A stretch of DNA of 64,000 nt, taken from assembly GCA_029948255.1 (NCBI GenBank), contig JALIZF010001879.1, positions 186,001 through 250,000 on the forward strand. Direction: 5' to 3'. The translations under genes were made by a program, and so were the position numbers. The notes beneath the pieces are model-generated. The model did not search any database. It saw nothing but the letters and a program-made list of their open reading frames with translations, and was not told the origin of the DNA. Shown here piece after piece: positions 1 to 64,000 of the stretch. Every line of letters starts with the position of its first letter. Within the stretch, counting starts at the first letter, position 1. Source of the DNA: Telmatactis stephensoni. Its lineage: Eukaryota > Cnidaria > Anthozoa > Actiniaria > Isophelliidae.

Positions 1-674
1 CCCTTGCTACTGCGCATCTCCCGCGCGCACACTTTTATTAGAGAGCATTGGTTTTACCGTGAAGAGTCTGGGCGCTAGTAAGTGAGCGACTGAAAGCGTA
101 GAAACTCTAACTTTAGCGGAGCTAGAAAAATAATGTCATTGATCCAAATTAGTACTGGGAAAAATGTAATCAAGAAATATTGTACACCGTATAATGTAGG
201 TATTTGGCCTCGAACTTTTAAATTTAGTTAATCGTATCCATCGAAAAAGCTAAGCTGGCGAGAAAATCGCGTAAATTGGTGATATCTGGTATTCGTTATG
301 TCATCGGAATGTTTTCTCTTTTGTGCTTAATACGGTGACCCCCTGTTTTTTTCTTTTTATTCGAGACAATACTTATCACTTTTTTTTATTTAAGAAATAA
401 ATACCACTTCATTGATGGGCGGGATTGTATACATTTTGTAACGCGTAATTGGGTAGAAATTTGCTTCTAGAATGCCCTTATAATCATATTTGCAACTGAA
501 TTGCCTAACAATTATCTTTAAATGACAGGATTTTAAATGAAATTGATTGATGAAATCTAATTTCTTTTAATAATATGACCATCAAACTTTTGTGTTATAT
601 TTTATAGTATGTTTAGATTAGCTTTTACTTATTGTACAGTACATACAATTTCCCGTTTTTTTCTCTCTAAGCAG
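1..674. other. Probable intron of copy A; no gene seen
   Basis: AT-rich sequence before the last exon of the first array member. It ends in a splice acceptor (AG at 673-674). I found no trace of exon 5 of the family, so the preceding exon must lie left of the window. Confidence 0.5.
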
Positions 675-951
675 ATTCTTTGTTGTATCCGTTTCTCCAT
701 TAGCAAAGGCTTGTGGTTCGTACGTTGTTTTACCGGACGACAATTCAACGTTGTCTGCCAACTGCGCCAAGTGGGGAACTGAAGGTGCAAAGTGGGGAAG
801 TACGTACCTAGGAGGATGGAGACCGTATCACCGAATGATGTACTGGGCTGGTACAGTGTCAATCGCTTTCAGTGGTAACATCTATTGGTGCGACGATCTT
901 TCAATGAATAATCTTCAAATTGGAGATTTTTGGAAAATGTTTGTACGCTGA
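675..951 (+). CDS. Secreted PAN/EGF/fibrinogen-like protein, copy A, terminal exon only
   Basis: Last coding exon of the leftmost member of a tandem family; the rest of the gene is outside the window. It begins after an acceptor AG at 673-674 in the frame used by the other copies, which enter this exon with two bases of an Arg codon already used. It reads through a Cys-Gly-Ser and LPDDNS segment, a WRPYHRMMYW segment and a YWCDDL segment to a TGA at 949-951. The same motifs end copies B, C and D. The encoded piece is the C-terminal part of the fibrinogen-like domain. Gene function is unknown; an extracellular role is inferred from the signal peptides of the other copies. Confidence is high for the exon and low for any biological role. 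Confidence 0.85.
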
Positions 952-1307
952 AAAAACTGGAAGGGGACATACCTTGATTTTACTTAAAATAGTATAGCTT
1001 CGGTCACACACTGAAATTATCGCATAGAATTATCCCTTAGCTCAAACGTAACAATGGAAAAGTTTCATGATAACCAATCAAGGCTTGAATATCCGAGAGC
1101 GAGCAAAAGCCTGCAAGAGTGATAAAGTTACAAAATTGAAATTATGTTAAGAAAATTGAAATTGTTTGTTTGCTTGTGTGATGTATGATTTGAAAGTGAA
1201 TTCGAATAATCTCGGGAGTGGCAATACTTGGGAAATGTTTGTACGTTTACTTAATAAGCAGGAGCTTTTCACTCCATTTTCTTAAAGTGGTCTGTATTGG
1301 TTGATTA

Positions 1308-2350
1308 CAATGGACACAGCTTTTTCTTAAAGTGTTATAGAGTAGTGACTTCACAAAACTAATGGACACACCTTTTTCTTCAAGTGATGTAGAGTATAGT
1401 GACTTCACCAAACTAATGGACACACCTTTTTCTTAAAGTGATGTAGAGTAGTGACTTCACCAAACTAATGGACACACCTTTTTCTTAAAGTGATATAGAG
1501 TATAGTGACTTCACCAAACTAATGGACACACCTTTTTCTTAAAGTGATGTAGAGTATAGTGACTTCACCAAACTAATGGACACACCTTTTTCTTAAAGTG
1601 ATATAGAGTATAGTGACTTCACCAAACTAATGGACACACCTTTTTCTTCAAGTGATATAGAGTATAGTGACTTCACCAAACTAATGGACACACCTTTTTC
1701 TTCAAGTGATATAGAGTATAGTGACTTCACCAAACTAATGGACACACCTTTTTTTAAAGTGATATAGAGTAGTGACTTCACCAAACTAATGGACACACCT
1801 TTTTCTTAAAGTGATATAGAGTATAGTGACTTCACCAAACTAATGGACACACCTTTTTTTAAAGTGATATAGAGTAGTGACTTCACCAAACTAATCGACA
1901 CACCTTTTTCTTAAAGTGATGTAGAGTAGTGACTTCACAAAACTAATGGATACACCTTTTTCTTAAAGTGATATAGAGTAGTGACTTCACCAAACTAATG
2001 GACACACCTTTTTCTTAAAGTGATATTGAGTAGTGACTTCACCAAACTAATGGACACACCTTTTTCTTAAAGTGATGTAGAGTAGTGACTTCACAAAACT
2101 AATGGATACACCTTTTTCTTAAAGTGATATAGAGTAGTGACTTCACAAAACTAATGGACACACCTTTCTCTTAAAGTCATACAGAGTAGTGACTTCACAA
2201 AAGTAATGGACACACCTTTTTCTTAAAGTGATATAGAGTAGTGACTTCACCAAACCAATGGACACACCTTTTTCTTAAAGTGATATAGAGTAGTGACTTC
2301 ACCAAACCAATGGACACACCTTTTTCTTAAAGTGATATAGAGTAGTGACT
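1308..2350. repeat. Minisatellite, about 20 units of 52-56 bp
   Basis: Tandem array starting about 350 bp past the copy A stop codon. Each unit contains GTGACTTCACCAAACTAATGG followed by ACACACCTTTTTCTTAAAGTGAT. Units differ by small indels (presence or absence of a TAT, TTTTT tracts) and a few substitutions. I counted about 20 starts of the GTGACTT motif. Minus-strand ORFs inside merely translate the repeat and are not genes. Confidence 0.95.
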
Positions 2351-4348
2351 TTATGTGGTACGTTTTTCTGCATCATTTCGCCGTCTTTTTTAGTTAAACT
2401 TAAAGCAACAGACATTTTAAGATAATATATATAAGAGAAAATCACATGTCACTGAAATAGAGAGCAATAATAATATGATAAGAAGCGACCAACTAGCTGA
2501 GCGTGGGCCTGAGCGTGGGCTGACCTTTCTCTCATGTAATTGCAAGTTCAAAGTTTTGTGTGTTTCGCAGGAATGCTGGAACCAGCCCACACAGCCGAGC
2601 TATAGCCCGCTATGTTTAACTACGACGTAGTGGGTGAGCCAATTCAACCTATGGATGCATGGTTTTATCAATTAGGACGCACCAGGAGACGCACAAACAT
2701 AATACTAAGAGAGCACTTGTTCAACTACCTTGTGTGATACTGCATATGCTATCACAAAGGAGGGCACGAGGGTTGACGTTGTAATTGTTTAGCAATAAAG
2801 TAAAAAATGAATAAAGTCAGGGGAAAATTACTAGGGGAGTCCATCTCGCGCTCTAGTGGTAATGATGTGTGGAACCATCCCCGAACTAGCTGAGCTATTT
2901 TTAGAACGAGCTCTGATTGGCTGCTTTCACGAGCGACCAAAAGACAATTCGAAAAATTCAATCCTGGTCGTTCTACTCTGTGCCGAGACAAGACATGTAG
3001 GGCTAGTTCGGTTTTGAAGCACTTTCCTTATAGTAATTGAGCATTCCTGAATATAGATAGAATGTTTTGAATATCCTTCGACTCTTATTCTTGGAGATAT
3101 TCTTGCAACAAAAATTCAAAACTGCCGGTCAATGACCTCGAATTCCTATTTGACCGGCAGTTTTTAAATTTTCCAAAACTTCCCCGAAAAAAAAACATTC
3201 GTACACCATCTTAAGTATTCTATCTTTATTTAGGAATGCGCATGTGCATAACGAAGCAAAGAAAGCATTATGAAAATCAATTTAGCTTTCGAATTGATTA
3301 ACAACCTATAAATACTTGTTCATTGTAAGTATATAACAAAGAAATCTATTTTCAAAAGTCCCCAGAGAACAGGGTTACGCACAATAATATGTTCAATTGT
3401 ATAAAATGTTCGAGTTTTGGATGAACAAACAGCGAAGTATATTTTCGTTTATTTCCTCGGTGATCATGGTATTGATCATGGTACTTCTTCGGGATATTAA
3501 TGATTAAATGTCCCCTCAGCCTCGGGAGGTTTAGTAAAAGTCCCTCGGCCTACGGCCTCGGGACTTCCACTAAACCTCCCTCGCCTTCGGGGACATTTAA
3601 TCACTAATATCCCTCAGGGTCATGGTATTACTTATAATAAATATTGAAGAAACACTTCGTTTTGATGAAATTCGCCAAAGATTATAGGTTTTTAAAGAAA
3701 CCGGGAGTCAAATGTCCTGCAAATGCACAACAAGAACACAAATGAGTTTTTTTTTCCATGTTTCAGGCATACGTCTTTCTACCGGGAGATATTTTCCCGC
3801 AAAAACCGCGCCGCGCGCGCCAGCTAGGCGCCACATGCATAACAAAGACGTTGCACAGCAACGAAATATATCAGTACACCCTTAAGGTTGCTCATGGTTG
3901 CTTAATTTGAATATAGCACTCTATATATGGTCTAAAGAACACTCACACGTAATCCCAAAATTCCACAAGTGATATAGATCACGCACGTGTACAATAACAA
4001 ACTCCCTAGAGGGGACTTCAACTATATTAAATGATCTTCGGGTATTTTCATTTTCATCCCTGAAAGATACCAAAATTGACGTCGTTCAAGCTATTTATCC
4101 ACAAAAGATACTAAAAAACATCTCGACATGATACAAATTTACCAGCGTCTGACCGTAAGTACCCTGAAAGTCACAAAATTCCGTGATTTTGACCTGTAAA
4201 AGAGTACGACACCAGGGGTACGACGATCATCCCCGGTCCAAAATATGAAGCCAATCCTTCGGAGTTAATTACGCATGACGTCGCGAGTTCAGTCGCGTAT
4301 CACACAGATAATTGTAGCGCAATTAAACGTAACCAACTTCGTCTTCCG
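2351..4348. other. Intergenic, no gene recognised
   Basis: Sequence between the minisatellite and the upstream region of copy B. Apart from the palindrome listed separately, I see no coding exon, tRNA or known element. Confidence 0.5.
3477..3626. repeat. Palindromic MITE-like hairpin
   Basis: Imperfect inverted repeat of about 150 bp. The left arm (GGGATATTAATGATTAAATG, then CCTCGGGAGGTTTAGT) is mirrored by the right arm (ACTAAACCTCCC ... CATTTAATCACTAATATCCC). The arms meet at a GGCCTACGGCC core. No transposase is present. Confidence 0.85.
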
Positions 4349-4546
4349 TTATGTCACGTCAGATAAATAAAAGGAAGATATGGATGCCATTGTAGTCTTC
4401 TTCCCAGGCAATTTTTCTTCTTTTGGGATCCTTTGTTGACCACCTGAGAAGGACTTGGTCCAAGCACAGGAAACCCATCCGTTAAAAACAAGCACATGAA
4501 GCCCAAGAGAAAAGACGACAGAAAAGTTAGCGTCGGCCATCGTCAA
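4349..4546 (-). CDS. Doubtful 65-residue ORF with signal-like N-terminus
   Basis: Minus-strand ORF divergent from copy B, ending about 225 bp before its TATA-like box. Residues 7-27 are hydrophobic and followed by a short-side-chain site (SCA), as in a signal peptide; the rest is basic. No family is recognised. A short piece around its start (GCGTCGGCCATCG) recurs upstream of copy D near 33060, which may mean shared upstream DNA rather than a gene. Probably chance. Confidence 0.15.
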   Translation of the reverse strand: MTMADANFSVVFSLGLHVLVFNGWVSCAWTKSFSGGQQRIPKEEKLPGKKTTMASISSFYLSDVT

Positions 4547-4639
4547 GCGCTATTGATCTGACATTGTAAATAGCGCTGTAGAAGTAATAAATTATTATTG
4601 TTATTTTCGCCAGCTGCCTGAAACTTCACATACTATTCT

Positions 4640-5081
4640 TCTTCTTTAATATAAGAACGCAGCTTGTGTCAATGTTGTGTCAGCATGACTTGCTGTTCGT
4701 TGTTTTGTGTATGAATCCATTGATCGAGCCCACTTGGCTTACTAACTGTTGTAACAAATTCATTCGTTTTCATATAAAGTATTCCAAATCAGTTTTCACT
4801 CTATTTCCCTAAAACAACAGCCATTGAGCGCGGTGTAAAAACATTGTCAGTAAATCATTGTTTCGTTTTCGCCTATTGAGAAGTGTTTCAGTTGACTTTG
4901 TCATTGCGGGAGCATATTTCAACTTAAACACACCATGCACCTCCAAAACATGAATTATTTATATTACTTTTCATTTGAAATGATTTCAAAACTGATTTAA
5001 ATTTGGTACGTGTTTCTACTCTATGCTAATTCATCAACACCAACTGGTTCTTCAGCAAAGATGGTATTGTAAACAGTAAAG
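4640..5081 (+). promoter_or_regulatory. Putative promoter and non-coding first exon of copy B
   Basis: Aligns by eye over several hundred bases with the regions upstream of copy D (33110-33520) and, in part, copy C (10999-11318). It has a TATA-like TATAAAG at 4773-4779. The likely 5' UTR exon ends at a donor after 5081 (AAAG|GTAAGA) and would join the acceptor at 6064-6065 just before the start codon. The TATA-to-donor distance is about 300 bp in both B and D. Just before the donor is a four-codon open frame, ATGGTATTGTAA, kept in B and D. Inferred from conservation only; no transcript evidence. Confidence 0.5.
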
Positions 5082-6073
5082 GTAAGAATTTGGACTACTT
5101 TCATTTATATTTGTATTGTCTTTCGCATCGATCTCAGCTTCTTCATATGATTTTCCTCTACTTTTTTGAAATTTCCTATGAGAACGTTTCACAAAGTGCT
5201 CCGATACAATTATCCCAAACGTCCAATGAAAGTCGTACGCAACTCACAAATTTAACACTCACATCAGAAATTACTCATGCGAACGGTTAAACCTTTGAAA
5301 GCTTTGTAAAACAAGGGCAGGGCCGTGTTAAACAGGATTCACACCGGTCATTGAAATGCCTGAAAAAGTCATGGAATTGCATGAGAAATACTTTGAATTG
5401 CTTGGGTCAAGAAAGTCATTGAATTTCAGATTTTGGCACGTAGGATTATTCAGTTGAAGATAGAAACTGAGGGATGGAAATGAACAAAAAAAAAACAATT
5501 TGTGTCAAACACAAAAGTCTTCGGCCAATGATAGCCGAAGATGCATGAATTCTTCAAGGATTAACGATAATCTTATGAAAGTTTTGTGGTCTGCCGAAAG
5601 TACGTCAGACCGGCATCATGCAGGTGGAAACAAAAGTGTTGCATATACTCAGGGTCCCCTATACCTTTTGCGTGAAACGTGAATGGCTGATTTATTTTTA
5701 CGTGATTTAAGGTCTAAAATCTTTTTGTGTCTACGTGAAAGCAACTTTTTATTTTTTTGTGAACGTGAAAGGGACTTTTTAGTTATCCGTGACGCGTGAA
5801 AAGACCAAATATTTTTGCGTGATTTCATTTTGCAAAGGGGTATAGGGGATCCTGTATACTACTATTCGCCAACGCGGAGTTGGCATAAACTACCTCGTTT
5901 CGACTCGCCCGGAAGACCTATGCAATGACATCTACTTTAAAACAACAGACAGTCACTCTCCAAGATATATTTAGACGTAAAAACACAGAAAACCATTACA
6001 CATGAAATGCATGGCTGATACTATATCGTGTTTCGTATAAACAATATTTAAAACCGGTTTTACAGGTACAAAA

Positions 6074-9000
6074 ATGTTGGCAAAACTTTGGCAGTGGTTT
6101 ATCGTCCTGACATGCGCAGTTGTGGTGCATGGCCTGGCCAAAGGTCCAGCAAGGGGAGAACGCAATAGAACGGCAACATTTAAGAAAATCTCTCAAGGTA
6201 ACTTACATATTGAATTCAGATTTCACCTAGTAGACTCCTTTTTTAGCCATATGATTAAATCTTGAATTCTCCAACTAGGTCACATTCTAACGGGTCACGT
6301 GATTGCAACACATGACGTCACTAGTTTCCAAGCCTGCGCACATCAGTGTTTACGAACCAACGGATGTAAATCGTATAATTATCAAGAAACAGGATCCCGT
6401 CTTCACATCTGTCAATTAAGTAATCATTCCAAGGCCTCCTCGCCAGCATCAGATTACGTCATTAAGGCAGGATACTCGTATTATGACGCTGATGATTACG
6501 TAAGTACCGGATCAATGAGATAATATCTGATTTGACATGAAATAACATGAAGATGTCAGAGGAGGTCGGCCGTTCTCGCTAAATTAAGGTGATTCATCAG
6601 TAATTCTTCTCACAATGGAAATTGGCTGAAACTTTACTTTGAAGATTTTCAGTTAGTAATGTGAAAGAATAAAAAAATATGGGGGTCTCCATGCTTGCTT
6701 AGAAAATGTTTGACTTGGAAGACTTGGTAGGGTATTTGATTGATTTGGACTGAAATAATCGTTAAGAGTGGCTCACAATTGTTACCATATTTTGACGTCA
6801 TCTATGCATCTATTAGAGTACAGACGCACGGATTTGTTTATACCTACAGCAATTTTTCGTTGTTAGGTTTCCCCTGCCTTTGTATCTAATCCTGGTCAAA
6901 ATGGAGGAACTATCTGTAACGAGAGTTATGCTGGACAACACTGTGAAATATGGATCGGTAGGTATCAAACATGCCCTTTGCTTGATATCCTACACCTTCA
7001 CATGAACCCTTTTTATTTTAAATAAACAGGACAAAACGGCTCGTCCACTGAGTTTCCAGGAAGATCTTGTTTCTACATCAAGGCCTATAGAAAGGATAAT
7101 GGTGACGGTGAATATTGGATCGATCCAACGAGGTCTGGGGGTCCCTTCCTTGTGAAGTGTGACATGACAACAGATGGAGGTAAGGCCTGTCATCTTTCCC
7201 GGCTTTCTTGGAATTACCTCCCCCCCCCCCCCCCCCCTATACGCGTAACTATAGAAACCGGCCCGGCGCCCTGCTTGTGTTTGTAGACACAAGAACTGTA
7301 TTGATAGTTCAGGGGTCAAGAAATTGCTTCAAGAACTTAATTGGGAAATACTGCAAAGAAGACGAGCAGAATCAAGACTCACTCCCATTCAAGATATCAA
7401 AGGGGTTCGATAGGAACACCTCTGCCACCATATTGTATCCCGTCCCTTCATTATAGCAGACCCCGACTGCTAATACCATCCTGAGAACTGTAGAACCAGG
7501 AGGGAGGGGATCTATCTAGGCAAACGGCTGTTCATCGTTGTTGCCTTTTGTGACGTTACAGTAGTTTTCACAGGTAGCAGCGAAACGCATAGAAGACATT
7601 CAAGTTATTTAGCGCGTCGAAAATATCGATGTTTTGGCTAAAATCCCACTTATATCATGTCTTCAAGCGGTGAAGATCTAGAAGTGTTCGAATTTGGCTA
7701 AAATTGATGTGAATTGGTCAGTTATGTAGTTATTTCTTGGGCCAGAAATCCATTGTATGGACAAAATCCTCAAGCAAATTTCAACGACTGCCTAGATAAA
7801 CAAAATTATTTGTAAGTACAATGGACATGGAAGTAACATTCTCCTACGATAAATTCTGATAAAGTAGGCTACGAGGTTTCATGATGTGAAATTTCAGACA
7901 TTTTGGACCATGTGAACTTCATATCAATCTTTTAATTCACCGAGAATGATTCGACACACCGGCCGGTATAAGAATTAGTTTTGCTGACCAAAAGATTCTC
8001 AGCTGCAGCTAGAGAGCAAGCATTTGACCTGTCACTAAGCTAACATTCTCCAACATTCCAAACAATGAGCTGTTCATATAAGTGACTTGTATACTTTGTT
8101 TCTATAGGAGGGTGGACACTTGTAAAACAGAGGATTCTAGCTACAGACACTTTACTTCCCAATACGTCAATCACTTTTCTCGATGGATATCGTAAAGTAG
8201 GGAGTCTCACAGATACTGAGTACATTTCACCAACAGCACTAAACGTCATGAAGACTGAGATGGTTTTCAATCAGATACGCTATTTGTGTCGTAAAAAGTC
8301 TGTAGGGCGTACAGTTCACGTGATGACGGCCTTGAATGACCTTGGCTTTGAGGCAGTCAGGTAAGTTAATTTGAAAAATGTGGCAAGGGCAATACTTTCG
8401 CTTTAAATATAACTGGTACTGCATTTTCTATTTACAATATTTGTTTGGAAAACGAAAGTTACTGATATAATTTTTTTATAGCTTTTGACCACGAAATAGA
8501 GCAGATGTCGTATGAGTGTGAAACGGACCGCGCCTTGCCGTGACCGTATCATTGCCGTTATGTCTATAAAAACATAACAATTTCTGCTGTATTAAACCGT
8601 GCCGTAACCGAGCGGTGCCGTTTTCACAGTCATACGAAATCTATAACTACTCTTTCTGCAATTACACACTGCAGGCTTTGAAATAAGTCCGAGCAGATGC
8701 AAAGAGTGCCTCGATTTCTTGCATGCGAAAAATTGTCACTGCAACTTGGAAATATAGTTATTATTTTTCAATGGCCCTTTGAATCGCTGCAAAAAAGAAT
8801 TAATAACACCATTGAGGTTTAAAGGCTTATTAACCGAGGGCGAGGTCTGTATGGGAAAATATCAGACCGAGCTCCGCGCAAAAAGACCGAGGTCTAATAT
8901 TTTCCCATACAGACCGAGCAAACGAGGTTAATAACTTATTTATTATATGGCTTTGAGAAGTCCCGCCAAAACAATTGCCAAACGCAAACTTTTCTTTTCA

Positions 9001-9436
9001 TCCGGGACAGCGGTCCTGATATGGCAAAATACAGACCATGCGTTAGCCAATCAGAATTCAGGAAATTATCTAGCCATATAATAAATTATATTATTTATTG
9101 CACTGTACATACCCTTTTTTCTGCTTCTCTCTATGCAGGTTCTTTGTTAACTCCACCTCTTCATTCGCAAAGGCTTGTGGTTCGTTCGTTGTTTTACCGG
9201 ACGACAATTCAACGTTGTCTCCCCACTGCGCCAAGTGGGGGAAGTTGGCAAATGGTACCACTATGGTAAACAGATGGGGACATTTTGCGTACTCAGGACG
9301 CCGGAGACCGTATCACCGAATGATGCACTGGGCTGGTACAGTGTCAATCGGTTTCCTTGGTGATATCTACTTGTGCGACGATCTTTCAACCAATAATCTT
9401 CAAATCGGAGACTTTTGGAAAATTTTTGTACGATGA
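6074..9436 (+). CDS. Secreted PAN/EGF-like/fibrinogen-like protein, copy B
   Basis: Six coding exons: 6074-6197, 6279-6499, 6867-6957, 7030-7179, 8108-8360, 9139-9436. All have GT-AG borders, phases are consistent, and they give 378 residues. Exon 1 encodes a signal peptide (WFIVLTCAVVVHG). Exon 2 encodes a PAN/apple-like domain with Cys at C-x3-C-x5-C spacing. Exon 3 should be an EGF module but keeps only two cysteines; it is 36 bp shorter than in copies C and D. Exon 4 has the fibrinogen-type YWIDP ... CDMTTDGG signature, exon 5 continues GGWTL, and exon 6 ends the domain at FVR-stop. The start was chosen because it gives the signal peptide shared with copy C. Architecture resembles proteins annotated as coral skeletal organic matrix proteins; an adhesion, matrix or lectin role is inference. 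Confidence 0.88.
8497..8645. repeat. Palindromic MITE, family M1 copy 1
   Basis: About 150 bp with inverted ends: a start like TAGAGCAGATTTCGTATGA and its mirror at the end. The interior is rich in GCCGTGACCGT and its complement. It sits in the last intron of copy B. Four other copies are at 21610-21753, 45187-45335, 50224-50382 and 54572-54720. Confidence 0.85.
8826..8940. repeat. Palindromic MITE-like element
   Basis: Inverted repeat in the last intron of copy B. TTATTAACCGAG and GGTCTGTATGGGAAAATAT are mirrored by ATATTTTCCCATACAGACC and GGTTAATAA around an ACCGAGCTCCGCGC centre. Confidence 0.85.
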
Positions 9437-10998
9437 AAAACCGAAAGGGGAAACACTTTAATATTTCATAAAGTGGTATATTCAAGGATATTAACGCTTG
9501 GGCTTTCTGCCAACCAGCTAGTATCTTGTTTCTTAATATCTCTGTTGATTTTAGAGATATTACGTCCATTTTTTATGGGAGATGTATAGATCCTCATGTG
9601 TACAGATTGAAACCAATGGTTTTGCATTTTCTTTGTCGCGTGACTTTAGATAGTCTCCTTCGCAGCCGTTTTTAGTCTCGTCACGCCACGCGAATCAGAC
9701 TAAAAACGGCTGCGAAGGAGACTAGACTATTTAGACAGTAAAAATGTTTTATTTTTTTGAAAACGGGGAGTACAACGCATTATTTTATCACGATGAAATT
9801 CACATCGGTTTTTAGTTACTTAGGGCACATATATGAATTAGTCTTTGAATGTTGTTTATCGATGTCGAATTGAAAAAGAAGACATTTGAGAAAAAGATAT
9901 ATGGAAATTAAATTATTTTAGTTCTAAAATAACTCTTTATATGAACTACGTTTCCGAACGGAAAAGTTTAATTTGTAAAGCCCTCTATGAGAGAAACAAG
10001 AAAACATACTATTCACCATGTTCACGAAAATCGGAAAGATCGATATATAGTTGTGTACCCCATTTTTAATCGAAATTCTCCAATCAAAAATTTGACCAAG
10101 CTTGTCACGTGACACTGACAAAAGCCAACGTGCATGAAAAACTCTTAGTTCAGGGATATTCAGTAAAAATTACCAAAACAACGAGATTTCCGTGATGAAT
10201 AAGACGTGATAATCATAAAACATATATTTGAGGCAAATCAGGCCAAAGCCAAGCCTTGAAATACTAGAGGTACGTTTCGGTCACATTAACACTGAGACAT
10301 GGTTATCACTTAGCTCAAACTTAACACATTTCTATTGACGACTTGTCAACGAATAATCCGCTTTAAGCTGGAGATTTTGAACAAGTGGACACACTTACAG
10401 GTCTTTATGGTCACAATAAACTCACTTTTTGCGTACACTAATTCGAATTCGGACAACACGCTGTCTCGGTATTAACGAAGACTGTACAGAACTGTATGAG
10501 GTAACTTTTAAAAAACTTCTCCTTGTGGAGAAGCACCAAATTACATTCTAGCTATATAACCTCCGTTTACAACGGTTAGGTTTAACTATCTTGTCTGGTA
10601 CTGAATATGTTACCACAAGAGGTGCTGATGTTCCAAACATTATTCAATGATACCTCAGTTGTAAAGTTAAAATAAAATCCAAGAAAGTACGTTGTTAGCG
10701 ATCGATGATGGGATGCTGAACATGTGAATGTTACAAACGGCAAAGTACTGTTGATATTTGGGAGCTTAACCATAAACCAGACGTTTTTGTCAACACGGAC
10801 GTCAAGCGCGTCCGTACGTCATAGATGAAATCTAAAACGTGAGAAAGCCTCGAAGTTCTAGCGAGAACGGGAACCTCATCTATGACGGCGCGCACGATCA
10901 AAAACGTACACGTGACGTCCGTGTTGACGAAAACATCCGTCGTGCTTAAGCTCCCTTTTAGGCTTCGTTGCGGCCCTATTTCACTGATGGAAAGCACT
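9437..10998. other. Intergenic between copies B and C
   Basis: No coding exon recognised. It contains the hairpin at 9651-9724. The copy B 3' flank resembles that of copy C for about 40 bases (GGGAAACACTTTAATATTTC), so the duplicated unit extends past the stop codon. Confidence 0.5.
9651..9724. repeat. Perfect-arm hairpin repeat
   Basis: Two 28-base arms beginning TAGTCTCCTTCGCAGCCG appear perfectly complementary and are separated by about 18 bases. This is a compact MITE or its terminal remnant. Confidence 0.9.
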
Positions 10999-11318
10999 TG
11001 GCAACTTGGTAATGAATTCATTCGTTTGCTATATTAAGCTAGTATTCCAACTGAAGAGTTAACTAGTTCCATTTCCCTAAATCAACAGCCATTCAACGCG
11101 CTTAAAAGGATATCGTCAGTAATTCATTGTTTCGCCTAATGAGAAATGTTTCAGTTGACTTTGCCATGCGGGAGCCTTATTTCAGCTTAAACACTATGCG
11201 GCTCTAAAACATTTGTTGTTTATATTACTTTTCATTTGAAATGATTCAAAAATCAATTTAAAATCAGCTGTTTTCACAAAAACCCATCTTCATCAAACTT
11301 TACCGTTCTTCAGCAAAC
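10999..11318 (+). promoter_or_regulatory. Putative upstream regulatory region of copy C (partly degenerate)
   Basis: Matches the upstream regions of copies B and D by eye, including AACAGCCATT, a GTTTCAGTTGACTTTGCCAT segment and the final TTCTTCAGCAAA. The TATA position reads CTATATTAA (11029-11037). After TTCAGCAAA the match stops, so the mini-frame and the splice donor seen in B and D are missing. Copy C must therefore use another first-exon end or be expressed differently. Confidence 0.4.
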
Positions 11319-11995
11319 TTCGAATTAATTTCACTTAATTGTTTTTCAAATGCTAGACTCTGAAAATCCAATATGTTTTGATGTCATTTTGGTTTCTGTC
11401 CAGCCAAAAATCCATGCCTTTTAGAGAAATGAGTGTGTTTGCAGTGAGCAAACAGTATTCATAACAGCTAAAATATAAGCTTCCGAGACAAACATCCAAT
11501 CAGAGACAAATAAGATTTGTTAGAGCCAATTACATTGCATGTCAAAGGCACTCGAATGGGTTTTGCCCAGAGTTTTCTTTACTGCTTTAACAAATTAAAA
11601 AGTAGAAAATTGATCGCTTCACGGCCAAATGTTTAATTGTCGGATCATCTCTAATGCTCGCGATTCGGACATTATCCTTCCATATACCAACTGCCAGAAG
11701 GGGTTTATTTACCATATATATTTGCCAGAAATCTTCGTTCTACTTGAAAGACCAACGGGTTGACCCAAGTACCTTGTTTTGACTCGTTAGCTTAATTCAT
11801 TCTACTAAGGAAAGAGCTATGCATTGAGACGCTCTACATTTCAAAGAGACGCTCTACATTTCAAAAAGACAGATAGAAATCTCATACAACCAAGATTCAA
11901 AGGTAAAAACACGAAAAAAGTTTACCCACATTATGTTAACATGTCTCGTTTCCTTCATAACCAATCTATGCAAACCGGTTTTACAGGTATTGGAA

Positions 11996-12859
11996 ATGTT
12001 GGCAAACCTCTGGCACTGGTTTATCGTTCTGACATGCGCAATTATGGCGCATGGAATGACCAAAGGTCCTGCAAGAGGAGAATTCAAGAGAATGGCAACA
12101 TTTAAGAAAATTTCTCAAGGTAAAATTCTGATATTCAGACTTTACAGAGGTGACTCCTTCGCCGCACAGGCCTCACTCTGACTCAATAAGACGATGTCAT
12201 GGTCGCCGGGATTGTTGTTGTTCTTTTGTTTTACTTATTCATATCGTTAAATCTTAATTCTCCATCTAGGTCACGTTTTAACGGATCACGTGATGGCCAC
12301 ACATTACGTTGCTAATTTTCGTGACTGCGCACATCAGTGTTTACGAACCGACGGTTGTAAATCGTACAATTACCAAGAATCAGGATCCTCTCTTCACATC
12401 TGTCAATTAAGTAGTCATTCCAAGGCCTCCGCGCTAGCATCAGATTACGTCATGAAGGCAGGATACTCTTATTATGACGCTGATGATTACGTAAGTACCG
12501 GATCAATGAGATAATATTCGATTTGGCATGAAATAACATGAAGATGTTAACTTTTTTGAATGACTGGAAGAGGGGAGAATGTCAGAGAACCGCTCTTCTC
12601 TCATTGTGAGTATATTACGCACCAGCTGATTGGTCGAGAACCAACATCAAAGAAAATCACACGCCTTCTGATTGGTTGAAGTATTTAAATTAATACTATA
12701 TGAAATAAGTAGTTTCCTTTTTTCCTGCGTCTGTACTCTAATCGATGCACAGAAGACTTCAAAATGTGGTGAGAAATACAGTCACGCCCCTCGATTTTGT
12801 CTTGTGGCTTACTCAGTAGCGGATCAAAGGTGGGTCGAAGGAGTCCACGGACTCCCCCT

Positions 12860-12918
<59 letters not shown>

Positions 12919-15900
12919 CACACACACACACACACAGTTGGGTTTAAGAAACGGAACTCCCCTTTGAATCCGCTACTGTTACTTTCTGGTTTTTACAATT
13001 TTCTCCGTGCATTTTGACGTTATCTATGCATCTATTAGAGTACAGATAAACAGAAAACGGGAACTTTAAGTACTTATAGCAATTTTCGTTGTTAGGTTTT
13101 CCCTACCTGTGCACCCAATCCTTGTCAAAATGGAGGAACTTGTAGTTTAGATGGACGTACTGACGACTATGAGTGTAAATGTGATGAGAGGTATGCAGGA
13201 CAACACTGTGAGATATGGATAGGTAGGTATCGAACACGCCTTTTGCTTGATATCCTAGACCTTCAAGGGAAACTTTCTATTTTAAACAAACAGGACAAAA
13301 CGGCTCATCCACTGCGTTTCCAGGAAGATCTTGTTTCTACATCAAGGCCTATAGAAAGGATAACGGTGACGGTGAATATTGGATCGATCCAACGAGGTCT
13401 GGGAGTCCTTTCCTCGTGTATTGTGACATGACAACAGATGGAGGTACGTAAGGACTGCTATTTCTCCTTTCTTGGCATTACACTCTATTGCACGCGTAAC
13501 TATGGAAACCGGCCCTGTTTTTGTTTGTAGACACGAGAACTGTTTTGATATGGTTTAGGGGTGTTTGTTTGGTGTATTGGAAATACCACTTTCCTTATCA
13601 GTGTGATACCCTGGATTTATGAAAGTTTGAAATTTCATTAAGATGCGTTCGTTAACGCAAAACAAAATAGAGAGTACTAGGGACTGTAGGCCAGAATCTT
13701 AGCTTCGTGACGGGTGAAATATATATATATTATAACATAGGTAATATATAATGCGCGCTCTGATTGGATGATAAGCGCGCGCGAGCGTGCGTCCAGAACT
13801 CGATGGACAGCACGCTGACGGCAATGTTTCCTTTTCTTAGAGCGCGCGCCATGTATGGAGAACTTTGAAGGTCATCAGTTTTTTATTTAGGTTAAACGTG
13901 CGGCTTATTTCGTTTGTCTATCGGCTACGCCTCGTGCGACTCTTACGCTTCTCTCGTGCTTAGCAGCCTCCCGCGTGCATCCATAACTCAATGGACGCAC
14001 GCTGAGTGTTGACCATTTCTTCAGTAATCAAGTAGTGATTTATTTCGTTCAACAGCAAGCAAGCATTTTACCCGTCATGAAGTCCAATACCCCGTGATAT
14101 AACTAGTCTGTTGGATGGATTTGCCAAGAAAAAAGCATTTCATAAAAATGAGTTCTGTTCTTTGTTTCTATATAAGAGGGTGGACACTTGTGAAACAGAG
14201 GACTCTATTGTCTTCACTTCAGTCCTGATGTGACAGAATCCTTTCTTGATAAATATCGTAAAGTAGGGAGTCTCGATGATACTCAGTACATCTCAACAAC
14301 CGGACTAGCTAGAGAGCAAGCATTTGACCCGTCACTAAGCTAACATTCTCCAACATCCCAAACAATGAGCTGTTCATATAAGTGAGTTGTATACTTTGTT
14401 TCTATAGGAGGGTGGACACTTGTAAAACAGAGGATTCTAGCTACAGACACTTTACTTCCCAATACGTCAATCACTTTTCTCGATGGATATCGTAAAGTAG
14501 GAAACCTGAACTCTTCTGAGTACATTTCACTAACCGGACTAAACTTAATGAAGACTGAGATGGGTTTCAATCAGATACGCTATTTATGTCGTAAACAGTC
14601 TGTAGGGCGTACAGTTCACGTGATGACGGCCTTGAATGACCTTGGCTTTGATGCAGTCAGGTAAGTTTGAAAAAATGTTCATTCATTAATTGTTCTCAGC
14701 CAATCAGAATGCGCGTATCGTTTTCTTCACGTGTGAGAAAAACGATACGTCCAATCAGAAGTGACTTCATTTTTGATGAAAATTTTTCTTCAACCTCGGG
14801 CTCCTCTCAGCACTTTTTATCGAAGGATTTTCAGTCTTGGCAGTTCAATTTTTAATCTTTATTCAGTAAAAATTCAAGTAGATTAGCTTATTTACCACAA
14901 AGGTCATCAATGTCATGCAGAAGAAGAGCTCTATAGGGAAAAAGATTTTCAAAACCATGCTGTGCTGCAAAAAGCGAAGGAGGATTCACGGCCGGTAGAT
15001 TCGGAGTCACTGAATCAGTGGAAATTTAGTCCAATTAACTGAGCCCTTCTATACAAAAGCTTGGAGAAAAACACTGATAAATCAAGTTCAAGGTACGTTT
15101 TTCAAGTTTTGAGGGACATTTGAAACGCCAAGCATGTTTAACGGGCGTGAATTAGACCGTAAGTTTCGGTCTTTAAATACTTTGAATGAACTCAAATCCT
15201 TCGCATTGTGTTTGCTCGTTTTGTAAACAAACGTCTGTCAATGAGAAAAAAAATCCAAGTTACACAGATCAAAGAATTATGATTTTGCATTGTAATTCAC
15301 TTTAGATACAAATATATATTATTTTTGTTTTGTTTTGACGTCTGTTTGTAATTTAAATTTTGTTTTGTAGGGTTTTTGTGCTTTTTGAAATCAAGATCTG
15401 GACAATGGAAAAGCAAACCATTTTCACAGCAAAATGACTAAAATTTATAGAAATCTTGATATGCATATGATAAATAGAAGACACCATGGAACGTGCTTTA
15501 ATTGTACGTTTTTATTCACTCGTTATTTCAGTTGTATCATAAAAAGTTTTATGATACTTCACAACTCGTGAATAAAAACCGTACGCGCGCACTTTCCGTG
15601 AAGTATTCTCTATGTTCAGTATCAGTACTAGTAGTTTCCGGATAATAGTTCGCATAGTCAAAGTTTTCTGTAATGGTAGTTTTCTCATCTCCATTTTGAG
15701 TTAACTTATTTGATAGAACCTCAGTCAAAGCTAGTAGCTCCGTCACAAGCCGCGCCTTTGTACACGCTGTGTCCAGCGGTACAACGTTGATCTGCTATGC
15801 TCATGAGTTGCAATTTATGGCTGAAAATTAACGGCCTCATTTCCTCATTCAGACCTTCCACAGGAAGCCCGAGCAAAAAAGTCGTTTCTTCTCGGCTTCC

Positions 15901-16384
15901 AGTTCTTTATGCGAAGTATATGCAAGAGCGCCTCGTTTTCAAGTCCTGCATATGAAAATTTGACGGCCACAGCAACTCGTTATTTCTCAACGACCCTCTG
16001 AATCGCTGTGAGAAGAATTTATAACACCAGATTAGTACGTTACTTATTACACTCTACATACCCTTTCTCTACTTTTCTCTATACAGGTTCCTTCTTAACT
16101 CCACCTCTTCATTCGCAAAGGCTTGTGGTTCGTACGTTGTTTTACCGGACGACAATTCAACGTTGTCTGCCAACTGTGACAAGTGGGGGAAGTTCAAAAG
16201 TGGCAAAACTATGGTAGACAGATGGGGACATGGGGGGTACTTAAGACGTCGGAGACCGTATCACCGAATGATGTACTGGACTGGTACAGTGTCAATCGGT
16301 TTCATTGGTAATACCTACTGGTGCGACGATCTTTCAACGAATAATCTTCAAATTGGAGACCTTTGGAAAATGTTTGTACGCTGA
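11996..16384 (+). CDS. Secreted PAN/EGF/fibrinogen-like protein, copy C
   Basis: Six coding exons: 11996-12119, 12270-12490, 13096-13222, 13294-13443, 14408-14660, 16087-16384. All have GT-AG borders and consistent phases, giving 390 residues. Order: signal peptide (WFIVLTCAIMAHG), PAN/apple domain, one EGF module with all six cysteines (exon 3), then a fibrinogen-like domain with YWIDPTRSG and CDMTTDGG in exon 4. I start at 11996 rather than an upstream in-frame ATG (11933) because the acceptor at 11985-11986 lies between them and the copies align from 11996. A broken extra exon 5 lies in intron 4 (14177-14306), and the first part of the working exon 5 is identical to copy B. This is the best-preserved full-length member. 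Function unknown; extracellular by inference. Confidence 0.9.
12726..13055. repeat. MITE with terminal inverted repeats, expanded by poly-C
   Basis: Ends resemble TGCGTCTGTACTCTAAT and its mirror ATTAGAGTACAGA. The inside holds an uninterrupted C tract (12861-12916) then (CA)n. Related ends occur at 6790-6833, 21393-21430, 35935-36022 and 52110-52230. The intron 2 copies in B, C and D suggest insertion before the gene duplicated. Confidence 0.6.
13731..14023 (+). repeat. About 300-bp interspersed element, copy 1
   Basis: In intron 4 of copy C. It is nearly the reverse complement of 31326-31625. Shared landmarks are the GCGCGCGAGCGTGCGTCCAG segment near the left end and GGACGCACGCTGAGTGTTGA at the right end. 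No ORF; family not recognised. Confidence 0.85.
14177..14306 (+). pseudogene. Broken duplicate of exon 5 inside copy C
   Basis: Clear relic of the GGWTLVK exon. It contains GGGTGGACACTTGTGAAACA and AAATATCGTAAAGTAGGGAG but its acceptor is altered (ATATAAGAGG instead of CTATAGGAGG). The natural frame hits a TGA, and it stops at CCGGACT, where intron sequence matching copy B takes over. It cannot be a working exon. Confidence 0.85.
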
Positions 16385-16601
16385 AAAACCGGAAGGGGAA
16401 ACACTTTAATATTTCATAAAAGTGCTATTAATATTTATCATTTTAAAATGAGCTCAAACTTAACAATGGAAACTTTAGTTCCTGATAACTAAGGCTTAAA
16501 TCTCTCAATGTGAGCACAGCCCTGCTAAATGATAATGCCACAAAAATGTACGTTATTATTTTTCGCTCTAGGCAACCGCGTTTTGACTACTGTCAACTAA
16601 C

Positions 16602-16772
16602 CAATCTCGTACCCAGAGCCTACGTTCCTCTTGGTCAGCGACCGATATACGAAAGGCTCTGGGCCCAGCTGTTCGAAATCCAATAAGTGTTAACCCAGGA
16701 TTAAATCTAAAGAAAACCATTCGTTTTAACACAGGATTAGCGTTAATCGCCCTTCGAACAACCGGGCTCAGG
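16602..16772. repeat. MITE-like inverted repeats
   Basis: A unit with ends GGGCCCAGCTGTTCGAA and TTCGAACAACCGGGCTC (about 16662-16772) lies next to a fragment of the CAATCTCGT-CCCAGAGCC type that is complete in the next hairpin. Just downstream of copy C. Confidence 0.7.
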
Positions 16773-16848
16773 CGTATACAAATTTTTAGTCGGCTATTCA
16801 CGGACTAGGCTTAACTGCGCATGACAGTGTTTGCAATTGGGTTACCAA

Positions 16849-16919
16849 TCTCGTTCCCAGAACCCTATTCCCTCTTACGCATGCGCATGCGTAAGATAGG
16901 GTTCTGGGAACGAGATTGT
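16849..16919. repeat. Near-perfect hairpin
   Basis: Arms CAATCTCGTTCCCAGAACCC and GGGTTCTGGGAACGAGATTG meet at a CGCATGCGCATGCG core. Flanked by GGTTAC on both sides, a possible target-site duplication. Confidence 0.85.
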
Positions 16920-17877
16920 TGGGTTACCTGTAGTGGCTTCAAAATCGCTCTATTTGTGACAGAAATTCCCTGATCCAGAGCTTGTTTTTATGCTTCTTAT
17001 TTCGAAATATACTCAGAGGGTAAAGAATGATATTTACATGAGTCATTTGTGTCATTTGTGTGGTTTATTTTACGATTTGAAGTCTCTCAAGTAAATTTGA
17101 ATCGCTAGTAACGGCGCTAGCTCTTCGAACACCGACACACTTCAACGACAAACAGCCCACAAATCTCCTATTAAAACTGCACTAATCTCATCGCCTGCTC
17201 ACATGTTGCACTGCATGTTACTACAAGAGAGGGGTCAGAGGGTTGATGTTGCAAACATTTAATGATACAATCAGGAGGGAGAGGTGTTTCCATTGCCTTT
17301 GATACATTAATTAATCTTCAGATGGAAGATTCGAAAAAATTTTCATTTAAAGGATTTAGTACCTTTTTCGGGTTGTCTTCATCCTCGAAGAATTTTAATT
17401 AAGAAAAAACAATTAAAACAAAACAATTAAAACAATTCGATGTTATCAGCATAGCCTACCCAGTTACAAATCCACAAAAACGCTGTCGCAAAACGGGGTT
17501 GACCAATTCCCCAAAAAAATTCCTGCCAAGAAAAAATGTTCCCAAAAATATTCCTGCAAGTACCCTACCACACAAAAAATATTCCTACATCGTTCTAAAA
17601 AATCCCCGCAAAGAAACATAGGTAGAAAAATGTTCGCGCCTAAAAAGGTTTTAACCCCCCCCCCCCCCAAAAAAAAAGGAACACACCCCTCCAAGGTTTC
17701 TAATGGTCCCCCCCTAATAACTGGTATATTATGCGCGAGAATCGTGTGTGATTTGTGTGAACACGCATAGATGATGTCATTAAATCGCACAGGTGCTCTG
17801 ATTGGTTGAAATGTTTCAGTGAACATATGAAACAAAACATTCGTCTTGTGGCGTACTTTTTTGTTCTCACCACATTT

Positions 17878-17879
<2 letters not shown>
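16920..17879. other. Intergenic, no gene recognised
   Basis: Contains a C tract near 17657-17668 and scraps of the TGCGTCTGTACT-type MITE around 17735-17880. No exon seen. Confidence 0.45.
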
Positions 17880-17911
<32 letters not shown>

Positions 17912-18019
17912 GATTAGGGTAACTAGAATTACATTTAAGTAATTTTCATCCAGGCCCTAAGAAACATGCGAGAATAATAAATAATAACAATAACAGTTCA
18001 TTATAAATAACATATAACA

Positions 18020-18059
<40 letters not shown>

Positions 18060-18655
18060 AAATATTTTAAAATGTCATTCAATGTCGCTCTTTAATTCCT
18101 TAAACTTTGCGTTTAAGTACAGTCTTTTGAATGAAGCTATACTGCTTGCATTTCTGAATTCTTTTGGTAGGCTGTTCCATTCTTTGGCGCCAGTGAAAGC
18201 AAAAGTTCTCATACCAGCATTAGTGGTAACCATTGGAACCTTTAATATTTTTTGGTCAGCGCCTCGAGTATTTAACTTGTGTACTGAATTAAATGGTTTT
18301 ATTAAATTTGTAATGTAAGATGGTGTTAAATTATTCAGTGCTTTGTAAACAGTTATTACACGAAGGAACTTTATTCTTTCGTGGAATGGAAGCCAGCCCA
18401 GTTGAAGAAACAGCGGCAGTGAAGGTGTTTTGTAATCTTTGTTCAATATGAGCCTTGCTGTCTTCTTTTGTAGACGATGGATTTTGTCCAAATTTTGTTG
18501 AGATGTATTGCTCCATACAACGCAACAGTAATCCATTAACGAAAGGATGAGGCATTGACAGAAAGCAAGTCTGGCTTTGAACGTCAGATGATGTCGAATT
18601 CTACGAAATATCTGTAAATATTCATCATCAAAGATTTGATTTACAAAACGTGATT
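17880..18655 (-). mobile_element. 3' end of a non-LTR retrotransposon (LINE)
   Basis: Minus-strand coding sequence from about 18655 down to the stop at 18075 is the C-terminal region of a LINE ORF2. Landmarks are LTFKARLAFCQCLI, MDYCCVVWSN, LQKKTARLIL, LGWLPFHERI and ARTFAFTG-like AKEWNSLP. This is the tail found after reverse transcriptase in Jockey/CR1-type elements. An A tract (plus-strand T tract, 18027-18058), AATAAAG and a (TTA)n microsatellite follow at 17880-17900, as at LINE ends. The endonuclease and RT core are missing: the copy is 5'-truncated and dead. Confidence 0.85.
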
Positions 18656-18659
18656 TGCG

Positions 18660-21390
18660 CGCGCGCTATAAAACTTTGTGCGCGCTCTACTATTATTCAA
18701 CGATAAATCTAACTCGCCACACTCACCCCCACTTTTTTTAAATTGTCGCCCTCGACAATTCTAAACTAGTTATATAAATTAAACATAAGTAACGGTCGAA
18801 ACTTCGACCAAGTTCATTAATGGGTGATAGGTTCTTTGTCTTGACGCCAGTCGTTTGGACCTTCGAAGAGGTTGGGCTGTTGACGAATCTTGCGTTGAGT
18901 CCTCTAGCCTTGGATCTTTATAGGTCTTGTCCTGGATGCTGCTTGTCACCTTGGGTGGACGTTCTTGATTGTTGCCTGTCAACTTAGGTGCACGCTTGGG
19001 TATCCGTCGCATACAGTATAGCACACCGTCGTCGTTGTCGTCATCATCGTCTGTCCTCATTGGGAAGTCGTTAGCTGACCTCTTTTCAAGCACTGACTCC
19101 GATGCTGATTCTCTGGATGTAGGCTGCTCTTCACGATCAAACGTAGGGTGACACACTCTGAATGAGCTACGATGGGCTCGACATGATGTACCATCGTCCA
19201 CTGACTTTAAAGTGTACACAGGATTTCCACTGCCTGGTACTTGCACAACCACGTACAACTTGGGGTTCCAAGCATCCTGTATCTTGTTTCTTCCTAGAAC
19301 TCTGTTTCTCATATAAACGTGGTCTCCAACGTTGACTTGAGGGTCGTGAACTTTTTTGTCAAGGTGTCTAGTGCGTTCTTCGCTACACTTCTTAAGATGT
19401 CTGGCTGCGTTTTCATATACTGTCGACAGGCGTTCTCTGTGTGCGTTTAGCCATTCATCAGCACCTTGCGTAGTGTCGTACATTTCTTCCTCTCTCCTCC
19501 CCAGCAAAAAATCGAGTGGTATCACTGGATCTCTACCAAACAGTAGATGGTATGGGCTGTAGCCTGTGGAAGCATGAGGAGTGACGTTGTAGGAATAGAG
19601 TAATTCTGGAAGGAAGGCCGTCCATCTTTTCTTCTTCTCTGGTGGTAATGTTCTTAGCAGTTCATGCATCGTTCTGTTGAAACGTTCACACTGTCCATTA
19701 CCTTCTGGATGGTAAGGCGTTGTCCTGGTCTTTTTGATTCCGTACATGTTGCACAGTTCCTTGATTACATTGCTTTCGAAGTTTCTTCCTTGATCTGAGT
19801 GTAGTTGCTTTGGGACACCGTACTTGAAGAACCATTCGTTGAGTAGTACTTTCGCTGTGGTACTGGCTTTTTGGTCCCGTGTCGGTACAGCGATTGTGAA
19901 TTTGGTGAAGACGTCCGTCATGACCAAGACGTTTTCTCTTCCATCCGATGACTTTTCGATTAGAGTAAAGTCAATAGCAAGGATCTCTAAAGGCTTGCTT
20001 GCCAGTAAGGTACTCGACGCTGGTCTCACTCTAGGCGTTGGCAACTTTGCTAGGTTACATCTCTCACACTTCTTGACGTACAACTCGGTATCTTTATACA
20101 TACCCGGCCAGTAGCAACGTTGGCGCAACAACTGTAGTGTTCTTTCTTGTCCTTGATGGCCAATCTGATCATGCACACCTTTCAACACTCGATCTTTCAT
20201 CACCTCTGGAATAACCAACTGCTTTACTTCTCCATGGTATGGGTCGTTAACTGTCCTGTATATAAGCTGGTCTTCTTGACTTAGCTTGCTCCATTGCTTA
20301 ATCAAAGCCATTGCACTACGAGTTTCTTTTCTTCTTTCTTGAGCTGTTGGCTTTCTTTGTTCACTGAAGTAGTGCAATAATCTCTTTATGCTTGGGTCTG
20401 ATGACTGTAGCATCTGCAACTCTTCCTTTGAGTACGATGGAAACGAAGATGTTGGCATATTAACTTGGACTGAGGTTGATCTGTTCATCGCTTCTACTCT
20501 CATAGTACTCTGTAATTCAGTAGGTAACTTTGATGCACCAACTGATATTTCATTAGCGTCGTGTACTTCGTCTTCTGAGTCTTTATTATCCTCTGCTTCT
20601 GGTCCTGTGCATCTTGATAATGCGTCTGCTGCTTGATTCGATTTTCCAGTTCTGTATTTGATTTGGAAGTCGTACAGTGCCAGTTGAGATGCCCATCGTT
20701 GTTCGACTGCACCCAACTTTGCTGTTCTCAGATGACTCAAGGGGTTGTTATCTGTGAGAATGGTAAAGGTCGATCCAAGCAAATAGTTCTTAAACTTCTC
20801 TGTGACCGCCCACTTCAACGCTAACATCTCTAGCCTCATTGAGCTGTAGTTTCTTTCGTTCTTCTCTGTCGGTCGTAACCGTCGACTGGCATAACTGATT
20901 ACAACTTTACCACTTTCTTGTTCCTGATAGAGGATGGCACCTAGCCCTGTAAGACTAGCATCTGTCTCAAGCACGAATGGCTTGCTGTAGTCGGGGTATC
21001 CTAGCAACGGTGGTGTGATCAGCTTTGCCTTCAGTGTATCAAACGCTTCTTGATGACGTGGAGTCCATCTTGCTTCTAATTGGAGATTTGAATGTCTCTT
21101 TGATGGTTTCATCTCGTGTAGGCAACTGTTAACCAGTTCGTGTAGAGGGCCAGCGATTTGCGCAAACTTGTTGATAAACTTTCTGTAATACGACGCGAAT
21201 CCTAAGAATGAGCGCAGTTCTTTCAGTGTCTTAGGTACTTCCCAGTTTGCAACAGCGTCAATCTTGTCGGGATCAGGGGCAATGCCTTCAGCCGATACTT
21301 CATGGCCCAGGTATGTTACCTTTGTTTGCAGAAATTTGCACTTTGATGGCTTTAGCTTCAATCCATACTTCTCGACTCTTTCCAATAGAT
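18660..21390 (-). mobile_element. 5'-truncated Ty3/gypsy retrotransposon
   Basis: Contains the pol C-terminal half (18779-21385). After its stop comes a purine tract (plus strand 18726-18739, CCCCCACTTTTTTT), then TGAGTGTGG at 18725 reading leftwards. That fits a polypurine tract followed by the start of a 3' LTR. Only about 65 bp of LTR-like sequence remains before the LINE. The right edge stops abruptly at about 21390 inside the RT domain, where a different repeat begins. No 5' LTR, gag, protease or RT palm is present. Confidence 0.8.
18779..21385 (-). pseudogene. Gypsy pol fragment: RT end, RNase H, integrase
   Basis: Open frame of 868 residues with no stop, but only the rear part of a pol polyprotein. 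Residues 1-85 are the RT end (YLGHEVS, FLGFASYYRKF). Residues 137-257 are RNase H with acidic residues at D142, E186, D212 and D254. Residues 405-443 are the H-H-C-C zinc site of integrase. Residues 470-570 are the integrase core with D472, D531 and E567, a DD35E spacing. The tail is basic and has an acidic DDDDDNDD run; I see no chromodomain. The methionine at the start lies inside the RT domain, so the true start is lost. The long intact frame implies recent insertion. Confidence 0.88.
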
Positions 21391-21911
21391 TTTGACGTCA
21401 TCTTTGCATCGAGTACGTACAGACGCAAGAAAAAATGGATAGGTTCACTATTTTGTCAAGTTTATTTTGAGCAAGTTCTCATTAAATATTTGCAACAAAC
21501 ATATTTTCTTAAATACAGTATGCTACTTTGAGAGTACTCGTAAGTTACCCACGCCGTTTGAGAAATTGACAGAGACCGGCTTCGTGGGATTTTAGCATGC
21601 ACCGCAACTTAGAGTAGATTTCGTATGACTGTGAAAACGGCACCGCACGGTCACGGCACGGTTACGGCAGGAATTTCGAATGCTTTTATAGAAAACGCGG
21701 CACTGACACGGTCACGGCACGGTCCGTTTCACACTCATACGAAATCTGCTCTAAGATGGTGTTACACGTTACGAATCGCAACGACGATTTTTCGCGCAAC
21801 AATGTTGCGTGTCGTGTAACATAGTACGCGGAACGATTTTCTGCGTAATCTTTGTCACGGCAACATGTTACGAGCAGTTATCTGAAGATGGCCGCAGCCT
21901 GTCGACCGAAA
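21391..21911. other. Repeat remnants, no gene
   Basis: Begins with a TGCATCGAGTACGTACAGACG end of the CGTCTGTACT MITE family, then family M1 copy 2, then unremarkable AT-rich sequence. Confidence 0.5.
21610..21753. repeat. Palindromic MITE, family M1 copy 2
   Basis: Ends TAGAGTAGATTTCGTATGAC and its mirror GAAATCTGCTCTA; interior ACGGTCACGGCACGGTTACG. Reads in the opposite sense to copy 1. Confidence 0.85.
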
Positions 21912-23973
21912 TAATATAAAAATTAGGTACTACCTAATAGCGGAGCTCCCATTTAAATATAAAAATAATTTTAAATACTTTGTTTTATTTTTTTTGATGT
22001 TTTTGATTTAAATGAATTGGGCTTCCTGTGGTAATAGGCAAACAAAGATTGCATTTTGTTGTAAAAGTCGAAATAAAGATTATAGGTCAAGCTTTATTTC
22101 TTGCCCTTCAGTCTCCTGAAAATTATAAGGCTTTCAGCCTCAGTCACCATAGTGATGCTTATTCAGATTCAGTCAGATTTTATAATTGACTTTGAAGTAG
22201 TGGTTCATAATTCTCAGAAATAGAATGCAAAAATCCCTCAAACTGATTTCATTCACATAAATACTGTTCAACCTGATTTCAACATCCTTCAATTAAACAA
22301 TTTAACATTGCAGAACATTATATTTAGATTTTTCTGTCTTGACAGTATTGTGGCATCTGGTTTTTGTACTATGTAGAATAGAATGACACAGATAAATAGT
22401 TGTCTTTACACAAAACAAGAATTCTCTCTTCCAGGTTCCACTAATTATGACTTTAGATGAAATTGTAAAACAACTCAAAACAACTACTACCTAAAACCAG
22501 AGCTCCAATTTCAATTTCAATATTTTTATGTTCTTGATTCAAATGAATTGGATTTCCTGTGGTAATTGTAAAAGCATTTTTAAAATAAGTTTTGGTTTTG
22601 GTTTGTATAGTGGGCTTGTAAGCTCAGTGACCTTTATTACAGTGAATTTTAATATTCAGATTCACTGTCAGATTTCATAACTGACTTTGTAGTGGTTCAT
22701 AATTTTCAGAAATATAAAGCAAAATCTCCAAACCCTTTTTTAAATTGATACAAGTAATTAAACCTTTTCAACATCCTGAATATTACAGAACAACATATCT
22801 TCATGTGTCTGTCTTTACTATATTAAATTTGTGACATATCTTGTTTTTTTTTGGTTGTTGTTGTTGTTTTGTTATTTAATGTGGAATAGAATGACACACT
22901 AGCTAGGTGAATACTTGTCTCCCACTTGTCTCTTCCAGATTACACTGATAATACAGTTTTAAGTGACTATAAAAACAGCCACTCGACATTACAAGAAAAC
23001 AAGGAATTAAGCATTTTCAGTCTGCATGCATTTTAAAGGTCTCGTAGGTTCACTGACAGAGCATGCAAAATTCCTTCTTTTATTCCTGTCAATTTTTTTC
23101 ATTAAATTCCAGACCCAAACTTGAGCTGTATTTACACATTAGTGGGGTTGAAATAAGTTCAAAATCATTTTTTTACTTATTATTATTATTAGAACTAGTG
23201 CAAAAAGTTCACCGTAAAACAAATGTCGTTGTACATTTTATGTACTTGATCGAGTGTTTGTTTAAACTTGGCCACAGTTCAACGTGCATAAAAGTTTATT
23301 TTTTTAAAGACATCAATCCCAAATAAAAGATAAAAGATCAAATATAGGTAAAAGAGACGTTTTGACATCATTTTCTGGCCAAGGTCTTTACCTTGAAGTG
23401 CTTTCCTAATTGTTGTCTTTAGAAGCATAGTCCTAGATCCTTGTTTCACGCTCAATGCAGATGATTCTTGATTGCCAACTTTGGCTAGATTTTTAAGCAG
23501 CTTTACTGAAGGCATCTTCACGAAACGAAGAATACAAGACCTCGATGACTCGTTCATTATGAGAAGTTTTTTGAAGCTACAAATCCAACTAAAAAGTCGT
23601 CCAACTTTGAAAATGCTCTCTGTGTCCTTCGTCTTTCGAGCAGTTTTTGAAATGACACCGGGCCCGAAAAAATTCAAATGCACGTTGTTTTTCGCTTTAA
23701 CCTGTCAAGATTGGCACAGATTAATGATCATGAAAATCGCTAAATTTTTACGAGGTTTCTAGAGTAATATTTTTAAGTTTTGCAAGTTAAAACTGCAAGG
23801 AAACTGTAAATTGGCCAGCGGTTACCCCTGTGGGATGTACAGGGACGTACGTACGTACGGACACTGGGCTTCCTGTGTCGGTCCATGAAAAATCAACTGG
23901 ATGGGTTACCATTTTTTCTTAGGTATGGTGCTCCGCTCGCGCGGGCCTTCGGCCCGCGCGGGAGCTCCGCTAT
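21912..23973. mobile_element. 2,062-bp unclassified non-autonomous element, copy 1
   Basis: Repeated at 27315-29376 with a constant offset of 5403 and no difference that I noticed. Starts with a short perfect stem (ATTAGGTA-C-TACCTAAT), followed by AGCGGAGCTCCC; its mirror GGGAGCTCCGCT is at the right end. The right end also has a strong hairpin (CGCGCGGGCC-TTC-GGCCCGCGCG). The left half is two diverged tandem units of about 550 bp (about 21935-22480 and 22486-23040). The short ORFs inside (for example 23279-23683, minus, 134 residues, basic) match nothing I recognise. Confidence 0.85.
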
Positions 23974-24262
23974 TAAAACATGACCAACAAGTATCTTCTC
24001 GTTTTACTGTTCGTAAACTCTATGCCCACAAATTCACCTAAAAACTTATCGTTTTCATCCAAAGAAAACCAATTCTTTTCATGGGATTCAAATTTAAAAG
24101 AGTCCAAAAAATAAAACCAAAATGCACAAACGAGCTGTCCCCAGAGCTACACATACTGATGTTGTAATAAAAATCGTTCCGTGGAACAACCCTTAGGACA
24201 ATAATTTTTGGCGCAACGTTTTCACCCAGGAAATATTTGCTACAGTTAAGTGCTACGCCCAT

Positions 24263-24667
24263 TGGCCACTTTCATACCGTGAAGACTGGGTACGAGTCCC
24301 TCAAATTTTGACGATGGTAACACAAAACTCATATAGTCACAAAGACCATAGTCAAGCTTTGCAAAATCCCGAAGTTTGGTGTTAATTGGTCAATATTGAA
24401 CGTTTTACAGCCGTTCTAATATGGTAGAATTTACAAAGAAATGTATGGTTGTAGGGACAATATGTGGACATTTGTCCCTACAACCATACATTTCTTTGTA
24501 AAATCTAGCATGTTTGAACTGTGTATCTCTTTCAATGTATATCCGATTAACATCAAACCTCGGGATTATATACAGCTCGATGTGCTCTTTCTGACTATAT
24601 GAGTTTTTTGTTACCATCGTCAAAGTTTAAGGGACTCGTACCCAGTCTTCACGATATGAAAGTGGTT
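24263..24667. repeat. About 400-bp imperfect palindrome
   Basis: Arms run from CCACTTTCATACCGTGAAG to CTTCACGATATGAAAGTGG and meet around TGTCCCTACAACC / GGTTGTAGGGACA near 24460. A diverged relative lies in a WBP2 intron at about 62695-62880 (ACAAAGAAAT-TATGG motifs). Lies about 120 bp past the LicD-like stop. Confidence 0.8.
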
Positions 24668-24787
24668 AATACATGTTAATACTAATCGGTGTTTTCGTCC
24701 ATGAAAAAGCCATTTAGGCTGAGAGTCATGACCTATGCATTCATTTTCTAACTTCAATGCGTGAGACTTATCTATCATTTCCTAGAT

Positions 24788-27700
24788 CTAATATTCCAAG
24801 CACTGACCACGCAATAATTTTATCATAACACCAATGGCAATAGGTGCTATAACAAGAATATAAGCCATATAAATATAAACGCCTTTACTACTACTAGCCG
24901 AAAATTTCGGATGAACTTTTCCGTCTTTGTCTTGCCATATCCCATCTCTACATTTGTAGCTATTACCGTCCAGGAAGCCTTTCCCGTACCAGGCCTCTAA
25001 AAGTAGCAGCGGCTTTCTTGGACACAGGCCGACCACTCCCATAAAAGAACACCTTTGTAAAGGAAATACATCTGCTTTGTTCATAAGAAAGCGCTTTCCC
25101 TCTGGTATGGACAAAATCTGATGTCCTCGATCGTAAAAGTGATAGAGATCTATAAAATTACTGCCAAACAACACACGTGCAAGAGGTTCTTGGAAGGAAC
25201 ACTTGTCTACTATCTTTTCAACAATCTAGAAATGAACATAGAAACTGTAAATGCTTATTCAAATTGAATTTGCATGGATGGGGGCTAATTGAAAAGGAGT
25301 CTAGTTTGAGCAAGGGAGGGAAGTGTCCGAATGATATCACCGATACAGGAAAGAAAGTTTGAATGAGCGATCAAAGAAAGAATAAATGAATGTGAGATGA
25401 CAAGAAAATTTGAGAGTTGGGCTGAAAATGTACATTTTGGCATATCATGAAAGTGCAGTTCCGTTGTAAGATTTTTTTCAGTTCGAAGGCATGTATAGCC
25501 ACTGAAAACATTGAACAGCCATCTCAATGAAGAGAAAATGCATCCCGATTCCCCGGTTATATAATCAATATATGTACCTTCCTAGCGCAGCCGAACTTCG
25601 TTCAGTAGGTCGGGGTGTAGTTCAGTCTGTAACGCAGGGAAGTATTTCCCCTAGTGCGTAATGGTTTGATAAAATAAAAAAATCTATTGTTGTCATTGCC
25701 GTTTTCAAAAGTTTCTTTTGCTTAGATTCTTGGGTGGCCCACCAATTGGATGAAACCTTCCGAGAAGTGCTGGTCGCCTAGCGTGAAGGTACTCCACTGA
25801 ACTGTGAAGTTTGTTGAATGTATTGTTATAGTTCGCTGCACTCACTCGTGAAATATTTCTTTCCACTCGAAGATAAACTCCATATCTTCGCGCGGCTATG
25901 TAATATTTATATATTACGCTATTTATATATTACGCTAGATATAAGGTCGTGGCTAGATGGGATCCTCGCAAACAAGGTTTGGTTAGGTTTAGGGTCAGTA
26001 TTTGGGAAGACTTTGTAGAAATAAACACTCAAGTACCTTGGGGTAGGTTTAGCAAGGACGGATCCAGGATTTTTCAAAGGTGGGGGTCACGTGACGTTCA
26101 CAAACAGGGAGCCCAAACGAAAAGGTCTTAGGTCATTGAAACTCGCTGAAAATATGACATTAATTGCTTAGACTAGTGATTTTTTAACACTTTTTATTAG
26201 AAACAAAAATATTATATTTACAACTGAATGGGTAGAGGGTTGGCATTGCTTAGTGGTATTTCAATGAATGTTAAAAGAGAGTCTTTTCACAGAAAAAAAT
26301 TACTGCTGTCGCAAATTCATGACATATTCATTGATAAACACAGGGGGGTCCTGACCCCCGTGATCCTCCCCCTGGATCCGCCCTTGTTTAGGGTTAGTAT
26401 TAGGGAAGACTTTGTAAAAACAAAGCCCTAAACTAGCCCTAAACTAGCCCTAAAACTAACTGAACCTTATAATATTGGTTCTGAAACTCTTCTCAGTGAG
26501 TTGGTTGTTGATTATTTGTTTTTTAACCTGATGAAGACGACCAGAATGGCGTCGAAACGTAGTACGAGAACAAAACAAGGTGAGATTGAAAGCCCAATTA
26601 AAAAACAAATAATAACTAAACCTTGTTTGCGAGGATCCCATCTAGGCACGACCTAGATATAATTGCAAATTTAAGACCCCGGATCAAACGAGAACGCAAG
26701 ACGGCGCAAGTCAACGGTCTTGACTTGAGACTTGCTCGTTTCGTTTGAACACCGCTCAACGCAAGTTAACGCAAGTTTTTAAAAAACTGTCAATAAAAAT
26801 CAGCTAGCTGAAGGGAAAGAAGAAAATCAGTTTGTTCAGTTTTTGTTTGAATTATTTGTGAGAGGCAATGTGTAGAAGTTCGGACTAAAAGAACAAGAAA
26901 AACAACTTGCGAAGTCTAGCATGGTGACCGTTCAAAACGAGTCAAAACTTGCATCAGCTTGCGATCAAATTGCTCGCAAGTCTATGCAAGTCGATGCAAG
27001 TAGTTGCAAGTCGATGCAAGTTGGCGACCAAACGAGGGCGCAAGTCAAAACTTGTTGATTCGCGCCTAATAGTTATTAGGAAAAGCAACTTTACTTATTA
27101 AATTTTTATCGTTTTATCGTTCTATCTATCTACCAAGATTCAAGATTCAAGATTCTTTTATTATGCTGGTTTTACAAATATTAATTTAAAAAAATTATAA
27201 TTGACATATTTTAAGGCAAGGCTAATTTAACAGATAACTGATATATACTCAATCAGCTGCTGTCTTACATTAATATATTATTGGTCAAAAAAGACAGGAA
27301 TCCTTATAATAATTTAATATAAAAATTAGGTACTACCTAATAGCGGAGCTCCCATTTAAATATAAAAATAATTTTAAATACTTTGTTTTATTTTTTTTGA
27401 TGTTTTTGATTTAAATGAATTGGGCTTCCTGTGGTAATAGGCAAACAAAGATTGCATTTTGTTGTAAAAGTCGAAATAAAGATTATAGGTCAAGCTTTAT
27501 TTCTTGCCCTTCAGTCTCCTGAAAATTATAAGGCTTTCAGCCTCAGTCACCATAGTGATGCTTATTCAGATTCAGTCAGATTTTATAATTGACTTTGAAG
27601 TAGTGGTTCATAATTCTCAGAAATAGAATGCAAAAATCCCTCAAACTGATTTCATTCACATAAATACTGTTCAACCTGATTTCAACATCCTTCAATTAAA

Positions 27701-30658
27701 CAATTTAACATTGCAGAACATTATATTTAGATTTTTCTGTCTTGACAGTATTGTGGCATCTGGTTTTTGTACTATGTAGAATAGAATGACACAGATAAAT
27801 AGTTGTCTTTACACAAAACAAGAATTCTCTCTTCCAGGTTCCACTAATTATGACTTTAGATGAAATTGTAAAACAACTCAAAACAACTACTACCTAAAAC
27901 CAGAGCTCCAATTTCAATTTCAATATTTTTATGTTCTTGATTCAAATGAATTGGATTTCCTGTGGTAATTGTAAAAGCATTTTTAAAATAAGTTTTGGTT
28001 TTGGTTTGTATAGTGGGCTTGTAAGCTCAGTGACCTTTATTACAGTGAATTTTAATATTCAGATTCACTGTCAGATTTCATAACTGACTTTGTAGTGGTT
28101 CATAATTTTCAGAAATATAAAGCAAAATCTCCAAACCCTTTTTTAAATTGATACAAGTAATTAAACCTTTTCAACATCCTGAATATTACAGAACAACATA
28201 TCTTCATGTGTCTGTCTTTACTATATTAAATTTGTGACATATCTTGTTTTTTTTTGGTTGTTGTTGTTGTTTTGTTATTTAATGTGGAATAGAATGACAC
28301 ACTAGCTAGGTGAATACTTGTCTCCCACTTGTCTCTTCCAGATTACACTGATAATACAGTTTTAAGTGACTATAAAAACAGCCACTCGACATTACAAGAA
28401 AACAAGGAATTAAGCATTTTCAGTCTGCATGCATTTTAAAGGTCTCGTAGGTTCACTGACAGAGCATGCAAAATTCCTTCTTTTATTCCTGTCAATTTTT
28501 TTCATTAAATTCCAGACCCAAACTTGAGCTGTATTTACACATTAGTGGGGTTGAAATAAGTTCAAAATCATTTTTTTACTTATTATTATTATTAGAACTA
28601 GTGCAAAAAGTTCACCGTAAAACAAATGTCGTTGTACATTTTATGTACTTGATCGAGTGTTTGTTTAAACTTGGCCACAGTTCAACGTGCATAAAAGTTT
28701 ATTTTTTTAAAGACATCAATCCCAAATAAAAGATAAAAGATCAAATATAGGTAAAAGAGACGTTTTGACATCATTTTCTGGCCAAGGTCTTTACCTTGAA
28801 GTGCTTTCCTAATTGTTGTCTTTAGAAGCATAGTCCTAGATCCTTGTTTCACGCTCAATGCAGATGATTCTTGATTGCCAACTTTGGCTAGATTTTTAAG
28901 CAGCTTTACTGAAGGCATCTTCACGAAACGAAGAATACAAGACCTCGATGACTCGTTCATTATGAGAAGTTTTTTGAAGCTACAAATCCAACTAAAAAGT
29001 CGTCCAACTTTGAAAATGCTCTCTGTGTCCTTCGTCTTTCGAGCAGTTTTTGAAATGACACCGGGCCCGAAAAAATTCAAATGCACGTTGTTTTTCGCTT
29101 TAACCTGTCAAGATTGGCACAGATTAATGATCATGAAAATCGCTAAATTTTTACGAGGTTTCTAGAGTAATATTTTTAAGTTTTGCAAGTTAAAACTGCA
29201 AGGAAACTGTAAATTGGCCAGCGGTTACCCCTGTGGGATGTACAGGGACGTACGTACGTACGGACACTGGGCTTCCTGTGTCGGTCCATGAAAAATCAAC
29301 TGGATGGGTTACCATTTTTTCTTAGGTATGGTGCTCCGCTCGCGCGGGCCTTCGGCCCGCGCGGGAGCTCCGCTATAATACAAATACATATTAAGTGTTA
29401 TTTAACAAAATGGACAAAGAATAAATATTTATAAAGAATGAAAAAATAATAATAATAATAATAATGACAACAGGCAATGGTTGGTATAAATATAAAATCA
29501 TTGACTACCGTATATGACTTAATAAAATTAGAAAATAATTTATGTTTGAAATTTGCTTTATTTTCTATTTTCGAGAATTCCATAATGTTGCACCAGCAAA
29601 TCTTATGTTAAATTTACCATAACTGGTTCTTACATGAGGAAGTGCATAATTTTGTTTAGAAGCAAATCTTGTGTTGTACTTGTCTCACATGGGTGAAATA
29701 CAGTTTAAATACATCAGGAAGGTTACCATGGTGATAGTCATACTGACATAAAAATAGAAGTTTGAAAATCAACAAGATCTTTGATTTTTAGAATTTCTAA
29801 TCACTAAATCATTAGTAATGGACTTGTATGAGCTCTGTAATCACTAATTAAGGTTATCAGACGAATAACCTTTTTTCTTGAGATTAAAAAGAGGATGCAG
29901 AGTTGATTCGTCCATACTTAGTAGATTCGTCTGTTACCCCAAACTACTAAGCCATATCTGCATGTGAAATAGGGATATTTATTTAGTTTATACACGACCC
30001 CACAAGCCCTGGACTTTCATCATATATCGTGTTAAAATAACATTATTCAATATTATTATTATTATTATTATTGTTATTACTAGTAGATACCAACCTTGCC
30101 AGTACACGATTGTCGAGTGCGATTGTCCATTGATATGTTGTGTTGTGAAAGTGCTTCTGGTAACATAAAGATGTGGACGTTTCCATCATTAATGTCAAAT
30201 GTGCCAGGTTTCTCTACAATCTCTTTTAATCTTGTAATATCTTTGTAGTCTACAATTATATCAATATCATGGTCCCATGGCAGAACATCATTAACTCGTA
30301 CCAAACCAAGCAATGTCCCCCACATTAGTGCATATGAGATATCATGTCGAGTCGAGTAATCGACCCAAAAAGTCAACAACCTCAAAATCTCTCGTCGATT
30401 AGGATTGTCTTTACATGTGGATTCATTGTAAAATCGTTTCCATCTTTTCTCCAGTGTTTTACCCCAGCAGTTATTCGTCCGTAATAACTTTATATCATTT
30501 CCACGCTTGTCTTCGGGATTGGAGCATTTTGTGTCACTACGATCAAAATACGAGGCAAAGAGAACTACTGCAAACACTACTGCAGCACAACATACTAACA
30601 CTACTCCAAGACGTCTACAAAAAGTCAAACCTGAAATTCTTAGTTGACGACGAAACAT
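24788..30658 (-). CDS. LicD/fukutin-like type II membrane protein
   Basis: Two exons on the minus strand: 30658-30095, then 25225-24788; 333 residues. Exon 1 reads to a donor (AAG|GTTGGT) and exon 2 starts after TTTCTAG, both in phase 0. Residues 17-38 are a membrane anchor after a short basic tail. The LicD nucleotidyltransferase-like fold follows, with WGTLLGLVR (113-121) and the acidic PWDHDIDI (127-134, likely metal site). Exon 2 supplies the second half: FIDLYHF, ADVFPLQRCSF and LLEAWYGKGF. A second hydrophobic stretch (about 304-325) ends the protein. Family members transfer phosphorylated sugars or alditols, as in fukutin in the Golgi; the substrate here is unknown. The 4.9-kb intron carries several elements. 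The weak donor and the second membrane segment are the uncertain parts. Confidence 0.8.
25936..26660. mobile_element. About 725-bp element with 50-bp inverted ends
   Basis: Left end CTAGATGGGATCCTCGCAAA with CAAGGTTTGGTTA is mirrored at the right end by TAACTAAACCTTG and TTTGCGAGGATCCCATCTAG, beyond which TATAT/ATATA also match. No transposase. It contains a nested GGATCC...GGATCCGCC-type repeat (about 26050-26385). In the LicD-like intron. Confidence 0.8.
26683..27062. repeat. Repeat with ACGAG...GCGCAAGTC ends and internal tandem motif
   Basis: Begins GATCAAACGAGAACGCAAG and ends GACCAAACGAGGGCGCAAG in direct orientation, with TGCAAGTCGATGCAAGT repeated near the right end. Origin not recognised. 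In the LicD-like intron. Confidence 0.5.
27315..29376. mobile_element. 2,062-bp unclassified element, copy 2
   Basis: Apparently identical copy of 21912-23973, same orientation, inside the intron of the LicD-like gene. Flanking bases differ on both sides of the two copies, so the shared limits define the element ends. ORFs at 28466-28729, 28682-29086 and 28875-29165 repeat those of copy 1 exactly. Confidence 0.9.
29377..30094. other. Remainder of the LicD-like intron
   Basis: AT-rich sequence with two (TAA)n/(ATT)n microsatellites (about 29445-29464 and 30052-30072). No exon seen. Confidence 0.5.
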
Positions 30659-30704
30659 TCGGTGCCTTGTTTAGGTCAATTTTTCATGTCTGAACTCTCC
30701 AGAA

Positions 30705-30952
30705 GGCTAACGATATAGCCTCCTCCGCAGGCAACTCATGGGCTTTCTTTACCCTTGGGTTTCCTTTGTTATGCTGAGGAGAGGGGACTGGGTCCCCGGC
30801 AAGAAATGTTTTTTTTTTTTTTCGTTTTTTTTTTTTTTCCCTGGCCCCCTCCCCCCTCATCATTTTTGGCTCGCCCCCAGTCTCTCGTCTTTGCAACAGG
30901 AAGCCAAAGAGATAAAAGGAGTTGCCTGCGGAGGAGGCTAGGCTAACGATAT
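30705..30952. mobile_element. MITE just upstream of the LicD-like start
   Basis: Inverted ends TAGCCTCCTCCGCAGGCAACTC and mirror, flanked by direct copies of GGCTAACGATA (30705-30715 and 30941-30951). The flanks look like a target duplication. It lies about 50 bp from the start codon, so in the promoter or 5' UTR. Confidence 0.85.
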
Positions 30953-30961
30953 GTTATCATA

Positions 30962-31227
30962 CAGACACTGTTGGTTGGGCTTCCTGTGGATTTTAACAGT
31001 TGTCATTGTTTCTACGCTTGGAGCGTGGTCAAAGAGAATCGCTCAAAAACCACCATAAATCGTACCCAAATCAAATACAAACACGCCAGAAGTTTTTATA
31101 AACATTAAAATCGTTATTTCTATCATAGATTTGAGAGATATTTCTAAGTTACTGGTGAATTTGGAGGAATATTTAAAAGAAGTAGCAAATCAGCCGTTAA
31201 AATCCACAGGAAGCCCACCACACTGAC
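30962..31227. mobile_element. MITE with GGGCTTCCTGTGGATTTTAAC ends
   Basis: Starts CACTGTTGGTT then GGGCTTCCTGTGGATTTTAA and ends with the mirror TTAAAATCCACAGGAAGCCC then ACCACACTG. About 265 bp, no ORF. The core GGGCTTCCTGTG recurs elsewhere in the window. Confidence 0.85.
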
Positions 31228-31325
31228 ACAATATGGTAAGCGCATGCGCCAGATTTCGCGGGCTTTTGCGCGGCGCAGCCGCGTCTTGACCACAGAAAGC
31301 CCGGCATGAAATATCTATTTCCAAT

Positions 31326-31625
31326 GAAGAAATGGTCAACACTCAGCGTGCGTACATTGAGTTATGGATGCACGCAGGAGGCTGCTAAGCACGAGAGAAG
31401 CGTAAGAGTCGCACGAGGCGTAGTTCTTTTATAACATAGACAAACGAAATAAGCCGCACGTTCAACCTAAATAAAAATACTGATGACCTTCAAAGTTCTC
31501 CATACATGGCGCGCGCTGTAAGAAAAGGAAACATTGACGTCAGCGTGCTGTCCATCGAGTTCTGGACGCACGCTCGCGCGCGCTTATCATCCAATCACAG
31601 CGCGTTATATATTACCTATGTTATA
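31326..31625 (-). repeat. About 300-bp interspersed element, copy 2 (inverted)
   Basis: Near reverse complement of 13731-14023. One small difference is an extra TTCTTTTATAACAT near 31423. The two copies face each other across the insertion-rich block. Confidence 0.85.
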
Positions 31626-33109
31626 AAAGCTTTATGATCTCATTGTGTAGTTCAAAGACAGTACCAAAGGATACCGTAAAATCTTTGTTTTAGCTACTAG
31701 CCGTTTCTAACAGAAAGTTTATTCAAATTGTGGCGCAGGCTTCGAAAATCATCTCTACAAAGCCGGTGAAATCCTCAAAATTGAGACGCTAATTTTGGAA
31801 ACAGGAAGCCCAACGCAAGATCAAGATTAGTGTCGCTGCTCGCTAAGGCTCGCACCAAAGGCTCGCAACAATTATTTTCTTTTTGATACTGATCTGATTC
31901 AATTCTGTATAATTTAGGCACAACCCAACCCCTACGTAACGATTATGTATCAGTCAATTCCAAGACCGCCCATCCCCCCCCCGGACACACCCCGGGTCGC
32001 ATTTGACCGAGGAGCTGTTCCGTATAGTGGTGAATTTGACGTGAAACGAAGCCCATCCAGGCGGGCATTTGACGACTTTTTTGACTCGATCGTTACAAAG
32101 CTTTGGTCAGCGGTCTAAAATACTAGGCTAGGATTTCTAAAAATCAATTGTTCAAGAGAACGCACATTTTTTAGGGAAACCATAGTTTAAACGTTGCTTT
32201 ATTCTGTATTTTTCGTCTGATTTGGGGATACAGTCAAAAGTTTTCAGTCAAAAGCAGTTTAAAAAGCGAAGCAAAACAAATATGACGATCTTTCGCGCGC
32301 GGGCGCTTTTGGAACGATATACGCATTTTTCTCAGTACCCATTTAAAACGAAACTCTGATATAAATCAACGAAAATACCTTGAACGAAGTATTTTCTACG
32401 AAGATGTAAGGCTAAGTTTGCTGTGAAGGTGAGTAATCTTGGAGTTTTGACCTTTTTGCAGTCATGACTTCGACTGCAAACTTCATGGCGGCGAAGACAA
32501 AGAACCAGTCAAGTTTTTCTTCAGTGAGTGTCAGGTAAATCTCACGTGCACTTGGCTCGATCTGATTGCAATTATTAATCATGCCTCTATTAGCTATGAT
32601 TAGGCTTACTTTTTGATTACCAAAAATATAGAATCAGTCCCATAAAAGGGCTTTTAGCTTGTATTTTTGGCCAAAGATTATGAACTTATATTTGCTACTG
32701 TATGAACCAGTTTAAGAAAACCATAGCGTCGCGTAATATCTTTGTAACGAGGTGACTTTGATAATTTTGATAACGGCCCCGGGCTTTTGTCAGATCTCCT
32801 CGCAATTTTAGCTTATATAAAATTTGTACTAACTAAAATATGTATACAAACCTAAAATGGTTGAATAAACAAACAAACAAACAAACAAGCAAACTTTACA
32901 AAAGCAAATTGGCACTGCTGGGCCTGCTCCATTTCGGCATTTCGCGCGACCGGGCCGGACTACGCCACAAAAAATACTCCTATAATATTCGATCTAATAT
33001 TTAGAGCACTTTGAGGTTAATATACTCGAGAAGAGACGAGTGTGGAAGTTATATAGCGTCGGCCATCGCTAGCTGCTTTCCATGAAGAGACACGTACACC
33101 ACGTATTAT
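31626..33109. other. Intergenic, no gene supported
   Basis: Contains a 57-codon ORF (31945-32118, plus) built on a repeated GCATTTGAC motif and probably repeat-derived. Also contains a short exon-like frame ending at a donor (about 32463-32535). Neither has recognisable partners. Confidence 0.4.
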
Positions 33110-33520
33110 CTTTTTCTTACAAACGCAACTTGCTGATGGTGTCAGCATGAGTTCACAATAACTGTGTGCTGTCTACGTGACCAAACGCACTTACCTACTG
33201 TGGTAACGAATTCACTCGTTTTCTATATAATATATTCCAAATCAATTCACGCAGGACTCCTGGTTCACGCCATTTTAAACAATAGCCATTCAGCGTGGTG
33301 TAAAATATTGTCGGTAACTAACCATTGCATGCTTCGTCTATTGCGAAATGTTTCAGCTGCATGCATGACTTTGCCATTTCAGGAACCTTGTATCAATTTA
33401 AACACACCATGCAACTCTAAATGATTTCAAAACCAATCTAAAACCAGGTGTTTTCACACTAGCCTTCGTCACCAACTTTACCGGCGTTCTTCAGCAAAGA
33501 TGGTATTGTAAAGATTTAAG
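33110..33520 (+). promoter_or_regulatory. Putative promoter and non-coding first exon of copy D
   Basis: Counterpart of 4640-5081. TATATAA at 33224-33230 and, about 295 bp on, the ATGGTATTGTAA mini-frame just before a donor after 33520 (TTAAG|GTAATA). The joined acceptor would be 35123-35124. Inferred from similarity to copy B. Confidence 0.5.
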
Positions 33521-35124
33521 GTAATAATATGGACTACGTTTGTTATATGTATTGTCTTTCAGTTTAATTCTTCAGATTCCGACTACATTTGAAATATTCT
33601 ACAGTAAGGTTTTACAAAGTGTACCGATACAATCCGTAATTAAGTCCTATGAAAGTCGTATGCAACAAAGATCTTTTTACATGCACTAAAGAAAGTTCTC
33701 ACAAATTTAACACTGACTCACATCAGAAAAAATAACTCGAATTTGTTCTTTGAAAGTTTGAAACGCTTTGTAAAACAAGGACAGATTATAAGACAGGGTT
33801 TATACTACCCTACGAGTAAGCGGCGTAAGTCGTTTGCGGCGCCGGGATCAGAAAAGTAACCTATTCTCTCAGGGTAGATTCACATGGTCATAGATCAAAT
33901 GGATTTGCACTGAGAAATACTTTACTTTGATCTTGCAAAATTCATTTTGGAAAGAATGATTATTTCCCATTCAGTTGGAGGTAGAAAGTGTTAAATTAAG
34001 TCTTTGCATCAAACACCAAAATCTTCGGACAATGACTCTGTTACAGTTATAAGTAGGTACTGATATAGCGGTGGATTTCACAACGTTTCAATGCACTTTA
34101 CAGTTGAGCAGCTGAAATTAATGATAGAACATAAAGTGTTTAGTTGTTGATTTTGAGTTAATGGACTTGGAATAAAAGGAAGGAAAAAGGTATGGAAATA
34201 TAATGGTATTTTGTTTCTTAGTTTCTCTGTGAACCCTGTAAGAAGTAAATATGCCACTGAATATTTCTGATTCGTTCTGATTGGTATGATGTATATATCA
34301 TTGCTATCTAATAAGGCATACAGAATTTAAAAAAGTAATGTTTGGTTTGGTTTAGCAGTTTTCTTTAACTTCGGCAGCTCATTCTGCAGTCGAACCTTCC
34401 TAGTTTCTGATTTTGTTTTGCAGGCACTAACTACTGATTTTTCTTTACTTTGAAGAAGTTTGTATATATTTGAGAAAAAATTATTTTAAGTCCCAATATG
34501 TACAGAAAAATTTGGATCAGTTGTATGCGGGATTTTCTGTTTCTATCTTTCTTTCTTTCTTTGACTTTCTGTCTGTCTTTCTTTCCGTTTCTTTTTCACG
34601 AAGAGTAATTTTATCAGCAAATTTATTAAAGCCTTCCTTAAATCTATTTTTAACATATGACTTTTTCTTTTCTTGAAGATTGAATTAGCTGGCCCGCAAT
34701 TGTTGTCAATATTGGATACATGTGGTCTTTAAGGATTATAGCTGTTCTTATGAAAGCTTTGTAGTCTAAAAGTTCGTCCGTCAGACGTCCGGCCTCATGC
34801 AGTCGAACACAAAAGTGTCAATTTGTTTTTACAGTAACAGCTGAACATACGTACACTAATATTTGCAATTTTTGTTCTCTGACTTGAAAGTTGACCAACG
34901 GGCTGGCATAAAGTACCTCGTTTCGACTCGTTCGTTCCCCTTAAGGAAAGACCTATGCTAACTGGACACGTCTACTTTTAATATAGACAGATCAACACTC
35001 ACGAAGATATATTCAGACAAAAACACACACACACAAATAATATATGCACATCAGTGCATTTGCCAATACTATATTCAGCATGCCACTTTTTGTTATAAAC
35101 AATATTAAAAAACCGGTTTTACAG
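33521..35124. other. Probable first intron of copy D
   Basis: Similar in part to the first intron of copy B (5082-6065), including GGCATAAA-TACCTCGTTTCGACTCG. No coding exon. A TTTCTTTC tract lies near 34545-34590. Confidence 0.4.
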
Positions 35125-35132
35125 GTATTGAA

Positions 35133-38100
35133 ATGTTAGCAAAACTTTGGCAGTGGTTTATCGTTCTGACATGCGCAGTCATGGTACATGGAATGACCAA
35201 AGGTCCTGCAAGAGCCGAATGCAAGAGAATGGCAACATTTAGAAAATTTCTCAAGGTAAAACTTAGATGTTGAATTCAGTTTCCGCAGATGAGACTCCTT
35301 CGTCGCACAGGTCTCATCACTCAGTGGGATTGTTTTGTAGTTCATTTGTTTTACTTAGCCAGAGTGTTGCTATGGATAGGAAATATCTACATATGATTAA
35401 ATCTTGAATTCTCCAACTAGATCACATTCTAACGGGTCACGTGATTGCAACACATGACGTCACTAGTTTCCAAGCCTGCGCGCATCAGTGTTTACGAACC
35501 AACGGTTGTAAATCGTACAATTACCAAGAAACAGGATCCCATCTTCACATCTGTCAATTAAGTAATCATTCCAAGGCCTCCGCGCCAGCATCAGATTACG
35601 TCATTAAGGCAGGATACTCGTATTATGACGCTGATGATTACGTAAGTACCGGATCAGTGAGAAATATCTGATTTGACATGAAATAACATGAAGATGTTAG
35701 TTTTGTTGACTGATTCTAAGAGTGTGTAAGATCGACTGTTCTTCAGGTGTTTTATTACTGAGAACATGCGCCTTTATATAATATAATTGACATATTACGC
35801 GTGAGCTTGGTCGAGAACCGTATCTGATTAAAATAGACGCACATATGACGTCACAAAATATCACACGCCCTCTGATTGGTTGAAGTATTTTAATAAATAT
35901 TACTTTTTAAAAAGATTTCCTTTTTCGTGCGTCTGTACTAATAAATGCACAGAAGACATAAAAGTGTGGCGAGAGCTGAAACAGTACTTTTTTGTTCTCA
36001 CCGTATTTTAACGTCATCTATGTTGCAGTGATTCCATCAACTTTAATTTTGTTGTTAGATTTTCCGGTCTGGCTGTGCGTCCAATCCTTGTCAGAATGGA
36101 GGAACTTGTAGTTTCGGTGGTACTGACGACTATGAATGTAAATGTGTTGAGAGTTATGGAGGACAACACTGTAAGATATGGATAGGTAGGTATCGAACAT
36201 GTCTCTTGCTAGTGCTGTCCTAGACCCTAACCTTTTTAATTTCTTTAGTTTGGTACTTCAACTCTAAGCTTTTACAACCGCAGCCAAACAAACATTTATT
36301 TGATCTAATTAATTAACCAGGAAACCTTTTATTTTATACAAACAGGACAAAACGGCTCGTCTACTGCGTTTCCAGGAAGATCTTGTTTCTACATCAAGAC
36401 CTATAAAATGGATAATGGTGACGGTAACTATTGGATCGATCCAACGAGGTCTGGGAGTCCTTTCCTCGTGTATTGTGACATGACAACAGATGGAGGTAAT
36501 GTCTTTCCTTGCCGACAATTGTTTTCTCGGATAGGGGCGGTTCAGTGCATGGGAAATACCATTTTCCAAATCAGTATGGTACCCCTCATATGCGAGGAAT
36601 TATTTTACCAAAAACTGTACTCGTTCAACGTAAAATGGAGACCACTTGTTCATATGTACAATTAAACTAATCTGGGACTCTCATTATTATGAAATTGAAC
36701 TAAAGATATCTTGTATGAATCTAAATATATTTGTCTTATTTAAACCGGTTTCGTTTTCGCTCATTTCCAATTAATGATAGGAAATATCGAGGAAATATCT
36801 AGGAAATTGCATTTTCCAATGATAGGAACTAGACAAAATGTAGGAAATTAAAAAATACATATCCTACATATTTCCTAGATATTTCCTATCATAGGAAATT
36901 GCGTTTTCCTACATATTTCCTACCTTTTCATTTTATGATTGGAAATATCTAGGAAATAATTATGTAGGAAAATGTATTTTCCTACATGTTGTCCAGTTCC
37001 TATAATTGGAAAATTCAATTTTCTAGATATTTCCTAGATATTTCCTATCATGCATTGGAAATGAGCAATAATTTCCAGTGGTACTAGCTCACTGCATCTC
37101 TTCATTCAGGAGCGAACGTCTAAATTAAAACAAATATCATTAATTTGGACTCTTACAAGGTTTATAATACGTCTCCCTCGCTTGCCTCTACCAGTGGCGT
37201 CACGCAACGCTTGGAGAAAGCGTTGCGTGACGACACTCGTGACAGGTGAAATGCTCCAAGTAGTATGATTCACTGATTCCGTTCAATAGCAAGCATTTCG
37301 ACCACCCATCACGGTCAAAGCTAAGATTCTCCTGTATGGATCTTACAAACCGTGGAATAGCTCAACCATAGGATAGATTTTCAAAGAAATGACCAATGCA
37401 TATTGCTGGGTTTCATGCAACCCAAGAATTAGTAAGTTTTATTCTTTGTTTTATAGGAGGGTGGACACTTGTAAAGAAAAGGATTTTATCATCTTCATCA
37501 GCTCCCGCTAATTCTGTAACCCTTGTTGATAAATACCGTAACGTAGGAAGCCTCGATGGTACTGTGTACATTTCACCAACCGGACTAAACTTAATGAAGA
37601 CTGAGATGGGTTTCAATCAGATACGCTATTTGTGTCGTAAAAAGTCTGTAGGGCGTACAGTTCACGTGATGACGGCCTTGAATGACCTTGGTTTTGATGC
37701 AGTCAGGTAAGTTTGAATAAAGTGCAGTAGTTGTGCTTTAAATAGAATATGCTCTGCATATGACATCATCCGTGCGTCTGTACTGTAATCGCACCTGTTC
37801 TCCAGGTGCGCATATAATATACCAATTATCATATAAAAGAGAACAGACTCAACTGATAGATCGATTTTTTAGGATCGTTCATAATCTATCTAAGACAGTG
37901 AGGCCTTCGGTACGTGAATGACACTTTCCTAGCTAGCCTTCAGAAGGCTTTGAAGCGGTATTTGGATTCTCATTAGAAGAGACTAGGAATGCGTAAAATT
38001 CAGTATTCACAAGATCAAACGTTAATTTTGAAATAGTCGTATAAAAGAACCTGAGTGCATATATAACTCTTCTCTATTCAGGTTCTTTGTTAGCTCCATC

Positions 38101-38541
38101 TCTCCATTACCAAAGGCTTTGCTTCTCCGAATCCAAATACGCCATTAGAACCGCTGTAAGAAAAAAAAAACACAACACTAGGGATTATTACTTATAGTAC
38201 TGTAAATAGTCTTTCTCTACTTTTCCCTATGCAGATACTTTGCCATCTCCAGCTCTCCATTACCAAAGGCTTGCGGTTCGTATGTTGTTTTACCAGACGA
38301 CAATTCAGTATTGTCTACCAACTGCGGCAAGTGGGGAAAGCTGGCAAATGGTAACACTAAGGTAGACAGATGGGGAAATCATAAGTACTCGGGAGATTGG
38401 CGACCATATAGCCGAATGATGTACTGGGAAGGCTATAAAAGTAAACTGAGTATTTCTTTCATCGGCTCTAACTATTGGTGCGATGATTTGAAAGTAGATA
38501 ATCTTAAAGGTGGGGATTTTTGGAGAATGTTTGTACGTTGA
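35133..38541 (+). CDS. Secreted PAN/EGF/fibrinogen-like protein, copy D, frameshifted in exon 1
   Basis: Six exons as in B and C: 35133-35255, 35421-35641, 36059-36185, 36346-36495, 37457-37706, 38235-38541. Exons 2-6 are intact: PAN/apple domain, six-cysteine EGF, YWIDP and CDMTTDGG, GGWTLVKK, and a C-terminal exon three codons longer than in B and C (extra GYKSKLS region). Exon 1 lacks one A relative to B and C (ACATTTAG instead of ACATTTAAG near 35239). Splicing with the family's sites then puts a TAA four codons into exon 2. It is either a very young pseudogene or an assembly error. No ATG-started frame could make the mature part with a signal peptide. Confidence 0.8.
36765..37075. repeat. 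Cluster of TTTCCTAGATATTTCC palindromes
   Basis: In intron 4 of copy D. TAGGAAATATCTAGGAAAT and its complement occur several times in both orientations, so the region can fold in multiple ways. MITE-like; no ORF. Confidence 0.8.
38082..38118 (+). pseudogene. Truncated duplicate of exon 6 start in copy D
   Basis: After an acceptor-like TATTCAG comes GTTCTTTGTTAGCTCCATCT then CTCCATTACCAAAGGCT, the beginning of the family's exon 6. Similarity ends at once. The intact exon 6 starts 153 bp later with ATACTTTGCC. Confidence 0.75.
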
Positions 38542-38588
38542 AAAAGGCAAATACTAAAACTATGAACACCGGAATGTCGAAAACCAAA

Positions 38589-38937
38589 AAAGAATAGAAT
38601 AGAATAGAATAGAATAGAATAGAATAGAATAGAATAGAATAGAATAGAATAGAATAGAATAGAATAGAATAGAATAGAATGGAATGGAATGGAATGGAAT
38701 GGAATGGAATGGAATGGAATGGAATGGAATGGAATGGAATGGAATGGAATGGAATGGAATGGAATGGAATGGAATGGAATGGAATGGAATGGAATGGTAT
38801 GGAATGGTATGGAATGGTATGGAATGGTATGGAATGGTATGGAATGGTATAGAATGGTATGGAATGGTATGGAATGGTATGGAATGGTATGGAAATGGAA
38901 TGGAATGGAATGGAATGGAATGGTATGGAATGGAATA
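38589..38937. repeat. Pentanucleotide satellite, AGAAT to GGAAT
   Basis: Uninterrupted 5-bp tandem array beginning about 50 bp past the copy D stop. It runs as (AGAAT)n, changes to (GGAAT)n, then to GGAATGGTAT units. ORFs of Met-Glu-Trp-Asn-Gly type are translations of the repeat. Confidence 0.97.
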
Positions 38938-41217
38938 ATAATAATAGTAAGAATTCCAGTTCTACGACGTATTGTTTCTTCAAGTTTCTCAAATTATGAA
39001 ATAAAAGTTGAAATAAAAGTTGAAATAACCAACAGAAAAGAAAAAACAGTTTTCCAGTTGTGTTATTTGGACGTTTCAGTATTCTGGTTTTCCGGTGTTC
39101 CGGCAATCCTGATTTTGGTACTATGTAATTTGGAAATGGCCATCTGCATAGTGTATAGAGCCTTACAGACACTTCTATGATACGGACAACACTCTTTGAT
39201 GAAGTACGTGCAGTAAAAAACAACACCCCGTAATACGAACACTTTTCTTTGTCCCTTTGTTGTCCGTATCATGGAGGTTCAACTAATAATGTACCAAAAC
39301 TTCGACTAAAACAGTGATGTCAAAAATAAAATTAGTGTTAATTTTTCCTTTCTCGACGTTCTCGAACGCCTTTCCCCATTCGCATGACTGATCACCAAAC
39401 AATAGAATGAAGTCGAGGCTGAGGTGGATAAATCTATACATTCACTGTATTTTATCGACATCAACCTCGACTTGAATCTGTTGTTTTCTGTTTAGCTATG
39501 CAAATTCGGAAAGGTCTATACGGCTACTATAAACAGAATTTGACTTGTCTGTGTGCGGCGAGAAGCATAGTGCATTTGTAGATTGCTTTTCTATTCACAG
39601 AAATGAATCGAAAAATGATATTGTACCTGTGAACTGCGTAGGCAGATCAGTCGCGAAATTCTATATATTTATTAAAGATATAGTGCACGCAATGACGAGG
39701 AATTCCACCAAGCAAGTTGTTGTCTTGTCTCTCCGCGTCTCTCCGCGTGCTGTACCGGCCCTGCTGGCAGAGAGATTTTCCAAAGTTTACCCTCGCTCTT
39801 CGAGAAGCTTTAGAAAATCCCTTTGCCAAGAGGATCAAGAGGGCAGGTATATAATAGACTATGCACTGTACTGCGCGGCGTGCAGTTTTTAATTTCATAT
39901 CAAGGTTATATTTTACAAGCTATTCGGTAATGTACGTCCCGATTCTTTTTCACCGTCTCGCATCGTCAAACGAAACAAACAAACATTTCGAGTAATTATC
40001 TCTCATGCTTGAAATAAAGGGTTTGCCATAAGCACAGATGATGAGCTGTTTTATTGTTGATTGAGAAATAAAGAAAATATTCTACATCAGGGAAAGAGAC
40101 TTGTTAAAAATGAAATGATGACTAATAGGGCGGTGAACCGAAACCGCACATTAGGGAAACCAGTGAATCGTTGCGTTTTACAGGAGCCCATAACTAGGAG
40201 CGTCCATGATGCATTAGGTTCGCTCACCGCATTTTCGCATGATCGTGCCTATTTTAACTCGTGGATTGCAAATCTACGAGTTATAGTGAGGGGTCGAAAT
40301 ATGCAAATGTATCACTCGCAAATTGTTTAAACTATGTTACTGCGCATGCTCGACGTGAATGAAGGCAGGCCGAAATTTACGGGACTCCTGTGTTATTCAA
40401 ATCACGATGCATCAGGATTGTATGTGAACAGAACGATTCTGTAAACAAGGTCTGGAGTGTTGAAATTCTACTCGTGACTCCGTGGAGCCTTCAAGATGGT
40501 CAGATGATTGACACGACAACTTCTTTCATTAGTAAGATCATGCCTAGAGTAGAGATTCCTTGACTTTCCTGGGACTTTCCTCGTGCTCACACTTCGGTAT
40601 TAAGATTGGATGTGTCGGATCAGTTAGGGGGAAACTTGCTGATAGTTAATTTATTATTCCTTGCCACATTTTGTATTGTACTACTCTGCTTGGAATAACT
40701 TTCATCGCATCTCCATTGAGCTGTTCGATATTCGGACGTGAAAACCTTTCTGGGTGGACTTTGTACGTCGCTGTCAAGCAACAAATCGTCGCAAGTCCAA
40801 AATCAAAGTCATCCAAGCTTTTAGTGTTGTACTTTATCACCACGCGAGTAAATGTTAGAATAAAAAGCAAACAAAAACATTTTGAGTACAAACTGCCGCC
40901 TGAAACAGCCTGAAACTGGCCGTGAGTCGAGCCGCTAGTTTGTGTTTGTACTATTTGATCAAAATGCAAACATGATGTTTCATTTTATTCACCGTAGCCT
41001 TTGACGAGTCAGCTAATATTGTAGCTGTAGGCAAAACTTGTGTAACTTGGACAAAATAACACAGTGGATCTAACTGACTTTTTGTAAAATCTGGTGTAAT
41101 TGATTGACTGTACACGTTGAAACGCATGTTGTAACAAATATAAATACTGATAAACGAGAGATTTATATACATTGTACGTATGTGATGGAATTGTATTTAT
41201 CTGATTCGTTTGATCTA
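38938..41217. other. Intergenic, no gene supported
   Basis: Contains weak hairpins at about 39408-39475 (AGTCGAGG ... CCTCGACT) and 39756-39850. The overlapping opposite-strand ORFs at 39545-39898 look like nothing known and are probably chance. Confidence 0.45.
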
Positions 41218-43024
41218 TTAAGGTGTTTCAAAGTAGTTGTTGACGCGCTACACCTCTCATTTTAAATTCGCGATTTCATGGACTTCTTCTCGTCGGATCA
41301 AAATATCCTTTGGACAAATTATCAAGCAAAGATTGAATTTTTGAATGATAGTAATTTTAAGTCAATCTGTGTTTTTACAGCAAAGATAATCAATGATCGT
41401 TTAAATCAGTCTTTCTAAAATATCTCCCGTTTACGATGAGCTTTTGAAAAACGAAAACATAGGCCTAAAACTTCACATTCATGCACACATACTTATAGTA
41501 AAATCAGACAGTTTAAACAGAGCGATTTTGAGTACTAGACGCAAACATTTTTTATGCGTATTTTGCGTCGCAAAAACTAAGGTATGGCTTGTCATGCAGA
41601 AAAGAAATACTCGGCGCTCAAACATATGCGCCAAAATACTGAAAACACGTTGCTATATTGTTGTTCTTTCTCTCTGGTAAATTGCACTGGTTTAAGTGTT
41701 CATTTGGCGGAGTTATGATTTTTCTTCTGATAGTATATGGGATTCACTAGCTGCGACAATTTTAACTTTCAAGCGGCGTAAGAGATATCTCTTCAAGTCA
41801 TCACTGTTTAGAGCCCAAAATCACGGCTATACTTACTCAAAGTATCATAAAACACGCAGCAGAAATTTATTAAATTTGATATGTAAAGCAACATTTTTAA
41901 ATTTCACTTGAATACAGTGCTTCAAACGCGCCGGAGTAGAATCAAACTCGTGTGTACAAATGCATGACGATGGCGTGATGCTTGCTAATTATGTCACGGT
42001 ACATTCCTTCGCGCCCGTGTTACGACGCATTTGCATATAGTGCCTTTACACTTCATTTCGATGCAATGCCTGCAACTAAAAGTTCGAGAAGTAAGAAAAA
42101 CCGTAGACTTGCTGCACGTTTGGCAAGAGAAAAAAGATGGAGGAGCCGCAACTAATTTTTCCAATTTCGAGTTTTGTGTGATCCTAGTTCAAATAAAACC
42201 GCGGTATGCAAATGCATCGTAACACGGGTGCGAAGGAATGTAGCGTGACATAATCAGCAAGCATCACGCCATCGTCATGCATTTGTACACACGGGTTTGA
42301 TTCGACTCCGGCGCGTTTGAAGCACTGTATTCAAGTGAAATTTAAAAATGTTGCTTTACATATCAAATTTAATAAATTTCTGCTGCGTGTTTTATGATAC
42401 TTTGAGTAAGTATAGCCGTGATTTTGGGCTCTAAACAGTGATGACTTGAAGAGATATCTCTTACGCCGCTTGAAAGTTAAAATTGTCGCAGCTAGTGAAT
42501 CCCATATACTATCAGAAGAAAAATCATAACTCCGCCAAATGAACACTTAAACCAGTGCAATTTACCAGAGAGAAAGAACAACAATATAGCAACGTGTTTT
42601 CAGTATTTTGGCGCATATGTTTGAGCGCCGAGTATTTCTTTTCTGCATGACAAGCTATACCTTAGTTTTTGCGACGCAAAATACGCATAAAAAATGTTTG
42701 CGTCTAGTACTCAAAATCGCTCTGTTTAAACTGTCTGATTTTACTATAAGTATGTGTGCATGAATGTGAAGTTTTAGGCCTATGTTTTCGTTTTTCAAAA
42801 GCTCATCGTAAACGGGAGATATTTTAGAAAGACTGATTTAAACGATCATTGATTATCTTTGCTGTAAAAACACAGATTGACTTAAAATTACTATCATTCA
42901 AAAATTCAATCTTTGCCTGATAATTTGTCCAAAGGATATTTTGATCCGACGAGAAGAAGTCCATGAAATCGCGAATTTAAAATGAGAGGTGTAGCGCGTC
43001 AACAACTACTTTGAAACACCTTAA
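41218..43024. mobile_element. 1.8-kb TTAA-flanked palindromic (foldback) element
   Basis: Left arm from 41222 (GGTGTTTCAAAGTAGTTG) and right arm ending at 43020 (CAACTACTTTGAAACACC) are about 810 bp each and almost perfectly complementary. The spacer is about 42040-42200. TTAA lies on each side (41218-41221 and 43021-43024), the target duplication used by piggyBac-type transposons. No transposase is present. The same 71-codon ORF appears in both arms (41696-41911 plus, 42331-42546 minus) simply because the arms match. Confidence 0.9.
42066..42155 (+). CDS. 29-residue highly basic microORF in the palindrome spacer
   Basis: The only non-palindromic part of the element contains an ATG frame of 30 codons. 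Nearly half of its residues are Lys or Arg (SSRSKKNRRLAARLARE, then a Trp, then more Arg). No family recognised. It could be a captured exon fragment with a nuclear-localisation-like tract, or chance. Confidence 0.25.
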   Translation: MPATKSSRSKKNRRLAARLAREKRWRSRN

Positions 43025-43790
43025 AAGCGTCGAATACGGCACCTTTCACACGATGCAACGTACAATGGGTCACGCAATACAGGAAACCAATTTCGCTCCA
43101 AAAAGCGTCTAGTTTTTCAGAAATGAATTCAGACTTTCGCCGCACGCTAGAATGAGTCTGATGCAACACAGGCAACCAGTTTCGAACGCTCCACATAAAA
43201 GTATGCGTGTTATTCATCGAGAATAAAATTTATGGCTTGAAATTCTACCAAAGGCTAAGGATTACACAAAAGACACTTCATGAAAGTAAAAAAAAAAAAA
43301 CTAAATGGGAATAACATTCAGCTCTCAATGCTTTATGGGCTTCTGCTCTGCACATATAGCTCAGTCCACGAGTTATGTCCGCCATTGGCGGTTTGATTTT
43401 TAGACCAATTAAAGGTCCACACTTCCATATAGTTATGGGTCCTGGTTTTATAAATATCCTGTGAATCTTCATCGTAGTAAAAGACGAGACTATAAAGCAA
43501 TGAAATGAAAAGAAACTAAAAGAACAGATGAACAAGATGGACTGTTCTAATTCACGCTCATGGGCAACTATTGGGATACCTGTGGAAAAAAGTCGAAGGT
43601 GGTCTGGATCTGAATTAGAACCCATACCTTTTCGCAGTTTTACTCTTGCACCACACTACAAAACTTTGAAAGTTTTGGTTTTTTTCGGTTGTGTGTTGTG
43701 CCGTTTATATTTCTTTCTAAATTTTACAGTAAAAAAGTCGAAACAAGATGCCTTATAGAACTGTTTTATTGCTCTTTGTACCCGGATAAA
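43025..43790. other. Upstream region of RRN3
   Basis: No exon seen. The RRN3 promoter should lie here or just inside; I cannot place it. ORFs on both strands have no recognisable content. Confidence 0.4.
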
Positions 43791-46700
43791 ATGTCCAATG
43801 ATAATGAAGACGGTGAAGAAAAATCACCGTGTGATGTTGGTGGGTCTTCCAAATCGTTGCCAGACAACTTTGAGGAGAATCCTCCTGCGGTACCAGGAGC
43901 TGTGTTGGTTAGTTCTTTGATTATAACTCAGGCCTTGGAAAATTTTGAAAACGTAAGTACTATTGTCTATATACAATAACTGGGTTTGATAGTATCTGTC
44001 GTGTTGGATGCAGAATTTTCTCTATTTTTGTACTGTAACACGTGATCCAACTGTTTTGAAGGTTTGTCTGTGGGAATAACTATGGAATACCCCGCAAATG
44101 ATATTGATGTAGTCGATCTTTTTGAAAACGACGCAGAAACACAATAGAAACACAATAGGTTGAATATCATGAATATCATTTGTGGGGGTATTCTTGCATA
44201 AATTCGTTTCATACTTTTCTAGGGACAGAGAAAAGAGTATGATGCCCTGGTCCAAAAGCTTGCTGATCCAAGTCTAAAGGTACATTTTTGTGAAGAAATA
44301 GAAAATGCACATGCATGTTGTGTGCAGATTTAGAGCACACGGGGATTGATCAGAGCATGAGAGAAGACTGTTAAGAGAAGCATGAGGCTATGCCTAAATG
44401 CTTCTCGAGTGTTTTGATCAATCCTCAAGTGCTCTGCACACAGCACAGCAGGCTATTTTTTATTTCTTTTATAAAATATGTTTTCAAGCAAATTCAGTGT
44501 TCATTTACACTGACAAAAAATTCCAAAAGTGTGTGTGTGTGTGCTGTGTGCATATTTAGAGTTCACAGTATAAGTGTCCTTCAGCCAATGAGAGTATGTG
44601 TTATGTGATGGTCATTTTATAACTCTTAGATCCGCGATGATCTATTGCAATGAGCTCCACGTGACCCTGAATTCCTTAGGGGTGCCCCCGCATCATGAGG
44701 ACCGCTGGCCAGCAAGCCTCGATTTTAACTTTGCCTAAATTGCATTTAGCCACATTAAAATATTTATAATATTTTAGTTTAGTGTCAACTTACTTTGTAA
44801 TGTATGTATCTATTTTTTGTTCAAATAGCCTGTTCATCTTCGACGATTTCTCAAGGCATTAAAAAGATGTGCATCATTATTGACCAAAAAATGTGATATC
44901 CTTGTAGGAACAGTTCTGGTAAAAATTTAGAAATGAATAGTAAAGACTTGTTTTAGATGCTTCAGTGTTTTCCCAATTCCCATTCCTCTCATTAGAATTC
45001 AAAGTGGATACCAGCACCTTTCTACTTATCCTCCTGTGCAGATGATGTGTGGCACTTCTGGTTCCCTTTATTCTCATTAGTGTGGGAATGAAGGTAGCAG
45101 GAAGTGCCACATAACCTCTGCACAGGGGGCTACTGTCCACTGGGTATACATTGTAAGGCCTGGTTTAAACAAGTTACCAATGCCAGTAGAGTAGATTTCG
45201 TATGACTGTGAAAACGGCACTGCACGGTCATGGCACGGTTACAGCAGGAATCTCAAATGTTTTTATAGACATCATGACACTGACATGGTCACGACAAGGT
45301 GTGGTCCATTTCACACTTATACGAAATCTGCTTTAACATGTACAACCTCAGTAGTGTACTGGTCAACTAAGACTAGCGGTGCTTGATTTTTTTTGTCACA
45401 CCTATATGTGTAATACACATTTATTAATATACTATATACTGAATCTGTGTATGTCGCTTGTGATTTGTCACTAGAGTGAACCAATGTTTAAGGTAAACCT
45501 AACTCCTTGTTCTGAATGTACCGCATGTTCAAATTCTACTGAGCACCCTTCCTTACGGGAAGTTGTAATTTCATAGTTGTAAAATGCTGAATATTCCATC
45601 TCTGGATGCTAGGCTCACTTCCCAATCAACCTATAGGCTATCTGGTTGGTTCTCTTTTTTTCCATTCTTATAGGCGGGTGCAATGTGACATCATTGATGA
45701 TTATGCATAATAAAATTTTTGAGCTATATGAAATCATACACCAGATAGTTTTTGAAATATTAGCATTTTAATTTTAAAAAGTTTAAAGTAAATGTATGGT
45801 TGGTTGGCACTTTTTTGCCAACCAAACAAACATCACTATAAAATTTGCAAAATGAAAAGCTAATTTCTCAAAATCTATTGAAGCAATAATTGCTCTCAGA
45901 ATTTCAGGTATTGCTAAAAGCGATGCCTTTTCATTTCTAGAGGCAGTTTGTCTATAGCTTGAAATTCAATATTATGCAAATGAGGCAAAATGCAAACAAT
46001 GCCTCCTCAAGATTATAGCTTTGATTGAGGATGGCTATAATATACATGGCTTCCAAGAAGTTTTGAACTACTTTAAAATTTTTATGGTTTGAATAAATTT
46101 TCAGAAAGTTAACTGGGCAAATTCTGATAAGGAGACTGCAGAGGAATTTATTGACTTTTTAATGACATTGGTGTCAGCACAGACATTCTACTTAAAAGCT
46201 TGTCTGCGAATGCTCACAAAACTCTTCCTTCCAAGTAAGTATACTAAAATAAGATAGGCATTGACTATAAATGTACCTGTCAAACAAAAGAGCACATGTA
46301 ATTGAAAAATATATCATTTTTTCTTACATGTAGTATAAAATTAATTATAAATATAAATTGTATAAGTTATGTTAAAGTAAAGTAAAGCAACCATATTTTA
46401 TGTCGATAACTCGTTACATTTATTTGACTTACCGATAAACTTGAGGTTGACGGTGCACTCATTTTACTTTCCTCTCTCCATCAGTGCTCCGTTTTAAGGA
46501 TATTTAAAGCTACTTAAAGCTGCACAGAAAGGAAAGAAATTGAAACAAGGATGTGAGATCTGGGGATCAAACTCTGGACCTCTTGCACTGAAGGCTGTGC
46601 ACTAACCAACTGTGCCATCCCTGCTCCTAATGCTCTAGAGATACTATAATTTTTTTCTAATTTTTGCAGTCTAATTATTTTCTAATTTTTTCTTAGTCAA

Positions 46701-46861
46701 AGACCCACTGCTTTCTTTTAACTTTGTGGTTTAATAGGGCATGAAAAATGGACAACAGGCTTTAACATATATTACAGTGTACAAATTTACTGCAGCAATA
46801 ACAGAAAGAAAGATGTAGGACAGTGGACCTAATCCATTAGGGAAGGTTCATTTAATATGAC

Positions 46862-46892
<31 letters not shown>

Positions 46893-49800
46893 TGAAGATT
46901 TGGAAATCTAACCCGGAAAATTTTCATAGCCCCCATTTTGACCTTGTCGATTATTTTAGGCCCCCCTCTTATATGAATAAAAACTTGAGGCCCCCCCCCC
47001 TTTTGACCATCCCAAAAATTCAGAAGCCCCCCTTAACATCTTTTAAAAATCAAAGGGCCCCCCTTGAAATCTTCATGCCCCCCCTCGTCATATTAAATGA
47101 ACCTTCCCTTATATGTGACGATGTGTTCACAGTTCAGTGTGACAAACCCTCTGAGTAATGATCTGCTTTTGTTTAGAAAGTTATTGGACTATAATTTGTC
47201 ATTATTCCTTTGAGATACTCGCAAATTTTTTGAAGAGTAAAATCAAAAGAAAACAATCATTCTCTAGATTGAAGTTTGTCATTCATGAATTGGGAAAAAA
47301 TTGTGTCACATGGATTAGGTCTATTGTGGGTTGGTTGCAGTTGGTTACTAGTAACATATATCTTCAGTTGACATAATGCATCTCTGTTTAATAATTGCAC
47401 TTTTTCACAGTTTTATGCTTACAATGTTGTGCGTTGTAATTATTAGACATCCCTAAAGGTATTGAACTACAAGATGTTGATCTTACAGGTATGTCAATAC
47501 AACAAACCTAATCTTATCTTAGCATATTTTCCAATTATTATTAACATTTTAATCGTAATATGATTTTGTTAATCAACAGAACAAGAGAGTGTCTTTTCTC
47601 ATGCTCACAGTGGTTTGCAAGCTATACTGGAATTAGTGCCCACGTAAGTGTTTACATCAGTGGTGCATTTAGGTCTAACTAAAAGCATGGTAAATTGGCC
47701 TCTATGGTCCAGTGCAGTCAGGTCTAACAGAAAAAATGATAAGATGACCTCTGTGCAGTTGTCAGTGTTATAAAAGATGTACTGTGGAACAGCTTTAACC
47801 CATGTATGTTATTTTTATTCTAGAACACCAAAGTTTTTACTCCCAGTTTTGTCAGACTATTTTCCTTACATCAAGAAACGTAAAATTTACCAAGTAAGTA
47901 GTGGAATTCTTGGGACACTTAATTCTAATCAAAGTACACCTTACACTTCTATGTTTAAGCTCATTGCCAATAGATGAGTTTGAGATGGAGTACCACCCAG
48001 AGGGACTGGCATAGACAATCCAAGTCCTTAAAGGAAGTCACCATGACAACCATGCCAGCACCTCATACATACATGCACCATAAACACCCATCACATAGAG
48101 TAAAAAGATGCCTACCTACTAGTTGCACTCTCCAGACGAGGGCAGGACTGGGTGGGGCACTGACAAATTATCCGGCAAATTATCCCTCCCTCCTTCCATC
48201 CATCGATTGATTTATTTATTCATCCATCCATTCATCCAGCTATCCATTCATTCATCAATCCATTCATTCACCCATCCATTCATCCCACCATCCATTCATT
48301 CTTCCATTCATTCATTCAATAAAGCTTTTCTTGTATTTACAGACAAGCTACATCAAGAATCTACTTCGCATCACACACTACCTACCTTTACTTAGGGAAG
48401 AAATTCTAGAGTGCATCATTAATCATATTACTAAAATAGATGTGAGTACAGTGAATAATTTTACAAAACTTATTTGTACAGAATTCCTACTCTGTAACAA
48501 ATCCATGATAGGAATCCCAAATGGAACAAGAAATCCATGGGAATAAAATTGACAGCTGAGAGGTGTGAGGTTTTTTTGAAATTTTTGAAATTTGACTTTT
48601 CTTGTGATATGAGTTTTGGGGTTGCATATTTCACTGTGGCCTTTTATGGCCTTGCTCTCCACTTGTAATTAAGTAAGCTTGTGGATTTTCTCATTATGAG
48701 GAAAAATGTCAGTCATTTTTTGGATTGCATTGCACACCTCATTAGTATGTAGTTTTACTCATGCTCACTTGCATGTCAAAAGTGGCTTATAGAATATTCT
48801 ACTGAGTACCTGAGTAACCCCCTCTGGGGGATATAGTTACAATGTCAACATTCTTTGGAGAGCACTTTTTGATGAAGTTCTTATTACCAGTATTTATCAA
48901 CATGTCCCTTTTGGATATTGTAACTCGAATTGTAGCCTCCGTTGCAGATGTCTTTTGTAGTTCGCTGAAAAGTGGGAGCTTTTTGGTGAACTTAGTACAA
49001 AAGACGTCTGCAATGGAGGCTACTTGCATTGCAAGTCAGTGGAATTTTCTAAACTAGAATGTAATCTATTAATGATGTAAGGTTGAGGTTCCAAGACATG
49101 AGCTTGAAGAACCTGAAGAAGAAGATGCCACTCAGTTTGAAGTGGACCTGGTAGGTTAACATTGTGTGAAATGAGAAATTGTATTCCTCCCTTCCTTCCT
49201 TCCTCCCTTCCTTCCTTCCTTCCTTCCTCCCTCCCTCCCTCCCTCCCTCCCTCCCTCCCTCCCTCCCTCCCTCCCTCCCTCCCTCCCTCCCTCCCTCCCT
49301 TCCTCCCTCTCTTCCTCCCTCCCTCCCTTCCTCCCTTCCTCCCTTCCTTCCTTCCTTCCTTCCTTCCTTCCTTCCTTTGTTTGTTTATTTATTTATTTTG
49401 CCCATGGTGTAATACCTGGAAAAGCTGTCCTGTGTTGAGTATTGTGTATATTTGATTATAGGAATCCAAGAAAGTGGAAGAAAATAGTCAATTAGAAAAC
49501 CAGACAACCCTAGTAAATGAAATGGGAGAAAACTTGGATGCATTAATGGAGATGTTGTATATTTATATTAGAGATTTATGTCATGTGGATGGTAAGGACT
49601 GTGTTTTTCATAGCTACGATCTGAGTTTCAAGAACTAAAAGGTTTTTAGTTTGACAGGTTTGAATTTTTTTCTTAGGTAATTATCTTGTTGACTCTGGTA
49701 CAGAATTATTTCATCAACTTATAACAGTAAGTGAAAACAATCAGTTCTCATTTCCATTTGACCCTCCTTTCATGCTTTTCTACCTTCTTTCAACAGCTTT

Positions 49801-52800
49801 CATAAATCTAGCATTGTATCCATCCAATTTTATTATTGTCAGTTCATTTGTTTGTTTGTTTATTTATTTGTTCATTCATTCATTCAATTATCTGAGTGTA
49901 TAGTCAGTCAGTCAGTCAGTCAGTCAATCAGTTAGTCAGTCAATCAGTCCGTCCATACAACCGTTCATCTGTCTGTCCATCCATCCGTCCGTCCATCAGT
50001 CAGTCAGTCAGTCAGGGATTATATGTAATTTGCCATCAACATTGATCATTTTTTGTTTCTTTCAAGGTGTATGAAAGGATTATCCTACCAACACATGCAA
50101 GCTGTCATGTACATTTTATTGTCTTCTACATCTGTAATATTGATCAGGTACTCCAAGGAGTATACCTTACCACCTATATAGTATACATCATAAAATATAT
50201 CTTTATATCACTGCCAAAACTGATAGAGCAGTTTTCGTATGAGTGGGAAACTGACCGTACCAGTTACGGTCAATTCACGGTAAGGTTACGGTAGGATTTT
50301 CGAATGTTTTTGTCGACATTACGATACTGACACGGTCACGGTACGGTACGGTCAGTTTCCCACTCATACGAAAACCGCTCTATCTCATAGCATTGAGAAG
50401 GCATAGTTCAGTGACATTATCTTTAGCCTGTGGTCCACTTAATATAATATATTAGTTTGGAAAACAAAACTATTGATAGAATTTTTTTTATTTTTTTCAG
50501 ACTTTTGCAAATTCTTTTTTAGATTTATGTTGGAAAAAGGTAAGCTTATTATAATTCACGTTGGCATTAAACGTGAAAACTGTTTTCAAATATTTTTCTT
50601 TAAAAAGTGGCTAAAGTGTTCCCATAACTCCTTCATCACATTCTTTTACTTCATGTCTCTCATTTCCTGTTCCTTCCCTTCTTTGTGTTAACCCTCTTTT
50701 TTATCCATACATTTCCTTTCTGTCATCTTCCTATTCTCTGTGTACTTTCTTACCATCTCCCTTCTCCCCTTTTTCCAAACCATACACTTTAGACGTCCAT
50801 TATACTCTATTATATTTAGATTGAAAACCCAAATGTCCCAGCAATACTGCGTCAAGCAAGTGCAGCATACATGGCAAGTTTTGTAGCCAGAGCTAAATTT
50901 ATTCCAATAAGGCAAGTAAATAAGTCTAAAACTATGTCCCACACCAATTCATGTGTTTCAAATCAAATTCATGTGTATTTGTTGGAGAGATAGCGGCAAG
51001 TAATTTTTATTAAAAAATTCTTTTAAATCATTTTATTATATAATAAAATCGCCTATGGCTCGTGCTCCCCTTACACTTCTTTTGTGCCCTTGTCACTTCC
51101 TGCATGCTGTATTACTGAATGGAGTACAGAAAAAAATAAAAAAATTCTTTTAAATTATTTTATTATACAATAAAATCGCCTACGACTCATGCTCTCCTTA
51201 CACTTCTTTTGTGCTCTCATCACTTCCTGCGTGCTGTATTACTGAACGGAGCACGGAAAAAGCTGTTCTATTTGTTAAATTGTATACTGTACATTTTCTC
51301 CAACAGCACTGTTAAACTGTGCATGGAGTTGTTGGTTCATTGGATACACAGGTATGATTTAAACACAGTATACAAAGAGTAATTTAATTGTCACACTTCC
51401 TTGTTTTGAAATATTCCTATTACCAAACACCTGCTCAACACATTATACTAATTGTTTATTCTTGTAGCTATATTGACGTCCATGATGCAAAGTGTGTTGG
51501 ACCAGATGCAGCCAAGCATGGCCCATTTTACTCTGTTTGTCAGGTAGGTTGCCATGTTGATATTCTGATAATCTTGCATCCAGACAAGTAGTATCCTTAG
51601 TTTCTGTACTTACATTGTGTTTTGCTTGGCTCACATATTAAGTGATGCAAGAAAAAGCACAAGCAACATACACAGACTCAGTATTGCATTTATCACTTAG
51701 GCATAAAACATTTAAGCACTGCTATAAATTATATAAGCAGTACATTACTGAGTCTGTCTGAGTCTGAGTGTGAAGCATGCTTACATGTATGTTTTGCTTT
51801 GGACTGGGAGTGAATAGTCTAGGTATTATTAAATTCAATGAACATTTAGTATTAGTAACAAAAATACTACATAAGGGTATATTCTTTGGACAGCCTTATA
51901 CATCTTGTATAGAGTACTTAGCTGGAACTCTATTTGATTATTCAAGAGATTCTCATATTTTCCCTTGCCAGGCACTGTTATATATGTTTGTATTCAGACA
52001 TCGTTCTTTACTTGAGCTTGAAGATGGTAGGTACAGAAACAGGGTGGGGTACTATACCAAGGACTTCTGTTTTTGGTTGCTTGTGACCCCCTTGTATTGT
52101 ATTTAAGATATAGATTTGATTCATCCATGCCTCTGTATTCTAATAGATGCAACAAATTGAGTTGACTGTTGTCACCACATTCTGACATCTTCTGTACAGT
52201 CATTTATTAGAGAACAGATGCAAGGAGAAATGTAATCTATTTATTATTATAATACTTGTTTTTATGTTTTTCAACCAGTCATAGTGCACGTAATATTCTA
52301 TGACATGATCTTTGTGTGTTTGTACAGTTCTCCACCAATGGAGTAAGGAGGAGATAAAATGACATTGACAAAATTATTGGCGAGAGTGACAACCCTGAGT
52401 CCCTCCCCTGCCCCTCTCCAAAAGAAAATCCTGCTCATTTTCAATCTGACTGATTAATGGGTGTTTCTTAGTTTAAAGTATCCTCCAAGAAGTGGAAAAT
52501 AAGAAGGTAAAGCACTAATATTTAGTGTGATTCCTTCTGCTTAAAGCTGGTCTCCCAGGAAGTTAACAGTGTGCTCCCCTTCTCCCTCCATCAGTGCTAT
52601 TGCTTTAAGGGTATTTAAAGCAACACAGAATGGAAAAACGTCAAACAAGTGTGAGGTGATTGGGAATTGAAATTGGGACCTCAACTTAGCTACACTTGCT
52701 CATAGAAGCAAGTGCTACGTGTATGAGCAAATGCCTTAGTAGTTCATCCTTTATCCATCCAGGTTACAATTTTGTGAGAAGACTCAACTTTGAAAGAATC

Positions 52801-55008
52801 ATAACATGCAGATTGAATCCCCTTAAGGTGTGTAACAGAAACTACAGTGTTATTGATAATTAATCAGTTATTTAAACTGCAATCAGTTTAGTTGCCAATG
52901 CACACATCCAAAAAGCAACTAAAATTTCCATCAATTAGATTGTCAGAAAGAGCTTGGAATGCTGCTTTTGCATACTTCTAACCATGGAGTACCTTGAAAA
53001 GTGGGGGGCTATAGTCTCCCTGGCCTTCAGTCTCCACAGTCCCTCCCTGTCATTAATAATTCCTACTGATAACTGAGACTTGTTGATTTCAGGTTTGCCT
53101 GCCAACCATTGTGAATCTGTTTGCTCATATTACAAGGTACATGTTTGTGGTATTTAAAGCTAGTTAAAGCTACACAGAATAGAAGGACGTTGAAACAAGT
53201 GTAAGGTTACAGGGAATTGAATGCGGTACCTCTCACTCTGAAAGCAGCACAGTAACCAACTGAGCTACGCTTGCTTAAGTCATGATTCAACAGTGACACT
53301 ATTGGACGTCTGCTGTGCCAAGTCTGCTCTTTTATTAACTTGTATCTAAGTTTACAGTGTACTGTCTTGTATGTGATGTGACTAATGGTGTTTTTCTTCC
53401 CTTCTAGTCGACATCAGATAGTATTGTGTTACACAGTCATTGAGCGAAATAAGCGGTCCTTACTACCAATAGCATCTATACAGTCCAGTAAAGCAGTATC
53501 ACATTTGTCAGTCTTCAATCAGCTTGATTCATTCTTCCCATTTGACCCCTATCTTTTACACAAGTAAGATACACAATCATACCGAGTGCAACCCCTATTA
53601 AGTTGCCACCCTGGCCTCTAAAGCAGCCAGTTATCAAAGTCCTGAATCAGTGATACTGTAAAATATAACTCCTATTAATTTATGGGCCAACCCTTATTAG
53701 GTGGCCTCTTGGCCATTCTAAAAGGGTGGCTGCTTAATGGGGGTCACACTGTATTTATTTGTAAATACATTTATGCAAAAATTTAAGGGTTATGCATTAC
53801 ATTTCTTACAGTTGCATGTTTAACTACTGACACCAACTTTTAATGCATCGTTATGTTTAAGGCTGCCCAGTGTAACACCACATTTAGTTTTACTTTTGTC
53901 ACTCTTTATGTAGAATGATATGATTGTCTTTTTATTGATAATCTGTAAACTTGTCTTTCTTTGCTCTATCAGGTCAGGTAAATTCATTAAACCTTTATAT
54001 CAAGAATGGGAAGGCATTGAGGAGGACACTACTGATGTACATGATGAACTGGCTGAAAAGACTAAAGATTCAGAAAGCGAGGTTTGTATAATTTGTTGAA
54101 TGAGAGTAAAATATACTATGCATATTCGGTTTTCTGTGTAAATTTAGAAGCTGCACGTTCCAATTTCATTTAAGGTGGTAATATTGAAACTCAATCTTTA
54201 TCCAGAATTCTGCAGGAGCACCTAGCTGTGGTTGGTGTTTTTGGCCAACTGCTGCGGTCTCAAACCTGATTTTCAAAGTGTCACGAGGAAAGTGGGACGT
54301 CCAATGGTCTAGGCAAGACTCTGCAAGGCCCCAAAACATCATAATTTTTGTGAGCCCAAGTGACTTTTTTCACAGATTTTCTTTGTGTTAAAAATTTGCA
54401 GCCCTGAGATGGCTTTTTGCAAAAAAATGCAACACCCATGAGATTTGACCCAAATTTTGTGACTGACTTTTTGACGCTAAAAGTGGATCGGGAGGGAAGG
54501 GGATGACCCCTGACCATCTGAAAATCAGGCTTTGGTATCTCGAGCACTGGCTACTTTTGTTGGACAAATTATAGAGCAGATTTCGTATGAGTGTGAAACG
54601 GACCTCGCCATGCCGTGTCCGTGTCAGTGCCGTGTTGTTTATAAAAACATTTGAAATTACTACCGTAACTGTGCCGTGACCGTGTGGTGTCATTTTCACA
54701 GTCATACAAAATCTACTCTACTGCCCTGTATAAAATAATGATGACTCATGCTCCAGACACTCCTTTTGAAAGTGCCAGGTACTTACTTTAAAACTCTGGA
54801 GAACAGTACATCATAGATAATTTATTTATCATTCAATTTATTCTAGGATGAAGAGGATTACATGGAGTATGGGAAAACACCAGATATTGATGTGCCAGGG
54901 CTTACACCTGATATATCCATGTGTATCTCACCTGGATTTGTTGTATCTCCAATGGAATATGAGGCCAGGAATCATCATGGTACACACAGGGCGACCAAGC
55001 ATACATAA
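43791..55008 (+). CDS. RRN3: RRN3 (TIF-IA), RNA polymerase I initiation factor
   Basis: 22 exons, 628 residues: 43791-43952, 44223-44279, 44829-44918, 46105-46234, 47447-47488, 47580-47643, 47824-47893, 48343-48441, 49082-49150, 49462-49591, 49677-49726, 50067-50147, 50501-50539, 50820-50911, 51307-51351, 51468-51543, 51972-52026, 52763-52827, 53093-53136, 53408-53563, 53973-54081, 54847-55008. All phases agree. RRN3 bridges Pol I and the promoter selectivity factor to start rRNA transcription. Family marks: FLMTLVSAQTFYLKACL, ILPTHASCHVHF, KHGPFYSVCQ, LNFERII..LNPLK, YTVIERNKR and LDSFFPFDPYLL; then an acidic stretch and short tail. Length is close to human RRN3. Intron 14 uses a GC donor (50912). 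The first exon is poorly conserved, so its start is the least certain point. Confidence 0.95.
44290..44600. repeat. Imperfect inverted repeat in RRN3 intron 2
   Basis: TGTGTGCAGATTTAGAGCAC and GATTGATCAGAGCATGAG are mirrored by CTCGAGTGTTTTGATCAATC and AGTGCTCTGCACAC. A (GT)n tract follows at about 44530-44545. Confidence 0.6.
45187..45335. repeat. Palindromic MITE, family M1 copy 3
   Basis: In RRN3 intron 3. Ends TAGAGTAGATTTCGTATGAC and ACGAAATCTGCTTTA. Same sense as copy 2. Confidence 0.85.
46440..46626 (-). mobile_element. tRNA-derived SINE, copy 1
   Basis: Read on the minus strand, it has a Pol III A box (TGGCACAGTTGG, 46617-46606) and B-box-like GGTCCAGAGTTTGATCCC (46580-46563) at tRNA spacing. 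A non-tRNA body with TTTAAGTAGCTTTAAATA follows. In RRN3 intron 4. Confidence 0.8.
46838..47115. mobile_element. MITE with GGGAAGGTTCATTTAATATG ends
   Basis: Inverted ends AGGGAAGGTTCATTTAATAT followed by GACGGGGGG, mirrored at 47085-47110. The interior holds a G tract (46862-46890) and C tracts. In RRN3 intron 4. Confidence 0.85.
48182..48326. repeat. (ATCC/ATTC)n microsatellite
   Basis: Imperfect tetranucleotide tract ending about 16 bp before RRN3 exon 8. Confidence 0.9.
49183..49400. repeat. (CCTT/CCCT)n microsatellite
   Basis: Long pyrimidine tetranucleotide array in RRN3 intron 9; the Ser-Leu-Pro-Pro ORFs over it are artefacts. Confidence 0.95.
49855..50015. repeat. (GTTT)n and (CAGT)n microsatellites
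   Basis: Adjacent tetranucleotide tracts in RRN3 intron 11. Confidence 0.9.
50224..50382. repeat. Palindromic MITE, family M1 copy 4
   Basis: In RRN3 intron 12. Ends TAGAGCAGTTTTCGTATGAG and its mirror CGAAAACCGCTCTA are complementary throughout. A slightly diverged subfamily (GTTTTCG for ATTTCG). Confidence 0.85.
51013..51262. repeat. Two-copy tandem duplication, about 130 bp
   Basis: Units 51013-51137 and 51145-51262, both with AAAAATTCTTTTAAAT, TAATAAAATCGCCTA and a TGCTGTATTACTGAA tail. In RRN3 intron 14. Confidence 0.85.
52110..52230. repeat. Short MITE with TGCNTCTGTATTCTAATAGATGCA-like ends
   Basis: In RRN3 intron 17. Left end CCTCTGTATTCTAATAGATG, right end roughly its mirror (TTATTAGAGAACAGATGCA). 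Same family as 12726-13055. Confidence 0.6.
52560..52740 (-). mobile_element. Diverged SINE, copy 2
   Basis: Shares the body (TCCATCAGTGCTAT, TTTAAGGGTATTTAAAG, CACAGAATGGAAA) with copy 1. Its tRNA-like part is disrupted. It ends about 25 bp before RRN3 exon 18. Confidence 0.55.
53150..53277 (-). mobile_element. tRNA-derived SINE, copy 3
   Basis: Minus-strand A box AGCTCAGTTGGTTA (53266-53253) and B-like GGTACCGCATTCAATTCCC (53230-53212), then the shared TTTAAC/TTTAAATACC body. In RRN3 intron 19. Confidence 0.75.
54572..54720. repeat. Palindromic MITE, family M1 copy 5
   Basis: In RRN3 intron 21. Ends TAGAGCAGATTTCGTATGAG and CATACAAAATCTACTCTA. Same sense as copy 1. Confidence 0.85.
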
Positions 55009-56409
55009 CCAAAATCACATACACAGGGTGACCAAGTATACATAACCAAAATCCAAGAGAGCAATGGATATGCAGACACTAATCATGTGTTCCATCCTCA
55101 AAATAACATTGAATCCTTAAAATTATATTGAATTATAAATATAAATATATGAATAACTCTGGTTAGAACACCAAAGTGTCATTAGATGGTTATCAAGACC
55201 CAATAACTTTATAGGTCAGTAAATTACTTACCCATTAAAGTTTTTGGAGTGTTTCTCAAAGAATGTACGTACAGGTAGAGAGTTCAGGTGCCAAAAAAGA
55301 CAGGCAGTGAGATTTGGTCAGCACCTGCTAGAGGTACAGTGTACTGTCCCCACCTTAAGGGGTGACTGCTTTGAGAGAATACTACTACAAAAAATTTTTA
55401 CCTTTAATATTTATTTTAATACAAAACTTGTTAGAGAAAATTTATAAATTTACATAGTGCATACTAATATTTACATAATGTTAATATGTACAAATGGTTG
55501 TATTGGTGATATGCTTGCTATTGGAGGCCTTTTTAAAGGGATCACACATGAAGAAAGGATAAGACTGCTGAGCCATACGCAGTTGTGTACCGGTACCAGA
55601 GGTTTATCTCATTTTATCCTCGTTAATTTATTTGCAAGCTGCTCAACAGCAAATGTCAACAGTTGCGTCCCTTGAAATGGGTATTGGGATTTTTAACAAT
55701 TCATTTCTTTTGCATATATTATTTGAATTTGTTATATAAAATGCAAAGTGGTGTTAATATTGTTTCTGTATTCATGAAGGGTGGATAGCACCCCCACCCC
55801 ACCTCTGATATGATATGGGGTGAGTTTCTCTAAAGATTAGATTAACTACCCCTGGATAACTGTATCAGTTATACTTTGCTATTCAGTTGAGTGTGGCACG
55901 ACAAGTTTTATCCATAAGTTTGCAAGTTTTAAAATGATAGTTGTTGAGTAAAATTAGCAATGTTGTTAGGTGAATCCGTGGGAATTTTTACCGTTAAATT
56001 TAAATATATATATATGTGCATTTCATTCAAAGTTCTTGATTCTCCTTGACAACATAACGTTTTGACATCAATTTGAGAAACATTTAACGTTGATGACATC
56101 GATGAAACTCTAGTCGCGCCACACTCAACCAAATAGCGCAGTAAGATATTTAAATGTGATAATTCTTGGATGGGGTAGATCTAGGCCTACAACTATACTA
56201 ATGCTGATGAATTAGAAAACGCATCGTTTAACCACCGTTTTTGCTATCAACACTTAAATGCAGATTTAGCGTACGTGGAGAAAAATTAATAAGTAATTTG
56301 GGGTTCCTGGAAGACAAAAAAAGATGCATTTTCAAGTTTATCGGGACTAGTGTGCACGTTGCCTGGCCTGAATTAAGAATAGAAAGCCCTAAGCGTCACG
56401 TACATGGGG
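55009..56409. other. RRN3 3' flank, no gene
   Basis: Contains the RRN3 3' UTR, whose end I cannot place. No other exon recognised. Confidence 0.5.
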
Positions 56410-56565
56410 AAAAAAAAGCAGACGGCAGAGAGGATCACGTGACCTGCTTTTTACGCGCCTGGCGATGCGCGTTTGGCACTAAATGTGAGCATGACCTTTG
56501 GCGTTTACGAATTACTTATTTCCCGCCATAAAAGCAGGGCATGTGATCCTCTCTGTCGCTTACCG
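56410..56565. repeat. Inverted repeat
   Basis: GCAGAGAGGATCACGTGACC is mirrored by GCATGTGATCCTCTCTGTCGC about 110 bp on, with partly complementary sequence between. Confidence 0.65.
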
Positions 56566-56597
56566 TGTGCATGAAGCTAGAGCTCTTTTGTATATCC

Positions 56598-56795
56598 TGG
56601 GGGCCGTTTCTCGAAAGACGCGATAACTTTACGGCTGCGAAAATTTACGAGAAGCATTACGGGACTGCGCGCGCGCACACATACGTTAACATGCCTGAAA
56701 CAAAACAAAACAAAACCGTGCGTTTTGAGTAACTTTTTCGTGTGCATTAACAGACCCGTAAAGTTGTCGGGTCTTTCGAGAAACGGGCCCCCGGT
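56598..56795. repeat. MITE abutting the OLD-like stop codon
   Basis: Ends GGGGGCCGTTTCTCGAAAGA and TCTTTCGAGAAACGGGCCCCC with GTAAAGTT-type subterminal matches. Its right edge is about 8 bp past the minus-strand stop of the OLD-like gene, so it must lie within that gene's 3' UTR or terminator region. Confidence 0.85.
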
Positions 56796-56802
56796 TGGTT
56801 AG

Positions 56803-59172
56803 CTATTCAAGATCGTGTAAAGTCTCCTTGAAAAACCGAATAATAAAGTAAATACATCGTAATATTTCTAAATTTGGCCCTTTTCTCGCTTCCTTTGACT
56901 TGGGGTCTTTCAAAAGCAGTTTTTTGGGGTCCAACAATGAAATGATCAGTTCTTTCAGCTCCGTAGTCAGCATGTCAGGCCAGAGTTTCTTTCCAAACTG
57001 CGATCTTGTCAATCGTACCGCATCCTCGATCTCTCCCCCCATGAGCCACCACGTAAAGAAGTACAATTCCTTGTCGTAAAATCTCATCACTTCGCCAACA
57101 TATCGCAACGATTTAAGTTTGGCTATGAGACCTCGTTCCGTCTCGTCGATGGCTTTAGAAGCTGGGCTCTCTTCCTCGTCCAACAACTTTGTCTTCGCGC
57201 AGGGTATCTTGGCGATATACCAATCTCCTTCACACTTCTCGAACTGTGATAACACAGAGTTCTCGCGCGAGTTTGGAATGATGGCATCTAAGTCACAAAT
57301 GACGGCGTAAGGGATCCTCAAATCGCGACAAATGGCCGCACCCTTCCACATATTCTTTTTCCCGCCAATGGACAGCACTTTACAGCTTCGTACCGCTTCT
57401 TGAACGAGGCTGAGCTGTTCTTCAGTGAAGTACTGTCTTTGATATTCTGGTTCATGGAAGAGTGTCGCGATGTAGGATTTGTACGATTGCGGGAAAGGTC
57501 CAGGGGATGGGCTTCTCGATCGCGAACCGTATTCCTCGGCATCCGGATCTTTGTGAACTGTAAGTGTCTTATTGCTAGATTCTGTGAGAGCCTTCCATAG
57601 ATCGCTCTGTCCATCATCAAAGAGCCCCAGCAAAGCTTCAATGAAGCGTTTATCACTTTCTCCCTCGACCCAGATAATATGTCTAGAGAAAAAGATTTCT
57701 CGTACTTCGGCCCCACCTATGAATAACAGCTCCCTCTCCGTATATCTGGACGTCACTTTACGTATCTGACAGTAACCGCTCGGCAACAGTTGAAAACGTA
57801 AAATTAGCGTAATCCTGTCGACATCCAGAAGTTCTGGAGAGTGGGACACGGCGATTATGCATTTACGCCTCTTAACGGATTCGCGCATTAGGATATTTCT
57901 TAGGCGTCGAATTTGCAACGGGTGCATCCCGCGGGTTGGCTCGTCTAAGATGATGTTGCGGGATTGAGGATTGACCAATAAGGCAGCAATTATGAAGGCA
58001 GAGAAAACACCCTCGGGTATTCGTCTCATTGTACGTCCTGTCTTTGTATCTATGACTTGAAAACTTTCTCTGGACGAGGACTTGAGATCAAAATTAAAGG
58101 ACAGGGATTTGGTTCCAATGATTTCATGGAAAAGAGAATGAATGTCTTGGAAGTTTCCTGTGGGAAATCCACGCAAAAGATCTGATACTATTATCTTTTT
58201 TAATTCATGATAGTTTGACCAAGCTAGGCCACCAAAACTTGACAATCTTTTGTACGAGTGACGATGGACTGCTGGGTGACTGACAGGGGTACCCTGAGGA
58301 TCTATAGCAACCATATCATCCCTATGCATTATGCTCAAGATACCACCATCTACTTGAGAAGAAAGTTGTGATTGGTCATCTGTTTCCATAGCAACATTAT
58401 TTGGCATGGTAGCCATGGTAACATCTCTTGAGTGTTGTGTTACCATATCATCATAGTGAGCTTGTAGAGTCGAGTCCAGACTACAGCTTGAAGCACTTCT
58501 GGAAAAACTATCACTTACATAAGGAATAGTCACAACATTTATGAGAAATGAATGTTGAGGGACCCAGTCCATTGGGTTAACCCCCCCTGGTAAAGGCTCA
58601 TGAAATCCTGTGACTAGTGTCCCCCCTGATTTGGTCACAACAAATATCCCATCCTCCATGATAATGTACAAGAACTGTGAATTACACAATCTGTCTGCAT
58701 CAACATCGTCAAAGGCTATAGAATACTTGGCTGCACAAGGTACATGTCTGTGGCCAATAAGAACTTGTAATCGTGAAGATGTTGTATTGCTGCAGATCTT
58801 TTTAATTGGCTCTACAAGTGGCTCAGGAATTTTAATCAGTTCATCACAAAACCATGAACTTAAGCCTGCAGACAAACATGGAGTCTGCCCAGCTGCATTA
58901 CCACAAGTATCGCATAATTTCATCAACTCTGTCTTGCTAAAATCAAACTGACAAACTGCTTTGGAAACTCCTAGGTCATTGTATAATACTTCAAAGTCAG
59001 GACCTTCTTCTTGAAGATTACAAGCTGCCTTGATTAGAGCTACCATACTACTCTTGCCACTTGCATTTTCACCAACAAATGTGTAGAAATGGCATCCATC
59101 TTTACCAGATAAGTCAAGTTCATGGCGCCCTTTGAAGATAACATAGTTCTCCACAACAACTCGCCGAAGCAT
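56803..59172 (-). CDS. OLD-family-like nuclease: ABC ATPase plus TOPRIM
   Basis: One uninterrupted frame of 789 residues. The N-terminal ABC/SMC-type ATPase has Walker A GENASGKSS (34-42), a signature-like PEGVF with AFIIAALL (387-397), Walker B NIILDEPT (406-413) and an SHSPE switch with His444. Then comes a TOPRIM domain: WVEGESDKRF (catalytic-type Glu503), SIGGKKNMWK (601-610) and CDLDA (Asp627, Asp629). That order and those motifs are the OLD endonuclease plan, known mainly from bacteria and phages (OLD, Gabija GajA and relatives), where ATP-regulated nicking is used in phage defence. Two regions look inserted: a Ser/Asp/Met-rich stretch (about 220-310) and an Arg-Ser-Pro run (549-559). 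There is no membrane or signal segment. A possible 5' UTR acceptor sits about 35 bases before the ATG. A role in animal DNA repair or immunity is only inference. Confidence 0.85.
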   Translation of the reverse strand: MLRRVVVENYVIFKGRHELDLSGKDGCHFYTFVGENASGKSSMVALIKAACNLQEEGPDFEVLYNDLGVSKAVCQFDFSKTELMKLCDTCGNAAGQTPCLSAGLSSWFCDELIKIPEPLVEPIKKICSNTTSSRLQVLIGHRHVPCAAKYSIAFDDVDADRLCNSQFLYIIMEDGIFVVTKSGGTLVTGFHEPLPGGVNPMDWVPQHSFLINVVTIPYVSDSFSRSASSCSLDSTLQAHYDDMVTQHSRDVTMATMPNNVAMETDDQSQLSSQVDGGILSIMHRDDMVAIDPQGTPVSHPAVHRHSYKRLSSFGGLAWSNYHELKKIIVSDLLRGFPTGNFQDIHSLFHEIIGTKSLSFNFDLKSSSRESFQVIDTKTGRTMRRIPEGVFSAFIIAALLVNPQSRNIILDEPTRGMHPLQIRRLRNILMRESVKRRKCIIAVSHSPELLDVDRITLILRFQLLPSGYCQIRKVTSRYTERELLFIGGAEVREIFFSRHIIWVEGESDKRFIEALLGLFDDGQSDLWKALTESSNKTLTVHKDPDAEEYGSRSRSPSPGPFPQSYKSYIATLFHEPEYQRQYFTEEQLSLVQEAVRSCKVLSIGGKKNMWKGAAICRDLRIPYAVICDLDAIIPNSRENSVLSQFEKCEGDWYIAKIPCAKTKLLDEEESPASKAIDETERGLIAKLKSLRYVGEVMRFYDKELYFFTWWLMGGEIEDAVRLTRSQFGKKLWPDMLTTELKELIISLLDPKKLLLKDPKSKEARKGPNLEILRCIYFIIRFFKETLHDLE

Positions 59173-61333
59173 GCTGGAATTATATGAGCTAGATACTTTT
59201 CACCTAAACTAGAAACAAAAATACACAATTATTTTGAGTGTGATTATGCCATTATCTAATAGTTAAAGAGTGAAAGTTTATGACATCATAGAGTTGCTAT
59301 GCCAACTGCACCACACCTATTCCCATATCAGGCAGATCAGGGATCATATCAGGTTATAAAGGTACGTCATATTATAACCATGGCCCTACTTATAAAACAT
59401 TTTTGATTAACTTAATTCAAATAAATTGGCTTCTAATTATGTTATTATATTATTCAAAGTGTCGATGAAAATGCTGGCCTTTTGCAGTATACACATGAAC
59501 AGTCGATGTACGTATAAGCTGCCAGTACAATCAGCACAAGTTAATCATATCAGATTAGTTTAGTGCCAGCTGGATGACAAATATAACTGTTATTGCTTTA
59601 GTCAAATATCACTTTGCAGTCATATTAACCAAAGCTATACTTACCATTTTACAGAAAAGAGCAAATAAACAGAAAGTTGTCATATGCAAACACGATCATG
59701 TCCCTATCCTGTACATTTTGTTCGTTAGGTCGTTTCTGGTTGCTTTTAAAACGATCTTAAAAAAAAACAGTGTTTTGTTTAGGAGGAGAGTTTGTAGGGT
59801 TCACGTATTACCAATCGATTGATTCAGCCAGCATAATACGGCCACGTTTGCTGAGCTGTTATATCTTGTTCCGTGCGATCCGTGCAAATTCCGTGAATAA
59901 ATATAGAATGTGCTGAGCAGCCAAACACACAGGAAGCCCAATTTCACACGTGGGGTCTTCCCGTCTTATACGTCTGCAGCATGCACGATAGAAACGATTC
60001 ATTGATTAATTAGATCTCCCAAAGAAAAAAGACAAGACCAAAGGTAGAGTTTGTATTAAATTAATAAAAATCTCGTTGGATGTATGTTGGTGGACGTGTA
60101 TAAAGTGGAGAATAATAACAATGACAGGCATATTTTGAGAACTTTTTACTTCTGCTGATACTCTATTAAATCTTAAGCTTAAAATTAAATCAACTTGTTT
60201 TTAACAAATTAAGCTGAAATGTATAATGCAATATGGCACAATACTTTGTTGCAAGAGGGTGGCAAAGGGCTTTGCATGACCAGTAATTGCACCAAAACCA
60301 CTATATGATCAGTGAATGAACCATACAGGATGCTATTTTATAACAAGAATAACCTAAGCATGATTACATCAAAATTTGCCATGTGTTGTCTGATAAGCAC
60401 CAAATTTTCATGGTGTGATCAGTACCCTCCTTGCTACCCTGTCTGCAACAATTGATGTGGCATAGGAAAGGGGCAGATCCTGGATTATCTTCAGGAGAGG
60501 GTGCACCGGCAGTGCACCATCATATAAACTGGAAACTGCTGAGAGAACATTTTGGAAAAATATTGAGAAAAAAGGATTCTTAGTCATCTCAGGAGGGGGT
60601 GCACACCCCTCCCCTAAATCCACCCCTGAAGAACCTTAATTAGTTAAAGGGTATGTGTTTTTGGGAGACTGTGAAATGTCTGATAGTCACTGATATCTTA
60701 ACTTGGTTGTCCATATATTAGTTGACAATCAACCAAAGTGTTGGTTGACTGTTGACAGACTCATAGACAGCCAACCATGGACAGACATATAAGTCAAGAT
60801 AAATGTCAGGTGATTATCTGTCCACAGTTGACCAATATGTACATGTAGTTGACACTGATACTTTACTTACATTCTACAATTACTTATTACCAAAACTGTA
60901 ATGGCCAATCAGTAGTTGATATGTTGGTTTATAGCTGACCAACACACCAGCTGATATCTTGACTCGCGCTACCCATAAAGTACAATACTTGATGCAACTT
61001 AAACCTGCAGCTAATTTTATATCAAATTTCTTTCCTCAGTAGAACTAAATTATAATAATAATTATATTTATCAGCTAATATTTAACATGTTCTTATGAAT
61101 GTTTGTTTGTAGGTACAGGGTGCACAATAGGAAGGAATGGTGGAATCTATATAAGATAGCTACTCCATATACATTGTACGGTATCAATCATTTATAACTT
61201 AATATTTGAGCAATAATATGTAGTCTCTTTTAACTCTTGGCTTAGCATTTGCTACTTGACTGATGGCAGATGTCATCTGGAGGTCCATTCATATGCTTGG
61301 TAGAATTAGGTTTATATCTAACCATTATAATAA
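59173..61333. other. Between the OLD-like gene and WBP2; no gene
   Basis: Should hold the OLD-like promoter and WBP2 3' UTR. A GTGCACCGGCAGTGCACC and GGTGCACACCCC repeat remnant lies at about 60470-60630. Nothing else recognised. Confidence 0.5.
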
Positions 61334-63436
61334 TTAGACATTTTTCTTGTTTTGTGCAGAGTATGGTGGTGGTGGAGGCTGTTGACAAGCAAAAGTAAGG
61401 AGGTAAAAAACTACCTTAAGATTACAACTATTTTTAACAACAAAATTTAGCAAATTTTAGCGAGTTCTTCAAAATCACTAAAACTTGGTACTTGCTTGGT
61501 ACTTGGGTGGTGATTCCTAGTAAAATTATAGGCATTTGCCTTTAATCTCCAACTAGAGAAATTGCTAAATTTTTTATGTAGTCACTAAAAACAGTGACGT
61601 TAAGGCACATGTATATTGTAAATAATTTACATGTGTATATAACCATTTGAGTCATAACATTGTCATCATGATCATCATCAATGATATTATTGCCATCACC
61701 TTCACAACATAATGGTGCAACAAAAGAGGAAATATGCTTGTATCGTCATCATCATAATCATCAACATCATCTTCATCATTATCATATCATATAATTATAT
61801 CCAATATTACCTGATTTGCAGGAACATAGACATTTTGACCAGAACTATAAGCTTCTTGAGCTTTAGCACCTAAAACAATATATTTAATAATTTACTTGAA
61901 TGTGAGTGAAAAGATAATTTACATGGATTTGACATTGTTTGGAGAGAATTTGACAATAGAAATCAATTAATTTTCACAGGAACTGATTAATTTTACCTCC
62001 AGGAAAGTCTGGTGGAGGAGCTGATGGCTGGGCTGATGGTCCTGATTGTCCAGGATAAGGTGGTGGATTTTCCTATGAACAAAAAATAACAACTGGTGTT
62101 ACTATGAGATATCTGACATTCAGAGATTTTGCTGCTACATTGTAGAGTAGAATGCCAGGTGTTTGGAGTAATAATAATAATAATAATATTTATTATTTCT
62201 ATAGCACAAATTCCATGCAAAATTATGATCAAATGCGCTTAGAAGTACAATCATATATGAATAGGAAGTGAGCTAACAGGAAACAATGTGTGATGGATGA
62301 CTACAAGAATAAAATCACAATACATGCAGGTAAACATTTACAAGTAGCATTTTATGCAATATTGAGTACTATCAACTTGTAGCCTATTTGTGTAGCACTT
62401 CTCAGTGAATGGGGAAGCTAAGGGAGAAGGAGAGGAGGGGGAAGGTGTTTCATATTAATACTTACTGGGGGTCTGTAAGGTGGAGGTTGAGCAGCTGAAA
62501 TGCAAAGCAAACGTCTTACTCAGTGGTTGGAATTTCCTCAAAAATGAACCGATCCCATGTTACAATTGTTATTCTCACAAACAATGAAAATATTAATGTC
62601 TATCAGCAACTTTCATGTCTAATCTAAGCAGTAGACTGAATACAAGTCCCTAAATTACAATAATCAACACAAGACCCACATAGCCAGAAAGAGCACATCA
62701 AGCTATACAAAATCCTGAAGTTTAGGGTTAATTGGGTCAACAAATGACTTACAGCCATTCAAAAACTGTAGTCTTCACAAAGAAATTTATGGATTATTGG
62801 GATAGTCACCACATTCCATACATTTCTTTGTGGGCCTTGTGTTGATTATCATAATTCAGGGACTTATATCCAGTGCTGTGCCCAGACATGAAGGTCATAA
62901 ATATTGTAAAAAGTATTATATACATCAAAGAATTATCATAACTATAGTTACTAAATAAATCAAAAGTGGCATTACCATAGTAGCCAGCTGGAGGAGGTGG
63001 ACCATAGTATCCTGGCTGGGGTGGTGGAGGACCATAATATCCTGGCTGGGGAGGGGGAGCGTAGGGAGATTGGTAAGGTGGTCCATTGTAGTATCCTGGC
63101 TGTGGGGGTGGTTGTGGGTTGTTGTAGATACCAAATGCTTGCTGGCCTGCTGGGGGCATAGGGTGGGATCCTGGTCTGTTTGCTGCAAGAAAAAATGTTA
63201 TCATAATAAATCAGATTAAGTATGTTGTATGTAGGTTGCATCTTATCTTTTATGGTATTATAATAATTTGTGAAACTCATGCAGTCTTGTCATTCTGTAG
63301 GACAAATGCATTGTGCAAGTATGACGATTATTATCAACCATACCTGTTTGGACGGCCTGTCTGAAGTGTTCAGCAAACTCTATTGCACCACCACTGTTGA
63401 AAGTAATATTGAACGTCCCTCTTCCTTGCCAGTTAC
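61334..63436 (-). CDS. WBP2: WBP2 (WW domain-binding protein 2), 3' part
   Basis: Minus-strand exons 63436-63344, 63182-62976, 62494-62466, 62072-61997, 61869-61811, 61378-61334; all GT-AG and in phase, ending in TAA. The first visible exon holds the end of the GRAM-like domain (TFNITFNSGGAIEFAEHFRQ, matching the TFTAGGAIEF block of vertebrate WBP2). Then comes a proline-rich tail with QPGYYGPP repeats and three PPxY motifs (PPPYRPP, NPPPYPG, PPPPYS), followed by a SGQNVYVP segment as in vertebrates. WBP2 binds WW-domain proteins such as YAP and Nedd4-type ligases through PPxY. The N-terminal GRAM exons are missing because the gene continues past the right edge. Confidence 0.92.
62160..62200. 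repeat. (AAT)n microsatellite at a LINE-like end
   Basis: AATAATAATAAT followed by ATTTATTATTTCTATAGCAC, resembling the 3' end style of the LINE at 17880. In a WBP2 intron. Confidence 0.6.
62695..62880. repeat. Diverged relative of the 24263-24667 palindrome
   Basis: Shares AAAATCC-GAAGTTT, TTACAGCC-TTC, ACAAAGAAAT-TATGG and its mirror. In the WBP2 intron before the proline-rich exon in minus-strand order. Confidence 0.6.
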
Positions 63437-64000
63437 CTGCATTAGAGAGTTAGCAGCAGTATGATTATGTCATGGTTTAACTTTCTTCCATTGGTTCAAA
63501 TTTATAAGGTTAGTTTTTGGCTTAATGGTGGGCAGATGTACATAAATTATTTAGAAATATGTACTCAATTTTATATCAATTCAAAGACTAATTCAATTTT
63601 GAATTCAGTTTAAACAATGAACTAAAAAAATAAATAAAACAGTAGAGTTATGAAGTTTCAATATTGTTGTGAGAAATCTTTTCAAATCTTTATCATGGTG
63701 ATTGTCATCATCAACATATATATACATGTAGTAAGGTAAAGTATTTATTTAATAAGCATGGTAGCCTATTTAGCAACTAGGTTAATATCCTGAGTGGCCC
63801 TGCATATAAACAACTTAACTAGTACACTGGGTTTTTTATGCTTTTTTTACTGTTTTTTTTTTTACTGTTTTTTTTACTGGGTTTTTTTACTGGAGTTTTT
63901 TACTGTTTTTTTTTTTTTACTGTTTTTTTTTTTTACTGGGTTATTTTTACTGTTTTTTGTTTTGTTTTTGTTTTTGAAATAGGAGCATGGCTTTGAAAAA
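63437..64000. other. WBP2 intron with (TTTTTACTG)n tract
   Basis: No exon of the GRAM domain seen. A T-rich repeat with ACTG spacers occupies about 63838-63975. Confidence 0.5.

Follow-up and report, generated by a model that had tools for sequence, protein, structure and literature searches.

The activity of OLD-family proteins, which combine an ATPase with a TOPRIM domain, is described as differing among characterized members (PMC10568477), and the characterized bacterial classes have been implicated in phage and antiviral defense (PMC12796447, PMC10568477). Gabija has been proposed to target linear DNA that is not engaged by RecBCD (PMC12407980), and one archaeal OLD protein, the nickase-ATPase Cran1, is reported to function in the cell cycle; its clade is described as matching the species tree, and its gene as resisting deletion (PMC12796447). 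A previous reading of the sequence alone (the sequence-only reading) knew of no characterized animal member, and we likewise found none among the open-access papers listed, as judged from titles and the beginnings of abstracts.

The genome of the sea anemone Telmatactis stephensoni contains a complete gene for an OLD-type ATPase-TOPRIM nuclease. The genome comprises 483,535,264 bases in 1782 contigs, and the window (the whole 64,000-nucleotide stretch that we analyzed) is positions 186001-250000 of a contig of 1,131,876 bases. The gene had been claimed at 56803..59172, with no strand given. We found it there on the minus strand, as a single open frame of 789 codons that runs, without an intron, from an ATG at 59172 to a stop codon ending at 56803; frame 1 of the plus strand over the same interval has many stops. 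Two observations support the start codon: relatives open with an identical or closely similar sequence (MLRRVVVENY and variants), and a stop lies in frame 27 bases before the ATG. Upstream, on the minus strand, a GTAAGT donor at 59644 and an acceptor, TTTTTGTTTCTAG, ending at 59209 mark a possible intron in the 5' untranslated region (59209..59644), as judged from these sequence motifs.

The ATPase and TOPRIM motifs named in the sequence-only reading were all present in the translated protein (P0001) and were conserved in its relatives. We counted residues in an alignment of 33 sequences, taking the rows that have a letter at the position. In the ATPase domain, Walker A is GENASGKSS (residues 34-42; 59047..59073, minus strand, as for all motifs here), with Gly34, Lys40, and Ser41 in 30 of 30 rows and three rows lacking the region. 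Walker B is NIILDEPT (406-413; 57934..57957), with Asp410 and Glu411 in 32/32, and is followed by MHP (Met416, His417, and Pro418, 33/33). His444 (57841..57843; 33/33), the switch histidine, lies in HSP. Between the Walker motifs, RIPEGVFSAF (384-393; 57994..58023; Gly388 in 31/31) may serve as an ABC-type signature. The TOPRIM and C-terminal helical domain occupies approximately residues 491-789 (56806..57702). It includes Glu503, Gly504, and Asp507 in EGESD (context WVEGESDK; 57652..57666; 33/33 each) and the DxD pair Asp627 and Asp629 (57286..57294; 32/32 each) in CDLDA. Conserved residues beyond those previously listed are Asp507; Glu714, Glu716, and Asp717 in GGEIED (712-717; 57022..57039; 31/31 each); and Lys728 and Lys729 (56986..56991; 30/31 each).

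Profile searches placed P0001 firmly in the OLD family. The sequence-only reading had proposed an HMM search, and both Pfam AAA_21 (46.5 bits, 6.7e-12; cut-off 27) and Pfam OLD-like_TOPRIM (PF20469; 37.7 bits, 3e-9; cut-off 23.2) matched P0001 above their cut-offs, with AAA_15 below its own. Each of the two models was matched by 32 of the 33 aligned family members. Based on these scores and on the consistency among members, we conclude that the motifs are a family signal and not chance: the N-terminal part is an ATPase of the ABC/AAA_15-AAA_21 type with Walker A, Walker B, and a switch histidine, and the C-terminal part is an OLD-type TOPRIM domain with its glutamate, glycine, and DxD. Since the ATPase is a common one, the single sequence matched both ABC transporters and OLD proteins in NCBIfam and PDB. 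With the profile of 33 relatives searched against PDB chains, Thermus OLD ranked second (1.9e-7), between ABC transporters. HMMER aligned Glu503-Asp507 to VEGYGD of Thermus OLD (18.6 bits) and Asp627-Asp629 to its DED (12.0 bits), each score being weak taken alone.

In structure searches, the predicted fold resembles solved OLD proteins across both domains, including an OLD-type fold of the TOPRIM part; we did not see assignment to another family lacking that fold, the outcome that had been named as evidence against the gene's identity. Some results count against the main reading: whole-model TM-scores in Foldseek were low (0.31-0.35 by query), and the C-terminal half alone reached an E of 1.1e-3 at best. 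Thermus OLD was row 43 of 50 in the VIA structural search, after SMC/Rad50 heads that matched the ATPase alone; the anemone protein differs from these heads in having a TOPRIM domain and a model without long coiled-coil helices. Stretches of the model are of low confidence, the longest being residues 246-318 and 533-558. Together, the profile, profile-profile (below), structure, and relative searches support the presence in a cnidarian of a nuclease of the OLD ATPase-TOPRIM type.

Among the described systems, the anemone gene appears most like a stand-alone class 1 OLD. This assignment is based on the lack of a class 2 helicase or a retron partner in the 14 neighboring frames scanned (10 and 4 in two sets), and it is limited because operon arrangement says little about an animal gene. 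The class 1 proteins are represented by Thermus scotoductus OLD (6P74) and phage P2 Old; identity in the structural alignment with Thermus OLD was 17%, and the anemone protein differs in its animal host and its length (789 residues, compared to 528 for the class 1 comparator). Unlike class 2 OLD and Gabija GajA, it had no UvrD-like helicase in the scanned frames. The class 3 effector of retron Eco8 was second in Foldseek (5.7e-11), but the NCBIfam model for that effector scored 26.4 bits (2.5e-6), far below its cut-off of 250, and we saw no retron reverse transcriptase at the locus: the one seen in the window is part of a retrotransposon-like polyprotein approximately 35 kb away, and an Rfam search at gathering thresholds was empty, with no match to a retron noncoding RNA. 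Cran1 is similar in being an OLD-family ATPase-nuclease that is reported to be kept through a lineage (PMC12796447); it differs in its archaeal host, and the likeness is drawn from its published description.

The active site appears to be intact. In Bp OLD, the residues reported for metal A are Glu400, Asp455, and Asp457, and those for metal B are Glu404, Thr506, and Glu508, with Lys562 in addition (PMC6755086). Based on the TOPRIM motif and the alignment with Thermus OLD, Glu503, Asp627, and Asp629 are the counterparts of the metal A residues, and Asp507 is at the place of Glu404. For metal B, two bacterial OLD-like proteins (L023 and L037, described below) have GRLED and GEIDD, read by eye, where the anemone protein has GEIED; from this alignment, Glu716 is a candidate equivalent of Glu508, a reading under which P0001 has no threonine matching Thr506. 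The conserved Glu714 is a further candidate for a second-metal residue, and Lys728 or Lys729 is a candidate equivalent of Lys562. The anemone OLD nuclease is complete and very probably active.

Relatives of the gene are found in other sea anemones and in a stony coral. We obtained 35 matches at an E of 0.001 in 5.8 billion proteins, among the candidates sharing the most words. The closest named relative is Actinia tenebrosa LOC116307981 (71% identity), followed by Nematostella vectensis LOC5509623 (63%), from an assembly whose longest contig is 16.4 Mb, and Stylophora pistillata LOC111321911 (50% over 63% of the query), a 608-residue model without the N-terminal part that carries Walker A. An alignment search added three relatives, one of them marginal. 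A search with the C-terminal part at an E of 10 gave 30 matches, none of them new; it did not recover P0032-P0035 (38-43% identity over this part) or P0036, in which most of the part is absent. All three protein searches rely on shared five-letter words, and two scored only the candidates sharing the most words. We found no named member outside the hexacorals with these word-based searches, which miss distant relatives. Public databases already list these proteins as uncharacterized, with the Pfam domain; the host is unexpected.

The alignment of relatives included 33 of the 39 identified sequences (P0001-P0039), leaving out P0010 and P0012-P0015, which are near P0009 in score and length, and the marginal P0039; the tree took in 30 of these 33 rows. 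P0032-P0035 split from the 26 others, and the window protein grouped with P0002-P0005 (P0004 is the Actinia protein), with the Nematostella protein next outside; this placement and the 71% match to Actinia point to a sea anemone genome. The gene thus looks like a long-kept animal gene, resident in sea anemones and corals, and we infer vertical inheritance.

Among the matches listed, we did not find a close prokaryotic donor in genome contigs, viral contigs, phages, or plasmids. Viral contigs yielded none among 600 pattern matches, and phages yielded no relative. Plasmids yielded a single record, whose OLD-like protein was matched by 16% of P0001 and 19% of P0034. One genome-contig match among the matches listed was set aside, its frame being read as an ABC-transporter ATPase. 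The profile of the animal C-terminal part gave a single match (E 0.07) in two records from the prokaryotic searches and one weak match in 398 genomes (66 positions, 21.8 bits, E 1.2e-4), although in the same bacterial phylum the Pfam OLD TOPRIM model matched 28 of 199 genomes sampled.

The similarity to bacterial OLD proteins was clear at the level of the family. Among 38 open reading frames from bacterial loci retrieved in that Pfam search, L023 matched the animal profile best (E 1.8e-17 for 38 sequences). L023 (529-2493) is a 654-residue bacterial ATPase-TOPRIM protein that PADLOC matches to Old (7.1e-23). Seven of the open reading frames were judged, without a domain search, to be neighboring genes and not OLD; of the 31 remaining, we kept 27 and omitted four that were short or lacked the motifs. 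Local hhalign of the animal profile against the 27 OLD rows gave a probability of 99.6% (E 5.6e-25, 16% identity) over 227 columns that start in the ATPase and extend into the TOPRIM domain, compared to 2.0% for the seven neighboring frames as a control. An earlier global hhalign (99.9%, E 3.2e-32) had included those seven and omitted the same four. Two trees, the second of which, like the local hhalign, excludes the seven neighbors, joined eight family rows with L023 and L037. We claim no donor because the L023 join was weak in the second tree (87/51) and both trees flagged long branches meeting; a tie of the animal family to any single prokaryotic group is not firm.

The most likely role of the protein, to which we give about an even chance, would be to monitor the anemone's own cells constitutively for DNA ends or aberrant DNA (broken, viral, or transposon). 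The protein would act as a homodimer, with its ABC-type ATPase heads gating access to a two-metal TOPRIM site that would nick or degrade DNA. By analogy with what has been proposed for P2 OLD and Gabija, its targets may be DNA left unengaged by the repair machinery. Constitutive expression fits a gene that is found once, is conserved, and is CpG-depleted in its 5' part, and for this reason we favor surveillance over an inducible antiviral role and over a Cran1-like role. The observed/expected CpG ratio is 0.08-0.34 over the first 900 nt of the gene; it is 0.9-1.4 from approximately nt 1050, and this lack of depletion counts against the surveillance reading, as do the differing activities of characterized OLD proteins (PMC10568477) and the cell-cycle role of the archaeal one (PMC12796447). 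Somewhat more doubtful is the fuller scenario in which an immune-type prokaryotic OLD was gained before anemones and stony corals split and now serves as an intrinsic DNA-sensing nuclease against viral, transposon, or mis-repaired DNA, an animal counterpart of P2 OLD or Gabija that works with neither a helicase nor a retron partner.

It seems rather unlikely that the protein is a dedicated effector against viruses or transposons that is switched on by induction, a prokaryotic immune nuclease recruited to animal innate immunity. The bacterial OLD classes are implicated in antiviral defense (PMC12796447, PMC10568477), and the best PADLOC models for P0001 (ATPase-Toprim_I-B, mad3, AriA, and Old) fit such an effector. 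However, none of the 14 neighboring frames scanned was a known defense-system partner. Immune families often expand, and this gene was found once in the genome, by protein search alone; a genome-wide search with PF20469 at an E of 0.001 cannot be used to count paralogs because it did not recover the known gene. Broadly expressed invertebrate genes are CpG-depleted by way of gene-body methylation, and the 5' depletion resembles these genes and not inducible ones.

Slightly less probable still is a housekeeping chromatin or cell-cycle nickase like Cran1, with no role in defense. In its favor, the animal family is conserved across several hexacorals, much as the Cran1 clade is reported to track the species tree around a nickase-ATPase gene that could not be deleted (PMC12796447). 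However, Cran1 is described as forming a separate archaeal clade (PMC12796447), and the named members of the anemone family were confined to hexacorals in our searches. An ATPase regulator with a dead nuclease would parallel Cran1, in which the studied function seems to depend critically on the ATPase and not on the nuclease (PMC12796447), but it is very improbable given that the five TOPRIM motif residues checked (Glu503, Gly504, Asp507, Asp627, and Asp629) are invariant in every row with a letter. An apparently intact nuclease of a phage-defense family is now known from laboratory-tractable animals, and the Nematostella vectensis gene (LOC5509623) makes a knock-out feasible. A role in defense or genome maintenance, if true, would show how animals use prokaryotic conflict enzymes.

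The locus has the properties of resident animal DNA. Frames with PAN, COLFI, and LicD domains are on the same contig 20-26 kb from the gene, and an MFS_2 exon is 2.7 kb past the high end of the window, approximately 7.5 kb upstream of the gene. CpG depletion is expected where methylated cytosines decay in the germ line, and it extended over most of 52-56 kb and all of 60-64 kb. The sequence-only reading had noted that reads joining the locus to bacterial DNA would count against it; the intron-free coding sequence and a family typical of prokaryotes are what a joined contaminant or symbiont fragment would give, but we reject this explanation as having a negligible chance, based on the gene's position in the interior of a 1.13-Mb contig, the CpG depletion, the animal-type exons, the Actinia (71%) and Nematostella (63%, on a 16-Mb contig) relatives, the tree, and the lack of a close bacterial match among the matches listed and in the 398 genomes.

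The CpG pattern is uneven around the gene. Approximately 2 kb of normal CpG (1.0-1.4), at 56001-58000, interrupts the depleted region 52000-64000; it takes in the 3' part of the gene together with the flank downstream, and the change from depleted to normal CpG occurs inside the coding frame, near nt 900-1050. A 400-base CpG-normal spot (59601-60000; 1.06) in the depleted upstream region coincides with the GTAAGT at 59644; together with the donor and acceptor pair, it is possibly a promoter, first exon, and 5' untranslated intron.

The window also contains several repeats. Just after the stop codon, 56596-56794 is an imperfect palindrome of two 58-nt arms (78% complementary, 83 nt between them) that looks like a small inverted-repeat element. 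Identical direct copies of 2,062 bases (21912-23973 and 27315-29376, 5,403 bases apart) are either the LTRs of a young element or the product of recent duplication or of an assembly artifact. An open retrotransposon-like polyprotein frame at 18782-21385 has reverse transcriptase (end only), RNase H, and integrase domains. An array of a GGAAT-type five-base repeat (38563-38993) is open in several frames on both strands, and a simple repeat (49023-49452) in a stretch of strong GC skew has RKEGRKEG-like and SLPPSLPP-like frames.
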